Of a stretch of 64,000 bases of DNA, positions 1-64,000 are shown one piece after another. Positions within the stretch are counted from its first letter, which is position 1. Each line of letters starts with the position of its first letter. The translations under genes were made by a program, and so were the position numbers. The DNA is from an uncultured Bacteroidia bacterium (lineage in GTDB: Bacteria > Bacteroidota > Bacteroidia > Bacteroidales > UBA932). The DNA lies in contig CACWOH010000004.1 of NCBI GenBank assembly GCA_902762435.1, positions 87,188 to 151,187 of the forward strand, written 5' to 3'. The notes beneath the pieces are model-generated. The model worked only from the letters and a program-made list of their open reading frames with translations, was not told where the DNA came from and made no database searches.

Positions 1-1
1 G

Positions 2-364
2 GACTTCATCCGTGCGGAATACGTGATCGGCGAGGTCCAGCGCGTGCTGGACGTCTGCGACGCCCTGGAGCGCGGTGACTACGAGACCGTGGGCGAGATG
101 ATGTACCAGACCCACTTCGGCCTGAGCAAACTCTACGAGGTGAGCTGCGAGGAACTCGACTTCCTGAACCGCCTGGCCCGCCGGCTCGGCGTCACCGGTT
201 CCCGCGTGATGGGCGGCGGCTTCGGCGGCTGCACCATCAACCTCGTCAAGAACGAACTCTACCTGCCGTTCGTCGCGGCCGCCAAGGCGGAATTCGCCCT
301 CAAGTTCGGCCACGCCCCGAAGATCTACGACGTGGTCATCTCCGACGGCGCCCGCCGGCTGTAG
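2..364 (+). CDS. galK: Galactokinase, C-terminal part (cut by window edge)
   Basis: The open frame enters from the left edge and gives the last ~120 residues of a GHMP-family kinase. The glycine-rich GHMP motif 3 is visible as VMGGGFGGCTINLV, preceded by GVTGSR, and the tail KIYDVVISDGARRL is typical of galactokinase ends. Galactokinase phosphorylates galactose at C1 in the Leloir pathway in the cytoplasm. The ATP-binding and catalytic N-terminal parts lie outside the window. It ends at a strong bidirectional hairpin shared with the convergent ppiD-like gene. Other GHMP kinases are possible in principle, but the motif-3 context fits galactokinase best. Confidence 0.88.
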   Translation, partial: DFIRAEYVIGEVQRVLDVCDALERGDYETVGEMMYQTHFGLSKLYEVSCEELDFLNRLARRLGVTGSRVMGGGFGGCTINLVKNELYLPFVAAAKAEFALKFGHAPKIYDVVISDGARRL

Positions 365-381
365 AGACAGGTCGATGAACG

Positions 382-415
382 AAAAAAGGCTGACGCAAAA
401 GCGTCGGCCTTTTTT
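382..415. terminator. Bidirectional Rho-independent terminator
   Basis: Stem AGGCTGACGC / GCGTCGGCCT (one G-T wobble) closes on an AAAA loop and is flanked by A-tract and T-tract, so it can stop galK from the left and the ppiD-like gene from the right. Confidence 0.85.
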
Positions 416-434
416 CGTTTCTTCCTGGTGTTCG

Positions 435-480
435 GAGCGCAGCTTCTTCTGGCAGCTCCGAGCTGCTAGAAGAAGCGCTC
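435..480 (-). other. Long hairpin straddling the ppiD-like stop codon
   Basis: Nested inverted arms GAGCG/CGCTC, CTTCTTCT/AGAAGAAG and GCAGCT/AGCTGC surround a CCG loop. The right half encodes the last codons of the ppiD-like gene. It precedes the true T-tract terminator and may protect the mRNA 3' end. Confidence 0.5.
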
Positions 481-2538
481 GCGGTTATCCTTGACGTTGT
501 CGTAGTCGGACATCACGGAGAGGATCATCTGCGAAAGGTACTGGGACTTCTGCAGGGCCAGTGCCTTGGCATCGTCCTCGGTGTAGAAAGAACCCGTCTC
601 CTTGTTGGCGACACGCACGACATAGGAACCCATCACGCCGCTCACGGGACCGAAGACCTCGCCTTCCTTGGCGACGGCCATGGCACCGAGCAGGGCCGGC
701 TCCACGCTGGTGGAGGCCAGCGACAGGGCGTCACGATGCTCGACCTGGACGCCGAGGCGCTCGGCAGCCTCCTCAAGGGTGGCGGCACCGGCGATCTTGT
801 CGGCGACTTCCTTCGTCTTGACATCCTGGATCTTCTCGGCATAGAGGCGGTCCTGAATCTGGGAAGCGACCTTCTCGACCGGGGTGTAACCCTCCTTGGT
901 GGCATCCTTCACGGCGACGACGAAGAAGTAGTTGTTGTCCACGGTGATGATGTTGGAGGCCTTGCCGACCTTGTTGTCAAATGCCCAGCGGGTCACTTCC
1001 TTGGCGTTGTCGATGGCGCCGTAGTTGGAGGTCGCCTCGCTGATGGTGGCCGGGTGGGAATAGACCTTGGTGGAGTCGATGGCCTTCTTGTAGCCGTCAT
1101 AGCTGCCGCCGGCGAGGGTGGCGAAGGTGTTGGCCTGCGCGTAGAAGGAGTTGAAGGTGTCCTTGCTGGCGAGGGCGGTCTTCTCGAGGATGGCGACCTG
1201 CTTCTTCGCGACCGGCTTGGTCTTGTTGCTCACGACCACGATGTGCGTGCCGTACTGCGTGTTCAGGACGTAAGGCTGGTTCACGGCGGCCTCGAAGACA
1301 CCCTCGAAGCCGGGGATCATGTAGGTCTGCGTCATCCAGCCGATGCTGCCCAGCTCGCCGTCGGCGGCGGAGCCCTGGTCGGCGGAATAGACAGCCGCAA
1401 GGTTGGCCAGGTTGCCGCCCTTCTTCAGCACGTTCAGCAGGCTGTCGGCCACGTGTTCCGCGTTCTCACCCTGCAGGAGGATGTGCTTGACGAAAGCGGA
1501 GTCGGGCAGCATCTTGCTGTCCATCTCGCGGGCCGCGTAGAAGGTGTTGCCGGCGGTGACGATCTGGGTCAGCTTGCTGCCGCCGAAGATCTGGGCGTCG
1601 ATTTCGGGATTGACCGTGGCGAGCTCGCCCGCCTTGTACCAGTAGTTGTCCAGGGCGCGGTCGGAGTTCTTGGAAAGGAACGCGCGCATGTTGTCGGTGG
1701 AAGCGAACTCGTCGTAGGCCTCGTTCATCGCGGCGCTGGCGGCGGCGACGTCCTCGGAGGACGGAACGACCTCGTAGACCACGTACTCGATCTCACGGGT
1801 GGCGTTCTGCTTGAAGAAATCCTTGTGGGCCTTGTAGTAGGCGCGGATCTCGTCGGAGGTCACGGTGACGGTGCTGTCGGGGACCACCGGATAATAGACC
1901 ACGAAATAGTCCACGTCAGCCGTGGTGTTGCCTTCCTGGACCGCCTGGGCGACCTGCAGCGCGTTGTCCATGCCGCTGGCGTTGAACAGGGCGCCGTACT
2001 TCGCATAGTACTGCTGGTTGTGGACCGTGTTCTGGATGTAGTCCCAGTAGGTGCGGAGCTGGCCGCTGCCGTCGGCGTCGACGCTCTCGATGAACGCCCG
2101 CAGGCGGTCGGCGGAGAAGTTGCCGGTCTCGTCCATAAAGACGGGATTCTGCGCCAGGGCGGGGGAGATGTACTCGCCGCTCATCAGGGACACCATTTCA
2201 TTCTGACCCACGGTGATGCCGGCGTTCTTCGCGTTCTTGACAAACATGTATCTGTCGAGAAGCTCCTGCCAGGCGGCGTTGCGGATCTGCTTCTGGGTCT
2301 CCTCGTCGCGGCCTGCGCCGAGCAGTTCGTTGATGGTCGTGTAACGGTCGACGTCGGCCTGGAAATCCGTATAGGAAACGTTCTTGCCTGCGATCTGGCC
2401 GACGTCATACTTGGAAGACATCGAATTGAGCGCAGACTCCAGGGTGCTGGGGTCGATAATGAAGGAAAGGAGGGCCAGCGCGATGATGATGGAAATCACG
2501 AGGCCGAATTTAACGCGTATTTTTTCAAGTACCGCCAT
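466..2538 (-). CDS. PpiD-like periplasmic peptidyl-prolyl isomerase / SurA-N chaperone
   Basis: The 690-residue protein starts with one membrane anchor (about residues 12-28) and no cleavage site, followed by a SurA/PpiD-type N-terminal chaperone domain (about 40-200) and a parvulin domain at about 347-437, recognisable from DSAFVKHILLQ, the Gly-rich LGSIGWM stretch and GTHIVVV. The C-terminal third is a second chaperone-like segment. Family members sit in the inner membrane facing the periplasm and help outer-membrane proteins fold. It lies last in the leftward run coaX-OMP-TPR-lptC-ppiD, a context that fits envelope biogenesis. Length is close to the usual ~700 for Bacteroidetes homologues. 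Isomerase activity is inferred from family only. Confidence 0.87.
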   Translation of the reverse strand: MAVLEKIRVKFGLVISIIIALALLSFIIDPSTLESALNSMSSKYDVGQIAGKNVSYTDFQADVDRYTTINELLGAGRDEETQKQIRNAAWQELLDRYMFVKNAKNAGITVGQNEMVSLMSGEYISPALAQNPVFMDETGNFSADRLRAFIESVDADGSGQLRTYWDYIQNTVHNQQYYAKYGALFNASGMDNALQVAQAVQEGNTTADVDYFVVYYPVVPDSTVTVTSDEIRAYYKAHKDFFKQNATREIEYVVYEVVPSSEDVAAASAAMNEAYDEFASTDNMRAFLSKNSDRALDNYWYKAGELATVNPEIDAQIFGGSKLTQIVTAGNTFYAAREMDSKMLPDSAFVKHILLQGENAEHVADSLLNVLKKGGNLANLAAVYSADQGSAADGELGSIGWMTQTYMIPGFEGVFEAAVNQPYVLNTQYGTHIVVVSNKTKPVAKKQVAILEKTALASKDTFNSFYAQANTFATLAGGSYDGYKKAIDSTKVYSHPATISEATSNYGAIDNAKEVTRWAFDNKVGKASNIITVDNNYFFVVAVKDATKEGYTPVEKVASQIQDRLYAEKIQDVKTKEVADKIAGAATLEEAAERLGVQVEHRDALSLASTSVEPALLGAMAVAKEGEVFGPVSGVMGSYVVRVANKETGSFYTEDDAKALALQKSQYLSQMILSVMSDYDNVKDNRERFF

Positions 2539-2584
2539 TGTTATGTTGTTTTTACAATTTTCCGATAAGGGGCTGCGAATTTAG

Positions 2585-3247
2585 TTATTTTTTTGGAAAC
2601 GGCCCAATAAAATTCACAGAATCAATGATTACGAGCGTACTATCCTGCACGACGACCCCGTACGCGTCGAACGGACGGTACAGGATCGAGTTGCGTACGT
2701 GGTCGTCGGAACGCATTCCGTACCCCTGCAGGAAACCCTGGCGGGAGTACATCTTGACATAGCAGTCGGTATAGACCTCCCGCTTCGCCTGGTCCCAGTA
2801 AATCGTGTCCGTTTCCATCGTTTCCTGCTCGATGACATTGTGCAGGATGACGTTGCCGAACGCCTCCCAGACCTCGTCCCGGTTCCGGTCCTTGGGCACG
2901 ATGTGCCGCGCGTCGTCCGCCACGATGACCGACTCGAGCAGGCCCTCGTCGGTGTAGCCGTACACGGAAATCCCGTGCGGGAACGCATCGTACGAGGCCG
3001 TGTCGGCATCGTAATGCTCCATCAGGTCGGATTCGATGCGCATCGACACCGAGCCGTTGCGGGTCTGCACGGCGAACATGTCGAAGATGCGCTGGGTGGG
3101 CGTCTTGTCCAGGTCGAGCCGGTCCGCCTCCCCGATCTGGCTGCCGCAGGAAACGACAATGCTGGCAACCACCACCGTGATTGCCAGCAAGATAAGACTT
3201 TGTCCCTTTCGGTTCAAACTAACGGGTACGCACCGTCGTCGTGGCAC
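2585..3247 (-). CDS. LptC-like LPS export periplasmic protein
   Basis: A 220-residue protein with one N-terminal hydrophobic segment ending near SIVVSCGS, which resembles a lipobox, then a beta-rich LptC/OstA-type domain with recurring 'V..DDA..I....R..VWEAFGNV' and 'ETMETDTIYWDQAKREVYT' elements. LptC relays lipopolysaccharide from LptB2FG to LptA. The only ATG (3247) overlaps the upstream TPR gene by 29 nt; a TTG at 3217, one base past that gene's stop, may be the true start, giving ~210 residues. Bacteroidetes LptC proteins are often annotated as lipoproteins, which fits. It lies between the TPR protein and the ppiD-like gene. Confidence 0.78.
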   Translation of the reverse strand: MPRRRCVPVSLNRKGQSLILLAITVVVASIVVSCGSQIGEADRLDLDKTPTQRIFDMFAVQTRNGSVSMRIESDLMEHYDADTASYDAFPHGISVYGYTDEGLLESVIVADDARHIVPKDRNRDEVWEAFGNVILHNVIEQETMETDTIYWDQAKREVYTDCYVKMYSRQGFLQGYGMRSDDHVRNSILYRPFDAYGVVVQDSTLVIIDSVNFIGPFPKK

Positions 3248-4538
3248 GCATTCCGCCGCAGACGACCGTATAGGACTGGCCGCGGGTGACGTCGTACATG
3301 AAGGCCTCGGCGGTCTCCGGGAAGTACACGCTGTACTGGCCGATGTAACGGTTCGCCTCTTCCGTCAGGGACGGGTCGGCGGCCTTCGCCTTGTTCATGT
3401 AGTCGCAGGCCACCCAGTAGGGGGCGCGGCGGGAGATCTCGTCGCCGCCGCAGCGGGTGGCGCCCCAGATGTTGCCGATCAGGAAGTAGGCCTTGCCGGC
3501 CATGGCCTCGTTCTCGTCCGCCACCTTGTTGGCGTACTCGAAGGCGCGGCCGTTCTGGCCTGCCTTGAAGCAGAGCGTGGCCAGCTCGTAGGTCCAGTCT
3601 CCCCGCTTGGTGTCGCCGGGCTCAAGTCCGGCCAGCGCGCTCTCCAGGTAGGAGACGGCCTCGCTGTAGTTGCCGCGGGCGCCGTGCAGACGGGACAGGT
3701 AGTAAGCGGAGCTCGGGGACGGATCGAGCTTGTTCATCGTGGTGACGGCCTGCAGGAAGAGGTCGTTGTTGTCGCAGCCCTCGGTGATGCTCATCGTCTT
3801 CACGATGCTCTGGGCGAGCGTCAGGTTGTCCGGATCGGCGGCCAGGCGCGGGGTGTACAGCTCCACGAGGGTCTCGCAGCTGGCGACCTTGCTGGCGGCG
3901 AACACGCTGCCCATGTCGTTCTTGACGTTGGCCAGCTGCTCCTTGTCGGCGTCGTTCGCCGGCGAGATCGACTCGAGGAGGTCGCTGTTGCGCTGGTAGG
4001 CGTTGATCACGGCCTCGGCGTCCATCTGGCCGGCCTGGAACAGTTCGATGGCGGCCTGGAGGTCGAAGAGCAGGAGCGTCGGGCGGACCTTGGCCTGGTT
4101 CGCGGCGATGATGCTCTCGAAGCCGTCATAGAGCTTCTTGGGATCGTTCTTCACATAGTTGAACAGGTCCTGTCCCTTGTTGTTGAGGGCCGACACCGCG
4201 TTGTTGGGATAGTGCTGCGCACGGATATCATAAAGCGTGAGCAGGGAGTCCACCAGCTCGCTGCGGTACTTGGCTTCCCGGGTCTTGCTGATCATCTGGC
4301 GCATCAGGGTGGCGCCGTTGATGTAAAGGTTCTGGCTGGCCGTCGGCGGGCAGAGCCGGTAGGCGTTGCGCCAGCTCGGCATGGCCTCTTCATAGTTCTT
4401 CTGCTTGAAATACTCCTGGTAGAAGGAGAGGTTCTTGATGCACTCAGCGCTGTCTGCGCCATACTTGCCCTGTGCGAAGAGGTTGTTCCCCGCCAGTGTT
4501 GCGGCAATGGTCAGAATGGCAATGGTTAACTTTTTCAT
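3219..4538 (-). CDS. Exported tetratricopeptide-repeat protein
   Basis: 439 residues with a signal peptide (MKKLTIAILTIAATLAGNNLFAQ, cleavage after about residue 22) and an otherwise helical body with TPR-like pairs, for example YYLSRLHGARGNYSEAVSYLESALAG and TYELATLCFKAGQNGRAFEYANK split over successive helices. Such proteins are widespread in Bacteroidales beside coaX and lptC. A periplasmic scaffold role in envelope assembly is an inference from neighbours; no catalytic motif is seen. The ATG has a plausible leader and is 33 nt from the upstream OMP stop, so co-transcription is likely. Confidence 0.75.
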   Translation of the reverse strand: MKKLTIAILTIAATLAGNNLFAQGKYGADSAECIKNLSFYQEYFKQKNYEEAMPSWRNAYRLCPPTASQNLYINGATLMRQMISKTREAKYRSELVDSLLTLYDIRAQHYPNNAVSALNNKGQDLFNYVKNDPKKLYDGFESIIAANQAKVRPTLLLFDLQAAIELFQAGQMDAEAVINAYQRNSDLLESISPANDADKEQLANVKNDMGSVFAASKVASCETLVELYTPRLAADPDNLTLAQSIVKTMSITEGCDNNDLFLQAVTTMNKLDPSPSSAYYLSRLHGARGNYSEAVSYLESALAGLEPGDTKRGDWTYELATLCFKAGQNGRAFEYANKVADENEAMAGKAYFLIGNIWGATRCGGDEISRRAPYWVACDYMNKAKAADPSLTEEANRYIGQYSVYFPETAEAFMYDVTRGQSYTVVCGGMRATTTVRTR

Positions 4539-4571
4539 ATGGCTATAATTGTTTATCCGTTTTAGTTTCCT

Positions 4572-5882
4572 TTACTGATACTGGACCTTCCGGAACCAGA
4601 TGTCGAAGAGGTTGAACCCGATCGAGAAGTTTATGTACCGCTCGCGGACCATCTTGTCAGAGACCGCGCCCCGCTGTCCGAAATCGACGCCCAGCGTCAG
4701 GCCGTTGTAGTTGTTTACGATCGGCAGGGTGACGCCCAGCGTGATGCCTGTCGACGTTACACGGTTACCATCTAGCAAATAGTATTCCTTTTTGTGATAA
4801 GCCCCCACACGATACGCCACGTGGTTGAGATAATAACGGATGTCGTTGCGGTTCGGAATGAGTTCGAAACCTACACGATATGCCTCTGCAACGGTGCTGG
4901 AGAAGGATTTGCTGGCCGTGAAGGCGCGGTTGCCGTCCAGGCCGCAGGCGGTCCAGTCGGAACGCGTGTAGTCCGCGGCGAACATCCAGCGGCCGTTGTC
5001 TTTCAGCGAAAGGCCTACGCCGATTTCGCCGGCCAGCTGCACCTTCGAATCGGCGCCGAGCCTGTCCGACTTGAAATAGAGCGTGTCCGAAGCGGCCGTT
5101 CCGGCGGAGAAGCGGGAGTTTTCCGCGGTGCCGCCGAGGTTCGCCGCCGTGGTGTAGGTGGCGCCGATGCCGAGGACCAGCGCCGTTCCGAGCGGCTGCT
5201 CGTACTGGACGCCGAACTTGAAATTGCTGCCCGTCAGGCGGACGACCGATCCGTTCCGGATGCTGTTGTAGGAGGCGTCGTTGAAGGTCGTATAGTACGT
5301 CTTCTCGATCTTGCCGAAGTAGTAGTTCCACTGGGCGCCGACGGACAGGCGCTTGCCGATGCGGGCGCCGGCTGCGACGAAGCCCTTGTAGATGCTTCCG
5401 TTGCCGTTGGCGGAATAGGTGATGTTGCCGGTGCGGCCGATCAGGTCCGGATCCGTGTAGTTGAAGCTGTAGCCGAAACCGGTGTCGCTGAAGGGCTGGA
5501 TGCCCACCATCATGGCCGTCCCGTGCCAGAGCGGGAAGGACATAGCCAGGTCGTTGATGTTGAACGTGTTGCTGGCAGAGGTGATATTGCCCTGCTTGAA
5601 CATCTTGTTGTCGCCGTAGAGCGAGAAGTCCGTCATGAAGGCGAGGCTGTCGCGGGCTGTCACGGCGGCGGGGTTCAGCAGGTTCAGGTAGCGGTTGTTG
5701 CGTACGCCCACGCCCACGCCGCCCATCGTCTTGTTCCAGGCGGTTCCGGGCTGGGCGAGGTCGCCGACTCCGTATATGGAATAGGGCGTGTACGTGCCCG
5801 TAGCCTGCCCGTGTGCGCTGAAAGCGGCGCACAGGGCGACGGTTACGGCCAAGACGGCTCTATTTAAGATTCTTCTCGACAT
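4572..5882 (-). CDS. Outer-membrane beta-barrel protein (PorV/FadL-like fold)
   Basis: 436 residues with signal peptide (cleavage after SAHGQ near residue 26), then alternating aromatic/polar beta-strands and the terminal segment SIGFNLFDIWFRKVQYQ ending close to a barrel-type aromatic C-terminus. The start SIYGVGDL and 'NP.A...RDSLAFM' features are common to a Bacteroidetes family encoded next to coaX. Role unknown; it may be an envelope or transport barrel. Its start overlaps the 3' end of coaX by 23 nt, so translation is likely coupled. No cargo can be named from sequence. Confidence 0.72.
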   Translation of the reverse strand: MSRRILNRAVLAVTVALCAAFSAHGQATGTYTPYSIYGVGDLAQPGTAWNKTMGGVGVGVRNNRYLNLLNPAAVTARDSLAFMTDFSLYGDNKMFKQGNITSASNTFNINDLAMSFPLWHGTAMMVGIQPFSDTGFGYSFNYTDPDLIGRTGNITYSANGNGSIYKGFVAAGARIGKRLSVGAQWNYYFGKIEKTYYTTFNDASYNSIRNGSVVRLTGSNFKFGVQYEQPLGTALVLGIGATYTTAANLGGTAENSRFSAGTAASDTLYFKSDRLGADSKVQLAGEIGVGLSLKDNGRWMFAADYTRSDWTACGLDGNRAFTASKSFSSTVAEAYRVGFELIPNRNDIRYYLNHVAYRVGAYHKKEYYLLDGNRVTSTGITLGVTLPIVNNYNGLTLGVDFGQRGAVSDKMVRERYINFSIGFNLFDIWFRKVQYQ

Positions 5883-6588
5883 AGTCGTCCGTTATCAATG
5901 CCAGGCCCATAAGGACCAGATTGCAAACTACAAAGATGGAATTTTTCATCCGTTTGGCAAAATAAATTGCGTCTCCACCCGTAAATATTACAATACTGTC
6001 CGGCCTGCGCCTGATGTATCCTTCAATTTCAAACATTATGCCCGAAATCACGCCGGACTCCACGGAGCCTGTCAGCGAGTGCCCTTCCGGGAGGATTTTT
6101 TCGGGCGTATCCACGAGCGGAAGGGACTTCGAGTAGCGTTCCAGCGCCTTGAAGCGCGTCCGGCAGCCGGGGGAGATGTTGCCCCCCAGGTAGCGGCCGT
6201 CCCGGCCGAGGAAATCCACCGTCAGCGTCGTTCCGAAGTCGAAGACGCTCACCGGCTTCTCCTTGAAAAGGTAGCCCGCGGCGATCAGTTCGGCCGCCCG
6301 GTCATAGGAAAGGTACTCGGGCAGGTTGTAGCGCAGCAGGTAGTTCGTGTGGGCCCGGTCCAGGATGAGCAGGTGCCCGCAGCGGCCGCGCAGGATCTCT
6401 TCCTCCTCCGGCGAAACGCCTTCTGCGGAAGCCACGGTCAGCACCTCGGGCCGGTCCTTCTCCAGCAGCGACAGCAGGTAGTCCATCATTTTCTCCCCCT
6501 GGTAACGGAAGGTCTTGCCGAGGGTGCTTCCCTCGGCCCAGGCGGCCTTAAGGGCCGTGTTGCCGGTTTCAACCAGGAGATTCGCCAT
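5860..6588 (-). CDS. coaX: Type III pantothenate kinase
   Basis: 242 residues of the ASKHA-fold PanK-III family, which makes 4'-phosphopantothenate in the first committed step of CoA synthesis. Recognisable motifs are LLVETGNT at residues 4-11 (phosphate-binding motif), YLSYDRAAELIAA (the YG.DR-type motif), FDFGTTLTVD and GGNISPG. The first motif normally reads D-x-G-N-T; here the acidic residue is Glu7. Length is normal (240-260). The gene follows mfd in the same direction with 26 nt between them, and overlaps the downstream OMP start. Cytoplasmic. Confidence 0.9.
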   Translation of the reverse strand: MANLLVETGNTALKAAWAEGSTLGKTFRYQGEKMMDYLLSLLEKDRPEVLTVASAEGVSPEEEEILRGRCGHLLILDRAHTNYLLRYNLPEYLSYDRAAELIAAGYLFKEKPVSVFDFGTTLTVDFLGRDGRYLGGNISPGCRTRFKALERYSKSLPLVDTPEKILPEGHSLTGSVESGVISGIMFEIEGYIRRRPDSIVIFTGGDAIYFAKRMKNSIFVVCNLVLMGLALITDDYVEKNLK

Positions 6589-6614
6589 AAACGCAATCGT
6601 GCAAAGTTACGAAA

Positions 6615-9600
6615 TTATCTCAACTTGCCCAAAACGGACCGGGCGTCCTGCAGGGACGGGACGTTCCGGACCACGATCTTGAGTTTTCCTTCGCTCTGCT
6701 TGAGTTCGTAGCGGGGTGTCGCCGACGCTTTTTCCAGCAGGGTGGCGAAAGTCTGCGACTTGTAATAGGGCGACATCTGGTTCGCAATGAAGAACGCGAT
6801 CATCAGCCCGTTCTTCACGATGACCTTCTCGAAGCCCAGGGCGGCGCCCAGGTTCCGCAGCTTGACCACCTCGAAGAGGTTCTGCAACGCGGAGGGAAGA
6901 GCCCCGAAACGGTCGCACAACTGCGCGGCATAGCGGTCCAGTTCCTTGTCGGAAGACATCGCGTCCAGGACGCGGTAGATCCGGATCTTCTCCGCCGTCA
7001 CATCGATGAACCCGTCGGGGATGAGGGCCGGCTGGTCCGTCTCTATCGTACAGTCCGTCACGAACTTGCCGCGGTCGCTCCGGGTGATGACACCCGTCTC
7101 CACGCCCAGTTCCTCCATCGCCTCCGCCAGGATCTTCTGATAGGTCTCGAAACCCATGTCCATGATGAATCCGCTCTGCTCGGCGCCCAGCAGGTTGCCG
7201 GCGCCGCGGATGTCCAGGTCCTGCATCGCGATGTTGAAGCCGCTGCCCAGGTCGGAGAATTCCTCGATGGCTTTCAGGCGCCGGCGGGCGTCGTCCGTGA
7301 TGCTCACCAGCGGGGGCACGATCAGGTAGCAGAAGGCCTTCTTGTTGGAACGCCCCACCCGGCCGCGCAGCTGATGCAGGTCGCTCAGGCCGAAGTTCTG
7401 TGCCTGGTTGATCAGGATCGTGTTGGCGTTCGGGATGTCCAGGCCGTTTTCTATGATGGTCGTGCAGAGCATCATGTCGTAGTCGCCGCGGATGAAGTCC
7501 AGCATCTTGTTCTCCAGTTCGCGGGATTCCATCTGGCCGTGCGCCACGCAGATCTTCATGTCCGGGATCAGGCGGTGCAGGATGTCGTGGATGGCGGGCA
7601 GTTCCTCCACCTTGTTGTGCAGGAAGAACACCTGGCCGCCCCGGTTCAGCTCGTAGTTGACGATGCTCCGGATTTCCTTTTCGTCGAAGAGGATGATCTC
7701 CGTCTGGATGGGGATGCGGTTGGGCGGCGGGGTGTTGATAATGCTGAGGTCGCGGGCGCCCAGCAGCGAGAACTGCAGGGTGCGGGGGATCGGGGTGGCC
7801 GTGAGCGTCAGCGTGTCCACGGACGCCCGGATCTGGCGGAGTTTCTCCTTCGCGGAAACGCCGAACTTCTGCTCCTCGTCGATGATCAGCAGGCCCAGGT
7901 CCTTGAACTCGAAATCCTTTCCGAGAATCTTGTGCGTGCCGATCAGGATGTCTATCTGCCCGCTTTTCAGGCGCTTGCGGATATCCGTGATTTCCTTCGC
8001 CGTACGCAGGCGGCTGACGTATTCCACCGTGCAGGGCAGGTTCTGCAGGCGCTGGGTGAAGGTGTTGTAATGCTGCAGCGCGAGGATGGTGGTCGGCACG
8101 AGCACCGCCACCTGTTTGTTGTCGCCGACCGCCTTGAACGCCGCCCGGACGGCGATTTCCGTCTTGCCGAAGCCCACGTCGCCGCAGATGAGGCGGTCCA
8201 TCGGGCAACTGTCCTCCATGTCCCGCTTGACCGCCTTCGTAGCGGTCTCCTGGTCCGGGGTATCCTCATACATGAAGGAAGATTCCAGTTCTTCCTGCAG
8301 ATAGGTATCGGGGGAGTAGGCGAATCCCTTGGAGGCGCGCCGCTTGGCATACAGCTGGATGAGGTCCTTGGCGATATCCTTTACGCGCGACTTCGCGTTG
8401 TACTTGAGCGTGGTCCAGCTCTTGGATCCGAGTTTGTTGATCCGCGGAGGTTCGCCGTCCTTGGAACGGAAACGGGAAATCTTGTGCAGGGCGTGCACGG
8501 AAACGAACACTACGTCGCCGTCCTTGTAGGTGATTTTCACCACCTCGCGCACCCGGCCGTAATCGTCGCGCAGACGGACCAGACCGCCGAACACGCCCAC
8601 GCCGTGGTCGATGTGCACCACGTAATCCCCTATGTTGAAGGAATTCAGGTCGTTGAGCGTCAGCTGTTCGCTCTTCTCCACGCTGCGGCGGATGCTCACC
8701 CGGTGGAAGCGGTCGAAGATCTCGTGGTCGGAATAGCAGCAGACCTTGTCCTGCGCGTCGATGAATCCGTTGTGGACGTTCTTCCCGCATACGAACTCCG
8801 GGATGATTCCGCCGTTCTGGCCCAGAATGGACCGGATGCGTTCCAGCTGTGACTCCTTCTCGCCGTAGATATAGACCTTGTAGCCCGATTCGATGCGGCT
8901 GCGGATGTCTTCTGTCAGGATTTCGAAGTTCTTGTTGAAAGAAGGCTGCGGGGATATCTGGAACTGGACGGAATCGTCGCCGTCGTGCGAGAGGGGAGTG
9001 TCGATGAACACCCGCCTGAAACGCGCCAGCCCTTCGAAGAAAGGTTCCCGCGCGTACATGTCGGAAGAATCCAGCCACACGCAGGTATCTTTCGGAAAGA
9101 TGTCCGACAGGGCCTGCCCGGCCGACTCCGGCGATCCGCTCAGCACGTCCGATACGATATCCACCGACTCCGCCTCTTCTTTTGACAGCTGCGTGTTGCA
9201 GTCGAAGGAATGGATCTTTTCTATCTCGTTGCCCCAGAATGAGATGCGGTAGGGATTGCTGTCCGCGAACGAGAATATATCCACAATGGATCCGCGGATG
9301 GCATACTGCCCCGGAGCGGAAACAAAGTCCACTTTATCGAAGTTCTGCCCCGCCAGGGTCCGGATAATCTCGTCGTGGGAGATTTCCATCCCTACCCGGA
9401 TCCGGAGTACGGAATCGGTGATGGTCCGGGTGACGGGAATCTCTTCCGACAGCGCTTCCGGATAGCTGACCACGACCAGCAGTCCCCCTTCCCGGGAAAG
9501 GATCTTTCCGATGGCCGCCGTGCGCTGTACGCCCAGCGAAGACTTGTAATTGCTCCGCTCCACATTCTTTCCCGATTCCGGAAGGAAGAAAACGCGGTCC

Positions 9601-9800
9601 CCCTCTATCAGATGATAGAGGTCCGCGGCACAATACTCCGCCGCTTCCTTGTTGGGGAGTACGACGACGTGCATCCCTTCCCGGGCCACCTGGGAAAGCA
9701 CAAACCAGCGGGCGGACAGAAACAGCCCGCGGCAGAATACGTTCCGCTCGGAAAGTATCCTGTCACGCAGGAGTTCTGATGATTTCGAACTTATCAACAT
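6615..9800 (-). CDS. mfd: Transcription-repair coupling factor Mfd
   Basis: 1061 residues with the Mfd domain order: UvrB-like N-terminal modules, an RNA-polymerase-interacting CarD-like domain (GDYVVHIDHGVGVFGGL), then RecG-like helicase motors with Walker A GDVGFGKTEIAV, DEEQ box (IDEEQKFGV), LTATPIPRTL, and the C-terminal TRCF domain. Mfd removes RNA polymerase stalled at lesions and recruits UvrA. Slightly shorter than E. coli Mfd (1148), usual for Bacteroidetes. The start ATG overlaps a TTATCAACA element at the edge of the AT-rich divergent region. First gene of the leftward run towards coaX. Confidence 0.96.
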   Translation of the reverse strand: MLISSKSSELLRDRILSERNVFCRGLFLSARWFVLSQVAREGMHVVVLPNKEAAEYCAADLYHLIEGDRVFFLPESGKNVERSNYKSSLGVQRTAAIGKILSREGGLLVVVSYPEALSEEIPVTRTITDSVLRIRVGMEISHDEIIRTLAGQNFDKVDFVSAPGQYAIRGSIVDIFSFADSNPYRISFWGNEIEKIHSFDCNTQLSKEEAESVDIVSDVLSGSPESAGQALSDIFPKDTCVWLDSSDMYAREPFFEGLARFRRVFIDTPLSHDGDDSVQFQISPQPSFNKNFEILTEDIRSRIESGYKVYIYGEKESQLERIRSILGQNGGIIPEFVCGKNVHNGFIDAQDKVCCYSDHEIFDRFHRVSIRRSVEKSEQLTLNDLNSFNIGDYVVHIDHGVGVFGGLVRLRDDYGRVREVVKITYKDGDVVFVSVHALHKISRFRSKDGEPPRINKLGSKSWTTLKYNAKSRVKDIAKDLIQLYAKRRASKGFAYSPDTYLQEELESSFMYEDTPDQETATKAVKRDMEDSCPMDRLICGDVGFGKTEIAVRAAFKAVGDNKQVAVLVPTTILALQHYNTFTQRLQNLPCTVEYVSRLRTAKEITDIRKRLKSGQIDILIGTHKILGKDFEFKDLGLLIIDEEQKFGVSAKEKLRQIRASVDTLTLTATPIPRTLQFSLLGARDLSIINTPPPNRIPIQTEIILFDEKEIRSIVNYELNRGGQVFFLHNKVEELPAIHDILHRLIPDMKICVAHGQMESRELENKMLDFIRGDYDMMLCTTIIENGLDIPNANTILINQAQNFGLSDLHQLRGRVGRSNKKAFCYLIVPPLVSITDDARRRLKAIEEFSDLGSGFNIAMQDLDIRGAGNLLGAEQSGFIMDMGFETYQKILAEAMEELGVETGVITRSDRGKFVTDCTIETDQPALIPDGFIDVTAEKIRIYRVLDAMSSDKELDRYAAQLCDRFGALPSALQNLFEVVKLRNLGAALGFEKVIVKNGLMIAFFIANQMSPYYKSQTFATLLEKASATPRYELKQSEGKLKIVVRNVPSLQDARSVLGKLR

Positions 9801-10026
9801 TCGTCCTGTAAAATAGGTTGAAAACCCTGTTCATAATCCGTTGAAAAGGAAAAATTTTCCGTTGACAGAAAAAGCCGCCGGCTTTTCAACAAGCCTGAAA
9901 ACAGAATTTCAACCAGTTTACCAACCGTTTATTCTTCTATTAAAAACCTGATTTACAATTGCTTGAGATAATTATCAACATTTCAACAAGCGTATAAAAA
10001 AGAACAGATTTTCAAAATAAAAGAAC
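9791..10026. other. AT-rich region with DnaA-box-like repeats; candidate oriC
   Basis: The divergent mfd-ruvB gap drops to about 25-40% GC per 60 bases in a ~60% GC window. It holds TTATCAACA at 9791-9799 and 9972-9980 (one mismatch to TTATCCACA), TTTTCAACA at 9883-9891, ATTTCAACA at 9980-9988, ATTTCAACC at 9906-9914, and on the minus strand TTTTCAACC (9816-9824) and TTTTCAACG (9839-9847). A palindrome AAAAGCCG-C-CGGCTTTT sits at 9870-9886. The most AT-rich part (9901-10020) could be the unwinding element. Origin function is inferred; a complex divergent promoter region is the alternative. Confidence 0.45.
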
Positions 10027-10034
10027 TATATTTG
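10027..10034 (+). promoter_or_regulatory. ruvB promoter -7 element
   Basis: TATATTTG matches the Bacteroidetes -7 consensus TAnnTTTG, 24 nt before the ruvB ATG. No clear -33 TTG is present at 19-21 nt upstream. Confidence 0.6.
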
Positions 10035-10058
10035 TATTCCTAATCGTTACCGACGCGT

Positions 10059-11078
10059 ATGTCTGACTTCGATCCACATAATACAAACGAAGGCAAAGAT
10101 AAGGATTTGGACGGAATTATCCGGCCCCAGGAACTGGAAGATTTCACGGGACAGGGAGAAATCGTCTCCCGGCTCCGGATCTATATCCAGGCGGCCCGGA
10201 TGCGCGGTGAATCGTTGGACCATACCCTCTTTCACGGTCCTCCGGGTCTCGGAAAGACCACCCTGGCGCACATCATCGCAAACGAGATGGGCGTCAATAT
10301 GAAAATCACTTCGGGGCCGGTGCTGGACCGCCCCGGCGACCTGGCCGGCCTGCTGACCTCCCTGGAAACGGGTGACGTCCTTTTTATCGATGAAATCCAC
10401 CGGCTTTCTCCGGAAGTGGAGGAATACCTGTACTCCGCGATGGAGGACTACGTGATCGATATCATGATCGACAAGGGGCCGGGCGCCAGGTCGGTGCGGA
10501 TTTCCCTCAATCCTTTCACGCTCGTGGGCGCCACCACGCGTGCGGGTCTGCTTACCGCTCCGCTGCGGGCGCGTTTCGGCATCACGGAGGGGCTGGAATA
10601 CTACGACACGGACGACCTGGTCCGGATCGTGAAGCGCAGCGCCGGCATCCTGAAGGTGGACATCGAGGACGAGGCCGCCCGGGAAATCGCCCTTCGCAGC
10701 CGCGGTACGCCGCGAATCGCCAATTCCCTGCTCCGCCGCGTGCGGGATTTCGCCCAGGTAATGGGCGACGGCCATATCGACCTCAAGATCGCCCGCTACG
10801 CCCTGGACAAGCTGAACATAGACAAGCGGGGCCTGGACGCCATCGACAACAAGATCCTCCGCACCATCATTTCCACCTTCAAGGGAGGTCCCGTGGGGGC
10901 GAACACCCTCGCTACGGCGATCGGGGAGGACCAGGGTACCTATGAGGAGGTGTACGAGCCCTTCCTGATCAAGGAAGGATTCATCGTCCGCACCCAGCGC
11001 GGCCGCGTGGCGACGGAACTCTCCTACAAGCATTTGGGGCTAGATCCCTGTCAGAACAACGCAGCTTCTTTATTTTAA
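10059..11078 (+). CDS. ruvB: Holliday junction branch migration helicase RuvB
   Basis: 339 residues, the normal RuvB length. AAA+ Walker A is [15 protein letters not shown], Walker [19 protein letters not shown], sensor 1 LVGATTRAG, and the arginine-finger region LRARFGI is present, with a C-terminal winged helix ending in [16 protein letters not shown]. RuvB hexamers drive branch migration with RuvA, whose gene is at 18.2-18.8 kb rather than adjacent. First rightward gene from the AT-rich region; sdhA follows after 26 nt. Confidence 0.97.
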
Positions 11079-11104
11079 GACAGATAGAAACATAAATACC
11101 AGAC

Positions 11105-13051
11105 ATGTCCGACAAGTTAAATTCCAAAATCCCTGCAGGACCTCTTGAGAGCAAATGGACCCGGCGCAAGTCGGAAATCCGCCTCGTGAGTCCGAACAAC
11201 AAGAGAAAACTCGAGATCATCGTGGTCGGTACCGGTCTCGGTGGCGCTTCCGCAGCCGCCTCCCTGGGCGAACTCGGCTACAATGTCAAGATTTTCTGCA
11301 TCAGCGACTCCCCGCGCCGGGCGCATTCCATCGCGGCGCAGGGCGGTATCAACGCGGCGAAGAACTACCAGAACGACAACGATTCGGTTTACCGGCTGTT
11401 CTACGACACCATCAAGGGCGGCGACTACCGCAGCCGCGAGGCGAACGTCTACCGTCTGGCAGAGGTCAGCGCGGCCATCATCGACCAGTGCGTCGCACAG
11501 GGTATTCCTTTCGCCCGTGAATACGGCGGATACCTGGCAAACCGTTCCTTCGGCGGCGTGCAGGTCAGCCGTACCTTCTATGCCCGCGGGCAAACCGGCC
11601 AGCAGCTCCTGCTCGGCGCGTATGCGTCCTTGAACAAGGAGATTGCGGCGGGTACCGTGAAGTCCTATCCGCGCCACGAGATGCTCGACCTGGTGGTCAT
11701 CAACGGCCAGGCGAAAGGCATCATCGCCCGCAACCTGGTGACGGGCGGCCTGGAGCGCTTCGGCGCCCACGCCGTCGTGATTGCGACGGGCGGTTACGGA
11801 AACGCTTACTTCCTGTCCACCAATGCGATGAACAGCAACGGTTCCGCTGCGCTGCAGTGCTACAAGAAGGGCGCTTTCTTCGCGAATCCCTGCTTTGCGC
11901 AGATCCACCCCACTTGCATTCCCGTGCACGGAGACCAGCAGTGCAAGCTGACGCTGATGAGTGAATCCCTGCGCAACGACGGACGCATCTGGGTTCCCAA
12001 GAAACTGGAGGATGTGGAGAAACTCCGCAAGCACGTCATCAAGCCTTCCCAGATTCCCGAGGAAGACCGCGACTACTATCTCGAGCGCCGCTACCCGGCC
12101 TTCGGCAACCTGGTGCCGCGTGACGTGGCTTCCCGGGCCGCCAAGGAGCGCTGCGACGCCGGTTTCGGCGTGAACGAGACCGGCAAGGCCGTATTCCTGG
12201 ACTTTGCGGACGCCATCAAGCGCCTGGGCCGCCAGCGGGTAGCCGAGCGGTACGGCAACCTCTTCGAGATGTACGAGAAGATCACGGCGTCTTCCCCTTG
12301 GGAGGAGCCGATGATGATCTATCCGGCCATCCATTATACGATGGGCGGCATCTGGGTGGATTACGACCTGCAGACCACCATCCCCGGCCTGTACGCGATC
12401 GGTGAAGCGAATTTCTCCGACCACGGCGGCAACCGCCTCGGCGCTTCCGCCCTGATGCAGGGTCTGGCCGACGGTTATTTCATCCTGCCGGTCACGATCG
12501 GGGACTATCTGTCCTACAAGTTCGCGGAGCCGAAGACGGATGTCAGCGCGCCGGAGTTCGATGCCGCCGAAAAGGCCGTACAGGCCCGTATCGACCGGCT
12601 TTTCTCCATCAAAGGTAAGGAAACGGTGGATTCCATCCACAAGCGTCTGGGCAACATCATGTGGGACTACGTTGGTATGGCCCGCGATGCGGAAGGTCTC
12701 AAGAAAGCGATCGAAGAAATCAAACTTCTCAAGAAAGAATTCTATGAGAACGTGAACGTGCCCGGCAGCCAGTACGAGTTCAACCAGGAGCTCGAGAAAG
12801 CCCTCCGCCTGGAGGATTTCTTCGACATCGGCGAGCTGATGGCGCGCGACGCCCTGAACCGTGCCGAGTCCTGCGGCGGTCACTTCCGCGTGGAAAGCCA
12901 GACCGAGGAGGGCGAAGCGAAGCGTAACGATCAGGAGTTTATGTATGTGGCGGCCTGGGAGTACAAGGGCGAAGATCAGGAACCCGAACTCCACAAAGAG
13001 CCGCTCAAGTATGAGTTTATCGAGGTGAAAACGAGGAATTACAAAGACTAA
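11105..13051 (+). CDS. sdhA: Succinate dehydrogenase / fumarate reductase flavoprotein subunit
   Basis: 648 residues. The FAD dinucleotide-binding motif [12 protein letters not shown] begins near residue 41, and [13 protein letters not shown] holds the histidine expected to bind FAD covalently. Substrate-site features include [18 protein letters not shown] and the stretch [12 protein letters not shown], with the capping region [11 protein letters not shown]. It interconverts succinate and fumarate with SdhB. In Bacteroidales anaerobes this complex usually works as fumarate reductase. The upstream neighbour is ruvB, not the usual cytochrome b subunit gene. Confidence 0.95.
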
Positions 13052-13056
13052 GCGAG

Positions 13057-13836
13057 ATGGAATTCAATCTGAAAATATGGCGTCAGAAGAACGCCAAGAC
13101 AAAAGGTCACTTTGAAACCTATCATATTGCCGGAATCGAGGAGGATGCCTCTTTCCTGGAAATGCTCGATATCCTCAATGAACAGCTGATCCGCGAGGGT
13201 TGTGATCCCGTGGCGGTGGAACGTGGTTGCCAGAGCAGCGGTCCCGTGTCTTTCGACCACGACTGCCGGGAAGGCATCTGCGGTGCCTGCGGCCTGTATA
13301 TCGACGGCCGTGCGCACGGTCCGGACGACCATGTCACCACCTGTCAGCTCTTTATGCGCCACTTCAAGGATGGCGCCACCATTACGGTGGAGCCCTGGCG
13401 GAGCGCCGCGTTCCCGATCATCAAGGACCTGGTCGTGGACCGTACGGCCTTCGACAAGATCCTGCAGGCCGGCGGATTCATCTCCGTGCGCACCGGAGCG
13501 GCCCAGGATGCCAACAACATCCTGATTCCGCACGACCGTGCCGAAGACAGCATGGACGCGGCCGCCTGTGTGGGCTGCGGCGCCTGTGTGGCTACCTGTA
13601 AGAACGGTTCCGCGATGCTCTTCGTCGCCGCCCGCGTCAGTTCCCTCGCCCTGCTGCCGCAGGGCCGCCCGGAAGCGAAGCGCCGCGCCAAGGCGATGGT
13701 GGCCAAGATGGACGAACTGGGCTTCGGAAACTGTACGAACACGCGCGCTTGCGAACTCGAATGCCCGAAAGGCATTACCGTCTCGCACATCGCGCGCCTG
13801 AACCGTGAATTCCTGAAGGCTAAGTTCTCGGACTAA
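13057..13836 (+). CDS. sdhB: Succinate dehydrogenase / fumarate reductase iron-sulfur subunit
   Basis: 259 residues. The N-terminal ferredoxin-like domain carries the 2Fe-2S cysteines in [14 protein letters not shown] with a later TTC cysteine; the C-terminal domain has [16 protein letters not shown] (4Fe-4S) and [14 protein letters not shown] (3Fe-4S/4Fe-4S). It passes electrons between SdhA and a membrane quinone-reactive subunit. Follows sdhA by 5 nt. No membrane-anchor gene is adjacent; hflX is convergent on the other side. Confidence 0.94.
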
Positions 13837-13839
13837 AAC

Positions 13840-13853
13840 GTTCCACGAGGAAC
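13840..13853. promoter_or_regulatory. parS-like site, one mismatch
   Basis: GTTCCACGAGGAAC differs at one central position from the perfect palindrome GTTCCACGTGGAAC found at 17901. It occupies the 24-nt convergent gap between sdhB and hflX. It could instead be a small hairpin, but no T-tract follows. Confidence 0.4.
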
Positions 13854-13860
13854 CGGGTCC

Positions 13861-15045
13861 TTACCAGAGGAAATTATTGAAGGGATAACGTCCCGCGTGA
13901 ATCTCCGCGACCATCTTGTAGATGTCGTCGCGGAGTTTTTCTATGTTCTCCTTCTTGATGGCGGAGATGAAGATGCACGGGATTTTTCGGCCGTTGATCC
14001 ACTTGTACTTGACCTCGTCCAGGGTGAAGTTGCGTTCCGTCTTGGGCTGCAGGGAGAATTCGTCATATGGCTCCCAGGTGTAGGCGTCGGTCTTGTTGAA
14101 GACCACGTACACCGGCTTGTCGGCCGCAGAAATGTCTTTCAGCGTCTTGTCCACCACTTCCATCTGCTCCTCATAGTCGGGGTGCGAGATATCTACCACG
14201 TGCACGAGGATATCCGCTTCCCGGACCTCGTCCAGGGTGCTTTTGAAGGCCTCGATGAGCTGGGTGGGGAGTTTCCGGATGAATCCGACCGTGTCGCTGA
14301 GCAGGAAAGGCACGTTGCCGATCACCACCTTGCGGACGGTGGTGTCCAGGGTGGCGAACAGTTTGTTTTCCGCGAAGACGTCCGATTTGGAAAGCAAGTT
14401 CATCAGGGTGGACTTGCCTACGTTGGTATAGCCCACCAGCGACAGGCGCACCAGCTGGCCGCGGTTGCTGCGCTGGGTGGCCATCTGCTTGTCGATCCTC
14501 TTCAAGTCTTCCTTCAGTTTGGAGATGCGTTCGCGCACGATGCGGCGGTCCACCTCGATCTGGGTCTCGCCCATGCCGCCGCGCGTACCCATGCCGCCGC
14601 GCTGGCGCTCGAGGTGCGTCCACATGCCGGCGAGGCGGGGGAGCATGTAATTGTAGCGGGCCAGTTCGACCTGCGTCTTGGCGTAGGCCGTCTGGGCGCG
14701 CTGGGAGAAGATTTCGAGGATCAGGCTTGTCCGGTCGATAACGGACGAGTTCTTGATAACCTTCTCAATATTACGCTGTTGCATCCCCGTCAACTCGTCG
14801 TCGAAGATGACGTAGTCGATGTGGTTTTCCTCGCAGTAGTCCGCGATTTCCTTTAGCTTTCCGGTGCGGATATAAGTGGCCTTGTCGGGGCGGTCCACCC
14901 GCTGGACGAACTTTTTGTCGCCCGTTGCGCCCGCCGTTTCCGCCAGGAACTGAAGTTCGTCCAGGTACTCGTAGATTTTCCGTTCGTCGTCATTCTGGCG
15001 GATGATGCCGACGAATACAGCTTTCTCTTCTCTCTTGTTCTCCAT
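13861..15045 (-). CDS. hflX: GTPase HflX
   Basis: 394 residues. The N-terminal HflX domain includes FDDELTGMQQRNIEK (about residues 81-95) and the glycine-rich ERQRGGMGTRGGMGETQIE linker; the G domain has G1 GYTNVGKST at 205-213, G3 DTVGFIRKLP and G4 NKTD. HflX binds the ribosomal E site/50S subunit and rescues or splits stalled ribosomes under stress. Lies downstream of tonB but separated from it by a strong terminator, so it probably has its own promoter close to its ATG. Length normal. Confidence 0.94.
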   Translation of the reverse strand: MENKREEKAVFVGIIRQNDDERKIYEYLDELQFLAETAGATGDKKFVQRVDRPDKATYIRTGKLKEIADYCEENHIDYVIFDDELTGMQQRNIEKVIKNSSVIDRTSLILEIFSQRAQTAYAKTQVELARYNYMLPRLAGMWTHLERQRGGMGTRGGMGETQIEVDRRIVRERISKLKEDLKRIDKQMATQRSNRGQLVRLSLVGYTNVGKSTLMNLLSKSDVFAENKLFATLDTTVRKVVIGNVPFLLSDTVGFIRKLPTQLIEAFKSTLDEVREADILVHVVDISHPDYEEQMEVVDKTLKDISAADKPVYVVFNKTDAYTWEPYDEFSLQPKTERNFTLDEVKYKWINGRKIPCIFISAIKKENIEKLRDDIYKMVAEIHAGRYPFNNFLW

Positions 15046-15053
15046 CTTTGGTC

Positions 15054-15084
15054 AAAAAAAGGCCATCCGCGTGCGGACGGCCTC
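15054..15084 (-). terminator. Rho-independent terminator of tonB
   Basis: Read leftward, stem GGCCGTCCGC / GCGGATGGCC (one wobble) is followed by seven Ts. It separates tonB from hflX. Confidence 0.82.
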
Positions 15085-15104
15085 TTGAATGTGTTCAGCT
15101 TGGA

Positions 15105-15794
15105 TTATCGCAGCTGGAAGATCACCGGGAACTGATAGGTCACCTTGACGGCGCGGTCGCGCTGGCGGCCCGGAGTCCACTTCGGGGAGCTCTGGATGAC
15201 GCGGACAGCCTCGCGGTCGAGGGAAGGATCCACGCCGCGGAGCACCTTCACGTCGGAGACGGAGCCGTTCGGGTTGACGGTGAACTGCACCATCACACGG
15301 CCGGACACACCGTTTTCCTTGGCGATTTCAGGATACTCGAGATGCTGGGACACCCACTTGGAGAAGGTGTTGGCGTCGCCGCCCTGGAATTTGGGCTTCT
15401 CCTCGACGAGGGCGAACGGAATCGCTTCCTCCTCGACGACCTCTTCCTGAACCTCCTCGACATAGTCCATGATCTCTACGCCCAGGTTGGCGTCGTCCTC
15501 GAGGTTGAGGATGCTGTCGTCGACCTTGATGTTGTCGTCAACGATGTCGATCTGGTCGGAGAGGACGGGGATCTTCGGGGCCTCGGGGGGCGGCGGAGGG
15601 GTGTCCTGCGTGATAGGAATGATCTCTTCCTCAATAAGTTCCGTAGTCTCGGCAGTGAGAATACTTTCCTGCTTCTCCTTGGTCTTGTACTCGAAAGCAC
15701 CGATGGTGATCAGGAGGGACAGGATCAGTCCGATCTCGACGAACAGGAGTTTCTTGTTGTTCAGATCGGCTTTGGGCGATTTCTTGACTTCCAT
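15105..15794 (-). CDS. tonB: Energy transducer TonB
   Basis: 229 residues. One N-terminal membrane anchor (about 24-40, LLFVEIGLILSLLITIGAF) follows a short cytoplasmic tail. A Pro-rich linker (TPPPPPEAPKIP) and an acidic stretch EEVQEEVVEEEAI span the periplasm. The C-terminal TonB domain (about 145-229) shows YPEIAKENGVSGRV and VLRGVDPSLDREAVRVI. TonB couples the proton motive force to outer-membrane receptors such as the SusC protein in this window. Its ExbB/ExbD partners are not here. It has its own promoter and terminator, so it is monocistronic. Confidence 0.93.
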   Translation of the reverse strand: MEVKKSPKADLNNKKLLFVEIGLILSLLITIGAFEYKTKEKQESILTAETTELIEEEIIPITQDTPPPPPEAPKIPVLSDQIDIVDDNIKVDDSILNLEDDANLGVEIMDYVEEVQEEVVEEEAIPFALVEEKPKFQGGDANTFSKWVSQHLEYPEIAKENGVSGRVMVQFTVNPNGSVSDVKVLRGVDPSLDREAVRVIQSSPKWTPGRQRDRAVKVTYQFPVIFQLR

Positions 15795-15828
15795 ATCTGT
15801 GGTTAAATTTAATATTCCGTTCGAGTCT

Positions 15829-15859
15829 CAAAGATAGAAATAAATAATTTCAATTCCAA
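15829..15859 (-). promoter_or_regulatory. tonB promoter, full Bacteroidetes consensus
   Basis: Minus strand TATCTTTG (15829-15836) lies 20 bp downstream of TTG (15857-15859), matching the -7 TAnnTTTG / -33 TTG pattern. Expected start is about 28 nt upstream of the tonB ATG. Confidence 0.72.
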
Positions 15860-15878
15860 TTATTTCATTTAATAGATG

Positions 15879-15886
15879 TAAATTTG
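15879..15886 (+). promoter_or_regulatory. ybeY-mnmG promoter -7 element
   Basis: TAAATTTG, 14 nt before the ATG at 15901; a transcript starting ~6 nt downstream would have a very short leader. Divergent to the tonB promoter. Confidence 0.6.
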
Positions 15887-15900
15887 CAAAAAAGTTGCAG

Positions 15901-16320
15901 ATGATACGCTATTTCCAGGAAGATATCCGTTTTGACCTGAAACAGAAGATGCAGAACAACCGCTGGCTCAAGATGGTAGCCGGCAGCGAGATGCGCCGCA
16001 TCGGTGCGGTCAACATCATCTTCTGCTCGGACAACTACATCCTCGACGTCAACATGCGTTATCTCCAGCACGACTATTTCACGGACATCATTACCTTCGA
16101 CTATTGCGAGAAGGACATCCTTTCCGGTGACCTGTTCATCAGCATCGACTCCGTTCGGGAGAACGCCCTGTTCTACGGCGTCCCGTTCGCGGACGAACTG
16201 GACCGGGTGATGGTGCACGGTCTGCTCCACCTGATCGGCTACGACGACCACACCGAGGAGCAGATCCGGGAAATGCGCGCCAAAGAGGATTACTATCTGC
16301 AGATGAAAGCCGCGCTGTGA
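15901..16320 (+). CDS. ybeY: rRNA maturation endoribonuclease YbeY
   Basis: 139 residues from the ATG at 15901; an in-frame TTG six bases earlier is possible but less likely. The zinc-binding H-x3-H-x5-H motif is [12 protein letters not shown], preceded by the family segment [19 protein letters not shown]. YbeY is a metal-dependent RNase acting in 16S rRNA 3' maturation and ribosome quality control. Its stop overlaps the mnmG start (TGATG), so the two are translationally coupled, pairing rRNA and tRNA maturation functions. Confidence 0.92.
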
Positions 16321-18182
16321 TGCAGGACCGCTATGATGTCATCGTCGTCGGGGGAGGGCACGCCGGATGCGAGGCCGCGATGGCTGCGTCCCGGCTCGGC
16401 TCGTCCGTCCTCCTCGTTTCGATGGACATGCTGGGGTTTGCCCGGATGTCTTGCAATCCGGCGATGGGTGGAATCGCCAAGGGACAGATCGTCCGGGAGA
16501 TCGACGCGCTGGGCGGGTGGAGCGGAATCGTCACCGACCGCACCACCCTGCAGTTCCGGATGCTCAACCGCTCGAAAGGGCCTGCGATGTGGAGCCCCCG
16601 GGCGCAGTGCGATAAAATCCAGTTTTCGCTGGAATGGCGGAAAATCCTCGAAAGTGATTGTAAATTAGATATTTACGTGGATTCTGCGGTCAGTTTTCTC
16701 GTTGAGAATTCAAAAATCTGCGGCATCCGTACGAATACCGGCGCAATTTTCAAGTCTCAAGCGGTTATCCTGACCGCCGGAACCTTCCTGGGCGGCAAAC
16801 TTTTCATCGGCCGTCACGAGATGGAAGGGGGCCGGCTCGGCGAGCCTGCCTCGCACGGACTGACCGCCCAGCTCCGCGAGATGGGAATCGTCTCCGACCG
16901 GATGAAGACCGGGACCCCGCCGCGCATCGACATCTCCTCCGTCGATACGTCCCGGCTCGAACTCCAGTCCGGCGACCCGGATCCGGCGCGCTTCTCTTTC
17001 CTGCCGGAGCCCTCGGCTGTGCAGGCGCCCGGCAGCAGCCAGATGTCCTGCTACATCCTGCACACCAACGAACGGGTGCACGAAATCCTGCGCGGGGGGT
17101 TCGACGAGTCTCCGCTCTTCACCGGGATGATCCACGGCCGCGGACCGCGCTACTGCCCGAGCATCGAAGACAAGCTGCGCGTCTTTCCGGAGAACGACGC
17201 TCACCAGCTTTTCCTGGAGCCGGAAGGCCGCTGGACGAACGAATACTATCTGCAGGGATTCTCTTCATCACTGCCCCTGCAGGTCCAGCTGGATGCGCTG
17301 CACGCCATATGCGGGCTGGAGGAAGTCCGCATCTTCCGTCCGGCCTACGCCGTCGAATATGACTACTTCGACCCGACGCAGCTTCGGCCCACCCTGGAGC
17401 TTAAAAGCATCGAAAACCTCTTCCTGGCCGGCCAGGTCAACGGCACGACCGGCTACGAGGAAGCGGCGGCACAGGGAATCGTGGCCGGCATCAACGCCCA
17501 CCTCAAGGTCCGGGAAAAGGAGCCGTTCATCCTCCGGCGGGACCAGTCTTACATTGGTGTCCTCATCGACGACCTGGTGACGAAGGGCGTAGACGAGCCC
17601 TACCGGATGTTCACGTCCCGGGCCGAATATCGCATCCTTCTGCGGCAGGACAACGCCGACCGCCGCCTGACCGCCCTGTCCCACGACATCGGCCTGGCCG
17701 ACGAACGGCGCTACGCCGCGATGATGCGGAAGTACGAACAGGTGGATGAACTGGAGGCATTCTGCCGGAACAAGAACCTGACGGCCCGGCAGGCGAATCC
17801 GTACCTGGTTTCCGTCGGTTCCAGCGAAATCACGGAGTCCAGGAAGATCTCGGACCTGGCCACGCGCCCGGAGGTGGAACTGGCCGAACTGTTGAAAATC
17901 GTTCCACGTGGAACGCAGGATAGGGAAGTGGTAGAGAGTGTCGAGATCTCGCTGCGTTACCGGGGTTACATCGACCGGGAGCTTGCCATGGCGGAGAAGC
18001 TGCAGCGGCTGGAAGATTTGAAGATCCCGGAAGATTTCGACTTCGACCGGGTAAGCGGGCTGACCATTGAATGCCGCCAGAAACTCGCCCGCTACAAGCC
18101 GCGCACCATCGCCCAGGCGTCCCGGATTTCCGGAGTCTCGCCTGCCGATGTGTCCGTACTGCTGGTCTGGTTCGGGCGCTGA
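16320..18182 (+). CDS. mnmG: tRNA uridine-5-carboxymethylaminomethyl modification enzyme MnmG (GidA)
   Basis: 620 residues from the ATG at 16320, which shares a base with the ybeY stop; a GTG three bases earlier is possible. FAD-binding [19 protein letters not shown] lies at the N-terminus. GidA signatures include [23 protein letters not shown] as split blocks, [11 protein letters not shown], and [13 protein letters not shown]. With MnmE it builds cmnm5U at the tRNA wobble position. The C-terminal MnmE/tRNA-binding helical domain is present. A perfect 14-bp parS-like palindrome is embedded at 17901-17914. Converges with ruvA with a 2-nt gap. Confidence 0.96.
17901..17914. promoter_or_regulatory. 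parS: parS-like palindrome (ParB-binding site candidate)
   Basis: GTTCCACGTGGAAC is a perfect 14-bp palindrome identical to the core of the known TGTTCCACGTGGAACA class of chromosomal parS sites. It is inside the mnmG coding sequence, as parS sites often lie within genes. Imperfect copies occur at 13840 and 19840. Confidence 0.65.
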
Positions 18183-18184
18183 AG

Positions 18185-18778
18185 CTAGAGCCGCTGGAGG
18201 GCGGCCTTGATGAGTTCTTCTACACTGGCCTGCGGATTCGTTTTCAGAATGGCCTGAAGGGCCTTGTTGATGTTGGGTTTGGTGAAGCCGAGCATCTGGA
18301 GCGCCGTCGCCGCTTCGTCGGCCGCCGCGTTGGGCTCGCTGCGGAGCAGCACGCCCGGCTCCGCGCCATCGCCTTTCACGATCTTGTCTTTCAGTTCCAG
18401 CACCATGCGCTGGGCGGTCTTCAGCCCGATGCCCTTGACGGACTTCAGGCGGGCGACGTCTTCGGCGAGGATGGCGTTCCGGAGTTCTTCCGCCGTCAGG
18501 GACGAGAGGACCATCCGGGCGGACGCGGCGCCCATGCCGGAGACGCTCGTGATCTGGCGGAAGAGTTCCCGCTCGTCGCGCGTGGCGAAGCCGTAGTCCA
18601 CGTCGGTGCCGTCGCGCGGATTGAGCTGGCGTTGGACGAAGACCGTGGCGCTGTCTTTTCCGTTCAGGACATCGTAGGTCTGCAGGGAGATTTCCAGGGC
18701 GTATCCGATGCCCTGGTTGTCGATCACCGCCATCGTGGGCGTAAGGGTGACAAGTTTTCCGGAAATGTAATCTATCAT
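18185..18778 (-). CDS. ruvA: Holliday junction branch migration protein RuvA
   Basis: 197 residues with the three RuvA domains: OB fold (MIDYISGKLVTLTPTMAVID), tandem helix-hairpin-helix region with ISVSGMGAASARMVL-type and VKGIGLKTAQRMVLELKDK elements (the first reads ITSVSGMGA), and the small C-terminal RuvB-binding domain (AATALQMLGFTKPNINKAL). RuvA tetramers bind four-way junctions and load RuvB. Its start lies back to back with sufS, with overlapping divergent promoters, and its stop is 2 nt from the mnmG stop. Confidence 0.95.
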   Translation of the reverse strand: MIDYISGKLVTLTPTMAVIDNQGIGYALEISLQTYDVLNGKDSATVFVQRQLNPRDGTDVDYGFATRDERELFRQITSVSGMGAASARMVLSSLTAEELRNAILAEDVARLKSVKGIGLKTAQRMVLELKDKIVKGDGAEPGVLLRSEPNAAADEAATALQMLGFTKPNINKALQAILKTNPQASVEELIKAALQRL

Positions 18779-18797
18779 ATGAACGCTACTCGTTTCA

Positions 18798-18805
18798 CAA
18801 AAATA
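18798..18805 (-). promoter_or_regulatory. ruvA promoter -7 element
   Basis: Minus strand TATTTTTG fits TAnnTTTG, 19 nt upstream of the ruvA ATG and only 4 bp from the opposing sufS -7 element. Confidence 0.55.
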
Positions 18806-18809
18806 ATGT

Positions 18810-18817
18810 TAAATTTG
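18810..18817 (+). promoter_or_regulatory. sufS promoter -7 element
   Basis: TAAATTTG, 9 nt before the sufS ATG, predicting a leader of only a few nucleotides. Confidence 0.6.
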
Positions 18818-18826
18818 CATTTCTCT

Positions 18827-20056
18827 ATGACACAGGTCGAAAAAATACGGAAGGAGTTCCCCGAACTGGGGGAGCGCGTGTATGGCAAGCCGCTTGTCTA
18901 TCTGGACAATGCGGCCACCTCGCAGCGCCCGCTTTCCGTCATCCGGAAGTGGACCGAGATGTCGGAGAAATACAACGCCAACCTGCACCGCGCCGTGCAC
19001 CGCATCGCCGACCTGGCCACAGCCGAATACGAAGCCACGCGCGACGCCGTCCGGGAATACCTGAACGCTGCCGCCCGGGAAGAGATCATCTTCACCGCCG
19101 GCGCAACCGCCTCCATCAACCTGGTCGCTTTCAGTTTCGGTGAAGCGTTCGTCCGCGCGGGCGACGAGATCGTCGTGAGCGAGGCGGAGCACCATTCCAA
19201 TATCGTTCCCTGGCAGATGCTCTGCGAGCGGAAAGGCGCCAAGTTGAAGGTCCTGCCGGTGGACGACCGGGGCTGCCTCCGCCTCGAGAGCCTGGACGCC
19301 CTGCTTACCCCGCGAACGAAACTGCTCTGCGTCGCCCATATCTCCAACGTGCTGGGCATCGTCAATCCGGTCCGGGAGATTGTCCGGGCCTGTCATGCGC
19401 GGAACTGCGCCGTCCTCGTGGACGGTGCGCAGGGCATCGTGCACGAGCGGGTGGACGTTCAGGACCTGGGCTGTGACTTCTACGTCTTTTCCGGACACAA
19501 GGTCTATGCGGCACCGGGTACGGGCGTGCTCTACGGCCGTCGCGAACTGCTGGAACAGATGCCCCCCTATATGGGCGGCGGCGAGATGATCGGCACGGTC
19601 CGCTGGTCCGGAACGACCTATGCTCCGCTGCCCCAGAAGTTCGAAGCCGGCACGCAGAACCTGGCCGGAACCCCCACGCTGCGTCCCGCGCTCGAATGGG
19701 CGACCGCCCTGCGCGAATCGGCCGTCCAAGAGAATCTTGAAACAATTAAATTGTTTATACTCAATAAATTACGTTCCGATAAGCGCTTCCGTCTCTATGG
19801 CGACCCGGAGGACGGAAAGGACAAGATTCCCCTATTTTCGTTCTCCGTGGAACATTTGCACCACGAAGACCTGGCACTTATTTTGGACAAGATGGGTATC
19901 GCCGTCCGCTCCGGACAGATGTGCGCGGAACCGCTGATGGACCGCTTCGGCGTGACGGGTATGCTCCGCGTCTCCTTCGCGCCGTACAACACGCTGCAGG
20001 AGGCGGAATATTTGATGGAATCGCTCGAACGGGCGATCAAAATGCTGGAAAGATGA
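18827..20056 (+). CDS. sufS: Cysteine desulfurase SufS
   Basis: 409 residues of the class V aminotransferase fold. The PLP lysine lies in FSGHKVYAAPGTGVLYG; the catalytic cysteine lies in VRSGQMCAEPLMDRFG near the C-terminus. The two residues before the cysteine are Gln-Met where the E. coli enzyme has His-His. The open frame runs upstream to 18071, but that part is the antisense of ruvA; the ATG at 18827 just after a -7 element is chosen. SufS releases persulfide sulfur from cysteine for Fe-S assembly and passes it to SufE, encoded immediately downstream with an ATGA overlap. sufB, sufC and sufD are not in the window. Confidence 0.93.
   Translation: MTQVEKIRKEFPELGERVYGKPLVYLDNAATSQRPLSVIRKWTEMSEKYNANLHRAVHRIADLATAEYEATRDAVREYLNAAAREEIIFTAGATASINLVAFSFGEAFVRAGDEIVVSEAEHHSNIVPWQMLCERKGAKLKVLPVDDRGCLRLESLDALLTPRTKLLCVAHISNVLGIVNPVREIVRACHARNCAVLVDGAQGIVHERVDVQDLGCDFYVFSGHKVYAAPGTGVLYGRRELLEQMPPYMGGGEMIGTVRWSGTTYAPLPQKFEAGTQNLAGTPTLRPALEWATALRESAVQENLETIKLFILNKLRSDKRFRLYGDPEDGKDKIPLFSFSVEHLHHEDLALILDKMGIAVRSGQMCAEPLMDRFGVTGMLRVSFAPYNTLQEAEYLMESLERAIKMLER
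19840..19853. promoter_or_regulatory. Weak parS-like site, two mismatches
   Basis: GTTCTCCGTGGAAC, inside sufS, differs at two positions from GTTCCACGTGGAAC. Reported only because it is the third such match within 6 kb. Confidence 0.25.
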
Positions 20057-20466
20057 AAACATTGCAGGAAGCCCAGGCAGAGGTCATCGAGGACTTCTCG
20101 ATGTACGACGAATGGCTGGACAAATATGAGTATCTGATCGACCTCGGCCACCGGCTCCCCCCGTTCCCGGAGGAGCTGAAGACCGAAGACCGCCTCATCA
20201 AGGGCTGCCAGTCCCGGGTGTGGCTGGACACGACCGCCGAAGACGGCCGGCTGTTTTTCCGCGCCGACAGCGACGCCATCATCACCAAGGGCATCATCTC
20301 CCTGCTGATCGGCGTCTATTCCGGGCGTACGGCCCGCGAGATCGCGGAGGACGACTTCTCTTTCATCGAGCGGCTCGGCCTGCGCGAAAACCTGTCCCCG
20401 ACGCGGGCGAACGGCCTCGCTTCGATGGTCGCCACCATCCGTGAAACGGCTAAAAACCACGTGTGA
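20053..20466 (+). CDS. sufE: Sulfur acceptor protein SufE
   Basis: 137 residues from the ATG at 20053, which overlaps the sufS stop (ATGA). The catalytic cysteine is in DRLIKGCQSRVWL, the SufE/CsdE signature. It accepts persulfide from SufS and relays it to the SufBCD scaffold in the cytoplasm. The C-terminal LGLRENLSPTRANGLASM is a conserved family block. Length matches the family (~138). The DUF59 gene starts 2 nt after the stop. Confidence 0.94.
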   Translation: MKTLQEAQAEVIEDFSMYDEWLDKYEYLIDLGHRLPPFPEELKTEDRLIKGCQSRVWLDTTAEDGRLFFRADSDAIITKGIISLLIGVYSGRTAREIAEDDFSFIERLGLRENLSPTRANGLASMVATIRETAKNHV

Positions 20467-20467
20467 G

Positions 20468-20824
20468 ATGGATCCGAATGAAGTTTTGAACCCCGAGGAC
20501 GTCAAGGAGCTCACCCCGCTTTACGAAGCCGTGGTGCTGGCCCTCAAGCAGGTCTATGATCCGGAAATCCCGGTGAACGTCTATGACCTCGGCCTGATTT
20601 ACGAGCTCCATATCAACAAGGAGCACGAAGTGTCCATCAAGATGACCTTCACCGCCCCCAACTGCCCGATGGCGGACGTGGTGATCGGCGAGGTGAAACA
20701 CAGCGTGGAAAACACCCCCGGCGTCGCCAAATGCGATATCGAGCTGGTCTGGGAGCCCGCCTGGGATTCCAGCCTGCTCTCCGACGAGGCCCGCGTGGCC
20801 CTGGGTTGGGACCCGGAACTCTAG
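20468..20824 (+). CDS. DUF59/MIP18-family Fe-S cluster assembly factor (SufT-like)
   Basis: 118 residues from the ATG at 20468. The family core is visible: VYDPEIPVNVYDLGLIYEL and the reactive-cysteine region TAPNCPMADVVIGEV. MIP18/SufT proteins assist Fe-S cluster maturation. Its position 2 nt after sufE in the sufS-sufE run supports a role in the same pathway. The end WDPEL fits the Bacteroidetes form (the usual GW-D-L ending). folK follows after 2 nt. Confidence 0.9.
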   Translation: MDPNEVLNPEDVKELTPLYEAVVLALKQVYDPEIPVNVYDLGLIYELHINKEHEVSIKMTFTAPNCPMADVVIGEVKHSVENTPGVAKCDIELVWEPAWDSSLLSDEARVALGWDPEL

Positions 20825-20826
20825 CG

Positions 20827-21261
20827 ATGAAAGCGCAGGACGTCTATCTTTCCCTCGGATCCAACCAAGGCGACCGACAGGCCCGGATCGACGAGGCGCT
20901 CCGGCGCCTGGACAAGGCCGTCGGGCGGCCGTACGACGCCCTTTCTTCCGTCATCGAGACGCCCGCGTGGGGCTTTGACGGCCCGCCTTTCCTGAATTGC
21001 GTCGTGCGTTACCGGACCGCACGCCGGCCGGAGACGCTGCTGAGAATCTGCAAGCGGATCGAACGGGCGATGGGCCGCCGCGGAGCGCCGGAATACGGCG
21101 ACGACGGCCGGCGGATCTACCGCGACCGCCCCATCGACATCGACATCCTGCTGTATGGCGACCTGAGCGTGGATACGCCCGAACTGACAATCCCGCACCC
21201 CCTGATGCGCGAGCGCGAGTTCGTTATGCGGCCGCTCGCGGAGATTTTTCCGCAGAAATGA
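20827..21261 (+). CDS. folK: 2-amino-4-hydroxy-6-hydroxymethyldihydropteridine pyrophosphokinase
   Basis: 144 residues from the ATG at 20827, 2 nt after the DUF59 stop. HPPK motifs: LSLGSNQGDRQ at the start, ETPAWGF, FLNCVV, and the signature RDRPIDIDILLYG with the two magnesium-binding aspartates. It transfers pyrophosphate from ATP to the pterin in folate synthesis. Last gene of the sufS operon; a fresh promoter element for glyS lies directly after its stop. Confidence 0.93.
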   Translation: MKAQDVYLSLGSNQGDRQARIDEALRRLDKAVGRPYDALSSVIETPAWGFDGPPFLNCVVRYRTARRPETLLRICKRIERAMGRRGAPEYGDDGRRIYRDRPIDIDILLYGDLSVDTPELTIPHPLMREREFVMRPLAEIFPQK

Positions 21262-21262
21262 T

Positions 21263-21270
21263 TACCTTTG
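21263..21270 (+). promoter_or_regulatory. glyS promoter -7 element
   Basis: TACCTTTG starts just after the folK stop and lies 29 nt before the glyS ATG. Confidence 0.55.
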
Positions 21271-21299
21271 CCCGATTGAATATTAGTTAGTAACGACAT

Positions 21300-22838
21300 A
21301 TGACACAAGAAGAACTGTTCAAGGTACTCGTGGCGCACTGCAAGGAGTACGGTTTCATTTTTCCTTCCAGCGAGATCTACGACGGCCTGGCCGCCGTGTA
21401 TGACTACGGCCAGATGGGCGTCGAACTCAAGAACAACATCAAGCAGTACTGGTGGAACGCGATGACCCGCCTGAACGAGAACATCGTGGGCATCGATTCC
21501 TGCATCTTCATGCACCCCCGCATCTGGGAGGCTTCCGGCCACGTGAGCGCCTTCAACGACCCGCTCATCGACAACAAGGACTCCAAGAAGCGCTACCGCG
21601 CCGACGTCCTCATCGAGGATTACCTGGGCAAGATCGAGGAGAAGATCAACAAGGAAGTCGAAAAGGGCCGCAAGAAATTCGGCGCCGGCTTCGACGAGGC
21701 GCAGTTCCGCGCCACCAACCCCAACGTCCTGCGCGAGCAGGCCAAGTGGGACGAGGTACACAACCGCTACGTGGCCGCCGAGCAGGCGTCCGATTTCGCG
21801 GAATACCGCCAGATCATCATCGACTGCGGCATCGTCTGCCCGATCAGCGGCACCTGCAACTGGACGGAGGTGAGGCAGTTCAACCTGATGTTCAGCACCT
21901 CGATGGGCAGCACCGCCGACGGCGCCAACACCATCTACCTGCGTCCGGAGACCGCCCAGGGCATCTTCGTGAACTACCTGAACGTCCAGAAGACCGGCCG
22001 CATGAAGATCCCCTTCGGCATCGCCCAGATCGGCAAGGCCTTCCGCAACGAGATCGTCGCCCGCCAGTTCATCTTCCGCATGCGCGAGTTCGAGCAGATG
22101 GAGATGCAGTTCTTCATCAAGCCGGGCACCGAGCTCGACTGGTTCGCCAAATGGAAGGAGAACCGCATGAAATGGCACGTCAACATCGGCATGGGCGCGG
22201 AGAACTACCGCTTCCACGACCACGAGAAGCTGGCCCACTACGCCAACGCCGCCACCGACATCGAGTTCAACTTCCCCTTCGGCTTCAAGGAGCTGGAAGG
22301 CATCCACAGCCGCACCAACTTCGACCTGGGCAACCACCAGAAGTTCTCCGGAAAGAAGATCGAGTACTTCGACCCCGAGGAAGGCGCCGCCTACACCCCG
22401 TACGTGGTCGAGACCTCCATCGGCGTGGACCGCATGGTGCTCGCCGTCCTGTCGCATTCCCTGCACGAGGAGCAGCTCGAGAACGGCGAAACCCGCGTCG
22501 TGATGAGCATCCCCGCCCCGCTCGCGCCGGTCAAGGCCGCGGTGCTGCCGCTCGTCAAGAAAGACGGCCTGCCGGAGCTCGCCCAGGAGGTGATGGACCT
22601 GCTGAAATACGACTTCAACTGCCAGTACGAGGAGAAGGACAGCATCGGCAAGCGCTACCGCCGCCAGGATGCCATCGGCACCCCGTTTTGCATCACCGTG
22701 GACCACGAGTCTCTGAACGACCGCTGCGTGACCGTGCGCGACCGCGACACGATGTCGCAGGAGCGCGTTCCCATCGCGGAACTCCGCAGCCTGATCGACA
22801 GCAAGGTCAACCTGAACAACCTCCTCCGGAACCTCTAG
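21300..22838 (+). CDS. glyS: Glycyl-tRNA synthetase, single-chain homodimeric type
   Basis: 512 residues, the alpha2-type class II enzyme. Seen: N-terminal FIFPSSEIYDGLAAVYDYG, motif 2 FRNEIVARQFIFRMREFEQ, and motif 3 GVDRMVLAVL, followed by the anticodon-binding domain (about 400-512). It charges tRNA-Gly in the cytoplasm. Length fits the bacterial alpha2 form rather than GlyQ+GlyS. The thiL-like gene starts 3 nt after its stop, so they share a transcript. Confidence 0.96.
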   Translation: MTQEELFKVLVAHCKEYGFIFPSSEIYDGLAAVYDYGQMGVELKNNIKQYWWNAMTRLNENIVGIDSCIFMHPRIWEASGHVSAFNDPLIDNKDSKKRYRADVLIEDYLGKIEEKINKEVEKGRKKFGAGFDEAQFRATNPNVLREQAKWDEVHNRYVAAEQASDFAEYRQIIIDCGIVCPISGTCNWTEVRQFNLMFSTSMGSTADGANTIYLRPETAQGIFVNYLNVQKTGRMKIPFGIAQIGKAFRNEIVARQFIFRMREFEQMEMQFFIKPGTELDWFAKWKENRMKWHVNIGMGAENYRFHDHEKLAHYANAATDIEFNFPFGFKELEGIHSRTNFDLGNHQKFSGKKIEYFDPEEGAAYTPYVVETSIGVDRMVLAVLSHSLHEEQLENGETRVVMSIPAPLAPVKAAVLPLVKKDGLPELAQEVMDLLKYDFNCQYEEKDSIGKRYRRQDAIGTPFCITVDHESLNDRCVTVRDRDTMSQERVPIAELRSLIDSKVNLNNLLRNL

Positions 22839-22841
22839 CCG

Positions 22842-23852
22842 ATGACGCAGACCTTCTCGGACCTGGGCCGCATCGAGGCGGTCCGGCAGCTCTTCGAGGG
22901 CACGCCCTGGCGCCCCTTCGAAGAGCCGCTGTGGTTTACCGCGAAGCCGCAGGAATGCATCACCACGGCCTCCGGCCTGCTGCTGGAGGGCATCGACTTC
23001 GACCTGGTCTATTTCCCGCTGAAGCACCTCGGCCGCAAGGCCGTGCTGAAGGTCACGGGAGAGTTGTACGCCGTTCTGGCGCAGCCCGAAACGCTTTCCG
23101 TGCAGCTCGGGGTTTCCGCGAAACTGGATTTCCCGCAGGTGCAGGAACTCTGGAGCGGTCTTTCCGCGGCCGCGCAGGAGTACGGCTACAAGCACCTCAG
23201 CCTGGACCTGCAGCCCTCGCGCAACGGCCTTACCGTGGCCCTGTCGGCCACCGGCCGCCACAGCGCCGCCGTTTCGGCCGCCCGCCCCGTGGCGCAGAGC
23301 AAGGACCTGATCTGCGTGTCGGGTGCCCTGGGGGCCGCTTTCCTGGGCCTGCAGGTGCTCGAGCGCGAACGCCTCAAATTTGAGAAGGGCTCCACCGACC
23401 AGGCCGCCCTGGAGCAGTACAGGATGCTCGTCGGAGCCTATCTGAAGCCCGAGCTGGGTACGGACCTGCCCGCGCGGCTCGCGGACGGGAAGATATCCCC
23501 TTCGTACGGTTACTTCGTTACCCGCGGCCTCGCGGACGCGCTCCTGCGCCTGCGGCGCGACAGCGGGCTCGGCGCCAAGGTCTATGCCGACAAGATTCCT
23601 TTCGAGGGAGGCAGTTTCGACCTGGGCCGGGAGCTCAACCTGGACCCCGTTTCCGCCGCGATGAACGGCGGCGAGGATTACCAGCTGCTCTACGTGGTTC
23701 CGATCGCGCAGTTCGAGCGTTTCCGCAAGGATTTCCAGACCTTCGACATCATCGGCCACCTGGCGCAGCCCGAAGTGGGCGCTGTCCTGGTCTCGCCCGA
23801 CGGGCTGGAACACCCCGTTTCGGCCCAAGGGTGGACGGATCCTAAACAGTAG
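22842..23852 (+). CDS. ThiL-family (AIR synthase-like) protein lacking catalytic aspartates
   Basis: 336 residues that align along their length with thiamine-monophosphate kinase: LLLEGIDFDLVYFPLKHLGRKA (shown by its blocks LLLEGIDFDL and PLKHLG), GALGAAFLGLQVLERE, and NGGEDYQLLYV are family landmarks. Every expected metal/ATP aspartate site is changed: the N-terminal GDD segment reads FEEPLW, the STD site has Gly45, the N-x-SD site reads VTGE (71-74), GGDT is LDLQPS (121-126), and MIDISDG is YFVTRG (224-229). I infer an inactive or repurposed paralogue rather than a working ThiL. Co-transcribed with glyS; ends at a bidirectional terminator. Confidence 0.75.
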   Translation: MTQTFSDLGRIEAVRQLFEGTPWRPFEEPLWFTAKPQECITTASGLLLEGIDFDLVYFPLKHLGRKAVLKVTGELYAVLAQPETLSVQLGVSAKLDFPQVQELWSGLSAAAQEYGYKHLSLDLQPSRNGLTVALSATGRHSAAVSAARPVAQSKDLICVSGALGAAFLGLQVLERERLKFEKGSTDQAALEQYRMLVGAYLKPELGTDLPARLADGKISPSYGYFVTRGLADALLRLRRDSGLGAKVYADKIPFEGGSFDLGRELNLDPVSAAMNGGEDYQLLYVVPIAQFERFRKDFQTFDIIGHLAQPEVGAVLVSPDGLEHPVSAQGWTDPKQ

Positions 23853-23868
23853 ATTCCGTCAAAGAAAA

Positions 23869-23898
23869 ACGGCTCCGGAGCACTTCCGGAGCCGTTTT
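23869..23898. terminator. Bidirectional terminator between thiL-like and beta-helix lipoprotein genes
   Basis: Perfect 11-bp arms ACGGCTCCGGA / TCCGGAGCCGT with a 5-nt loop, A-tract on the left and T-tract on the right. Confidence 0.88.
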
Positions 23899-23899
23899 C

Positions 23900-25666
23900 T
23901 TATCTGCCGGGGCCTCCCCCGGGCGCGCCGCCGCCCGGCCTGCCCATGCCGCCGGCATAGGCGGACAGGGTAACGGCACTGCCGCCGGAGACGCTGCCGT
24001 CCACGGCCCCCAGGCCGTCGAACAGGGACGTTCCGCCGCTGACGGACACGCCGGATTTCAGGGCCGGCGTCCCGGCCGTCGAGACGACCAGGGAGTTGCC
24101 GCCGCGTTCCGGGGTCTTGAAAGCAAAGACGGGCTTGTCGTCCGCGTAGAGGGCGTACCAGGTGTCCTTGTTCCAATCGGCCTGGTAGCAGGCCTGGGAG
24201 AGGTTCGCGCCGTTTTCCAGGCCGCCGATGGCGACGAGGGTCCCCCCGATGACGTACAGTTTGTAGCCGTCCTCGGTATTGGCGTCGATGGCGACTTCGG
24301 GAGAGCCGGATCCGACGGCATAGACGATACCGCCCTGGATGTAACAGTTCCCGTTGGCGTCGATGCCGTCGTTACCCGTTGACAGGGCGCACACCCGGCC
24401 GCCGGAGACGATCAGGTTGCCGCCCGCGTTGATGGCATCGTCGGAGGAATTGCCGTAAATCTCGCCCCCCGTGATGACCATATCGCCCTTGGCCTCGATG
24501 GCCTCGTGGTTCTTGGCGGAAACCCGGACGGAGCCGCCCGTAATGACGAGTTTCCCGTCGAATTTGATGCCTTTGGCGGACTTGGTGGTATCCTCCAGGC
24601 CGGCGGCGTCCGCGCCCGTCACCTCGTAATTGGTGCCCGTTACGCTGATCTCCAGGGTCCCCCCGGAAATCAGGGCGTCGACATCGCCGCTGATGCCTTT
24701 GCCTCCCTGGCCGCTGTTCGTCACGACGAGCGAGCCGCCGGTCATCACGAAGGTGGTGTCGGCCTTGATGCCGGACGAGGCGGACAGGTCGGTCAGGTCG
24801 GAGTCGTCCACGCCGCCGGAAACCGACAGGCGGGTTTTCCCTCCGTCGATGCGCACCGTACCGTCGGATGTGATGGCTTTCTTGCCGTCCTTGCTGACCG
24901 TTACGTCCAGGGAGCCGCCCGTCAGCACGACGGCGTCCTTTCCGCGGATGCCGTGCCCGCCGGTCGAGGAGACGGTCAGGGTCGGGCCGTCCAGTACGCG
25001 GACGTAATCGTCGGAGGTGATGCCGGCCTTGCCCGTCGCGGTGACGTCCAGGGAACCTGAACCGCTGAAAATCAGCTGCGCCTCGCTGAAGAAGGCCGCC
25101 TTCTCGTCCTCGTCGTCCGGGGTGTCGGTGTACTTCTTGCCGTCGGCGAGCTTGTTCCTGCCTTCCAGCACGACGAACGTGCGTTTCTTGTTCTGGTTGT
25201 TGATGGCGGCGCCGTTGGGGTTGGTCAGGTCCAGGTCTTTCAGCACCAGGGCCTGTTTCTTGTTGCCGTAGATCTTGAAGAAGCCGTCGGAAGCCGTCCC
25301 GGAGAGTTCGTAACGGATGATTTCCCCGGTGTCGGTGTTGTCGACGGTCACATCGTTCCCGGACACGGACACGATGCCGGTTTCGTCTCCGGTCACGGTG
25401 GCGCCGGCGCTGCCGAAAACGATGGAAATCGTACGTGCGAAGGTGGTGTTGGCAATATCGTCATCGGAGTCTTCGAGAACGAAATTGTCGGTAATGGAGG
25501 TGTCCGGCGTCACCGGATCGACCGACGTTGTCGTCGTGCCCGCATTGTTCTGTCCGGGCGGGAAGCCACCCCCGGGGCCGTTCAGCGAAAGGGGGTCGTC
25601 GTCGCTGCAGGCGCTGCAAAGGAGGAGCAGCAGCGGCAGCTGCAAAAGATAGATTTTCGGTTTCAT
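23900..25666 (-). CDS. Surface lipoprotein with Cthe_2159-type beta-helix carbohydrate-binding domain
   Basis: 588 residues. A lipoprotein signal peptide ends at Cys20, followed by Ser-Asp-Asp-Asp, the acidic pattern linked to surface export in Bacteroidetes. After a Thr-rich linker the body is a long right-handed beta-helix of short repeats such as ITSDDYVRV, ISGGTLEISV, ITGGEIYGNSSDDAIN and the conserved GNDGIDANGN, as in the Cthe_2159 family, whose founder binds polygalacturonic acid and has a pectate-lyase-like fold. The last ~20 residues are Gly/Pro-rich. No catalytic residues can be assigned. It appears to be a single-gene unit with its own terminator. Confidence 0.75.
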   Translation of the reverse strand: MKPKIYLLQLPLLLLLCSACSDDDPLSLNGPGGGFPPGQNNAGTTTTSVDPVTPDTSITDNFVLEDSDDDIANTTFARTISIVFGSAGATVTGDETGIVSVSGNDVTVDNTDTGEIIRYELSGTASDGFFKIYGNKKQALVLKDLDLTNPNGAAINNQNKKRTFVVLEGRNKLADGKKYTDTPDDEDEKAAFFSEAQLIFSGSGSLDVTATGKAGITSDDYVRVLDGPTLTVSSTGGHGIRGKDAVVLTGGSLDVTVSKDGKKAITSDGTVRIDGGKTRLSVSGGVDDSDLTDLSASSGIKADTTFVMTGGSLVVTNSGQGGKGISGDVDALISGGTLEISVTGTNYEVTGADAAGLEDTTKSAKGIKFDGKLVITGGSVRVSAKNHEAIEAKGDMVITGGEIYGNSSDDAINAGGNLIVSGGRVCALSTGNDGIDANGNCYIQGGIVYAVGSGSPEVAIDANTEDGYKLYVIGGTLVAIGGLENGANLSQACYQADWNKDTWYALYADDKPVFAFKTPERGGNSLVVSTAGTPALKSGVSVSGGTSLFDGLGAVDGSVSGGSAVTLSAYAGGMGRPGGGAPGGGPGR

Positions 25667-25751
25667 TGCATTGAGGTTTTAGTAACGGCGGAAAAAAACA
25701 ATAACCTTGCCAAAATTCCCTTTAAGCGGGCCGGACCGCCGCTTTAAAAAG

Positions 25752-25760
25752 TTATCAACA
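25752..25760 (+). promoter_or_regulatory. DnaA-box-like TTATCAACA upstream of dnaE
   Basis: The same nonamer as in the candidate oriC region lies 39 bp upstream of the dnaE -7 element. It may be a DnaA site or chance. Confidence 0.3.
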
Positions 25761-25798
25761 ATGCATCCCCGGCCCGCTGAAGGTCGGTGGTTTTTCTT

Positions 25799-25806
25799 TA
25801 TCTTTG
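25799..25806 (+). promoter_or_regulatory. dnaE promoter -7 element, leaderless
   Basis: TATCTTTG ends 7 nt before the dnaE ATG, so transcription would begin at or next to the start codon. Confidence 0.6.
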
Positions 25807-25813
25807 TACAACC

Positions 25814-28800
25814 ATGTCCTTCGTACACCTGCACGTCCATACCCAGTATTCCATCCTGGACGGAATGAGCGACATCGAGAAGCTCTTCCGCCGGGCGGAG
25901 GAACTGGGCATGCCGGGCCTCGCGATCACGGACCACGGCAATATGTACGGCGTGAAGGATTTCAGCGACGTGGCGAAGAAGCATCCCGGCGTCAAGCCGG
26001 TGTTCGGCTGCGAAATCTACGTCACGCAGCACTACGACCACCGCCTGAAGGACAACGACCACAAGAAGTACTACCACCTCATCCTGCTCGCCAAGAACTA
26101 CACGGGCTACCGGAACCTGATGAAAATCGTGTCCACGGGGCACATCGAGGGCATGTACTACAAGCCGCGCGTGAGCCACGAGGTGCTGGAGAAATACCAC
26201 GAAGGGCTGATCTGCTGCTCCGCCTGCATGGCCGGCGAGATTCCGCGCGGGATCCTGGCGGGCGACGCCGAGGGCGTGGACCGCGCCATCGAGTGGCACA
26301 AGCGCGTCTTCGGCGAGGATTATTACCTGGAGGTGATGCTCCACAAGACGGAGGTTCCCGGGATGACGCTCGAACTGTACGAGCGCCAGAAAGAGTACAC
26401 CGCCCGCATCTTCGACCTGGCCGTCAAACACGGGGTGAAGGTGGTCGCGACCAACGACGTCCACTTCGTCCGCAAGGAGGACGGCCCGGCGCACGACCGG
26501 CTCATCTGCTTGACTACCAATGCGATGGTGGATGACCCGAAACGCCTCCGCTACACGCAGCAGGAGTACCTGAAGAGCGAGGAGGAGATGGCCGCCCTGT
26601 TCCCGGACCACCCGGAAGCCCTCGCGAACACGCTGGAGGTGCTGGACAAGGTAGAGAGCTACGAGATCAACCGCGGCCACGTGCTGCCGAAGTTCGAGCT
26701 GCCGGCGGAGTTCCTCGCGGACATCGACGCCCAGCTGGAGAAATACGCCGACATCATCGAGAACGGCAAGTACGAAATCTCCAAGGACAAGGACGGCGCC
26801 GAGGTGAAGAACTACCGCGGCGACGAATTCTGCCGTTCGGTGGCCTATCTGTGCCACCTGACCTACGAGGGCGCGCGGGAGCGCTACGGCGAGACGCTCA
26901 GCGACGAGCAGCGCGACCGCCTGCACTTCGAGCTGATGACCATCTCGTTCATGGGCTTCCCGGACTACTTCCTCATCGTCCAGGATTTCATCAACTGGGG
27001 GCGGCGCAACGGCGTTTCGGTGGGCCCCGGGCGCGGTTCCGCGGCCGGATCCTGCGTGTCGTACTGTCTCGGCATCACCAACCTGGACCCGATTCGCTAC
27101 GACCTCCTGTTCGAGCGTTTCCTGAACCCGGAGCGCATCTCCATGCCGGATATCGACGTGGACTTCGACGACGAGGGCCGCTACCGCGTGATCCAGTACG
27201 TCCAGGACCGCTACGGGGCCGACCACGTCTCGCACGTCATCACCTTCGGCACGATGGCCGCCAAGCTGGCCGTCAAGGACGTGGCGCGCATCTCCAACCT
27301 GCCCCTGCCGGAGTCCAACCGCCTGACCAAGCTCATCCCCGACCGCCCGATCATCGTGCGCGAGAACGGCGAGGAGAAGGAATACAAGCCCACCCTGGCC
27401 AACAGCGTCAAGTACGTCCCCGCGCTGAAGGAGGAGTATGAGAAAGGGGACGCACTGGTGCGCGAGGTGCTCGACTTCGCCCTGCAGCTGGAAGGCTGCA
27501 TCCGGCAGACGGGCGTCCACGCCTGCGCGATGATCATCGGCCGCGGCAACCTCACCGACTATATCCCCATCTCGATGGCCCCGGACAAGGCCACGGGCCA
27601 GGATGTCTGGGTGAGCCAGTACGAAGGCACCAAGATCGAGGACGTGGGCATGCTGAAGATGGACTTCCTGGGCCTGAAGACCCTGTCCATCATCAAGCGG
27701 GCGCTGGAGCTCGTGAAGAACCGCTTCGGCAAGGACATCGACATCGAGAAGATCCCCATCGACGACCCGGCCGTGTACGACCTGTACGCCCGCGGCGACA
27801 CCAAGAGCATCTTCCAGTTTGAATCCGGTGGCATGAAGGAATGGCTCATCAAGCTGCATCCCGAGCGCTTCGAGGACCTGATCGCCATGAACGCCCTCTA
27901 CCGGCCCGGCCCGATGGACTACATCCCGAAGTTCGTGGCGGGCAAGCACGACCCTTCCAAGATCCGCTACGACCTGCCGGAGATGGAGGACCTGCTGAAG
28001 GAGACCTACGGCGTGACGGTGTACCAGGAGCAGGTGATGCGCCTGTCGCAGAAGCTCGCCGGCTTCTCCAAAGGCAAGGCGGACAAGCTCCGCAAGGCCA
28101 TGGGCAAGAAGCAGAAATCCGTGCTGGACTCCCTCAAGGAGTCGTTCATGGAGGGCGCGGCGAAGAACGGGCATCCCAAGGAGATGCTCGAGAAGATCTG
28201 GTCCGACTGGGAAGCCTTCGCGAAGTACGCCTTCAACAAGTCGCACGCCACCTGCTACGCCTGGGTAAGCTACCAGACCGCCTGGATCAAGGCGCACTAC
28301 CCGTCGGAATTCCAGGCCTCCAACTTGACCCAGAACATCTCGAACATGGACGAGATGAAGGAGATCATGGCGGACTGCCGCAAGGGGGGCATCAACGTGC
28401 TCAGCCCGGACGTGAACGAGTCCGAGGCGCAGTTCTCCGTGAACCGGAACGGCGACATCCGCTTCGGCCTGGGCGGCCTGAAGGGCTTCGGCGAAAACGT
28501 GGTCAGCGCCATCATCCGTGAGCGCTCGGAGCACGGGGCCTTTGCGGACCTGTTCGACTTCGTGGAACGGATGGCCGAACTGATGAACCGCCGCAACGTG
28601 GAGACGCTGGTCTATTCGGGTGCGCTGGATTCCTTCGGGCTCAAGCGTTCGCAATACTTCCTGCCCTGCAAGAACGGGGAGCTGTTCATCGACGAGGTCG
28701 TCCGTTACGCCGGGCTCTACCGCAACGACCAGCTGGATTCGTCCACGTCGCTGTTCGGCGAGGCTGAGGAGCTGAAGCCGGTCCGTCCGGAGGCGCCGAT

Positions 28801-29509
28801 GATGGTCGGCGAGGAGGACGTGCTCGCGCTGCTCCAGCAGGAGAAGGAGTTCGTCGGGATGTACCTATCCTCCCACCCGCTTGACCGCTATCGTTTTGAG
28901 ATAGAAACATTTACGGACTGTCCGCTGTCCGGCCTGCAGGAGCGCATCGACGCCTGCGAGTCAGCCGACAAGACCGGCAAGGCCAGCGTTGCGGGCATCG
29001 TGACGGACGTCAAGACCATCACGACGCGGAACGGTGCGCCGGGCGCGCGCGTGACGGTGGAGGATTACAGCGGCACCTACGAATCCGCCCTGTTCGGCAA
29101 GGACTACGAGAAACAGCTGCCCTTTATGCAGCTGCACGCCCAGATCTACATCGAAGGCGATATCGCGCCGCGCTATTTCGTGAAACCGGAAGAACGGGCC
29201 GCCGGCAAACGGGTCCCGTACGGCTTCAAATTCAAGAAGATCACCCTGCTCGGCAACCTCGGGGAAGACCTGATTACCGGATTCACGATCGTGCTGGAAT
29301 CCGACCGCCTCAGCCAGGACTTCCGCACCCGGCTCGTCAAGCTGCTCAAGGCCCACAAGGGCGGCGTGCCGCTGTCGCTGTACCTGCACGACAAGGCCAC
29401 GGGCTACAACCTGGAGTTCTACTCCAAGAAGTTCAGCGTGGGCGTGAACGAAGCCTTCGTCAACGCCCTCCGGCAGCAGGGCGTGCTCTTCACCGTTTCA
29501 CACAAATAA
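25814..29509 (+). CDS. dnaE: DNA polymerase III alpha subunit
   Basis: 1231 residues from the ATG at 25814; the frame is open 9 codons further but that stretch overlaps the promoter. PHP domain at the N-terminus (FVHLHVHTQYSILDG), polymerase palm with the catalytic PDIDVDFDDEGR and GPGRGSAAGSCVSYCLGI, a helix-hairpin-helix region, and a C-terminal OB-fold (about 1010-1110, 'GIVTDVKTITTRNGAPGARV' type). This is the replicative polymerase of the chromosome. Length normal for Bacteroidetes DnaE (~1200-1270). Monocistronic between its own promoter and a terminator shared with secDF. Confidence 0.97.
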   Translation: MSFVHLHVHTQYSILDGMSDIEKLFRRAEELGMPGLAITDHGNMYGVKDFSDVAKKHPGVKPVFGCEIYVTQHYDHRLKDNDHKKYYHLILLAKNYTGYRNLMKIVSTGHIEGMYYKPRVSHEVLEKYHEGLICCSACMAGEIPRGILAGDAEGVDRAIEWHKRVFGEDYYLEVMLHKTEVPGMTLELYERQKEYTARIFDLAVKHGVKVVATNDVHFVRKEDGPAHDRLICLTTNAMVDDPKRLRYTQQEYLKSEEEMAALFPDHPEALANTLEVLDKVESYEINRGHVLPKFELPAEFLADIDAQLEKYADIIENGKYEISKDKDGAEVKNYRGDEFCRSVAYLCHLTYEGARERYGETLSDEQRDRLHFELMTISFMGFPDYFLIVQDFINWGRRNGVSVGPGRGSAAGSCVSYCLGITNLDPIRYDLLFERFLNPERISMPDIDVDFDDEGRYRVIQYVQDRYGADHVSHVITFGTMAAKLAVKDVARISNLPLPESNRLTKLIPDRPIIVRENGEEKEYKPTLANSVKYVPALKEEYEKGDALVREVLDFALQLEGCIRQTGVHACAMIIGRGNLTDYIPISMAPDKATGQDVWVSQYEGTKIEDVGMLKMDFLGLKTLSIIKRALELVKNRFGKDIDIEKIPIDDPAVYDLYARGDTKSIFQFESGGMKEWLIKLHPERFEDLIAMNALYRPGPMDYIPKFVAGKHDPSKIRYDLPEMEDLLKETYGVTVYQEQVMRLSQKLAGFSKGKADKLRKAMGKKQKSVLDSLKESFMEGAAKNGHPKEMLEKIWSDWEAFAKYAFNKSHATCYAWVSYQTAWIKAHYPSEFQASNLTQNISNMDEMKEIMADCRKGGINVLSPDVNESEAQFSVNRNGDIRFGLGGLKGFGENVVSAIIRERSEHGAFADLFDFVERMAELMNRRNVETLVYSGALDSFGLKRSQYFLPCKNGELFIDEVVRYAGLYRNDQLDSSTSLFGEAEELKPVRPEAPMMVGEEDVLALLQQEKEFVGMYLSSHPLDRYRFEIETFTDCPLSGLQERIDACESADKTGKASVAGIVTDVKTITTRNGAPGARVTVEDYSGTYESALFGKDYEKQLPFMQLHAQIYIEGDIAPRYFVKPEERAAGKRVPYGFKFKKITLLGNLGEDLITGFTIVLESDRLSQDFRTRLVKLLKAHKGGVPLSLYLHDKATGYNLEFYSKKFSVGVNEAFVNALRQQGVLFTVSHK

Positions 29510-29511
29510 AA

Positions 29512-29540
29512 CACCCGACCTGCTAAGGCCGGGTGCTTTC
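29512..29540. terminator. Bidirectional terminator between dnaE and secDF
   Basis: Stem CACCCGACCT / AGGCCGGGTG with one internal mismatch and a GCTA loop; CTTTCT follows on the right and a T-rich tract on the left for the minus strand. Confidence 0.78.
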
Positions 29541-29559
29541 TGTCTGTTTCCTTTCGGAA

Positions 29560-32500
29560 TTACTTCTTGGAAACCGCCTTGGAGGCGGCCGCCTTCTTGC
29601 GGGTGCGGATTTCCGCGTCGTACATGATCGGGGTGCCGATCATGATGGAAGCGTAGGTACCGACCAGCACGCCGAGGCAGAGCGCGACGGACAGACCGCG
29701 GATGGACTCGCCGCCGAAGATCGCGATCGCGAGCATCGGGAGGAGGGTCGACACGGAGGTGTTGACCGTACGGGTGAGGGTCGCGTTGAGGGACTTGTTA
29801 ACCATCTCCTTGAAGTCGTCGTTCGGGTGGAGCGCGAGGTTCTCACGGATACGGTCGAAGATCACCACGTTGTCGTTGATGGCGTAACCGATAATCGTCA
29901 GGATGGCGGCGATGAAGGTCTGGTCCACGTCCAGGTTGAACGGCAGGATGCCGCTGAACAGGGAGAAGAAGCCGATGATGATGATTGCGGTGTGCGCCAG
30001 GGAAACGACGCCGCCGAGACCCCAGTTCCAGCCCTTGAACCGCATCGCGATGTAGGCGAAGATGACGATGAGGGCGAGGATGATGGAGATGATGGCGTTG
30101 CGCTTGATGTCGTTGGCGATGGACGCGCCCACCTTGTCGGAGGAGACGATACCGTTGGGGTTCTCCAGCGTGGAGGTAAATCCGGCGAAGTCCACGGGCT
30201 CCACGTAGAAGTCCTTCAGGGACTCGTACAGCATGTTCTCGATCTCGGCATCCACGGTGGCGGTCTCGTCCTCGAACTTGTAGGAGGTCGTGATCTTCAT
30301 CTGGCTGTCGCCGCCGAACTGCTTGACCTCGACGGAGGACTCGGGATCCGCCAGGTTGAAGGTCTTGTTCACGGCGGAACGGACGTCCTCGGCGGTGACC
30401 GGCTTGTCGAAGCGGACCACGTAGGTGCGGCCGCCGGTGAAGTCGACGCCGTAGGTGAAGCCCTTGATGAACATCGAACCGAGTGCGATCAGGATGAGGG
30501 CGCCGGAGATGATGTAGGACCACTTGCGGCCGTCCAGGAAGTTGACGTGCGTGTTCTTCAGGAAGTTCTTCGTCATATTGTTCTCGAACGTGATGTTCTT
30601 GCCGCGCTTGATGCGGCCTTCGAAGATCAGGCGGGTGACGAAGATGGAGGTGAACACGGAGGTGATGATACCGATGATGAGGGTGGTCGCGAAGCCCTTG
30701 ATCGGACCGGAGCCGAAGAAGAAGAGCACGATACCCGTCAGCAGGGTGGTCACCTGGCCGTCGATGATGGCGGAATAGGCGTTCCTGTAACCGTCGGCGA
30801 CGGCTTTGCTCAGGCCCTTGCCGGCCTTGAGCTCTTCCTTGATGCGCTCATAGATGATCACGTTGGCATCCACGGCCATACCCAGAGTCAACACCAGACC
30901 CGCGATACCCGGCAGCGTCAGGACGGCGCCGAAGGCGGACAGGGTGCCGAAGAGGAGCACGACGTTGGAAAGCAGCGCGATGTCGGCCGCCACACCCGCT
31001 CCCTGGTAGAAGAAGAGCATGTAGATGAGGACGAGGCAGAACGCGATCAGGAAGGAGATGAGACCGGCGCGGATGGACTCGGCACCGAGGGACGGACCGA
31101 CGACCTGCTCCTGCACGATGGTGGCGGGGGCGGGCAGCTTACCGGACTTGAGGACGTTGGTAAGGTCGGTGGCTTCGTCGATGGTGAAGTTGCCGGTGAT
31201 GGAGGAGGAACCTCCGGTAATCTCGGTCTGGACGGTCGGGTAGGAGTACACGGTGCCGTCGAGCACGATGGCCACCTGGCGGCCGATGTTCTCCTTGGTC
31301 AGGCGGGCCCAGGTGTTGGCACCCTCGGCGTTCATGGTCATGGAAACGCCCGGGTTGCCGCCGCGGCGCTGGTCATAGTCCACGTGGGCGTCGGTCACGA
31401 CACCGCCGTCGAGCGGGGCCTTGCCGTCGCGGGACGTGGCCTTGATCGCCACGAGCTCGTAGATGTTGTCGCTCTGCATGTACTCGGACGGCTGCACGGA
31501 CCACATCGGGCGGAATTCCGCCGGGAAGATGGCCGCGATCTCCGGCATGCGGAGGTATTTGTTGACCTGGGCCGTATCGGCGGCGGCAGCAAACGCGATG
31601 CAGGCGTTGCCGCGCATGCCGGACGGGCTGAGGATCGCATACAGCGGGTTCGCCTTGCGGGCGGCCTCCAGGCCGGCGTCGTCGGAGTTGGCCTCCTGGG
31701 CCTGGATCTCGCGGGACACCAGGTCGTCGGACGCGGCCTCGGTCCCGGCAGCGGGAGCGGCGGTCTCGTCGGCGGCGAGGAGCTCGGCCAGGCGGCTGTT
31801 GGCCTCGTCGAGGTAGGCGGACATCTCATCGAAGGTGAAGGTCGGCCAGAATTCGAGGGAAGCGGTGCCCTGGAGCAGCTTGCGGACGCGCTCAGGCTCC
31901 TTCACGCCCGGGAGTTCCACGAGGATGCGGCCGGTGTTGCCGATCTTCTGGATGGACGGCTGGGTGACGCCGAAGCGGTCGATACGGTTGCGCAGGACGT
32001 TGAAGGAGTTCGCGACGGCGCTCTCGGCTTCTTCCTTGATCACGGAAACGACCTGTTCGTCGGTGGACTCGGGCTTGATGCGGTCGCGCATCTCATAGGT
32101 TCCGAAGATCTGGGCGAGGCGCGTGCCGGGGGCGGTCTCCTTCATCGCCTCCGCGAAGAGGGTGATGAAGTCGGACTGGGAGTTGACGCTGCGCTCCTTG
32201 GCGAGGGCGATGGCCCGCTGGAACTCCGGGCTCTGGTTGTTGCCGGAGAGGGCGCGCACGAGGTCCTCGAGCTGGACCTGCAGCATCACGTTCATACCGC
32301 CCTTGAGGTCGAGGCCGAGGTTGATCTCCTGGTTCTGGACCTGCTTGAAAGTATAACCCAAATAAACTTTCTCGCCGGAGATGGAATCCGTATAGCGGCG
32401 GGATTCGATCTTCCGGATGGAATCGAGATAGAAAGCACGGTCCGCCTCGGCGACAGCGTTCAGGTTGGCTGCCTGGGCAACCTGTTCCGCACGCTTCTCG

Positions 32501-32604
32501 GCCTTCCGGTTGTGGAGGGCCGTCACCGCGGTGAAGGACAGCTGCCAGAGGCAGGCGAGCAGGAGGCAGATCGTGACGAATCTGATAGCACCTTTGCTTT
32601 GCAT
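29560..32604 (-). CDS. secDF: Protein translocase SecDF fusion
   Basis: 1014 residues, the fused form usual in Bacteroidetes. SecD half (about 1-640): first membrane helix, the periplasmic P1 domain with LGLDLKGGMNVMLQV, and helices with GMAVDANVIIYERIKEEL. SecF half (about 660-1000): GVDFTGGRTYVVRF and the equivalent GYAINDNVVIFDRIRENL. It uses the proton motive force to pull exported proteins through SecYEG. An insertion rich in Glu/Ala (about 285-315) in P1 is unusual. Own promoter upstream; terminator shared with dnaE. Confidence 0.97.
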   Translation of the reverse strand: MQSKGAIRFVTICLLLACLWQLSFTAVTALHNRKAEKRAEQVAQAANLNAVAEADRAFYLDSIRKIESRRYTDSISGEKVYLGYTFKQVQNQEINLGLDLKGGMNVMLQVQLEDLVRALSGNNQSPEFQRAIALAKERSVNSQSDFITLFAEAMKETAPGTRLAQIFGTYEMRDRIKPESTDEQVVSVIKEEAESAVANSFNVLRNRIDRFGVTQPSIQKIGNTGRILVELPGVKEPERVRKLLQGTASLEFWPTFTFDEMSAYLDEANSRLAELLAADETAAPAAGTEAASDDLVSREIQAQEANSDDAGLEAARKANPLYAILSPSGMRGNACIAFAAAADTAQVNKYLRMPEIAAIFPAEFRPMWSVQPSEYMQSDNIYELVAIKATSRDGKAPLDGGVVTDAHVDYDQRRGGNPGVSMTMNAEGANTWARLTKENIGRQVAIVLDGTVYSYPTVQTEITGGSSSITGNFTIDEATDLTNVLKSGKLPAPATIVQEQVVGPSLGAESIRAGLISFLIAFCLVLIYMLFFYQGAGVAADIALLSNVVLLFGTLSAFGAVLTLPGIAGLVLTLGMAVDANVIIYERIKEELKAGKGLSKAVADGYRNAYSAIIDGQVTTLLTGIVLFFFGSGPIKGFATTLIIGIITSVFTSIFVTRLIFEGRIKRGKNITFENNMTKNFLKNTHVNFLDGRKWSYIISGALILIALGSMFIKGFTYGVDFTGGRTYVVRFDKPVTAEDVRSAVNKTFNLADPESSVEVKQFGGDSQMKITTSYKFEDETATVDAEIENMLYESLKDFYVEPVDFAGFTSTLENPNGIVSSDKVGASIANDIKRNAIISIILALIVIFAYIAMRFKGWNWGLGGVVSLAHTAIIIIGFFSLFSGILPFNLDVDQTFIAAILTIIGYAINDNVVIFDRIRENLALHPNDDFKEMVNKSLNATLTRTVNTSVSTLLPMLAIAIFGGESIRGLSVALCLGVLVGTYASIMIGTPIMYDAEIRTRKKAAASKAVSKK

Positions 32605-32639
32605 AAGTATGGTAAATTAAATATAATTCACAAAATAGT

Positions 32640-32681
32640 CCGCAAAGTTAGTATTTTTCTCAAAACAAAGAAACTTTGCGG
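32640..32681 (-). promoter_or_regulatory. secDF promoter with overlapping inverted repeat
   Basis: Minus strand TAACTTTG (32643-32650) is a -7 element 38 nt from the secDF ATG. It lies inside one arm of a perfect 10-bp inverted repeat, CCGCAAAGTT (32640-32649) and AACTTTGCGG (32672-32681), 22 bp apart. Confidence 0.5.
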
Positions 32682-32713
32682 GCTAAAATTGTGATTATGG
32701 GGCGGAAAGACGC

Positions 32714-33658
32714 CTATTTCGCGATGTTCTCGCGCATCTCGGTGTCTGCCTGGATGTTCTTCATCCGGTAGTAGTCCATGATGCCGAGGTTGCCGCTGCG
32801 GAAGGCTTCGGCCATCGCCAGCGGCACCTGCGCCTCGGCCTCGATCACGCGGGCGCGCGCCTCCTGGGCCTTGGCCTTCATCTCCTGTTCCTGGGCCACC
32901 GCCATCGCGCGGCGCTCCTCGGCGCGGGCCTGGGCGATGTTCTTGTCGGCGTCGGCCTGGTCCATCTGCAGCACGGCTCCGATGTTCTTGCCCACGTCGA
33001 TGTCGGCGATGTCGATGGAGAGGATCTCGTAGGCCGTTCCGGCGTCCAGGCCCTTGCCGAGCACCAGCTTGGAGATGCTGTCGGGGTTCTCCAGCACGGA
33101 CTTGTGGCTGTCGGAGGAACCGATGGACGAAACGATGCCCTCGCCCACGCGGGCGAGCACGGTCTCCTCGCCGGCGCCGCCCACGAGTTGTTTGATGTTC
33201 GCCCGCACGGTCACGCGCGCCTTGGCGATCAGCTGGATGCCGTCCTTGGCCACGGCGGTCACGGGCGGCGTGTTGATGACCTTTGGGTTGACGGACATCT
33301 GCACAGCCTCGAGCACGTCGCGGCCGGCGAGGTCGATGGCGGAGGCCATCTTGAAGTCCAGGGGGATGTTGGCCTTGTTGGCGGAGATGAGCGCCATCAC
33401 GACCTTCGTCACGTTGCCGCGGGCGAGGTAGTGGGCTTCCAGCTCGTTGGCCTTGAGTGTGAGTCCGGCTTTCGTGCCGGTGATGAGGGCCATCACGATG
33501 GTGCGGGGATTCACGCCCCTCCAGCGCATCAGCACGAGCTGGATGAGGGATACGTACACCCCGGACAGGAGGGCCTGGAACCACAGGGCCACGGGGAAGA
33601 ACCAGAGGACGATGATGAGTCCGACGATCGCGATGACGATCCAGATGATGGCGTTCAT
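32714..33658 (-). CDS. floA: Flotillin-like protein FloA
   Basis: 314 residues from the ATG at 33658; the frame continues upstream through nfeD's antisense frame but is not coding there. A hairpin membrane segment (residues about 4-45) is followed by an SPFH/band-7-like domain ([38 protein letters not shown]) and an Ala/Glu-rich coiled coil [20 protein letters not shown] continuing to about residue 285. FloA organises functional membrane microdomains. It begins 2 nt after nfeD, its standard partner. Confidence 0.93.
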
Positions 33659-33660
33659 GT

Positions 33661-34131
33661 TTATTCGTTCGTTACGGGTTTGACAAGGGGCTTGTTCTCT
33701 TCGATGGCGACGACCTCCAGCGGCGTGCCGGCGGCGACCATCTGGTTGTCGTAGCTCTTGACCTCGCAGCTGAGGGTGCCGAAGCGGCCCGTGCCCAGCG
33801 GCGCGAGGCGCGTGTAGGCGACGCCGCGGTCGCCCACGTGCACGTTCTCCGCCTCCGTGCCCGTCCGGGAGGTCATCTCGGTCTTGAGCTCGAAGCGGCG
33901 CCAGGTCTTGGCGCGCAGCGCGAAGAAGATCATCACGCCCAGCAGCAGCACGGCGGCCAGGGTGGTCCACCAGCCGGCAGTGGAGGAGATGGCCGTGAAG
34001 GCGTACCAGCAGGCGACGCCCAGCGAGCCGAGGCTCAGGAAACCGGCGATCCCGACGCCCGGGACCAGGAGCATTTCAACGAGCATCAGGACGACGCCCA
34101 GGACCAGAAGGGTTACGACGATCCACCACAT
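33661..34131 (-). CDS. NfeD-family membrane protein
   Basis: 156 residues from the Met of MWWIVVTLL (34131), placed just downstream of a -7 element. Three to four membrane helices in the first ~80 residues ([20 protein letters not shown] is the typical NfeD segment), then the C-terminal OB-fold with [19 protein letters not shown] and [20 protein letters not shown]. NfeD proteins partner SPFH proteins; floA follows 2 nt later. Lacks the N-terminal ClpP-class protease domain of long NfeD, so it is the short type. Confidence 0.88.
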
Positions 34132-34157
34132 AGCACAGAGACATAGATATACTCTTA

Positions 34158-34165
34158 CAAATATA
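34158..34165 (-). promoter_or_regulatory. nfeD-floA promoter -7 element
   Basis: Minus strand TATATTTG, 26 nt upstream of the nfeD ATG and abutting the T-tract of the upstream ccsBA terminator. Confidence 0.55.
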
Positions 34166-34208
34166 AAAAAATGCTTTCGAAGGTGCAAACGATGGACCTT
34201 CGAAAGCA
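34166..34208 (-). terminator. Rho-independent terminator of the porin-imelysin-cytochrome operon
   Basis: Perfect 13-bp arms TGCTTTCGAAGGT / ACCTTCGAAAGCA with an 11-nt loop; on the minus strand seven Ts follow. Strong terminator after ccsBA. Confidence 0.85.
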
Positions 34209-34228
34209 AATAAGCCTTCGACCGCGGG

Positions 34229-35437
34229 TCAGGCGTAGCTGTGCATGCCGCCCAGCAGCATGTTCACCCCGAAATAGGTGATCAGCACGGACAGGAATGC
34301 CAGGATGCAGAAGACGTGGAAGACGCGCGGCTTGCACAGGGCGGGCAGGGCGTCGCCGTGCAGGGGGAAGGAATAGACCAGCAGGGTGGCCAGCGCCCAG
34401 GTCTCCTTCGGGTCCCAGGCCCAGTAGTTCCCCCAGGAGATGTTCGCCCACACGGCCCCCAGGAAGGTGCCGAAGGTGAGCAGGAACACCGCCGGATACA
34501 GGACCGACAGGCTGACGTCCCGCAGGCGCTCGGAGGCCTCCTTCTTCACGACGAGGCCCGCGACGCCCAGCAGGGTCGTCAGGCCGAACAGGGCGTAGCT
34601 GACGATGATGGGGAACATGTGGAGGAACAGCAGGGGTGAACGGAGCACCGGCATCAGCGGTCCTTTCGGGAAGGCCCCGAGCATCCAGGCCGCCAGCATC
34701 GCGATGCCGGCCGCGGCGAGCACGGTCCCGAGCGCTCCGCGGTGCTTGCGGGGCGCCCGACTCCGGCGCAGCGCGCTTACCGTCCGGCTCCAGGCGCCGT
34801 CCTTCTCGAAGAAGAAGCCGATCATACATACGAGCAGCAGGGCGTATCCGGCATAGGTGACGCCCACGCCCCAGGGGTCGCGGCTCACGGCCAGGATGCT
34901 TCCCTGCAGGTCTTCGTCATAATCCGCCTGGTAGAAACGCCAGCCCTGGTTCTTGAAGATATGGTTCATCGAGATGGTGACGGGCCGACCTTCGCAGACC
35001 AGCTCGGACACATAATCCGAGACATTCCGGGTTCCGGGATCGTATTCGATACGGAACTCCTTCAGTTCCAGCGAGAAAGGAAGCGTACCCTCCTGTCCGT
35101 CATCGTCCGTGAAACGGGCTGTCTCCACGCCGTTGCGGAGGTGGATCTCGCCGCTCCGGCCGGTCAGGTGCGTGATCAGCGCTCCCGCGAGGATCAGCAC
35201 CAGGGCCAGGTGGAGCCCCAGGGTGAAGGGCTTGCGGGAGGTTCCGCGCCGCCAAAGCAGCCACAATCCGGAAACGGCCGTCAGGCCCCAGAGCGCGAAG
35301 AAGACGGGGTGGTGGTAAATGCGGGTGAGCGCCACCTCCGTCCCGTGCAGGCGTTCTATCACGGTGGCGGCGGCCATCAGGACGATGAGTACGGCCAGCG
35401 AGCCGAAGCTCAGCCATTTGAGGGTCTTAGATTGCAT
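34229..35437 (-). CDS. ccsBA: System II cytochrome c biogenesis protein CcsBA (ResB-CcsA fusion)
   Basis: 402 residues. The N-terminal part (1-~200) is a short ResB-like unit: membrane helices, then a periplasmic domain with ISMNHIFKNQGWRFYQADYD. The C-terminal part (~230-402) is CcsA-like with the heme-handling WWD motif WGNYWAWDPKETWALATLL and flanking histidine-bearing helices (FLHMFPI, FPLHGDALP). CcsBA exports heme and attaches it to CXXCH apocytochromes. It is shorter than many fused Bacteroidetes homologues. Overlaps the diheme cytochrome gene by 11 nt, so it is probably made to mature that neighbour. Confidence 0.87.
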   Translation of the reverse strand: MQSKTLKWLSFGSLAVLIVLMAAATVIERLHGTEVALTRIYHHPVFFALWGLTAVSGLWLLWRRGTSRKPFTLGLHLALVLILAGALITHLTGRSGEIHLRNGVETARFTDDDGQEGTLPFSLELKEFRIEYDPGTRNVSDYVSELVCEGRPVTISMNHIFKNQGWRFYQADYDEDLQGSILAVSRDPWGVGVTYAGYALLLVCMIGFFFEKDGAWSRTVSALRRSRAPRKHRGALGTVLAAAGIAMLAAWMLGAFPKGPLMPVLRSPLLFLHMFPIIVSYALFGLTTLLGVAGLVVKKEASERLRDVSLSVLYPAVFLLTFGTFLGAVWANISWGNYWAWDPKETWALATLLVYSFPLHGDALPALCKPRVFHVFCILAFLSVLITYFGVNMLLGGMHSYA

Positions 35438-37142
35438 CGATGAAAGCTACGACCGCTTTACGGTCTTCGGGGGAAAGATAGTAAAATTTTTCCGTTGCGT
35501 CATATGCATCGCTCTTTTTGCTGTAGCCGTGCCACATGATCGCCTCGATCACGTTCCGGGCACGGTCGTCGTGCAGGCGGTCCTCGGCGCCGGTGTTGGC
35601 CTTGGACAGGCCGCGTCCCCAGAGGGGCGTGGTCCGGCACCAGCTGCCGTGGATGCCGTTTTTCATGTACAGGCGGTGCTGGATCATGTCCGTGTACGGC
35701 CAGATGGTCTGGTTCTCATAACGCGGCAGCGGCTTGCCGTCCACGACGGCGGGCGCCCAGTAATTGTCGGACTTCGTCTTCCAGGAAGGACGGTGGCAGC
35801 TGGCGCAGCCGATCTTCGTGAAGACCTCCTTGCCGCGCTGTACGTCCTCGCGGTTGAGGTCGCGGGCGCGCGGGATGGACAGGCCGCGGTGCCACACCAG
35901 GAAGTTGTAGTACTGGTCGTCGCCCATTTCCGGGGTAAAGTTGTGCCAGGCGTTGTCGAACTGGTTCGTGGTGGGGTCCAGCAGGTTCAGGACGGCATCC
36001 GCGATGCCCTCCGGGGTGCCGTCGGCGTAATACGGCGACGCGGGGTCCTTCCGGATGGCCTCGATCACGCCGGCGTTCTCCGACATCGCCTTGGCCCAGG
36101 CTTTGGTGGTGTACAGGAAGGGACGGTCGGAACGGCTGACGTTGGTGATGTTCCAGATGGCGTTGGCGCCGGCGCCGTCCTGCAGGGAGGCGCGCGTCAT
36201 CGCGTAGGTGAAGCGCTTCAGCTTCTTGGTGCCCGCGGGCGCGGGCGTGCCGTCGGCGAACTGCCCGGCGGCGAGGCTGTACCACGCCGTGGGGGCGAAG
36301 TCGTTCGCGTCCTTGTCCCAGAAGGCGGGATTCAGTTCCACGAAGGGGGCCTCCGCCTGGTACTGGGCCTTGATGTCCTCTTCCGGAATGGCGTCCAGCA
36401 GGCCCGTGCCGATGATGCCGATCGTGGATTCCAGCCGGAACGCGACCGCCTGGTTGCCAGTCTCATAGGGCGTGGGGTCGGTGTTGAAGCCGTCGCGGGG
36501 GATGCTGAGCTCGGGATAGATGAGTTCGTACTTTTCTCCGTCGGGGAAGGCCATCGGCAGGCCGCTTTCCATCGCGCTGACGGTCAGCCAGTTCAGGGAA
36601 ATCTTATCTTCGTCCACGGGAGGCAGGAAAGGTTCTACGGCCTTGGTCTGCGGCATGCCCGTCACCTCGGCCACGTAAGGACCGTCGTCGCTGTTCGCCC
36701 CGTCGACGGGGTGATAGATCACGAGCAGGTAACCGTTGCCGAAGCCGGCCTTGTACCACTGCTGGCGCTTGCCGTGCCCGTAGCCGGGGTGGCAGTCCAG
36801 GCAGGAGGTGCGCAGGTAGGCCGGTCCCAGGCCCTTGAACGGAGCGGTGTTGAGGGTGAAGTTGCGCTCGAAGGCCGCCTCGCCGAGGTTGAAGGCCGTC
36901 ATCAGGCCCTGCTGGTCCGTGGCGGGCGTCTCGTCCTGGTAGCAGCCTTCGGTCACGTTGTCCGTGGTGCCGAGCACGCCGCCCGGATACCACTCTTCCG
37001 CCGTGAAGTTGCCCACGGCCTGGCCCACATATTTGGCGTCGGACTCCCGGCCGGCGGGGAATTTCGACCGGACGTCATCAGGCATACAGCCTGACGCCAG
37101 AAGCGCCAGGCCGCAAGCCAGGAAAAAGAATCTCTGTTTCAT
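35427..37142 (-). CDS. Diheme c-type cytochrome lipoprotein of the DHOR/MauG-like family
   Basis: 571 residues with a lipoprotein signal (LLASGCMPDD, Cys19). Two CXXCH heme sites are visible: CLDCH near residue 117 and CASCH in the C-terminal third. The C-terminal tail has HDDRARNVIEAIMWHG, a block of the di-heme oxidoreductase (DHOR) family related to MauG and cytochrome c peroxidases. The substrate is unknown. It sits between an imelysin gene (12 nt upstream) and ccsBA (overlap), an arrangement seen with iron-responsive imelysin clusters. A periplasmic redox step in iron handling is an inference. Confidence 0.86.
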   Translation of the reverse strand: MKQRFFFLACGLALLASGCMPDDVRSKFPAGRESDAKYVGQAVGNFTAEEWYPGGVLGTTDNVTEGCYQDETPATDQQGLMTAFNLGEAAFERNFTLNTAPFKGLGPAYLRTSCLDCHPGYGHGKRQQWYKAGFGNGYLLVIYHPVDGANSDDGPYVAEVTGMPQTKAVEPFLPPVDEDKISLNWLTVSAMESGLPMAFPDGEKYELIYPELSIPRDGFNTDPTPYETGNQAVAFRLESTIGIIGTGLLDAIPEEDIKAQYQAEAPFVELNPAFWDKDANDFAPTAWYSLAAGQFADGTPAPAGTKKLKRFTYAMTRASLQDGAGANAIWNITNVSRSDRPFLYTTKAWAKAMSENAGVIEAIRKDPASPYYADGTPEGIADAVLNLLDPTTNQFDNAWHNFTPEMGDDQYYNFLVWHRGLSIPRARDLNREDVQRGKEVFTKIGCASCHRPSWKTKSDNYWAPAVVDGKPLPRYENQTIWPYTDMIQHRLYMKNGIHGSWCRTTPLWGRGLSKANTGAEDRLHDDRARNVIEAIMWHGYSKKSDAYDATEKFYYLSPEDRKAVVAFIDAI

Positions 37143-37154
37143 AGGAGAACTGTT

Positions 37155-38375
37155 TTATTGGCGCAGGATCCAGTCTGCGGCCTTGTTCAATTCATCGTCC
37201 AGCCCGCTGATGGCGTCCATCGCCGTCTGCACCGACGCGTCGGCATAGATGTCCACGAAGGCGCCCTTGGCCTGGCAGGCCTTCAGGGCGGCGAGCGAGG
37301 CTTCCAGCGCCTGCTGGATGGCCGTGGCTCCCGAGTAACGCTGGGCGGCGAAGAAATCCATCATGCTGCCGGCCTGGGCGCTGGTGGCGCCGGCCTTGCC
37401 GTACAGGCTGTACTGGATGCTCAGGATGTTGTCGATGAAGTCCTGGAACGACTGCTTGCTGTACGGCGACTCGATGTAGTTGATGTCCTCGCCCGTGTGG
37501 GCGTTGCCCATCTTCACGTCGGCCACCTCCGCGCAGATGTTGGAGCAGCCGGCCTTCAGGATGGAGGCCATCGCGCTCTGCCAGGTCTTGTAGGAGCTGC
37601 CCGCCTCGGCGGCGCCCAGCAGGTTCTCGCCATAGGTGAGGTCGGATCCGGTCACGGTCACGGCCACCTCCAGCTCCTCGCAGCGGTCGACATAGGCCTT
37701 CGGCGCATCCGGATTCCAGGACACGCACAGGCGGTAGCAGTTGTCGCGCAGGTCGCCGGCCACGGCGGCCGCATAGATGAGCTCCTGGTCGCCGGTCACG
37801 GTCTTGCCCGCGAAGGCGGCATGGTCCTCGACCCCCTGCAGGGCCGCGACCGTGCGGTTCTTGCCGTCCCGGAAGAGGACGAATTCGATGCCGTGGAAGC
37901 CCAGGAGCTCCTGGCCCAGCTTGGCGGCGGCATAAGCGATGCCGTCCTCGCCCTTCAGGGCCTCCACCTTCTCGGCGTTGGACAGTTCGGTCGCCAGACC
38001 GTCCACGTCCAGCGGCCAGGTGTCGATGTGCGGGTCGATGCCGAAGTCGGTGGCGGCGCCGAACAGGAAGGCTTCCGACTCCTCCCAGCTCTGGCGGGCC
38101 TGCAGGAACTTGGCGCAGATGGCGTCCAGTTCGCCCTGGTTCAGCTTGCCCGCCCCTTTTCCGGCGGCCGCAGCCAGCAGGTCATAAAGCTCGCCGCTTT
38201 CCTTGGCGAGATCGCCGTAGGTGGCGTAGATCACGCCGGGTACATACTGGGCGGCGATGCCCTTCATGGCTTTTTCGGCGTCGCTCAGACCGCCGGTTTC
38301 CCCGCCTTTTCCCTGGCAGGATGCTGCCGCCACACAGAGGGCGGCCAGCGCAATCAAAGAAAGGAACTTTTTCAT
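37155..38375 (-). CDS. Imelysin-family iron-regulated lipoprotein
   Basis: 406 residues, lipoprotein signal with lipobox AAASC (Cys20). Two imelysin helical bundles; the family signature GxHxxE is present as GFHGIEFVLF (about residues 165-174), the HxxE part being the putative metal-binding motif. Related to IrpA/IPPA and the M75 group, which are not proven peptidases. Predicted to face the periplasm and bind iron or a heme-related ligand. Second gene of an operon with a porin before it and a diheme cytochrome after it. Confidence 0.88.
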   Translation of the reverse strand: MKKFLSLIALAALCVAAASCQGKGGETGGLSDAEKAMKGIAAQYVPGVIYATYGDLAKESGELYDLLAAAAGKGAGKLNQGELDAICAKFLQARQSWEESEAFLFGAATDFGIDPHIDTWPLDVDGLATELSNAEKVEALKGEDGIAYAAAKLGQELLGFHGIEFVLFRDGKNRTVAALQGVEDHAAFAGKTVTGDQELIYAAAVAGDLRDNCYRLCVSWNPDAPKAYVDRCEELEVAVTVTGSDLTYGENLLGAAEAGSSYKTWQSAMASILKAGCSNICAEVADVKMGNAHTGEDINYIESPYSKQSFQDFIDNILSIQYSLYGKAGATSAQAGSMMDFFAAQRYSGATAIQQALEASLAALKACQAKGAFVDIYADASVQTAMDAISGLDDELNKAADWILRQ

Positions 38376-38397
38376 ATCAGTTTGTTTTTTTAGTTAG

Positions 38398-39678
38398 TTA
38401 TCTACTAAAGAACCCCATATAGGCGACGCCCAGGGAAATGGACGGCTCGTCGTTGTACTGGCTGGGCAGGAAGCGGCGGGAGTACTCGCCCTTCACCGCG
38501 ATCTGCGGCAGCGGCAGCCAGTTGAAGCCCACGGCGATGCGGTGCCGGTCGGTGTAGGGATAGTCCGGCTGGTCCTTGTCGGGGATATAGGAATCGTAGT
38601 ATTCGTAGCGTCCGAACAGGTAGAACCGCTGCTCCTTGTCGCGCCGGTCCCGGAAGAAGTGCAGGATGTCGTAGCCGGCCTCGATGCCCGCGGCGCAGGC
38701 GCCCTTGCCCACCGGCGTCTTCCGGTACGGGGCGGCGTTGGAGGTAAGGTTGCGCTTCACCGTGCTGATGGTGGAGGCGTCGCTCACGAAGCCCCAGTCG
38801 GCGTTGCCGCGGACCGTAAGGTACGGGCCCGTATAGGCGAAATCGAAGGCGCCGAAGGCCGTGTGGCCTTTCACGTCCGCGTAACGCGTATCCCACATGT
38901 CGTGCGGATAGGAATTGTGCATCCCCTGCCCGTAGAAGCCGCTCAGGCTCAGCCGCAGGTTCCTGACGGAGTAGTTGTCGATGCGCGCGGCGAAGCCCAG
39001 GTTGTTGGCCACCTTGAACTCGTAGGGCGAGCCCGCGCCGTGCTTGATGAAGTTGTCGCGGTCGTACATGAAGGCGTCCAGGCCGGCGACCACCAGCGCT
39101 TCGTAGCGCCAGGCGCCGGCGCGCCCCCAGAGGCTGATGCCGGTGTCGTGCCAGGTGGAGGGAAGGATGGTGAATTCGCCCTCCGGGCGGTACACGGTAA
39201 AGAAGTTCAGCGGCTCATGCGCGTTGTTCAGTCCGCCCACGGGCACCACCAGGTGGCCGATGCGGACGTTCAGCTGCGGGGCGAAGCTCTTCTGGATCCA
39301 GAACTGTTCCAGTTCCACCTCGCCGCCCTTTTCGATCTCGGCCTCCCACTCGCCCGCTTCGGTGAATTCCTTCTCCACAGCGGTGCCGGTGCCGGTATGC
39401 TCGAATTCGATCTCCGTCTGCATCGTCCAGCCCTTGCCGAAGTCGTAGCCGAGGTAGATCACGGCATGCGGCACGTCGAAGCGGCCGTGCGAAGGGTCGT
39501 TCCTGTAATTATCGGGATGCGAATAACGGTAAACGTTGTCACTGAAGAAATTGCGGGTCAGGGCCACTTCTCCGTAGCCGCCCAGGGTCAGGCGCCTCTG
39601 CTGCGTCGAAGCCTCCTGTGCGGACAACGATGCGCCCGTCAGCAGGAGGCTCAGCAATACACACACACTTTTATTCAT
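38398..39678 (-). CDS. Outer-membrane porin-like barrel of the imelysin operon
   Basis: 426 residues, signal peptide ending at SLSAQ (about residue 20), then LTLGGYGEVALTRNFF and alternating beta-strands throughout, finishing SLGVAYMGFFSR. The pattern is like phosphate-selective-porin/OprP-type or autotransporter-independent barrels in Bacteroidetes. First gene of a four-gene operon with a clear consensus promoter, so it likely imports the ligand handled by imelysin and the cytochrome; the ligand is unknown, iron-linked by association only. Confidence 0.78.
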   Translation of the reverse strand: MNKSVCVLLSLLLTGASLSAQEASTQQRRLTLGGYGEVALTRNFFSDNVYRYSHPDNYRNDPSHGRFDVPHAVIYLGYDFGKGWTMQTEIEFEHTGTGTAVEKEFTEAGEWEAEIEKGGEVELEQFWIQKSFAPQLNVRIGHLVVPVGGLNNAHEPLNFFTVYRPEGEFTILPSTWHDTGISLWGRAGAWRYEALVVAGLDAFMYDRDNFIKHGAGSPYEFKVANNLGFAARIDNYSVRNLRLSLSGFYGQGMHNSYPHDMWDTRYADVKGHTAFGAFDFAYTGPYLTVRGNADWGFVSDASTISTVKRNLTSNAAPYRKTPVGKGACAAGIEAGYDILHFFRDRRDKEQRFYLFGRYEYYDSYIPDKDQPDYPYTDRHRIAVGFNWLPLPQIAVKGEYSRRFLPSQYNDEPSISLGVAYMGFFSR

Positions 39679-39704
39679 CGTCAGTTCTTATGGAAACCGA
39701 GATG

Positions 39705-39735
39705 CAAAAGTACGCTCCGGACCCGTGCCGGTCAA
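39705..39735 (-). promoter_or_regulatory. Promoter of the porin-imelysin-cytochrome operon
   Basis: Minus strand TACTTTTG (39705-39712) and TTG (39733-39735) are separated by exactly 20 bp, matching the Bacteroidetes -7/-33 pattern, 26 nt before the porin ATG. Confidence 0.72.
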
Positions 39736-39760
39736 TCCCGTAAAATGATGAAAAATGAAA

Positions 39761-39794
39761 CGGGCCGCATCCCCATAAATGAGGATACGGCCCG
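39761..39794 (-). terminator. Terminator-like hairpin after the PepSY-like lipoprotein
   Basis: Arms GGGCCGCATCC / GGATACGGCCC (one mismatch) with an interrupted T-rich tract (GTTTCATTTTTC) following on the minus strand. Confidence 0.6.
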
Positions 39795-39806
39795 CCGAAG
39801 GATCCG

Positions 39807-40748
39807 TTACTCTCCGGCGGGGGTGTAGCGGGTAATCAGACTCTTCCTCGACGGTTCGCTGATCTGGTAGCCATAATAAGTACCTTGCCAGTCCTCCAGG
39901 AAGAAGTACTTCTCGTAGAAAGGGTCGGCCTCCAGGTCGCTTTCACGCCAGTTCCGGCACAGATCGCGTACCTCGGCGGGAACTTCCGCCGGGTCCAGTT
40001 CGTACTCAGTTTCCTCCCAGGCCTCCCGGATATCGGGATAGTTGACCTGGAAATTGTTGTGGAAGCGGACCTGCTTCATCTTTCCGTCGTGGAGGATATA
40101 GAACGTATCGATACCGCTGCGGTTGGCGTGTCCGCGGACATCGCAGTCCGCATAGCGGTCCCGGATGTAGCCGAGGGCCGTGTCGAAGTCCCGGAACCAT
40201 TCGGCCGGATTGGAAGATGCGTTGTCGTTGGCCAGCACGGTGCCGTCCTCGTTGATCAGTACATAATGGTTCAGGAAATGGTTCCCCGCTCCGGTCAGGT
40301 CCGTTGCGAACATAAAGTCGTACATCGTGTGCCCGATACCGGACCGGGTGATCTCCGCCACGCGGTCGTTGCTTCCCGCGAAACAGGGCGTGTCGAGCCC
40401 GAGTCGGGCGAAAGCCCGGGACACTGCCATAGGCAACTGTACGGCCAGCCGGTCCGGATCGAGGGTACGGACGGTCATCTGCCACGTACCGTCCAGGTAC
40501 TCGCTGCGCCCTTCCACGCCGTCCCGGCCCCGGAAAGAAATCACGTCGCGGCCCTCATCCTGCAGGTGATACACCTCCAGTATGCGGACATTGCTGCCGT
40601 TCCGGGTAAAGAAATCCAGGCTGACTTCCCGGGAGATTCCCCGTTCGCTGAGCGGTGCCGGCCAGGGCTCCAGGTCATTGCAGGCACCGAGCGACAACAG
40701 CAGCGCGGCGGCGGCCAGGGAAACGGTATATTTTATAAATCTTTTCAT
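39807..40748 (-). CDS. Lipoprotein of unknown function, PepSY-like repeats
   Basis: 313 residues with a lipoprotein signal (SLGAC, Cys23) followed by Asn-Asp-Leu-Glu. The body has two similar alpha/beta units: YILHDGKMKQVRFHNNF and the C-terminal segment EVPAEVRDLCRNW...YYGYQI resemble the PepSY-like (BLIP-type, DUF2874) fold common in Bacteroidales exported proteins. No enzymatic motif is recognised. It has its own -7 element and terminator, so it is probably monocistronic, between the iron-type operon and the starch locus, and no link to either can be shown. Confidence 0.55.
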   Translation of the reverse strand: MKRFIKYTVSLAAAALLLSLGACNDLEPWPAPLSERGISREVSLDFFTRNGSNVRILEVYHLQDEGRDVISFRGRDGVEGRSEYLDGTWQMTVRTLDPDRLAVQLPMAVSRAFARLGLDTPCFAGSNDRVAEITRSGIGHTMYDFMFATDLTGAGNHFLNHYVLINEDGTVLANDNASSNPAEWFRDFDTALGYIRDRYADCDVRGHANRSGIDTFYILHDGKMKQVRFHNNFQVNYPDIREAWEETEYELDPAEVPAEVRDLCRNWRESDLEADPFYEKYFFLEDWQGTYYGYQISEPSRKSLITRYTPAGE

Positions 40749-40768
40749 TGTCTATTTTTTTTGTGCGG

Positions 40769-40776
40769 CAAAGGTA
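40769..40776 (-). promoter_or_regulatory. -7 element of the PepSY-like lipoprotein gene
   Basis: Minus strand TACCTTTG, 20 nt before the ATG at 40748. Confidence 0.55.
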
Positions 40777-40819
40777 CTGAATAATAGGACAGGTTGTATC
40801 GAAAACGGCCGAAAACGAG

Positions 40820-40849
40820 GCAACCCCCGGCCTTGTGGCGGGGGGTTGC
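40820..40849 (-). terminator. Terminator-like hairpin ending the starch locus
   Basis: GC-rich arms GCAACCCCC / GGGGGTTGC downstream of malQ; on the minus strand only short T runs (CGTTTTCGGCCGTTTTCG) follow, so strength is uncertain. Confidence 0.55.
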
Positions 40850-40878
40850 ACCGATATCGGCCCAAAACGGTGCCGGGG

Positions 40879-42741
40879 CTATGCGGCGCGGCAGGCGTCC
40901 TTGATCAGGCCTTCCACGGCGACGTTCAGTTCGCCGGCCGTCAGCAGCGCGTGCACGTCGAAGTGCAGGCGGAAGCGCCAGTGGTGGTGCGGGTCGGCGG
41001 GCTGGTTGATGCGCTCCGCCATACGGTCGGCGCGGCGCAGGCCCTTGTCCAGGGCCACCCAGTCCTGCAGCGGGAAGATGGCGAGCATCGACGGGGAATC
41101 CAGGAACTCCCACAGCATCCGGCGCACCTCCCAGGGCTCCGGGTCGTGGTCGCACTGCATGCGCAGCGTCTCCATGTCGTGGCTGGACGTGGCGCACACG
41201 CTCAGGTACTTCCAGGGCCCTTCCTGCTCCATCCCGCGCATCTTCAGCGACAGGATCTTCTCGTGGTCCATCACGCCGGGCACACAGTCCGGCACCATGC
41301 CGAGGTCCTCGCCGCAAGCGAGCATACCCGTGGCGCCCAGCAGTTCCGGCAGCTTGCGCTCCGCGTTGCGGCGCCAGAACTCGTCGTGACGGTGGTAGAA
41401 GAAGTCGTTGTACAGGGCGCCGAAGCGCTCCTGCTGCCACTGCGGCAGGTCCGCCGAGGCGGGCGCGATCAGCGGCTGGTACATGCCCGGATGGCGCGGA
41501 TCGGGATGGAAGAGCCCCTCCAGGGGCAGCCCCATCGCCGAAATCTCTTCCGGCGAATACGGCAGGGCCGGGTTGAAGTGGCCCATCATGCCGCTTTTGT
41601 ACTCGGTCGGGATCTCCCAGATGCGGAAGAAACCGAGGATGTGGTCGATGCGGAACGCGTCGAAGTAGCGGCTCATCTTCCTGAGGCGCGCCTTCCACCA
41701 GGCGAAGTCGTCCTTGGCCATCTCCTCCCAGTTGTAGGTGGGGAAGCCCCAGTTCTGCCCGTCGGTGCTGAAGAAGTCGGGCGGGGCGCCGGTGGAGGAG
41801 TCGAGGTTGAAGAGCTCCGGATGCCAGTAGGCCTCGGCGCTGTCCGCGCTCACCCCGATGGGCAGGTCGCCCTTGAACGAGATGCCCTTGGCGCGCGCGT
41901 AGTCCACTTCCTCGCAGAACTGCTTGTCCAGGTGGAACTGCATCCAGCAGTAGTATTCCGGCTCCAGCTTGTCGCGCCGGGCGCAGAATTCCGCATACTC
42001 GGGCAGCCAGGCGGCGTTCTCCTTGATGAACTTCTTGAACGCGGCGGAGGCCATGTCCTTGGCGCCGTGCGCCTCGAAGGCCTGGCGGATGTAGGCCATC
42101 TTGGCCTTGAACACCTTCGGGTAGTCCAGCTCCGGCAGGGCGTTCAGCGCGGCCTGCTTCTTCCTGAAGGCGGCGTCGGCCTTGATGCCGAGGTCCTGCA
42201 GGTGGATGTACAGCGGGTGCAGGGCGAAGGTGGACACGGGGCTGTAGGGGTACGAGTCAGCCCACTGGCCCTTGCGGGTGGTGTCGTTGACCGGCAGCAG
42301 CTGGATCACGCTCTGGTGCGTGGCGGCGGCCCAGTCCACCAGCGGATGCAGGTCGCGGAACTCGCCGATGCCGAAGTCGTCCGCGGTGCGCAGCGAGAAC
42401 ACCGGAACCGCGGTGCCGGCGCCCCTCCAGCCGGGGATGTCGAACTTCGCGGCCTGGTGTTCGCGCGGGAACGGGCAGCCGGGGATCGGACAGTCGATCC
42501 AGGCGTCCGTGATCTCGCGGGCGCTCTTGGCGCTGTGGTGGCTCCACTCGGTGCGCACGATCAGGCCGTCGCGCATCACCACGTAGGTGTAGTCCTTGAG
42601 GGCGGCGGCGGGGCAGTCTTTCACGGTCACGCTCCAGATGGCACCGTCCCCCCAGTTCATCGGGTGTTTCTTGTCCTGAAGGACCAGCGCGAGGCTCTCG
42701 CCCCACACGGTCTCATACTTTATCTTGAAAGTCGTAGTCAT
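40879..42741 (-). CDS. malQ: 4-alpha-glucanotransferase, GH77
   Basis: 620 residues without a signal peptide, hence cytoplasmic. GH77 motifs: FDAFRIDHILGFFRIWEIP with the nucleophile Asp, LACGEDLGMVPDCVPGV with the acid/base Glu, and SSHDMETLR. Residues 1-~95 (FKIKYETVWGESLALV) look like a single shortened CBM20-type starch-binding module; Bacteroides homologues usually carry two and run to ~890 residues. The enzyme disproportionates imported maltodextrins. It is the last gene of the leftward starch locus, 33 nt after the GH97 gene with a REP-like element in between. Confidence 0.93.
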   Translation of the reverse strand: MTTTFKIKYETVWGESLALVLQDKKHPMNWGDGAIWSVTVKDCPAAALKDYTYVVMRDGLIVRTEWSHHSAKSAREITDAWIDCPIPGCPFPREHQAAKFDIPGWRGAGTAVPVFSLRTADDFGIGEFRDLHPLVDWAAATHQSVIQLLPVNDTTRKGQWADSYPYSPVSTFALHPLYIHLQDLGIKADAAFRKKQAALNALPELDYPKVFKAKMAYIRQAFEAHGAKDMASAAFKKFIKENAAWLPEYAEFCARRDKLEPEYYCWMQFHLDKQFCEEVDYARAKGISFKGDLPIGVSADSAEAYWHPELFNLDSSTGAPPDFFSTDGQNWGFPTYNWEEMAKDDFAWWKARLRKMSRYFDAFRIDHILGFFRIWEIPTEYKSGMMGHFNPALPYSPEEISAMGLPLEGLFHPDPRHPGMYQPLIAPASADLPQWQQERFGALYNDFFYHRHDEFWRRNAERKLPELLGATGMLACGEDLGMVPDCVPGVMDHEKILSLKMRGMEQEGPWKYLSVCATSSHDMETLRMQCDHDPEPWEVRRMLWEFLDSPSMLAIFPLQDWVALDKGLRRADRMAERINQPADPHHHWRFRLHFDVHALLTAGELNVAVEGLIKDACRAA

Positions 42742-42747
42742 ATATCC

Positions 42748-42770
42748 GTCATTCCCGGCCTGACCGGGAA
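42748..42770. repeat. REP-like palindromic element (CCCGG-CCTGA-CCGGG type)
   Basis: GTCATTCCCGGCCTGACCGG and following bases form a short palindrome in the malQ-susB gap. This string type is recurrent in intergenic DNA of many bacteria. Confidence 0.5.
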
Positions 42771-42774
42771 GCTG

Positions 42775-44964
42775 TTAAAGTTTTCTGAAACTGATCGCGA
42801 AGCCGCCGCCGGGGGCCATCGTCACGGGAATCGTGTCCTGCGGGCCCACGGTCAGCTTGCTGATCCGGTAGGCCTGGGGATTCGTGGAGAAGTGCGCGTC
42901 GGGGGCGTCGGCGTACAGGGTGGCCTCGTAGGAGCCGGGCTCCAGGAAGTCCAGCTTCACGTCGAAGCTGCGCTCCTGCCCGTCGGTTACGCCGCCGCAG
43001 AACCACTGGCCCGTGCCCTTCGCTTTGCGCGCCGCCACGATGTATTCCATCGGTTCGGCGTACAGGTAGCGGCTCTCGCTCCAGTCCACGGCCACGTCCT
43101 TGATGAACTGGAACGCGTCCATGAAGCGGCTGTAGTGCTCCGGCGTGTCCGCCGCCATCTGCAGCGGCGAATACATCGTCAGGTACAGGCCCAGCTGGCC
43201 GCAGATGGTGGAGTTCACGTGCGAGTCGTTGCCGCACCAGTCCTTGAGGTTCTGCTCGAAGATGCCCGGGGTGTAATCCATCGGGCCGCCGTTCAGGCGG
43301 GTGAAGGGGATGATGGCCGTATGGCCCGGCGTGATGCCGCCGAAGGCCTGGTACTCCGTGCCCATCGCGGACTCGTTGCCGATCAGGTTGGGATAGGTCC
43401 GGCACAGGCCGGTGGGCCGCACCGCCTCGTGCGCGTTCACCATGATGTGGTGCTTAGCGGCTTCGGTGATGCAGTACAGGTAATGGTTGACCATCCACTG
43501 GCTGTAGTGGTGCTGGCCCTGCGGGAGGATGTCGCCCACGTAGCCGGACTTCACGGCGTCGTAGCCGTAGCGGTTCATCAGGGAATAGGCGGCTTCCAGG
43601 TGGCGCTCGTAGTTGCGCACGCTGGAGGAGGTTTCGTGGTGCATCACCAGGAGGATGCCTTTCTTGTGCGCGTAGGCGTTCAGCGCCTCCAGGTCGAAGT
43701 CGGGATAAGGTGTCTGGAAATCAAACACATAGTCCTTGTTGCAGTTGGCCCACTCTTCCCAGCCGATGTTCCAGCCTTCCACCAGCAGCGCATCGAATCC
43801 GTGCTCCGCGGCGAAGTCGATATACAGTTTCACGCGCTCGTTGTTCGCGCTGTGGCGCCCGTTGGGCTTCGCAGCGGCGTAGTCGAAGGTGTGCAGGTCT
43901 ACGCCCACGGCGTCGGTATAGGCCCAGGAGCCCGCGCCGGCGATCATCTCCCACCACACGCCCATGTACTTCACGGGGTGGATCCAGCTCACGTCGTCCA
44001 GCGCGCAGGGCTCGTTGAGGTTGAGCACCAGGCGCGAGGCGAGCTGCGCGGTCGCGCTCGGAGCCACCTGGACGGTGCGCCAGGGCGTCTTCGCCGGGGC
44101 GGTCAGGTTGCCCTTCCAGCCCTCGGCGTCCGGGGTCAGGTGGGCGCGCAGCACGTGCGTCTTGCCGTCCACGACCAGGTTCAGGCAGGGATAGTCCACC
44201 AGGGCGGCCTCGTGGATGTTCACGTACAGGCCTTCCGGGGTCTTCATCTGCAGCGAGGTCTGCACGCCGGAGGTGCTGAACGGGGTCTGGCTGCTGTTGC
44301 CGCGCATCTTGTCGCGGAAATGCGCCGCCACTTCGGAGAGTTTCGTGCAGTTGTACTCGTATTCCTGGGTGTCGTAGTCGCCCGGGATCCACCAGGCGGT
44401 CCAGTCGTCCGCGCAGGCGAACTCGGTCTGCTCCTCCTTGATCACGAAGTGCACCAGGCCGCCGCCCCCGGGGAACTCGTAGCGGAAGCCCAGGCCGTCG
44501 TCGAACAGGCGGAAGCGGATGTCCAGCAGGCGCCCGCTCTCCGGCTGGCGCAGGTGGACCAGCAGTTCGTTGTAATGGTTGCGGATCTGCGATTCCTCGC
44601 CCCAGACGGGGGTCCAGACTTCGTCGAAGCTGTCCGTCTCAGTGCCGGTGAGTTCAAAACCGCGGTCGAAAGCGATGCCCGGGGCGGTGTCGCTCTTGGA
44701 CACGGACCCGTCGGCGGCGTAGTCCAGCTGTTCGGCCTTCACCGTGCCGCGCAGCGAGAAGCCGAGGCGGCTTGGCAGCAGCACCGGCGTATCGCCGCAG
44801 GAAAGGGCGTAACGCGGCGTTCCCTCGTCGGAGAGGTAGAAGCACAGGCGGAGCTGCCCGTCGGGCGAGCGGAGTTCGGCCTTGGGCTCCGGTGCGGTCG
44901 TCGGTGCGGGATGGCAGGCGGCCGCCAGGAGCGCGAGCAGGGGGATAAGTTTCTTGGCTTGCAT
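42775..44964 (-). CDS. susB: GH97 alpha-glucosidase (SusB-like)
   Basis: 729 residues, the length of SusB (738). Signal with possible lipobox LAAAC (Cys17). N-terminal beta-supersandwich, then the (beta/alpha)8 barrel with FDALLVEGWNIGWEEW and MVNAHEAVRPTGLCRTYPN, NESAMGTEYQAFG; these hold glutamates expected of the inverting GH97 group. It trims maltodextrins to glucose in the periplasm. Starts 12 nt after the GH13 stop. In the retaining GH97 enzymes the base glutamates are replaced, so the Glu pattern supports alpha-glucosidase over alpha-galactosidase. Confidence 0.93.
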   Translation of the reverse strand: MQAKKLIPLLALLAAACHPAPTTAPEPKAELRSPDGQLRLCFYLSDEGTPRYALSCGDTPVLLPSRLGFSLRGTVKAEQLDYAADGSVSKSDTAPGIAFDRGFELTGTETDSFDEVWTPVWGEESQIRNHYNELLVHLRQPESGRLLDIRFRLFDDGLGFRYEFPGGGGLVHFVIKEEQTEFACADDWTAWWIPGDYDTQEYEYNCTKLSEVAAHFRDKMRGNSSQTPFSTSGVQTSLQMKTPEGLYVNIHEAALVDYPCLNLVVDGKTHVLRAHLTPDAEGWKGNLTAPAKTPWRTVQVAPSATAQLASRLVLNLNEPCALDDVSWIHPVKYMGVWWEMIAGAGSWAYTDAVGVDLHTFDYAAAKPNGRHSANNERVKLYIDFAAEHGFDALLVEGWNIGWEEWANCNKDYVFDFQTPYPDFDLEALNAYAHKKGILLVMHHETSSSVRNYERHLEAAYSLMNRYGYDAVKSGYVGDILPQGQHHYSQWMVNHYLYCITEAAKHHIMVNAHEAVRPTGLCRTYPNLIGNESAMGTEYQAFGGITPGHTAIIPFTRLNGGPMDYTPGIFEQNLKDWCGNDSHVNSTICGQLGLYLTMYSPLQMAADTPEHYSRFMDAFQFIKDVAVDWSESRYLYAEPMEYIVAARKAKGTGQWFCGGVTDGQERSFDVKLDFLEPGSYEATLYADAPDAHFSTNPQAYRISKLTVGPQDTIPVTMAPGGGFAISFRKL

Positions 44965-44976
44965 GGTCGGGGGTCG

Positions 44977-46233
44977 TTAAAGGAGTTTCCAGCCCCAGGG
45001 ATCCAGGGTCACCTGGGCGCTGTCGATCTGAATCTCGGCGGGTTCCGCCGTGAGGTTGGCATACACCGTCACCGTATCGTCCCCGGCGCTGCGGCGGAAG
45101 GCCAGCACGCCCTCGGGCACGTCTTTCAGGAAGACGGCCGGCGCGCCCAGGTCCCCGGCCGCGAGGCAGGGATGCGCGTGGCGGAAGGCCACCAGGTCGC
45201 GGATGAACGCGGTATACTCGTTCGGGCTCCAGTCCTCGACGGGGTCTTTCTCAAAGAATTCCAGGCGGCGGGTGATGCCGACCTCCTGTCCGGTGTACAC
45301 GAGCGGCTGGCCCTTCGGCAGGGTGAAGCAGAGCACCTCCATCACCTTGGCGGCATCGCCCATCCGTTCGAATTCGCTGCCCGCCCAGGAGTTCTCGTCG
45401 TGGTTGGAGGTGAACATCAGGCGGTAGCCGCCCTTGCCCATCCAGGCGTCGTCCTCGGCCACATAGTCGCGGATATCCTTCGCGGACGCCTTGCCCTGGG
45501 CCACGTCGTTGAGGAGGTGGTGCAGTTTCCAGGCGTAGGTGGCGTCGAACAGGCCTGCCAGCTCGGGCGTCTCGGCCTCGGCCAGCAGGTAGATGTCGGG
45601 GTAGTCGCGGCGGATGCCGGGCAGGATGCCTTTCCAGAACTTCGCGGGCATCTCGGCGGCCGCATCGCAGCGGAAGCCGTCCACGCCCTTCTCCAGCCAG
45701 AAGCGCATGCACTCGTCCTGGGCGGCCCAGACCGCCGTGTTCTCGTAGTTGAGGCTGCGGGTGTCGGTCCAGTCGTACTCCCAGATGGCATTGCCGTCCG
45801 CGTCGCGCTCATAGAAATCCGCGGGTTTGCCTTCCATCCACACGTGGTCGGGCGCCGTCTGGTTGGCCACCCAGTCCAGGATGAGCTTGAAGCCCGCCTT
45901 GTGCGCGGCCGCCAGCAGGTCCTCGAAGTCCTGCATCGTGCCGAATTCGGGATTGACTTCCGTGTAGTCCGCGATGGCGTAGTAGGAGCCGAGGCTCCCC
46001 TTGCGCTCCACTTCGCCGATACGGTACATCGGCATCAGCCAGAGGACGTCCACGCCCAGGTCCTTCAGGCGGGGCAGCTGGGCCTCGACACCCTTGAACG
46101 TCCCTTCGGGGGTGAACTGGCGGATGTTGACTTCATAGACCACGGTGTTGCCGGTCCAGCCGGGGTGGACGGGCGCCTTGTGGCAGGCCGCCAGGCAGAG
46201 CGCCGCCGCGAGCAGGAAAAAAAACTTTCTCAT
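44977..46233 (-). CDS. GH13 alpha-amylase-family lipoprotein (short form)
   Basis: 418 residues, lipobox LAAC (Cys17). The three GH13 catalytic residues are in GFRCDAAAEMP (nucleophile Asp), LLAEAETPE (acid/base Glu) and FTSNHDENSW (transition-state Asp). Only the A/B barrel and a brief C-terminal beta-domain are present, without accessory binding modules, pointing to action on short maltodextrins, probably periplasmic. Begins 6 nt after the larger GH13 gene's stop. Exact specificity cannot be read from sequence. Confidence 0.88.
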   Translation of the reverse strand: MRKFFFLLAAALCLAACHKAPVHPGWTGNTVVYEVNIRQFTPEGTFKGVEAQLPRLKDLGVDVLWLMPMYRIGEVERKGSLGSYYAIADYTEVNPEFGTMQDFEDLLAAAHKAGFKLILDWVANQTAPDHVWMEGKPADFYERDADGNAIWEYDWTDTRSLNYENTAVWAAQDECMRFWLEKGVDGFRCDAAAEMPAKFWKGILPGIRRDYPDIYLLAEAETPELAGLFDATYAWKLHHLLNDVAQGKASAKDIRDYVAEDDAWMGKGGYRLMFTSNHDENSWAGSEFERMGDAAKVMEVLCFTLPKGQPLVYTGQEVGITRRLEFFEKDPVEDWSPNEYTAFIRDLVAFRHAHPCLAAGDLGAPAVFLKDVPEGVLAFRRSAGDDTVTVYANLTAEPAEIQIDSAQVTLDPWGWKLL

Positions 46234-46239
46234 ATGCGC

Positions 46240-48210
46240 TTATCTGTTGAATTCTACGACAAGGGCGCTCTTGGGCGCCACGGTAACGCCGTCCTGCAGG
46301 ACCGTCGCCTCCCCGGTGAGCACGTTCCGCCCCTGCACGGGGCCGGAGACGAACTCGCGGTAGTGGTTCCAGTCCAGCGAGCGCGGCTCGAAGGTGTTGT
46401 TGATGTACACGAAGACCGCCTGGTCGTCGGTGTAGCGGAAGAAGGCGTAGCTGTTGTCCGTGATGTTGTTCGCGCCCACGTTCGCGCGGGACAGGAAATG
46501 CAGGGTCCTGCCCTCCTGCACGGCCTGGTTGCCCTTGCGCCACTGGAAGAGGGTGCGGGCGTAGTCGTGCAGGTCCGCGGCGTCCTTATAGGCGCCCGTG
46601 GCGCCGCTGCGGCCTTCCGCGGAGAAGAGGTCCAGCCCGTCGCCTTCCCAGCCGCCCGGGAAATCGATCCGCTTGGCGCCGTCGTGGCTGGGGCAGTCCT
46701 TGCGCTCCAGGAACATCATCTCGTCGCCGTAGTACAGCTGCGGGATGCCGCGGACGGTCGCCAGCAGCGTGAGGGCCAGTTTCATCCGGTCGGGATCCTC
46801 GCGGAGCACGTCGCCGGTGCGGGCGTGGTCGTGGTTCGCGAAGAAGGTCATCATGTGACTGAGGTCCTTGTACGCGAAGTCCTGGGCCAGCACGGTATAG
46901 ATGCGGGTCATGCCCTCGTCCCAGCCCACGACGTCCTCGGTGAGCGCGCGCTTGATGGCGCTCTCCAGCGGGAAGTCCATGATGGACGGGAGATTGGAGT
47001 TGAAGCCGTTGGCGTTCGGATTGTCCTTCTGCCAGTAGGCCACCTGCGGGATGTTCATGTCCCAGCACTCGCCCACGATGTTCATCTCCGGGTACTCGTC
47101 CGTCACGGCCTTGCACCACTGCGACATCGGGCCGGGCTCGTTGTAGGGATAGGTGTCCACGCGCAGGCCGTCCAGCCCGGCGTACTCGATCCACCACACG
47201 GCCCATTGCTGGAAGTACTTCAGCACGAAGGGATTGTCCAGGTTCATGTCCGGCATCGACGGCACGAACCAGCCGCTCTCCTGCCGCTCCCGGTCACGCA
47301 CCGAGGCGTTGGGGTCCATATACACGGAGAAGAGGGCGTTCATCTGCATGTAGGGCTCGTTCACGTGGTACCAGTCGGCGAACGGAGGGTTCTCCATCCA
47401 CCAGTGGGCGGTGCCGCAGTGGTTGGTGACGATGTCCATGATGACCTTGATCCCCCGCTTGTGCGCTTCGTCCACGAACTGCTTGTAGAGCTCGTTGTCG
47501 CCGAAGCGCGGGTCGATGTGGTAGTAGTCCGCGCAGGCGTAGCCGTGGTAGGACTCCCGCGGCTGGTTGTCCAGCAGCAGCGGGGTGCACCAGATGGCGG
47601 TGGCGCCCAGGTCGGCGATGTAGTCCAGGTGGTTGATCATGCCCTGGATGTCGCCGCCGTGGCGGCTCACGGGGTCCTTGCGGTCCACAGCGTCCGGCGT
47701 TTCGGGCACCTGCCAGGGGCGGGCCGAACCGTCGAAGTACTCGCCGCCCTGCCAGCCCTCGTCATTGTCCCGGAAGGCCGAGGCGAAGCGGTCGGGCATG
47801 ATCAGGTAGATCAGGTCCGCCGTGGTGAAGCTCTTCCGCCCGCGGCTGCCTGGCTCCCGCTCCCGGATCAGGTACGGATACTTGAAGCTCTCGGAGCCTT
47901 TGGAGAAGACGAGCTTGTACTCGCCCGCAGCCTTCACGGCCAGGTCCACGAAGAGGTAATCGGGGCTGTCGGCCTTGTGCAGGGCCTTGACTTCCAGGCC
48001 CTTGCCCTCAACGGCCACGTCGAAGGCGCCGATGCCGGGCCCCTGCACCATCAGCTGCAGGTCCGTGTTCATGCCGGTCCACCAGGACAGGGGTTCCACC
48101 CGCCGGACCTGGTCGTCCGAAGCCTCGGGGACCCCGGAATAGTCGGCCGCCGGCGAACAGGCGATCAGCAGCGCGGCAGCCAGAAGGAGGTATAGGTTTC
48201 GTTTCATCAT
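46240..48210 (-). CDS. susA: GH13 cyclomaltodextrinase/neopullulanase-type lipoprotein (SusA-like)
   Basis: 656 residues with lipobox LLIAC (Cys18). N-terminal beta-sandwich (about 35-125) of the cyclomaltodextrinase-N type, then the GH13 barrel: GLRVDTYPYNEPG (nucleophile), NIVGECWDMN (acid/base), FFANHDHART, and a C-terminal beta domain. Similar architecture and length to SusA (617), which cuts maltodextrins, cyclodextrins and pullulan in the periplasm. Symbol given by similarity and locus context. Follows the GH53 gene after an 81-nt gap that carries a repeat element. Confidence 0.85.
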   Translation of the reverse strand: MMKRNLYLLLAAALLIACSPAADYSGVPEASDDQVRRVEPLSWWTGMNTDLQLMVQGPGIGAFDVAVEGKGLEVKALHKADSPDYLFVDLAVKAAGEYKLVFSKGSESFKYPYLIREREPGSRGRKSFTTADLIYLIMPDRFASAFRDNDEGWQGGEYFDGSARPWQVPETPDAVDRKDPVSRHGGDIQGMINHLDYIADLGATAIWCTPLLLDNQPRESYHGYACADYYHIDPRFGDNELYKQFVDEAHKRGIKVIMDIVTNHCGTAHWWMENPPFADWYHVNEPYMQMNALFSVYMDPNASVRDRERQESGWFVPSMPDMNLDNPFVLKYFQQWAVWWIEYAGLDGLRVDTYPYNEPGPMSQWCKAVTDEYPEMNIVGECWDMNIPQVAYWQKDNPNANGFNSNLPSIMDFPLESAIKRALTEDVVGWDEGMTRIYTVLAQDFAYKDLSHMMTFFANHDHARTGDVLREDPDRMKLALTLLATVRGIPQLYYGDEMMFLERKDCPSHDGAKRIDFPGGWEGDGLDLFSAEGRSGATGAYKDAADLHDYARTLFQWRKGNQAVQEGRTLHFLSRANVGANNITDNSYAFFRYTDDQAVFVYINNTFEPRSLDWNHYREFVSGPVQGRNVLTGEATVLQDGVTVAPKSALVVEFNR

Positions 48211-48267
48211 ATCGGTCAGAGGTTCTTTGGTCGGTGGTTCTCTAAGTATTTGGGTCAGCTGTTTTCT

Positions 48268-48293
48268 GTCATTCTGAGCGCAGCGAAGAATCT
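48268..48293. repeat. Dispersed repeat overlapping the GH53 stop codon
   Basis: GTCATTCTGAGCGCAGCGAA plus GAATCT is a well-known dispersed intergenic sequence whose translation gives the spurious peptide VILSAAKNL. Its right end contributes the GH53 stop codon region. Confidence 0.6.
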
Positions 48294-49323
48294 AATCCGC
48301 GAATGCCTCCAGCGCCGCCGTCGGTTTCCCGTTCGAAAAGGCGCCGTAGTCATAGCCGTTGCGGGCCTTTTCCGCCTCCGGCTCCCAGTAGAAGATGCCC
48401 TCGAACCAGTCGTACTGCGCGGTGTCGGCGAACAGCTGCTGCAGCGCCGCCTTCGTCTTGTCGGGCTGGCTGGCGGGCATCCCGAACTCCACCAGCATCA
48501 CGGGCTTGCCGTAGCTGTCGTGCAGGGCCGGCAGGTTCGCGAGGAACTGCTGCACCTTGGGCTGCCAGTCGGGATAGGCGTTGTTTTCCCAGTAGGAAGG
48601 ATAGAGCGACAGGCCCAGGATGTCGTAGCGGAGCGAACGGCCCTGCATCAGGGAAAGGAACCAGTTGAGCGTCTCCGCCTTCCAGCCGTTGTCCAGGTGC
48701 AGGATCACCTGCGCCTGGGGATACACGGCCTTCACGGCGTCGTAGCCCGCGTGGAAATAGCTGACGAACTGGCCGGGGTTCGTGCCGGCCACCTTGCCGC
48801 TCTCCCAGAGCATGCCGTTGGTGACTTCGTTGCCCACCTGCACCCACGACACGCCTACGCCCTCGTCCTTGAGGGCCTGCAGGACCTCCTGCGTGTGGGC
48901 TTTCACGGCCTCGGCCATTGCGGCGGCGTCCTTGCCCTTCCAGGCGGCGGGCACGTTCTGCTTGCCGGGATCGGCCCAGGAGTCGCTGTAGTGGAAGTCG
49001 ATCATCACCCGGAGGCCCAGGGCCTGCGCGCGTTTCGCCTTTTTCACCACGTCGGCCTTGCCGTTCCAGCCCCCTTCCGGGTTCACCCACACGCGCAGGC
49101 GCACCGCGTTCATCCCGATTTCCTTCATCAGGGCGGTGAGCTCGCGCTCCTGTCCGCCGGCGTTGTAGAACTTGAAGCCCCGGGATTCCATCTCCGTCAC
49201 CCAGCTGATGTCCGCGCCTTTGATGACCGGCGTGGGGATCGGTACGGGCTTGGGGTCGTGTTTGTCGCACGCCCCGAGCAGCATCAGGGCCGCCAGGGCC
49301 CAGTATTTCACGGTCCGGATCAT
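48292..49323 (-). CDS. GH53 endo-beta-1,4-galactanase lipoprotein
   Basis: 343 residues, lipobox LLGAC (Cys19). Family GH53 features: KGADISWVTEME at the start, LRVWVNPEGGWNG, MIDFHYSDSWADPGKQ, the acid/base in WVQVGNEVTNGMLW and the nucleophile in VMLVEFGMP. These enzymes cut beta-1,4-galactan of type I arabinogalactan and pectin side chains. It overlaps the preceding SusG-like gene by ATGA, so it is translated with starch genes even though the substrate differs. Its stop lies in a dispersed repeat. Confidence 0.9.
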   Translation of the reverse strand: MIRTVKYWALAALMLLGACDKHDPKPVPIPTPVIKGADISWVTEMESRGFKFYNAGGQERELTALMKEIGMNAVRLRVWVNPEGGWNGKADVVKKAKRAQALGLRVMIDFHYSDSWADPGKQNVPAAWKGKDAAAMAEAVKAHTQEVLQALKDEGVGVSWVQVGNEVTNGMLWESGKVAGTNPGQFVSYFHAGYDAVKAVYPQAQVILHLDNGWKAETLNWFLSLMQGRSLRYDILGLSLYPSYWENNAYPDWQPKVQQFLANLPALHDSYGKPVMLVEFGMPASQPDKTKAALQQLFADTAQYDWFEGIFYWEPEAEKARNGYDYGAFSNGKPTAALEAFAD

Positions 49324-51296
49324 TGGGCGAACACGGCCGAGGCGTAGGCGCCGAGCGTCAGGGACGTATCGTTCGCGGTGACCACGCCGTTGGAAACCAG
49401 GATCCCGTCGCTGCTGAGTCCGCCGCCGGGCACGTTCACGCTCACCACGCCGGCGCCGAAGTTATGGGCCACCAGCACGGTCTGTCCTTCGCAGCTCATC
49501 GTCCACAGGGCCACGGAATTGTTGGAGGAGCTCACTTCCTGCATCTCGCCGCGGGCGAGGGCCTTGTAGCTGTTGCGCGCCTGCGAGAAGTTCCGGTACA
49601 CGTTCAGCAGCGAGGCTGCGTCGGCGCTCTGCGCCTCCACGCTGATACCGGCGGAAAGCATCGCGTTGTCCACCTTGCCGTCGAGGGCTGCCGTGGGTAC
49701 GGGACCGTCCTTGGTCCACTTGATCGGCGCGCGCACGTATTCGTCACCGCCGCCCTTGTTGCCCCAGTAGCCGAGCTCCTCGCCCTGGTAGATGTAGGGC
49801 TTGCCCGGCGAGGTCAGAAGCACGGCAGCGGCCAGTTTCTCCTTCTCCAGGCTCTTGCCCAGGTCCTCCGCGGCGCGGTCCTCGTCGTGGTTGGTAAGCT
49901 TGATGGCGTCGATGAAGCCCGGGCGCTGCGCCTGGAAGAGGTTCCGGAAATACAGCACCGTCTTGGCGAAATCGTTGCCCTTGGCCTTGTTGATGCGGTC
50001 CTTCAGGGTGTACCAGTAATAGAAGTTGAAATTGGACGGCAGGCCCTGGTAGTAAGGCGCCATCGCTTCGGCGTTGTCGCACCAGGCCTCGCCCACCATA
50101 TAGAAGTCGCCCTGGCCGCCGTTTGCCTTCCAGGTAGTGTTGCAGCGCTCGTACCACTGCTTCAGGAAAGCCACGTTGGCGGCGGTCTGGTTCTGGTAGA
50201 TCCAGATCACGGCGTCGAGCCGCAGGCCCGCCACGCCCATCTTGATCCACTTGTCGGCGGAAGCCGCCAGGTCCTTGAACGCCGCGGACTCCGATGCGGT
50301 GGCGTACGGGCCGTAGTTCAGGTCCGGCATGCTCCGGTCGAAGCTGGCGAAATACTGCAGGTTGGTGCCGCCGAAGGTGAGGTCGTTGGCGGCATCGCCC
50401 TTGACGAGGGTCTTGGCCTTGCCGAATTCCACGACCTGGTCCCCCGACTTGGCGCCCCACTTGTGGTTCCCCCACTCATCGGGATCGTCTTTCACCAGCA
50501 CGCCCCAGGTGTTGTTGACGAAGAGCGTGATTTCATACACGTTGCCGCCCGTCTTGTACATGCGGAAGGGGTTGTTCTCGTAGATGAACCACTTGACCGA
50601 GCTGTCGGAGTTGCTGCCCTGGGCGGGGCCCGAGGACTGCGTGACCGTCAGCTTGGGCTGCGAGGCGTTCGAGACGTCGAGCTTGAAGTGCAGGAAGCCG
50701 TTGTAGCCCAGGTTTCCGCCGGAGGCGGGATACCACTGTCCCATGCCCGGGGTCTTGGACCCGCCGTAGTTGTCGATCTTGCCCGCGGCCACGTCGGCCG
50801 ACGGATTCTCGGACAGCACGTAATAGTCGCGATAGGGACTGGACGGGTCGGAACAGGCGCTCTGGAACCAGGCGTTCTCGCTGCCGGAATGGTTCAGCAC
50901 GTAGTCCATATAGATGCCGATCCCCTTGGCTTTCGCCTTGGAAATCAGGTCCTTGAAGTCGGCTTCCGTGCCGAGTTTGGGGTTGATGGCGCTGTAATCC
51001 TTGACGTTGTAGCCGTGGTAGGACATGGCGTCCTGCACGGGCGAGAGCCACAGGGCGCTCACGCCCAGGCTCTCGAAATAATCAAGGTGCTGGGCCACGC
51101 CTTTGAGGTCGCCCCAGCCGTCGCCGTCGGAATCGGCGAAGCTGTACACGTTCACCTGGTAGGTGACGTCGGCGAGGTGCTCACCCTTCTCGATGTCCGG
51201 CGTTTTGCCGCCGGGGGTTTCGCCGCCGGGCTTGTTGCAGGAGAACAGGCAGAAGGCAACGAGCACAAGGCCCGTCAGGATGCGGAATCGTCTCAT
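49320..51296 (-). CDS. susG: SusG-like outer-membrane GH13 alpha-amylase with CBM58-type insert
   Basis: 658 residues, lipobox LFSC (Cys20) and a Pro/Gly linker. GH13 catalytic residues: GLRLDAVIW, MVGEAWCDN, KLTNHDEDR. Between the B-domain strands there is an insertion of ~110 residues (about 200-310, FLHFKLDVSNAS to WGVLVKDDPDEW) in the place of the CBM58 of SusG (692 residues). SusG is surface-exposed and makes the first cuts in starch. It follows the SusE/F-like gene after 67 nt containing a strong hairpin, and overlaps the GH53 gene. Confidence 0.9.
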   Translation of the reverse strand: MRRFRILTGLVLVAFCLFSCNKPGGETPGGKTPDIEKGEHLADVTYQVNVYSFADSDGDGWGDLKGVAQHLDYFESLGVSALWLSPVQDAMSYHGYNVKDYSAINPKLGTEADFKDLISKAKAKGIGIYMDYVLNHSGSENAWFQSACSDPSSPYRDYYVLSENPSADVAAGKIDNYGGSKTPGMGQWYPASGGNLGYNGFLHFKLDVSNASQPKLTVTQSSGPAQGSNSDSSVKWFIYENNPFRMYKTGGNVYEITLFVNNTWGVLVKDDPDEWGNHKWGAKSGDQVVEFGKAKTLVKGDAANDLTFGGTNLQYFASFDRSMPDLNYGPYATASESAAFKDLAASADKWIKMGVAGLRLDAVIWIYQNQTAANVAFLKQWYERCNTTWKANGGQGDFYMVGEAWCDNAEAMAPYYQGLPSNFNFYYWYTLKDRINKAKGNDFAKTVLYFRNLFQAQRPGFIDAIKLTNHDEDRAAEDLGKSLEKEKLAAAVLLTSPGKPYIYQGEELGYWGNKGGGDEYVRAPIKWTKDGPVPTAALDGKVDNAMLSAGISVEAQSADAASLLNVYRNFSQARNSYKALARGEMQEVSSSNNSVALWTMSCEGQTVLVAHNFGAGVVSVNVPGGGLSSDGILVSNGVVTANDTSLTLGAYASAVFAQ

Positions 51297-51319
51297 ATAG
51301 CGTGTATTTTGAATTGGCA

Positions 51320-51347
51320 GACCGGGGTCCGGTCAGGGACCCCGGTC
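51320..51347. other. Strong intergenic hairpin between susE/F-like and susG-like genes
   Basis: Perfect arms GACCGGGGTCC / GGACCCCGGTC with a 6-nt loop. On the minus strand T-tract lies before, not after, the stem, so it is not a classical terminator; it could block 3'-exonucleases and stabilise the upstream susCDE mRNA. Confidence 0.6.
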
Positions 51348-51363
51348 CGAAAAAAGGTTCAGC

Positions 51364-54003
51364 TTACTTGTTGACCGTGATCGTACCCGCAGCCTCGTCG
51401 AAGACGACGCTGAAGTTGGTCAGGTCTCCGACGGCGATGTTGTCACCGCCGGGCACGCCCTCGAAGGGCTCGCCGGCCGCAGCATAGGCGCCGCCGAAGT
51501 TCACGTCCCATTTGGCGTTCTTGCGGATCTTCCAGCCACCGGAGATGTCCTTGTGGTAGGCGATCCACTTGCCTTCGCCGTCGTAGTACATAAAGTGGTC
51601 GTTGTCCCAGTCGCCGTTCACGCCAATCAGGCCCCAGTAGTTCGTGCTGAAGGTGATGGTGCCGGCCTCGGGATCGTAAACCACCATGTACGTACCTTCC
51701 GCGGGAGCGGAGATGTTGTCGCCGCCGGCCACGGCCTCGAAGGCCTCGTCGGCGCCGGCGCACGCACCGCCGAAGTTCTCGGCCCAGTCACCGCCGAAGC
51801 GGATCTTGATCTGGTCGCCCTCGGCCAGGGGGACGGGCACGCTGTACCACTTGCCGTCGGCGGCGAGGTGCATCGGGATGTCGTTGTTCCAGTTGACCGC
51901 CGGACGGGCGGCGATGGAACCGGTGACGCCGTAGGCCAGGGTGCCGACGGTGCCGTTCAGGGCGTTGTAGACCACCTTGAAGTTGCCGGTGAGGTTGATG
52001 TTGTCACCGCCCGGGATGCCTTCCACGAACTGGCCGACCGCTTCCGGCGTGGCGCCGCCGCGGTTGACGTCCCAGCCGTGGTTGAAGCGCACCTTCCAGC
52101 CCTCGGACTCGACGGACAGCATTTCGCTGATCCAGATGCCCGGGGCCACCTCGGTCATGAAGTGGTCGTTGTCCCAGTCGCCGTTCACGCCGATCACGGA
52201 CCAGGTGTTGGACGGCATGGCCGCATCCACGGTGATGGTCTTCGCGGCCGGGTCGAAGGTCACGATGTACTCGCCCGCCTCGACGTTGATGTTGTCGCCG
52301 CCGGGCACGGCCTCAAAGGCCTCGCCGACAGCAGTCATCACGCCGCCGTAGTTCTCGTCCCAGGCCGCGTTGCGGCGGATCTTGAAGCCGCCTTCCATCT
52401 GCGTGGCCGGGCTGACCCACTTGCCGTTGGTCTCGGTCATCCAGATGTCGTGGTCCCAGTCGCCGTTCACGCCGATCAGGCCGAAGACGTCGCCCTTCTC
52501 CACGGTGATGGTCGGAGCCGCTTCATCGCTGAGGTCGAGCACGGTCTTCCAGAAACCGGCTTCGATGTTGATGTTGTCACCGCCGGGCACGGCCTCGAAC
52601 GGCCGGCCGAGCGCTACCATCACGCCGCCGTAGTTCTCGTCCCAGCCCGCGTCCTTGCGCCACTTGAAGTTCGTCGCTTCCGGCGCGTTGATGTAAGCGG
52701 TCCAGACGCCGTCCTTCTCGGAGGCGATGATGTCGTTGTCCCAGTCGCCGTTGGCGCCGATGACGTTCCAGCCGGTCACCACGACGGGCCCGGGTCCGGG
52801 CTCGTTGCCGCCGATCTTGCCGCTCACGCCGCCGCCGAGGGTCTCGACGACCGTGAAGGTCTGTCCGTCGGGATCGAGGATGAGGTCATAGATGCCGTCT
52901 TCGGGAACCGCCAGGTTCTTGCCGCCGGCCGCTGCCGGGGATTCGCTGCCGAGGTTTACCACGAAGGGCTCCACATCGCCGGGGGCGCCGAAGTTGGTGT
53001 CCCAGCCGGCATCCTTGCGGAACTTGAACTGGTCATCCTTGCTGATCTTGATGCCCTGGGCCACGAAGGTCTTGCCGTTGGTGGTCATCGGGAGGTCGCC
53101 GTCCCAGCTGATTTCGTAGTTGGACAGGGCGCCGATGACGCTCCAGGTGCTGGCCTGGGTGTGCTCGGGATAAGGCAGATAGGCGTCGGTAACGGTAATG
53201 ACCGCGTCGGTGCCGGACAGGTCCAGCCAGAGGTCATAGATACCGTCGGCCGCAACGCCGAGGTTCTTGCCGCCGGCGGCACCGGTCAGTTCGGTATCGA
53301 GGGAGAGCACATACGGCTCCTCGTCGCCGGGGGCGCCATAATTGGTGTCCCAGCCCTGATCCTTGCGGAACTTGAACTGATCGCCCTTCTTGATGGTCAC
53401 GGCCTTCGCGACGAACTTGTCGCCGTCTTCGGTGGCGAACATCTCGAGGTCGCCGTCCCAGTTGATTTCGTAGCTGGACAGGGCGCCGATGACGCTCCAG
53501 GTGCTGGCCTGGGTGTAGTCCTGGTACGGGCTGCCCTGCGGCAGGGTCACGGTAAAGCCGGAGATGGTGTATTTGTCGGAATCCAGATAGCCGTTGCGGC
53601 CGTTGTCCTTGGAAGGATCCTGGATGGAAGCGCGGACCACGATGTCCAGGCTGCCCACCTGGTCTCCGTCGGCATAGCCGAAGAACTGGAGAGCCCGGCT
53701 GATGTTGACGAGGGTGGCGGACAGGGTGCTGCCGTCGTTCTTGGAAGAGATGAGCTTGCTCACGGCCTTGCCGTCCACGCCCACCAGCGCGAGACTGTGG
53801 GTCGGGGCGATCTTGTCGTTGAAACCGAGCTTGAACTCACCCGGGGTATAGGACACGCTGACGTTTTTCGCGCCCACCTCGACGGTCCCGAGGACCGGGG
53901 CGGTGCCCTTCGCAGGGTCGAAGGTAGCCAGCGGCTCCTGAGCGCAGGACGCGGCCAGGAAGGCGATCACGCCTGCAGAAAGGATGGAAAGTATTCTTTT
54001 CAT
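51364..54003 (-). CDS. SusE/SusF-like outer-membrane lipoprotein with seven starch-binding-like modules
   Basis: 879 residues, lipobox AASC (Cys20). Residues ~25-160 are a SusE-type N-terminal domain. Seven related modules follow at about 165-272, 283-387, 409-502, 505-593, 598-690, 693-785 and 788-878. Each has a W-x-VIG or GLIG start, a WD-D/ND strand, an FK-RK or WKIR-type basic strand, GWD-N-G and a PGGDNI turn. SusE has two and SusF three such modules. It would capture starch at the cell surface next to SusC/SusD. Spacing to susD is 12 nt. Confidence 0.88.
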   Translation of the reverse strand: MKRILSILSAGVIAFLAASCAQEPLATFDPAKGTAPVLGTVEVGAKNVSVSYTPGEFKLGFNDKIAPTHSLALVGVDGKAVSKLISSKNDGSTLSATLVNISRALQFFGYADGDQVGSLDIVVRASIQDPSKDNGRNGYLDSDKYTISGFTVTLPQGSPYQDYTQASTWSVIGALSSYEINWDGDLEMFATEDGDKFVAKAVTIKKGDQFKFRKDQGWDTNYGAPGDEEPYVLSLDTELTGAAGGKNLGVAADGIYDLWLDLSGTDAVITVTDAYLPYPEHTQASTWSVIGALSNYEISWDGDLPMTTNGKTFVAQGIKISKDDQFKFRKDAGWDTNFGAPGDVEPFVVNLGSESPAAAGGKNLAVPEDGIYDLILDPDGQTFTVVETLGGGVSGKIGGNEPGPGPVVVTGWNVIGANGDWDNDIIASEKDGVWTAYINAPEATNFKWRKDAGWDENYGGVMVALGRPFEAVPGGDNINIEAGFWKTVLDLSDEAAPTITVEKGDVFGLIGVNGDWDHDIWMTETNGKWVSPATQMEGGFKIRRNAAWDENYGGVMTAVGEAFEAVPGGDNINVEAGEYIVTFDPAAKTITVDAAMPSNTWSVIGVNGDWDNDHFMTEVAPGIWISEMLSVESEGWKVRFNHGWDVNRGGATPEAVGQFVEGIPGGDNINLTGNFKVVYNALNGTVGTLAYGVTGSIAARPAVNWNNDIPMHLAADGKWYSVPVPLAEGDQIKIRFGGDWAENFGGACAGADEAFEAVAGGDNISAPAEGTYMVVYDPEAGTITFSTNYWGLIGVNGDWDNDHFMYYDGEGKWIAYHKDISGGWKIRKNAKWDVNFGGAYAAAGEPFEGVPGGDNIAVGDLTNFSVVFDEAAGTITVNK

Positions 54004-54015
54004 AACGGAAATCGA

Positions 54016-55569
54016 TTAATAGCCGGGATTCTGCTGGAGGTTACTGTTGGCAAGCCGGTCGGAATCCGGAATCGGGAAGAGGTTGCGGTAGTCGTCCACA
54101 GCCTTGCCTTCCTTGACGTTGCCCTTCCACTGCCAGACATACTTGTCGGTGGTGAACATCCCGAAGCGGATGAGGTCGTTGCGGCGCCAGCACTCCTGAT
54201 AGAGTTCGCGGCCGCGCTCGTCGATCACGTCCTGCAGGGTGATGGCCGAGGCGGCGGGCAGGCCGGCGCGCTCGTGCACCTGGTTGTAGGCGGCAAGGCC
54301 GTCGATGGAGGCGCCGCGCACCTGGCACTCGGCCGCCATCAGCAGCACGTCGGCGTAGCGCATCATCGGGAAGTCGGTGTCCACGAAGCCAAGCTCCTGG
54401 CCGGGCTCACCGTCGCTCTTGATGTTGCGGAACTTCATGAAGGCGAAGCCGTTGGTGAAATCGCCGATGTCGTCGATGTCCTTCTGCTGGCCGCTCGTGA
54501 AGAAGAGGCTGCGCTTGTCGTCGGAGCCGAACTTGTTGTAGAACTCGGGCGTGGTGCGGAGGCCGCCCCAGCCGGAGGAGATGCCCATCTCGGCGGGATC
54601 CATGGTGCCGCCGGTGCTGGCGAAAATCAGGTAGTTCGTGACACCGTAGCTGGTGGTGTTCACGCCGTCCTGCTGGATCGCGAAGATGATCTCGTCGGTG
54701 CACTTGTCGTTATCGGCGAGGAAGAGGTCCTGGTAGGCGCTGAACTTCTCGCCGTTCGCCGTGGTGTGCAGGCTGTATCCGTCGTCCATGAGGTCCTTCA
54801 GGACGTCGGCGCACTTCTGCCACTGCGGAGTGCCGGTGAACACCTCGGCGTTGAGGTAGAGCTTGGCGAGGAGGAACTTCGCCACACCCTTGTCGGCGCG
54901 GGCGTAACCGTTGGCGCGCGGAGCGGCCAGGGCGCTGTTGTTGATGAGGTCGAGGAGCTCGTTCTCCAGCCAGCTGTACAGTTCGGCGCGGCTCATCTGC
55001 ACGGGCACGCTGCCCACGATCGAGGTCTCGTCGGCGAACGGGACGCTGCCGAAGTTGTCGATGGCGTGGTAGTAGGCGATGGCGCGCAGCACGCGGGCCT
55101 CGGCGATGTACTCGTCCCGGTTGGCGACATTCTCGCCGTATTTGGCCGCCTCGCGGATGAACTCGTTCGTGGCGGACACCTGCATCAGGATGCGGGAGTA
55201 GAAAGCGTAGATAAAGGTGTCGTCGGTGGTCCAGTTCATCCAGTGGAAGTTCTTGATGGTCTGGTCGTTCCATCCGCAGACCGCCTCGTCGGTGGTCAGC
55301 TCGGAATGGTGGAACAGGCCGCGGATGTACTGGGAGGCGCCGCCGTCGAGACCGGAGATGGACGGATCGCCGTTGGCTCCGTAGTAGCCGGAGGTGGCGA
55401 AGCCCAGGTAGGAGCTGGCCAGGTAGGCCTTGAACTGCGCCTCGGTGGCGAGGGCCTTGTCGGCGGTGTTGGCGTTCGGGTCGATCGGGGTGACGTTCAG
55501 GTCACCGACGCAGGCGGTCAGGCTGAGCGCGGCCGCCAGGGAACCGAGGATGTATTTGATGGTTTTCAT
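54016..55569 (-). CDS. susD: SusD/RagB-family surface glycan-binding lipoprotein
   Basis: 517 residues, lipobox LTAC (Cys20). SusD features: DLNVTPIDPN after the lipobox, TPR-like helices (EFIREAAKYGE, EARVLRAIAYYHAIDNFG), and the C-terminal FPIPDSDRLANSNLQQNPGY, the family hallmark. It caps the SusC barrel and delivers maltooligosaccharides to it. Length is near SusD (551). Follows susC by 13 nt. Confidence 0.95.
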   Translation of the reverse strand: MKTIKYILGSLAAALSLTACVGDLNVTPIDPNANTADKALATEAQFKAYLASSYLGFATSGYYGANGDPSISGLDGGASQYIRGLFHHSELTTDEAVCGWNDQTIKNFHWMNWTTDDTFIYAFYSRILMQVSATNEFIREAAKYGENVANRDEYIAEARVLRAIAYYHAIDNFGSVPFADETSIVGSVPVQMSRAELYSWLENELLDLINNSALAAPRANGYARADKGVAKFLLAKLYLNAEVFTGTPQWQKCADVLKDLMDDGYSLHTTANGEKFSAYQDLFLADNDKCTDEIIFAIQQDGVNTTSYGVTNYLIFASTGGTMDPAEMGISSGWGGLRTTPEFYNKFGSDDKRSLFFTSGQQKDIDDIGDFTNGFAFMKFRNIKSDGEPGQELGFVDTDFPMMRYADVLLMAAECQVRGASIDGLAAYNQVHERAGLPAASAITLQDVIDERGRELYQECWRRNDLIRFGMFTTDKYVWQWKGNVKEGKAVDDYRNLFPIPDSDRLANSNLQQNPGY

Positions 55570-55582
55570 ATGCTATCCTGGA

Positions 55583-58555
55583 TTAGAAGTTGAACTTGAG
55601 TCCGACCACGTAGGTCCGGGGACGCGGATAGAGCGCACCGTCGATGCCGCCGAAGACTTCCGGATCGATGCCGGAGTACTTCGTGAGCGTGCAGATGTTC
55701 TGGACGGTACCGAAGATGTTGAGGGAGGCGGGACGGTCCTGGGTCACGTTGAACAGCTTCGGGAAGGTGTAACCCACGGTGAAGTTGTCCAGCTTGAGGA
55801 AGGAGGCGTTCTCGAGGTAGTAGTCGGACAGGTACTGGGCCTGGGAGAACATCGACTTGGTCGCGGAGGCGACGCGGTTGCCGATGAAGCTGTTGGTCCA
55901 GAGGTCGGCGAGCATCTCGGTGTCGGAGGCGACGTTGTTGTACACCCAGTTGCCGATGGCGGCGTGGCCGGAGAGGGCCGCCGTCCAGTTCTTGTAGGAG
56001 AAACTGGTGTTGAAACCGATGGTCACGTCGGCATCCGGCTTGTGGCCGAGGTACTTGTCGTCGGCCGTGATCTGGCCGTCCTTGTTGCGGTCCACATAGA
56101 CGCCGTTCACGGGGTTGCCGGCGGTGTCATAGACCTGCTGGTAGAGGTAGAAGGTGCGCATCGGATAGCCGACCTGGTGCATCTGCACGTTGTTGCCGGT
56201 ACCGCCGCTGATGCCGCCCGTCTCCACGCCCGTGGCGTTGTCGTCGGAAGCGGTGAGCTTCGTGATCCGGTTCTTGTTGTAGGCGAGGTTGGCTCCGAGG
56301 GTCCAGCTCATGTCACGGGTCTCCACCAGGATCGCGTTGGCGTCGATCTCGAAACCGAGGTTGGTCATCGAGCCGATGTTCGTGTTCAGGTAGTTCGTCA
56401 GGTTGGACAGGCCCGGGACGGGGATGAAGTTCAGGATGTCCTTGGTGTCACGCTTGTAGGCGTCCAGGCTGAAGGTCAGGCGGTCGCCCCAGAAGCCGAA
56501 GTCCAGACCCGCGTTGTAGGTCGTCGTGGTTTCCCACTTGAGGTCGGCGCTGTAGCCGAGGGCCGCGACGGGCTGCACCAGCTGGCCGTCGAAGTAGTAG
56601 CCGGAGCCGAGCTGGGTGGTCAGGAACTGGGCGAAGGTGTCGTAGTAGCCGCCCACTTCCTGCTGGCCGGTCTGGCCCCAGGAAAGACGCAGCTTCAGGG
56701 TGGACATATTGTCGGCGGCCTGCATCCAGTCTTCCTTCTTGACGTTCCAGGCGAAGGCCACGGACGGGAAGATACCCCATTTGTGGTTCTGGAAGCGGGA
56801 AGTACCGTCGGCGCGGACCGTAGCGGTGAGCAGGTACTTGTCGGCGAAGCCGTAGTTGGCGCGGCCGAAGAAGGAGATCAGGAAGAGCTCGCCCTTGTTG
56901 TGGGAGTCGCTCAGGACGGACTTGTCGCTGATGCGGCGGGTGCCGCTGTTGCTCTCGCTGTAGAAGCGCTGCCAGGAATAACCGGCCATCAGGTCCACCA
57001 TATGCTTCTCGGCGAAGGTCTTGTTGTAGTCGGCGTAGAACTCCAGGGTGGTGTTCAGACGGCTGTAGTCATAATCGGTATGGGCGCCGCCGCCGGACTG
57101 GTTGGTGTTGTGGAAGGAAGCCTCGGTTCCCATCCCGATCTCGGTCAGGCCCTTGGACTTGGCCCAGTCCATACCGAGGTTGAGGTTGAGGCGCAGGTCC
57201 TCGAAACCGTGGATCTTGTAGTCGAACTGCGCGTTGCCGATGAAACGGTAGGCGTCGGCCTCGTCTTTCTTGGCGGCGAGCAGGCCCACCGGGTTCATGG
57301 TGGCCATCGTGTTGATGTTGCCGGACAGGTCGTACCAGGTGGTGTAGCCGTTCAGGCCGTTCGGATCCTTGACCGGCTTGGTCGGATCATAGTGGTTGGC
57401 GGCGCCGATGGCGTCCTGGTTGGCGTACCAGTTCTTGGCATAGGTGCCCTTGCCGTTCAGGTTCACGGTGAGGTGCTGGTCGAAGAAGGTCGGGGAGAGG
57501 TTCAGCGACAGGGTGCCGCGGTTCATCTTCGAGCCCTTCAGCGTACCGTTCTGGGAGGTGAAGCCGCCGGAGATACGGTACGGCAGGAAGCCCACGCGGC
57601 CGTTCAGGCTGACGTTTCCGTCATAGGTCGGGGCCACCTGGTAGATCTCGCGCTGCCAGTCGGTGTCGTACAGCTTGCCGTTCAGGCCCAGGTTGGCCTC
57701 GGCGGTGGAATTCATGCCGTAGAAGTCGCGGATGATGTTCACGATGCCGTCCTTGTCCAGGAGCTTGTTGTACTTGGCGATGGTGTTCACGGAGGTGGTG
57801 AAGTCCACGGCGACCTTCGGCAGGGTGGTGCCGGTCTTGGCGCCCTTCTTCGTGGTGATTACGATAACGCCGTTGGAGGCGCGGGAACCGTAGATGGCGG
57901 TCGCGGAGGCGTCCTTCAGCACGGTGAAGCTCTCGATGTCCTCCGGGTTGATGGAAGACAGCGGGTCGGACATGCCGGAGATGCCGTCGTTGGAGACGGG
58001 CAGGCCGTCGATGACGATGAGCGGGTCGTTGGAGGCGTTGATGGAGGAGCCGCCACGGATACGGATGGTGGCGCCGGCGCCCGGCATACCGGAACCGGCG
58101 GTCACGACGACACCCGCGCTCTTGCCGCGGAGGAGGTCGGCCGGCGTGGTGATGACGCCCTTGTTGATCTCGTCGGCCTTGACGGTCGAAACGGATCCGG
58201 TCAGGTCGCTCTTCTTGACGGTACCGTAGCCGATGACCACGACCTCATCGAGGAACTCGCTGTCCTCGGCGAGGGTGATGGTGGCAGGCATCGCGGAAGC
58301 CTTGTAGGTGAGCGTGGTGTAGCCGATGCAGCTCACTTCGACGGTCGCATCGGGAGAAGAAACCCTCAGGGAGAAGTTGCCGTCGATATCCGTCACGGCA
58401 CCATTGGTCGTGCCGGCCTCGATAATGGCGGCTCCGATCACAGGCCCCTGCTGGTCGACGACCACACCCCGGACCACATAGCCTTGGGCGTATGCGGTGG
58501 CGCCCATCATGCCCGAAAGCACGACGGCCGCAAGGATGGATAGGATTTTTTTCAT
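55583..58555 (-). CDS. susC: SusC/RagA-family TonB-dependent receptor
   Basis: 990 residues. Signal peptide, a CarboxypepD-reg-like domain (about 25-105; GNFSLRV, VEVSCIGYTTL), a TonB box/plug region (VVVIGYGTVKKSDLTGSV, RIRGGSSINASNDPLIVIDG) and a 22-strand-type barrel ending PRPRTYVVGLKFNF. It imports starch oligosaccharides across the outer membrane using TonB energy, with SusD as lid. Lies 42 nt after the inner-membrane transporter gene; the gap is a run of AT-rich palindromic sequence. Confidence 0.96.
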   Translation of the reverse strand: MKKILSILAAVVLSGMMGATAYAQGYVVRGVVVDQQGPVIGAAIIEAGTTNGAVTDIDGNFSLRVSSPDATVEVSCIGYTTLTYKASAMPATITLAEDSEFLDEVVVIGYGTVKKSDLTGSVSTVKADEINKGVITTPADLLRGKSAGVVVTAGSGMPGAGATIRIRGGSSINASNDPLIVIDGLPVSNDGISGMSDPLSSINPEDIESFTVLKDASATAIYGSRASNGVIVITTKKGAKTGTTLPKVAVDFTTSVNTIAKYNKLLDKDGIVNIIRDFYGMNSTAEANLGLNGKLYDTDWQREIYQVAPTYDGNVSLNGRVGFLPYRISGGFTSQNGTLKGSKMNRGTLSLNLSPTFFDQHLTVNLNGKGTYAKNWYANQDAIGAANHYDPTKPVKDPNGLNGYTTWYDLSGNINTMATMNPVGLLAAKKDEADAYRFIGNAQFDYKIHGFEDLRLNLNLGMDWAKSKGLTEIGMGTEASFHNTNQSGGGAHTDYDYSRLNTTLEFYADYNKTFAEKHMVDLMAGYSWQRFYSESNSGTRRISDKSVLSDSHNKGELFLISFFGRANYGFADKYLLTATVRADGTSRFQNHKWGIFPSVAFAWNVKKEDWMQAADNMSTLKLRLSWGQTGQQEVGGYYDTFAQFLTTQLGSGYYFDGQLVQPVAALGYSADLKWETTTTYNAGLDFGFWGDRLTFSLDAYKRDTKDILNFIPVPGLSNLTNYLNTNIGSMTNLGFEIDANAILVETRDMSWTLGANLAYNKNRITKLTASDDNATGVETGGISGGTGNNVQMHQVGYPMRTFYLYQQVYDTAGNPVNGVYVDRNKDGQITADDKYLGHKPDADVTIGFNTSFSYKNWTAALSGHAAIGNWVYNNVASDTEMLADLWTNSFIGNRVASATKSMFSQAQYLSDYYLENASFLKLDNFTVGYTFPKLFNVTQDRPASLNIFGTVQNICTLTKYSGIDPEVFGGIDGALYPRPRTYVVGLKFNF

Positions 58556-58597
58556 TTGCGAAATGGTTAGTATGTGATATGATATTATAATATTATA

Positions 58598-59932
58598 TTA
58601 TTTGCTGTGTTCCCGGACGAGGGCCACCGCCAGGCTGCCGCACACGAGCAGCACGCCGGCGATGACGAGCATGTTCGCCTGCACGCCGCCCACGAGCTTG
58701 AGAATCACCCCGCCGAGGGCCGCCGCGATGATCTGCGGCAGGCAGATCGTGCAGTTGAACAGGCCCAGGTAGGAGCCCATGTGCTCGCCGCTGAGCGCGT
58801 TGGTGAGCAGGGTGAACGGCAGGGCCAGCATAGCCGCCCAGGCCGCTCCGATGAGGAAGTACGACACGAACAGCAGGTACTGGTTGTGCACGAAGGCCAC
58901 GGAGATGAATCCGGCTGCGCCGATCAGCAGGCTGACCACATAGGCGAGCCGCAGGGACTTGAACTTCGGCAGCACGAGGGCCCAGAGGATGGAGCCGACC
59001 GCCTGCACGGCGAACACCACGCCCACCCAGTTGCCGGCGGCCTGGTAGCCCTCGGAGGCGGGATCGGTGGTGCCCCAGCAGTTCGCGGCCACGGCGCCGT
59101 TGGTGTAGGTCCACATATACATGAACGCGGCCCAGCAGAAGAACTGCACCAGGCCCACGGTCCAGAAGGTCTTCGGGGCGTGCAGCAGGAGCTTGAAAAG
59201 GCCCGGCTTCTCCTTGGCGTCGGCGGCCTGCTTCTGCGGGTCGATGCCGTGGAAGGCGGCGTACTCTGCCGGCGGCATCTCCTTCACCTTGGCGAAGGTA
59301 TAGAGCACGCAGAGGATGAGGATGGCGGCGCCGCAGTAGAAGCTCCACACCACGGAGGGCGGGATGACGCCCTTCGGAGCGGTGTTGGCGATGCCGATCC
59401 AGGTGAAGAATATCGGGAAGAGGTAGCCCACCAGGCTGCCGGCGTTGCACAGCAGTGACTGGATGGAATAGGCCTGCGCCTTCTGCTCCTCGCCCACCAT
59501 GTCGCCCACCATCATCTTGAAGGGCTGCATGGCCACGTTGATGGAGGTGTCCAGGAAGATCAGGGAGAAGAGCCCGAACCACATCGCGCCGTTGAGGCCC
59601 AGCAGCAGGCGGCTGCTGAAATTGAGGCTGCCGGCGTTCGGCAGGAAGACCATCACGAGCACGGCCACGAGGGCGCCCACGAGCAGATACGGCTTGCGGC
59701 GGCCCATCGCACACCAGGTGCGGTCGGAATACTTGCCGATGAGGGGCTGGACGATCATGCCCATCAGCGGGGGCAGGATCCAGAAGAAACTGAGCTGGTG
59801 CGGATCCGCACCGAGCGTTGCGAAAATACGGCTGATATTGGCGCTTTGCAGGGCGTAGGCAATCTGCACTCCGAAAAACCCGAAGCTGAGATTCCACATC
59901 TGCCAGAAGGTGAGCTTGCTCTTGGTTTGCAT
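58598..59932 (-). CDS. MFS maltose/maltodextrin transporter
   Basis: 444 residues from the Met of MQTKSKLTFWQ (59932); the longer open frame upstream is not protein-like. Twelve membrane helices with GKYSDRTWCAMGRRKPYLL, the MFS D-R-x-G-R-R/K type loop between helices 2 and 3, and NVAMQPFKMMVGDMVG, as in the SLC45/sucrose-maltose group of Bacteroidetes MFS. It would bring maltose and glucose oligomers from periplasm to cytoplasm for MalQ. First gene of the leftward starch locus and the gene nearest to the two LytTR boxes. Confidence 0.87.
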   Translation of the reverse strand: MQTKSKLTFWQMWNLSFGFFGVQIAYALQSANISRIFATLGADPHQLSFFWILPPLMGMIVQPLIGKYSDRTWCAMGRRKPYLLVGALVAVLVMVFLPNAGSLNFSSRLLLGLNGAMWFGLFSLIFLDTSINVAMQPFKMMVGDMVGEEQKAQAYSIQSLLCNAGSLVGYLFPIFFTWIGIANTAPKGVIPPSVVWSFYCGAAILILCVLYTFAKVKEMPPAEYAAFHGIDPQKQAADAKEKPGLFKLLLHAPKTFWTVGLVQFFCWAAFMYMWTYTNGAVAANCWGTTDPASEGYQAAGNWVGVVFAVQAVGSILWALVLPKFKSLRLAYVVSLLIGAAGFISVAFVHNQYLLFVSYFLIGAAWAAMLALPFTLLTNALSGEHMGSYLGLFNCTICLPQIIAAALGGVILKLVGGVQANMLVIAGVLLVCGSLAVALVREHSK

Positions 59933-59954
59933 TTCAGTGTTATTGACGTCGGCG

Positions 59955-59962
59955 CAAAGTTT
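59955..59962 (-). promoter_or_regulatory. Likely -7 element of the starch locus
   Basis: Minus strand AAACTTTG matches TAnnTTTG except the first base, 22 nt before the transporter ATG. The weak match fits an activator-dependent promoter. Confidence 0.45.
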
Positions 59963-59995
59963 ATAATTCTTACGCGCGTGAAAAAATCTAAAAGG

Positions 59996-60025
59996 ATGAA
60001 CGGTAGAAATTTCGGGATGAATGGT
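59996..60025 (-). promoter_or_regulatory. Tandem LytTR boxes upstream of the starch locus
   Basis: On the minus strand ACCATTCAT (60017-60025) and ACCGTTCAT (59996-60004) are direct repeats with a 12-bp spacer. The second fits the LytTR consensus [TA][AC][CA]GTTN[AG][TG] at every position, the first at all but one. They end 33 bp upstream of the likely -7 element. Confidence 0.65.
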
Positions 60026-60065
60026 CGGATTGGTGCGTTTTTTTATTATCTTGCTCACGGTTATT

Positions 60066-61205
60066 ATGCGGATTTCAAAAGAAGGATGGATTATCCACGG
60101 CTTCGCGCTGTTGCACGCGGCCGTCGCGCTGGGCTGCCGGCTGGGCGGCCTGGCGGACGAGATGATGCTCACCCTGCTCACGATGCTGATGGTCGTGCTG
60201 CTGTGCCTGCGCTGCCGGGTCAGCGGCCTGATGATGGCCGTCTCCGTGCTGGCCGTCAACCTGGTCGGCGTGGTGCTCGGCCACGGGACGGCGCGGCTGT
60301 TCTACGGTTTCACGGACTCCCCGCTGGTCATCTACCCGCTCTCCACCTTCGTGAGCACGGAAATCATCGGCTGGACGATGCTGCTGATCGCCCGCGGCCA
60401 CGCCCGCAAGCACACGGTGGGCCCGGAGCAGATGGCCTCCTCGCTGATCTGGCTGCTGATCGCCTTCGTGGTCATCCTCATCACCCGCCTGGCCATCCTG
60501 CTGCTCTATTCCCAGAGCTGGGAGGGGCTCAATACCACCCTTACCATCCTGCTGGACTACTCCGTGACCCTCGCCGTGGTCGTGGTGGTGGCCCAGTACG
60601 CCCTGCGCCTGCAGCAGCGCGCGCTGGCGGCCTCCGAAAAGGCCAACCTGGCGCAGTACCGCTACCATAAGCTCAAGCAGCAGGTGAACCCGCATTTCCT
60701 GTTCAACTCCCTGAATGTGCTGGACTATATGATCCAGGAGCAGCGGCCGGAAGACGCGAGCCGCTACACCCACAAGCTCGCCGAGGTGTACCGCTACATG
60801 ATCAAGAGTGAAGATGAGACCACCGTGCGCCTGCGCGACGAGATGGAATTCGTGTCGCAGTATGCCGACCTGCTCAAGGTCCGCTTCCCGGAGGGGCTGG
60901 AGGTGGAGACGGACATCCCCGAAGAGGCGATGTCCCGCTCGGTCGTGCCCTGCTGCATGCAACTGCTGGTGGAGAACGCCACCAAGCACAACGCCGTGCA
61001 GCCCGACCACCCGCTCCGCGTGCGGATCACCGCGGACGCCGACAGCGTGACCGTGACCAACAACCGCATCCCGAAGCTCCGCCGCACGGCATCCACGGGC
61101 CTGGGCCTGCAGTACATCCGCCAGCAATACCGGGACCTCTCCGGCAAATCCATTACCGTCCTCGAGGACGAACACAACTACACCGTCACCCTGCCGCTCC
61201 TATGA
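60066..61205 (+). CDS. LytS/YehU-type sensor histidine kinase
   Basis: 379 residues from the ATG at 60066 (an ATG at 60021 in frame is possible). About six membrane helices span residues 5-185 with no large periplasmic sensor. The kinase core is the His_kinase type of the LytS family: QQVNPHFLFNSLNVLDYMI carries the phosphorylated His, followed by an HATPase domain (MQLLVENATKHNAV, STGLGLQYIRQQY). It overlaps the LytTR regulator by ATGA. The signal is unknown; membrane-embedded sensing is likely. Divergent to the starch locus. Confidence 0.9.
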   Translation: MRISKEGWIIHGFALLHAAVALGCRLGGLADEMMLTLLTMLMVVLLCLRCRVSGLMMAVSVLAVNLVGVVLGHGTARLFYGFTDSPLVIYPLSTFVSTEIIGWTMLLIARGHARKHTVGPEQMASSLIWLLIAFVVILITRLAILLLYSQSWEGLNTTLTILLDYSVTLAVVVVVAQYALRLQQRALAASEKANLAQYRYHKLKQQVNPHFLFNSLNVLDYMIQEQRPEDASRYTHKLAEVYRYMIKSEDETTVRLRDEMEFVSQYADLLKVRFPEGLEVETDIPEEAMSRSVVPCCMQLLVENATKHNAVQPDHPLRVRITADADSVTVTNNRIPKLRRTASTGLGLQYIRQQYRDLSGKSITVLEDEHNYTVTLPLL

Positions 61206-61966
61206 TGAAAGCCCTGATTGTCGAAGACGAGCGAATGGCGCAGGCGCAGCTCGTCCGCCTGCTGAAAGCCCACTTCCCCGACATCGAGGTGGTGCAGGCC
61301 ACCGATTCCGTCCGGTCCACGGTGGAATACCTGTCCGCGGACCCGCCCCTGGACCTCATCTTCATGGATGTGGAACTCTCCGACGGGGAATGCTTCGAGA
61401 TCTTCCGCCAGGTGGCCGTGCACGCCCAGGTCATCATGACCACCGCCTACGACTCCTATGCGCTCAAGGCCTTCGAGGCGGGCAGCATCGACTACCTCCT
61501 CAAGCCCATCGGCGAGGATGCGCTCCGGCGCGCGGTGGGCCGCTGCCGGCAGCGGCTCCAGAGCGCACCTGCCGCCGGGATCGACGTCGAGAAACTGCTC
61601 GCGGCTGTGACAGGAACCGCCAAAAAGCAATACCGGGAGCGCTTTGTCGTGTACGTGGGCGACCGCATCATCCCCGTCCGGACGGATGAGATCGCCGGAT
61701 TCTTCTCCGAGGAAAAGGCGAACTACCTGTTTACCGGATCGGGGGAACGCTACCTCGTGGACAGCACGCTGGACGCCCTGGAGGGCGAACTGGACCCGGA
61801 ACGCTTCTTCCGCATCTCGCGCGGGGCGATCGTCGCGCGGAGCGCCGTCCGCAGCGTCAGCCGCCACTTCAGCGGCCGCCTGAAGCTGGAACTGGATCCC
61901 GCGCCGCCCTTCGAGCCCACGGTTTCCCGCGCCCGCGTGGACGATTTCCTGAAGTGGCTGGAATAG
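61202..61966 (+). CDS. LytTR-family response regulator
   Basis: 254 residues. Receiver domain (1-~120) with acidic pocket VEDE, phosphoacceptor Asp in LIFMDVELSDG, and the Lys of YLLKPI. The C-terminal LytTR DNA-binding domain (about 142-254) shows RIIPVRTDEIAGFFSEEK, FRISRGAIVARSAVRSVSR. LytTR proteins bind paired 9-bp direct repeats; such a pair lies 1.2 kb upstream in the divergent promoter. Autoregulation and control of the starch genes are inferred. Its stop directly abuts the convergent SDR stop. Confidence 0.92.
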   Translation: MMKALIVEDERMAQAQLVRLLKAHFPDIEVVQATDSVRSTVEYLSADPPLDLIFMDVELSDGECFEIFRQVAVHAQVIMTTAYDSYALKAFEAGSIDYLLKPIGEDALRRAVGRCRQRLQSAPAAGIDVEKLLAAVTGTAKKQYRERFVVYVGDRIIPVRTDEIAGFFSEEKANYLFTGSGERYLVDSTLDALEGELDPERFFRISRGAIVARSAVRSVSRHFSGRLKLELDPAPPFEPTVSRARVDDFLKWLE

Positions 61967-62761
61967 TTACAGCTTGTAGTACGAGCCGAGGATCTTCGCG
62001 AACCAGCTCGGCGGCAGGAGCTTCTTGAGCGTCACCGACAGACGCTGCTCCAGGGTGGCAATCACGTACTGATAGCGCGGACGCTTCTTCCGCACGATCT
62101 TCGCAATCCTCTCCGCCAGGAATTCCGGCTTCAGGCCGGTGGTCTCGTCGTGTTCGATGCTCGCCAGCGACTTGGCGTAGGTCTGGTAAACCTCGTAGGC
62201 CGCGGGATCCGCGACGCTCTTGCGCTGCGCGGTAAAGGCGGTGGCGAAGTCGCCCGGTTCGATCACCACGACCTGGATGCCGAAGGCCTTCGTCTCCAGG
62301 CGCAGGGCCTCGCAGTAGCCTTCGATGGCGAACTTCGAGGCGGAATAGAGCCCCTGGAACGGCAGGCCCATCAGGCCGCCTATCGAGCTGAAGCACAGGA
62401 TTTTGCCTCCGCCCTGGGCCCGCATGGCGGGCACGACCCAGTGCAGGAAGCGCACCATCCCCATCCAGTTGATGTCCATCTGGCGCTGCGCGTCCTCCAG
62501 TGAGGAGAACTCCAGCGGCCCGCCGATGCCCATCCCGGCGTTGTTGATGAACACGTCGATGCGGCCTTCGGCCTCGAGCACCCGCTTCACCGCGGCCTCG
62601 CAGTCCTCCGCCCGCTGGACGTCGGCCTGGATATAGGTCACGCCGGGCAGGAAGTCCTTCGCCTTGCGGTGGGTGCCATAGACCTTGTGGCCGTCCGCGC
62701 TGAGGCGCGCGGCCATCGCCCGGCCGAAGCCGGACGTAATGCCGGTAATGAGGATAACCAT
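61967..62761 (-). CDS. Short-chain dehydrogenase/reductase, possible 3-ketosphinganine reductase
   Basis: 264 residues, classical SDR: NAD(P)-binding TGITSGFG, NNAGMGIGG, catalytic Ser in SSIGG and YSASK, with a hydrophobic basic C-terminal tail. It lies 15 nt downstream of the serine palmitoyltransferase gene in the same direction, so reduction of 3-ketosphinganine is the obvious candidate reaction. SDR specificity cannot be read from motifs, and Bacteroidetes have other SDRs proposed for this step. Confidence 0.8.
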   Translation of the reverse strand: MVILITGITSGFGRAMAARLSADGHKVYGTHRKAKDFLPGVTYIQADVQRAEDCEAAVKRVLEAEGRIDVFINNAGMGIGGPLEFSSLEDAQRQMDINWMGMVRFLHWVVPAMRAQGGGKILCFSSIGGLMGLPFQGLYSASKFAIEGYCEALRLETKAFGIQVVVIEPGDFATAFTAQRKSVADPAAYEVYQTYAKSLASIEHDETTGLKPEFLAERIAKIVRKKRPRYQYVIATLEQRLSVTLKKLLPPSWFAKILGSYYKL

Positions 62762-62776
62762 ATGTATGTGAAGCGT

Positions 62777-63973
62777 TTAGCCTTCGATGATGCCGAGCTC
62801 GCGGAAGATCTTGGTCAGCACCTCCACGGCCTGGTCCACCTGCTCGATGCTGTGCGTGGCCATCAGCGCGAAGCGGATGAGCACGTCCTTCTCCGGCACG
62901 GCGGGGGCGATCACCGGGGTGATGAACACGCCCTGGTCGTAGGCCTTGCGGACGACGGTCATCGCCTTCACGGTGTCGCGCACGAACAGCGGGATGATCG
63001 GGGACTGGGTGTGCCCGGTGTCGAAGCCGTTGGCCTTGAAGGCCTCCTGCGCGTGGCGGGTGACCTCCCAGAGGTGCTCGCGGCGCTCGGGCTCGTTGAT
63101 CATGATGTCCAGCGCGCAGGAGGCGGCGGCCACGGAAGCCGGCGTCATGGAGGCGCTGAAGATGAGCGTGCGGGAATTGTGCTTGAGGTAGTCGATGACT
63201 TCCGTGTCGCCGGCGATGAAGCCGCCCAGCGAGCCGAAGCTCTTGGAGAAAGTGCCCATGATGAGGTCGGTCTCCTTGGTCAGGCCGAAGTGGCTGGCGG
63301 TGCCGGAGCCGTTCTCGCCGATCACGCCGAGCGCGTGGGCGTCGTCCACCATTACGGAAGCCTTGTATTTCTTGCACAGGCGCACCAGGTCGGGCAGCGG
63401 GGCGATGTCGCCCTCCATCGAGTACACGCCGTCCACGACGATGAGTTTCGGGGCGTTGCGGGGGGTGAGCCAGAGTTTCTTCTCCAGGTCCGCCATGTCG
63501 TTGTGGCGGAACTTGCGCACTTCGCTGAAACTCAGGCGGCTGCCGTCGATGATGCAGGCGTGGTCCAGGGCGTCCAGGAAGACGAATCCGCCGCGGAAGC
63601 CCAGGCTGCCCACGACGCCCAGGTTCACCTGGAAACCGGTGCTGTAGGTCACCGCGGACTCCTTGCCCACGAACTTGGCGAGCTTCGCCTCCAGCTCTTC
63701 GTGGAGGTCGAGGGTGCCGTTGAGGAAGCGGCTGCCGGAGCAGCTGGTGCCGTATTTCTCTATCGCTTTGATGGCGGCCTCCTTGAGACGGGGGTCGTCG
63801 GAAAGTCCCAAATAGGAATTGGAGCCGAACATCAGGACCTTGGTGCCGTCAGCCATGGTGACGAGGGGGTCTTGACCGGAGGAGATGGGGCGGTAGTAGG
63901 GATAGATACCCAGGCCCTTGGCCTCTTCTGCGCGCTTGTCCTTGGCGCAGAGCTCATTCAAGATTTTCTTCAT
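62777..63973 (-). CDS. spt: Serine palmitoyltransferase (alpha-oxoamine synthase family)
   Basis: 398 residues. PLP lysine in MGTFSKSFGSLGGF, cofactor residues in VMVDDAHALGVIG, and N-terminal LMFGSNSYLGLSDD, TSCSGSRFLNGT. Alpha-oxoamine synthases also include KBL and BioF; the lack of biotin neighbours, the adjacent SDR and the close match to the Bacteroidetes SPT form favour SPT, which condenses L-serine with palmitoyl thioester to 3-ketosphinganine, the first step of sphingolipid synthesis. Cytoplasmic/membrane-associated. The promoter region is cut by the window edge, where 27 bases show nothing further. Confidence 0.88.
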   Translation of the reverse strand: MKKILNELCAKDKRAEEAKGLGIYPYYRPISSGQDPLVTMADGTKVLMFGSNSYLGLSDDPRLKEAAIKAIEKYGTSCSGSRFLNGTLDLHEELEAKLAKFVGKESAVTYSTGFQVNLGVVGSLGFRGGFVFLDALDHACIIDGSRLSFSEVRKFRHNDMADLEKKLWLTPRNAPKLIVVDGVYSMEGDIAPLPDLVRLCKKYKASVMVDDAHALGVIGENGSGTASHFGLTKETDLIMGTFSKSFGSLGGFIAGDTEVIDYLKHNSRTLIFSASMTPASVAAASCALDIMINEPERREHLWEVTRHAQEAFKANGFDTGHTQSPIIPLFVRDTVKAMTVVRKAYDQGVFITPVIAPAVPEKDVLIRFALMATHSIEQVDQAVEVLTKIFRELGIIEG

Positions 63974-64000
63974 TTTGGTCGGTTTTGACTTTCAGTACAA

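Follow-up and report, generated by a model that had tools for sequence, protein, structure and literature searches.

Introduction

LytTR response regulators act at promoters that carry two direct repeats of 9–11 nt, 11–13 nt apart (PMC4847170). Judged by analogy, the closest known case to the locus described here is YpdA/YpdB–yhjX of Escherichia coli, in which the regulator is likewise a LytTR response regulator, the target is an MFS gene, and two direct repeats GGCATTTCAT stand 21 bp apart in the published oligonucleotide (PMC4847170). Nearly the same box is found in some relatives of our locus (GCATTTCATC in L078). The two systems differ in that the pyruvate-responsive YpdA contains 5TM-LYT and GAF domains (PMC5552118), whereas the kinase here begins with a four-helix module; here, too, the boxes precede a whole starch operon, in a different phylum and at a different promoter type.

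In gut Bacteroidota, the regulators of starch loci have been described as SusR-like, hybrid two-component or sigma/anti-sigma systems (PMC3878776). SusR of Bacteroides thetaiotaomicron also regulates a starch utilisation operon and has direct-repeat sites, but it is one membrane protein, and the predicted sites of its family lie 67 or 77 bp apart (PMC3878776), in contrast to the LytTR protein and 21 bp repeat of this locus. CoxC joins a membrane module to a LytTR domain, as do the regulators of one genus considered below (g15); its module, however, is a seven-helix MHYT domain, and it senses CO and represses (PMC11347149). The LRS-like operons of Bacteroides share with the present system LytTR proteins with membrane segments, direct repeats and a Bacteroides-type promoter, but have an NfeD/DUF2154 partner and 11-bp repeats 11 bp apart (PMC6193735). 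Glycan loci with a neighbouring LytTR gene have a precedent: in the Roseburia arabinoxylan locus Ros-7, the annotated genes include those for a histidine kinase and a LytTR response regulator (PMC5320581); that locus differs in belonging to the Firmicutes, in its arabinoxylan substrate, in its ABC and GPH transport, and in having AraC too. In the passages searched, from a largely open-access literature, LytTR control of a starch locus in Bacteroidota was not described, and no paper treating LytTR together with SusR was found.

The starch locus and its neighbouring regulator genes

All coordinates without a locus label refer to the window, the whole 64,000-nucleotide stretch of DNA that was analysed. 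Its minus strand holds a starch locus at 40879–59932, comprising genes for an MFS sugar transporter (58598–59932; Pfam MFS_1 / MFS_2), SusC, SusD, a SusE/F-like protein, a GH13 with SusG_CBM58, a GH53, a GH13 of the cyclomaltodextrinase type, a further GH13, a GH97 and a GH77. These genes probably form one transcript, with the MFS gene first. As in Sus-type starch utilisation loci, SusC and SusD homologues stand together with starch-active GH13 and GH97 enzymes: SusC matched TIGR04056 (2.5e-226), SusD matched NF033071 at 2.5e-116, which is still under that model's cut-off, as well as SusD_RagB, and the SusG_CBM58 domain was found on a GH13 (7.8e-23). The SusE/F-like protein, for which Pfam gave no match, is named by position. 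The GH53 gene (48292–49323), of a galactanase family, lies within the operon, and the GH77 protein (40879–42741) has 620 aa without CBM20, where that of a relative has 842 aa with CBM20.

On the plus strand, divergent from the MFS gene, are genes for a 379-aa histidine kinase (60066–61205; PF06580, 3.3e-24) and a response regulator (61202–61966) with receiver (PF00072, 5.8e-15) and LytTR (PF04397, 5.3e-17) domains, both above cut-off. An earlier, sequence-only reading had named these neighbours a LytS-type kinase and a LytTR regulator. Pfam bears out the kinase and the regulator, but the kinase is not a canonical LytS, having PF06580 without the PF07694 or GAF domains that define that type. 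It belongs with the PF06580 group of histidine kinases, carrying the domain and an NPHF motif; we take this motif to mark the phospho-acceptor, which would be His210. In the regulator, Asp56 of the receiver is invariant among 18 aligned sequences.

The gap between the two gene sets contains two 9-mers on the minus strand, a distal box ACCATTCAT (60017–60025) and a proximal box ACCGTTCAT (59996–60004), separated by 12 bp and hence 21 bp in register. We regard them as putative LytTR sites, as their motif recurs in relatives; their length and separation fall within the ranges given above for LytTR response regulators. The pair ACCATTCAT-N12-ACCGTTCAT spans 59996–60025 and is directed at the MFS start (59932), so the claim of exact direct repeats 12 bp apart, facing the MFS–susC operon, is borne out. 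The same reading had placed the proximal box 33 bp upstream of a weak -7 element, and this element is there as AAACTTTG (59955–59962, minus strand), matching TAnnTTTG at 5/6 bases, with its first base 42 bp from that of the proximal box. With three mismatches or fewer allowed, the box pair is unique in the 64 kb window (shuffles predict 0.05 matches), and the 2.30 Mb genome contains no second exact copy and four others at 3 mismatches. The family motif derived below scores 28.1 bits at this site and 14.4 bits at the next-best pair of the window.

The boxes are conserved at the MFS promoter

A relative of the regulator was found at 1e-40 in 67/149 genomes of the same family, many of them fragmented. 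We fetched 40 stretches around such matches, 36 of which contain an MFS gene, usually then followed by SusC and SusD; among the genome's LytTR proteins, the 61202–61966 regulator was chosen because this neighbourhood is conserved. From a genome collection, 25 of 80 named loci have an MFS gene near the regulator, including those of Alistipes sp. CHKCI003 (L081), Candidatus Cryptobacteroides caccocaballi and Candidatus Coprenecus merdigallinarum. In the remaining 55, which take in matches from Flavobacteriia and Chitinophagales as well as some Bacteroidales on short contigs, no MFS match was seen in the DNA examined. At two loci the MFS gene lies about 5 kb (L071) and 2 kb (L075) beyond the regulator gene.

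Loss of the boxes in relatives that keep the genes had been named beforehand as a result that would refute the sequence-only reading; the boxes are kept, and the reading was not refuted. In a motif-blind spacing test, the 200 bp upstream of each MFS gene were compared with themselves for matches at 8/10 bases. A first set gave a self-match at 21 bp in 30/37 regions (shuffle mean 2.45, maximum 6). After 62 upstream regions had been reduced to 52 by removing duplicates, 43/52 matched themselves at 21 bp, against about 4 (0 to 8) at other spacings; a spacing of 42 gave 14/52, as expected of triple arrays, and three boxes stand in register in 18/57 relatives. The boxes are short and AT-rich, so chance or promoter composition might be invoked; this explanation is refuted by the spacing test, the shuffles, genome-wide uniqueness and motif specificity also speak against it, and we consider its probability negligible.

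After refinement the box approximates NCMRTTCRTC. In the 1.296 Mb of family loci scanned, 65 pairs scored 18 bits or more; 64 stand at an MFS promoter and one upstream of GH77, a count in which triple arrays enter more than once and some promoters give two pairs; the reversed sequence gave 2.

Gene order varies among the 52 loci: the regulator pair is divergent from the MFS gene in 28 and co-directional in 17, a regulator alone is divergent in 6, and one has another order. The best pair nonetheless ends 46–152 bp upstream of the MFS gene in all arrangements, so the boxes go with the MFS promoter whatever direction the regulator genes take. Some sites are weak, scoring 9.3 (L073) and 9.2 bits (L319), and some are distant, lying 152 (L094) and 132 bp (L097) from the start. 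These arrangements bear on the idea that the boxes serve the kinase–regulator operon itself, their closeness to the MFS gene being incidental to a shared divergent gap. In the source window the distal box is 40 bp upstream of the kinase start, and autoregulation is common among LytTR systems (PMC6193735). Among the 23 loci in which kinase and MFS gene are not divergent, however, a search of the 1500 bp before the kinase match gave a pair exceeding 12 bits in just 1. Autoregulation was therefore rejected as the main role of the boxes, and we hold it to be very improbable.

The boxes are coupled to an adjacent LytTR gene

A further 20 MFS loci were taken from genomes without a regulator match at 1e-40. 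Five proved to be regulator-adjacent after all, four through fusions of a membrane module to LytTR and one (L232) through a regulator cut by the contig end, and 15 did not. Each locus was scored leave-one-out against 99% and 99.9% shuffle limits. The motif exceeded the 99% limit in 57/57 regulator-adjacent loci (56/57 at 99.9%) and in 0/15 regulator-less ones, a set that is partly related, 6/15 coming from one genus, and that includes one locus (L225) with almost no upstream contig in which a neighbour could be seen. In two regulator-less loci (L213, L214) the LytTR genes are missing and a gene with a PF00144 beta-lactamase fold stands divergent from the MFS gene instead; it was first suspected of being a SusR-like regulator and proved not to be one.

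Nine more MFS loci were then added. Two are regulator-adjacent, lie outside the training set and pass (L319, 9.2 bits; L325, 17.4 bits). Four have no regulator nearby, three of these lacking a pair and one (L320) having a strong one. Three were set aside: L323 with only 76 bp upstream, L327 without its MFS start, and L326, whose contig begins 1.4 kb upstream of a 17.1-bit pair while the genome's regulator lies at another contig's edge. In L327, a frame at 5428–6168 begins as the regulator and finishes as the MFS protein; it comes from one fragmented genome and reflects a deletion or an assembly fault. The added loci give 2/2 with and 1/4 without a neighbouring regulator gene, and overall the motif is present at 59/59 loci beside a LytTR gene and at 1/19 without one nearby.

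The exception, L320 (9400–13118), is an MFS gene with a 23.0-bit pair and a 5-of-6 -7 element at 42, and no LytTR gene was found in the 9.6 kb of contig upstream. A relative of the regulator is encoded on a different contig of that genome and may act from that position. By sequence look, we take the frames after this MFS gene to resemble phosphoglucomutase and a GH65-type enzyme. L320 lowered our confidence in the best explanation from 0.82 to 0.80.

The exception also bears on whether the boxes are bound by another of the genome's LytTR proteins, or by a factor outside that group. The source genome encodes 7 LytTR-domain proteins, two of its other promoters have a similar pair and -7 element, one of them near another kinase–LytTR pair, and L320 has boxes without a neighbouring regulator. 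Against this, presence of the pair goes with an adjacent LytTR gene in the proportions just given, and does so too at loci that have just the one-component form; we judge another binder to be unlikely.

Promoter geometry

Bacteroides promoters are recognised by their sigma factor through TAnnTTTG at -7 and TTTG at -33 (PMC7366714). Measured from where the proximal box begins, a -7 match of at least 5/6 starts at 42 or 43 bp in 45/57 loci, and in 51/57 one falls within 36–53 bp (shuffle mean 15, maximum 21), while the stretch between boxes and -7 shows little conservation. None of the 45 loci with -7 at 42 or 43 has a perfect -33 alongside it. When the best -7 was instead sought by a free scan, a perfect -33 accompanied it in 2/56 regulator-adjacent and 6/13 regulator-less promoters, five of these six coming from one genus.

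This layout suggests an activator that replaces the -33 contact, and activation fits because the distance from box to -7 is fixed at 42–43 bp and the -33 element is rare. The opposite sign of control, in which the regulator would repress the operon, has a precedent in LytTR proteins such as CoxC, whose boxes lie over the -35 region (PMC11347149). Here, in contrast, the boxes are upstream of where a -33 element would sit, most promoters have no perfect -33, and a regulator that touches RNA polymerase would need just such a fixed distance. We therefore think repression improbable, about as much so as another binder.

A putative four-helix sensor module in three formats

LytS kinases have 5TM-5TMR_LYT (PF07694) and GAF input domains (PMC5552118), whereas Pfam gave only PF06580 for the kinase at 60066–61205, with no PF07694 and no GAF. 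Its first ~115 residues (60066–60410, plus strand), which match no Pfam family, are predicted to form four helices and appear to be a membrane input module; in the structural model the mean pLDDT is 84 for residues 1–207. A fold search with the N-terminal part of the kinase returned no match with E below 0.4.

The same module appears to occur as a separate protein. A small frame ends beside the kinase start in 28/54 loci examined, some of these surely being chance frames, and 17 of the 28 encode 117–136 aa, including all three loci of the other family described below. Six of the 17, together with one from L306, were aligned to the kinase N-terminus and have F-x3-H and LTxLT patterns in common with it; the three proteins tested gave no significant Pfam match. 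Examples are the genes at L303:15488–15856 and L304:6269–6637, the counterpart in the source window being fused to the kinase.

In genus g15 the regulator is a single 250-aa protein in which a membrane module is joined to a LytTR domain, with neither kinase nor receiver. The module shows 26% identity over 91 residues (E 6e-11) and the LytTR domain 53% over 116; the LytTR domain is the DNA-binding part common to two-component and one-component loci. PF04397 is the sole Pfam domain in 4/4 fusion proteins; these four have no MHYT domain (PF03707) and so fall outside the MHYT–LytTR subfamily of CoxC. The fusion genes are divergent from the starch MFS gene (L215:9217–9969, L217:8169–8921, L218:10495–11247, L220:4060–4812). 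Of 16 MFS matches in g15, 15 were scored, one being without its start, and boxes are present in 5/5 loci with the fusion protein and 0/10 without it, a contrast that may reflect one gain or loss, as the loci are not independent.

We somewhat favour the view that these proteins are a further class of Bacteroidota glycan-locus regulator, next to SusR, hybrid two-component and sigma/anti-sigma systems. In this class a new four-helix membrane sensor would be coupled to LytTR output in three formats: as a protein of its own that works with a kinase, as part of the kinase, or attached directly to LytTR with neither kinase nor receiver. In each format the boxes read at the starch operon would be spaced by 21 bp.

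Occurrence beyond the family and at other promoters

Across the order, a relative of the regulator was found at 1e-40 in 144/295 genomes, and 28 newly fetched loci from this search were scanned for the pair. The three best loci from another family, outside the motif training (L274–L276), have the pair directly after the regulator, at 19.9, 24.5 and 17.9 bits. In larger stretches around these loci, starch genes stand behind the pair: L302 has a pullulanase-type GH13 and an MFS gene, L303 has both of these with SusC and SusD, and L304 has SusC and SusD. Each of L302, L303 and L304 has a 5/6 -7 element at 42, making 3/3 starch-linked loci outside the training family. The remaining 25 include two (L285, L294) whose pair reaches 14 bits or more with no starch gene seen nearby, and one (L287), from the source's own family and with an MFS gene, that is the same locus as L319 (9.2 bits). 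Three further stretches without starch genes contain no pair.

Within the family, five loci have a pair and a -7 element upstream of GH77. An extension of the regulon to GH77 on the strength of L061 was rejected: the same sequence bar one base occurs in G139, where it runs into the 3' end of a coding frame; that genome has no regulator at 1e-40; L062 is a close variant of L061. At most L070 and L119 are likely to be GH77 members of the regulon.

Two other promoters of the source genome have a pair and a -7 element, with boxes that read TTCGTCGA; we suspect that these are served by another LytTR protein and not by the 61202–61966 regulator. One (G000:C8:25690–25760; L233 11691–11761) has a 6-of-6 -7 element at 42 and lies between YebC-like and DUF4412 genes. 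The pair is intergenic, before the DUF4412 gene; a first appearance of coding sequence was ruled out by this position between two genes. The second (G000:C12:58314–58380; L267 8315–8381) is upstream of another kinase–LytTR pair on the same strand. L273 shows a similar promoter before an outer-membrane-type gene and a kinase–LytTR pair.

Proposed mechanism and significance

Our main reading, to which we assign a probability of about 0.8, is that the response regulator binds the two boxes and so activates the starch operon, whose promoter has no -33 element. The four-helix membrane module of the kinase would sense a signal tied to the availability of starch or maltodextrin, and the kinase would phosphorylate the LytTR response regulator at Asp56. 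The regulator would then bind the boxes head-to-tail, 21 bp or two helix turns apart, and bring RNA polymerase to the promoter, switching on the MFS–susCDEF–GH13–GH97–GH77 operon. As to the molecule sensed, we can offer a speculation: the substrate or the activity of the MFS transporter is a candidate, because the MFS gene is so steadily present.

Starch loci are a model for glycan sensing by gut Bacteroidota. A putative LytTR switch, conserved across two families of a single order and fixed to the base pair in its promoter geometry, would allow their control to be predicted from sequence for many species not yet cultured. The occurrence of the sensor module in three formats indicates which part does the sensing, and the kinase-free form would be a simple system for finding its ligand. 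If the class proposed here is real, the passage between a two-component and a one-component system would be recorded at one conserved promoter.
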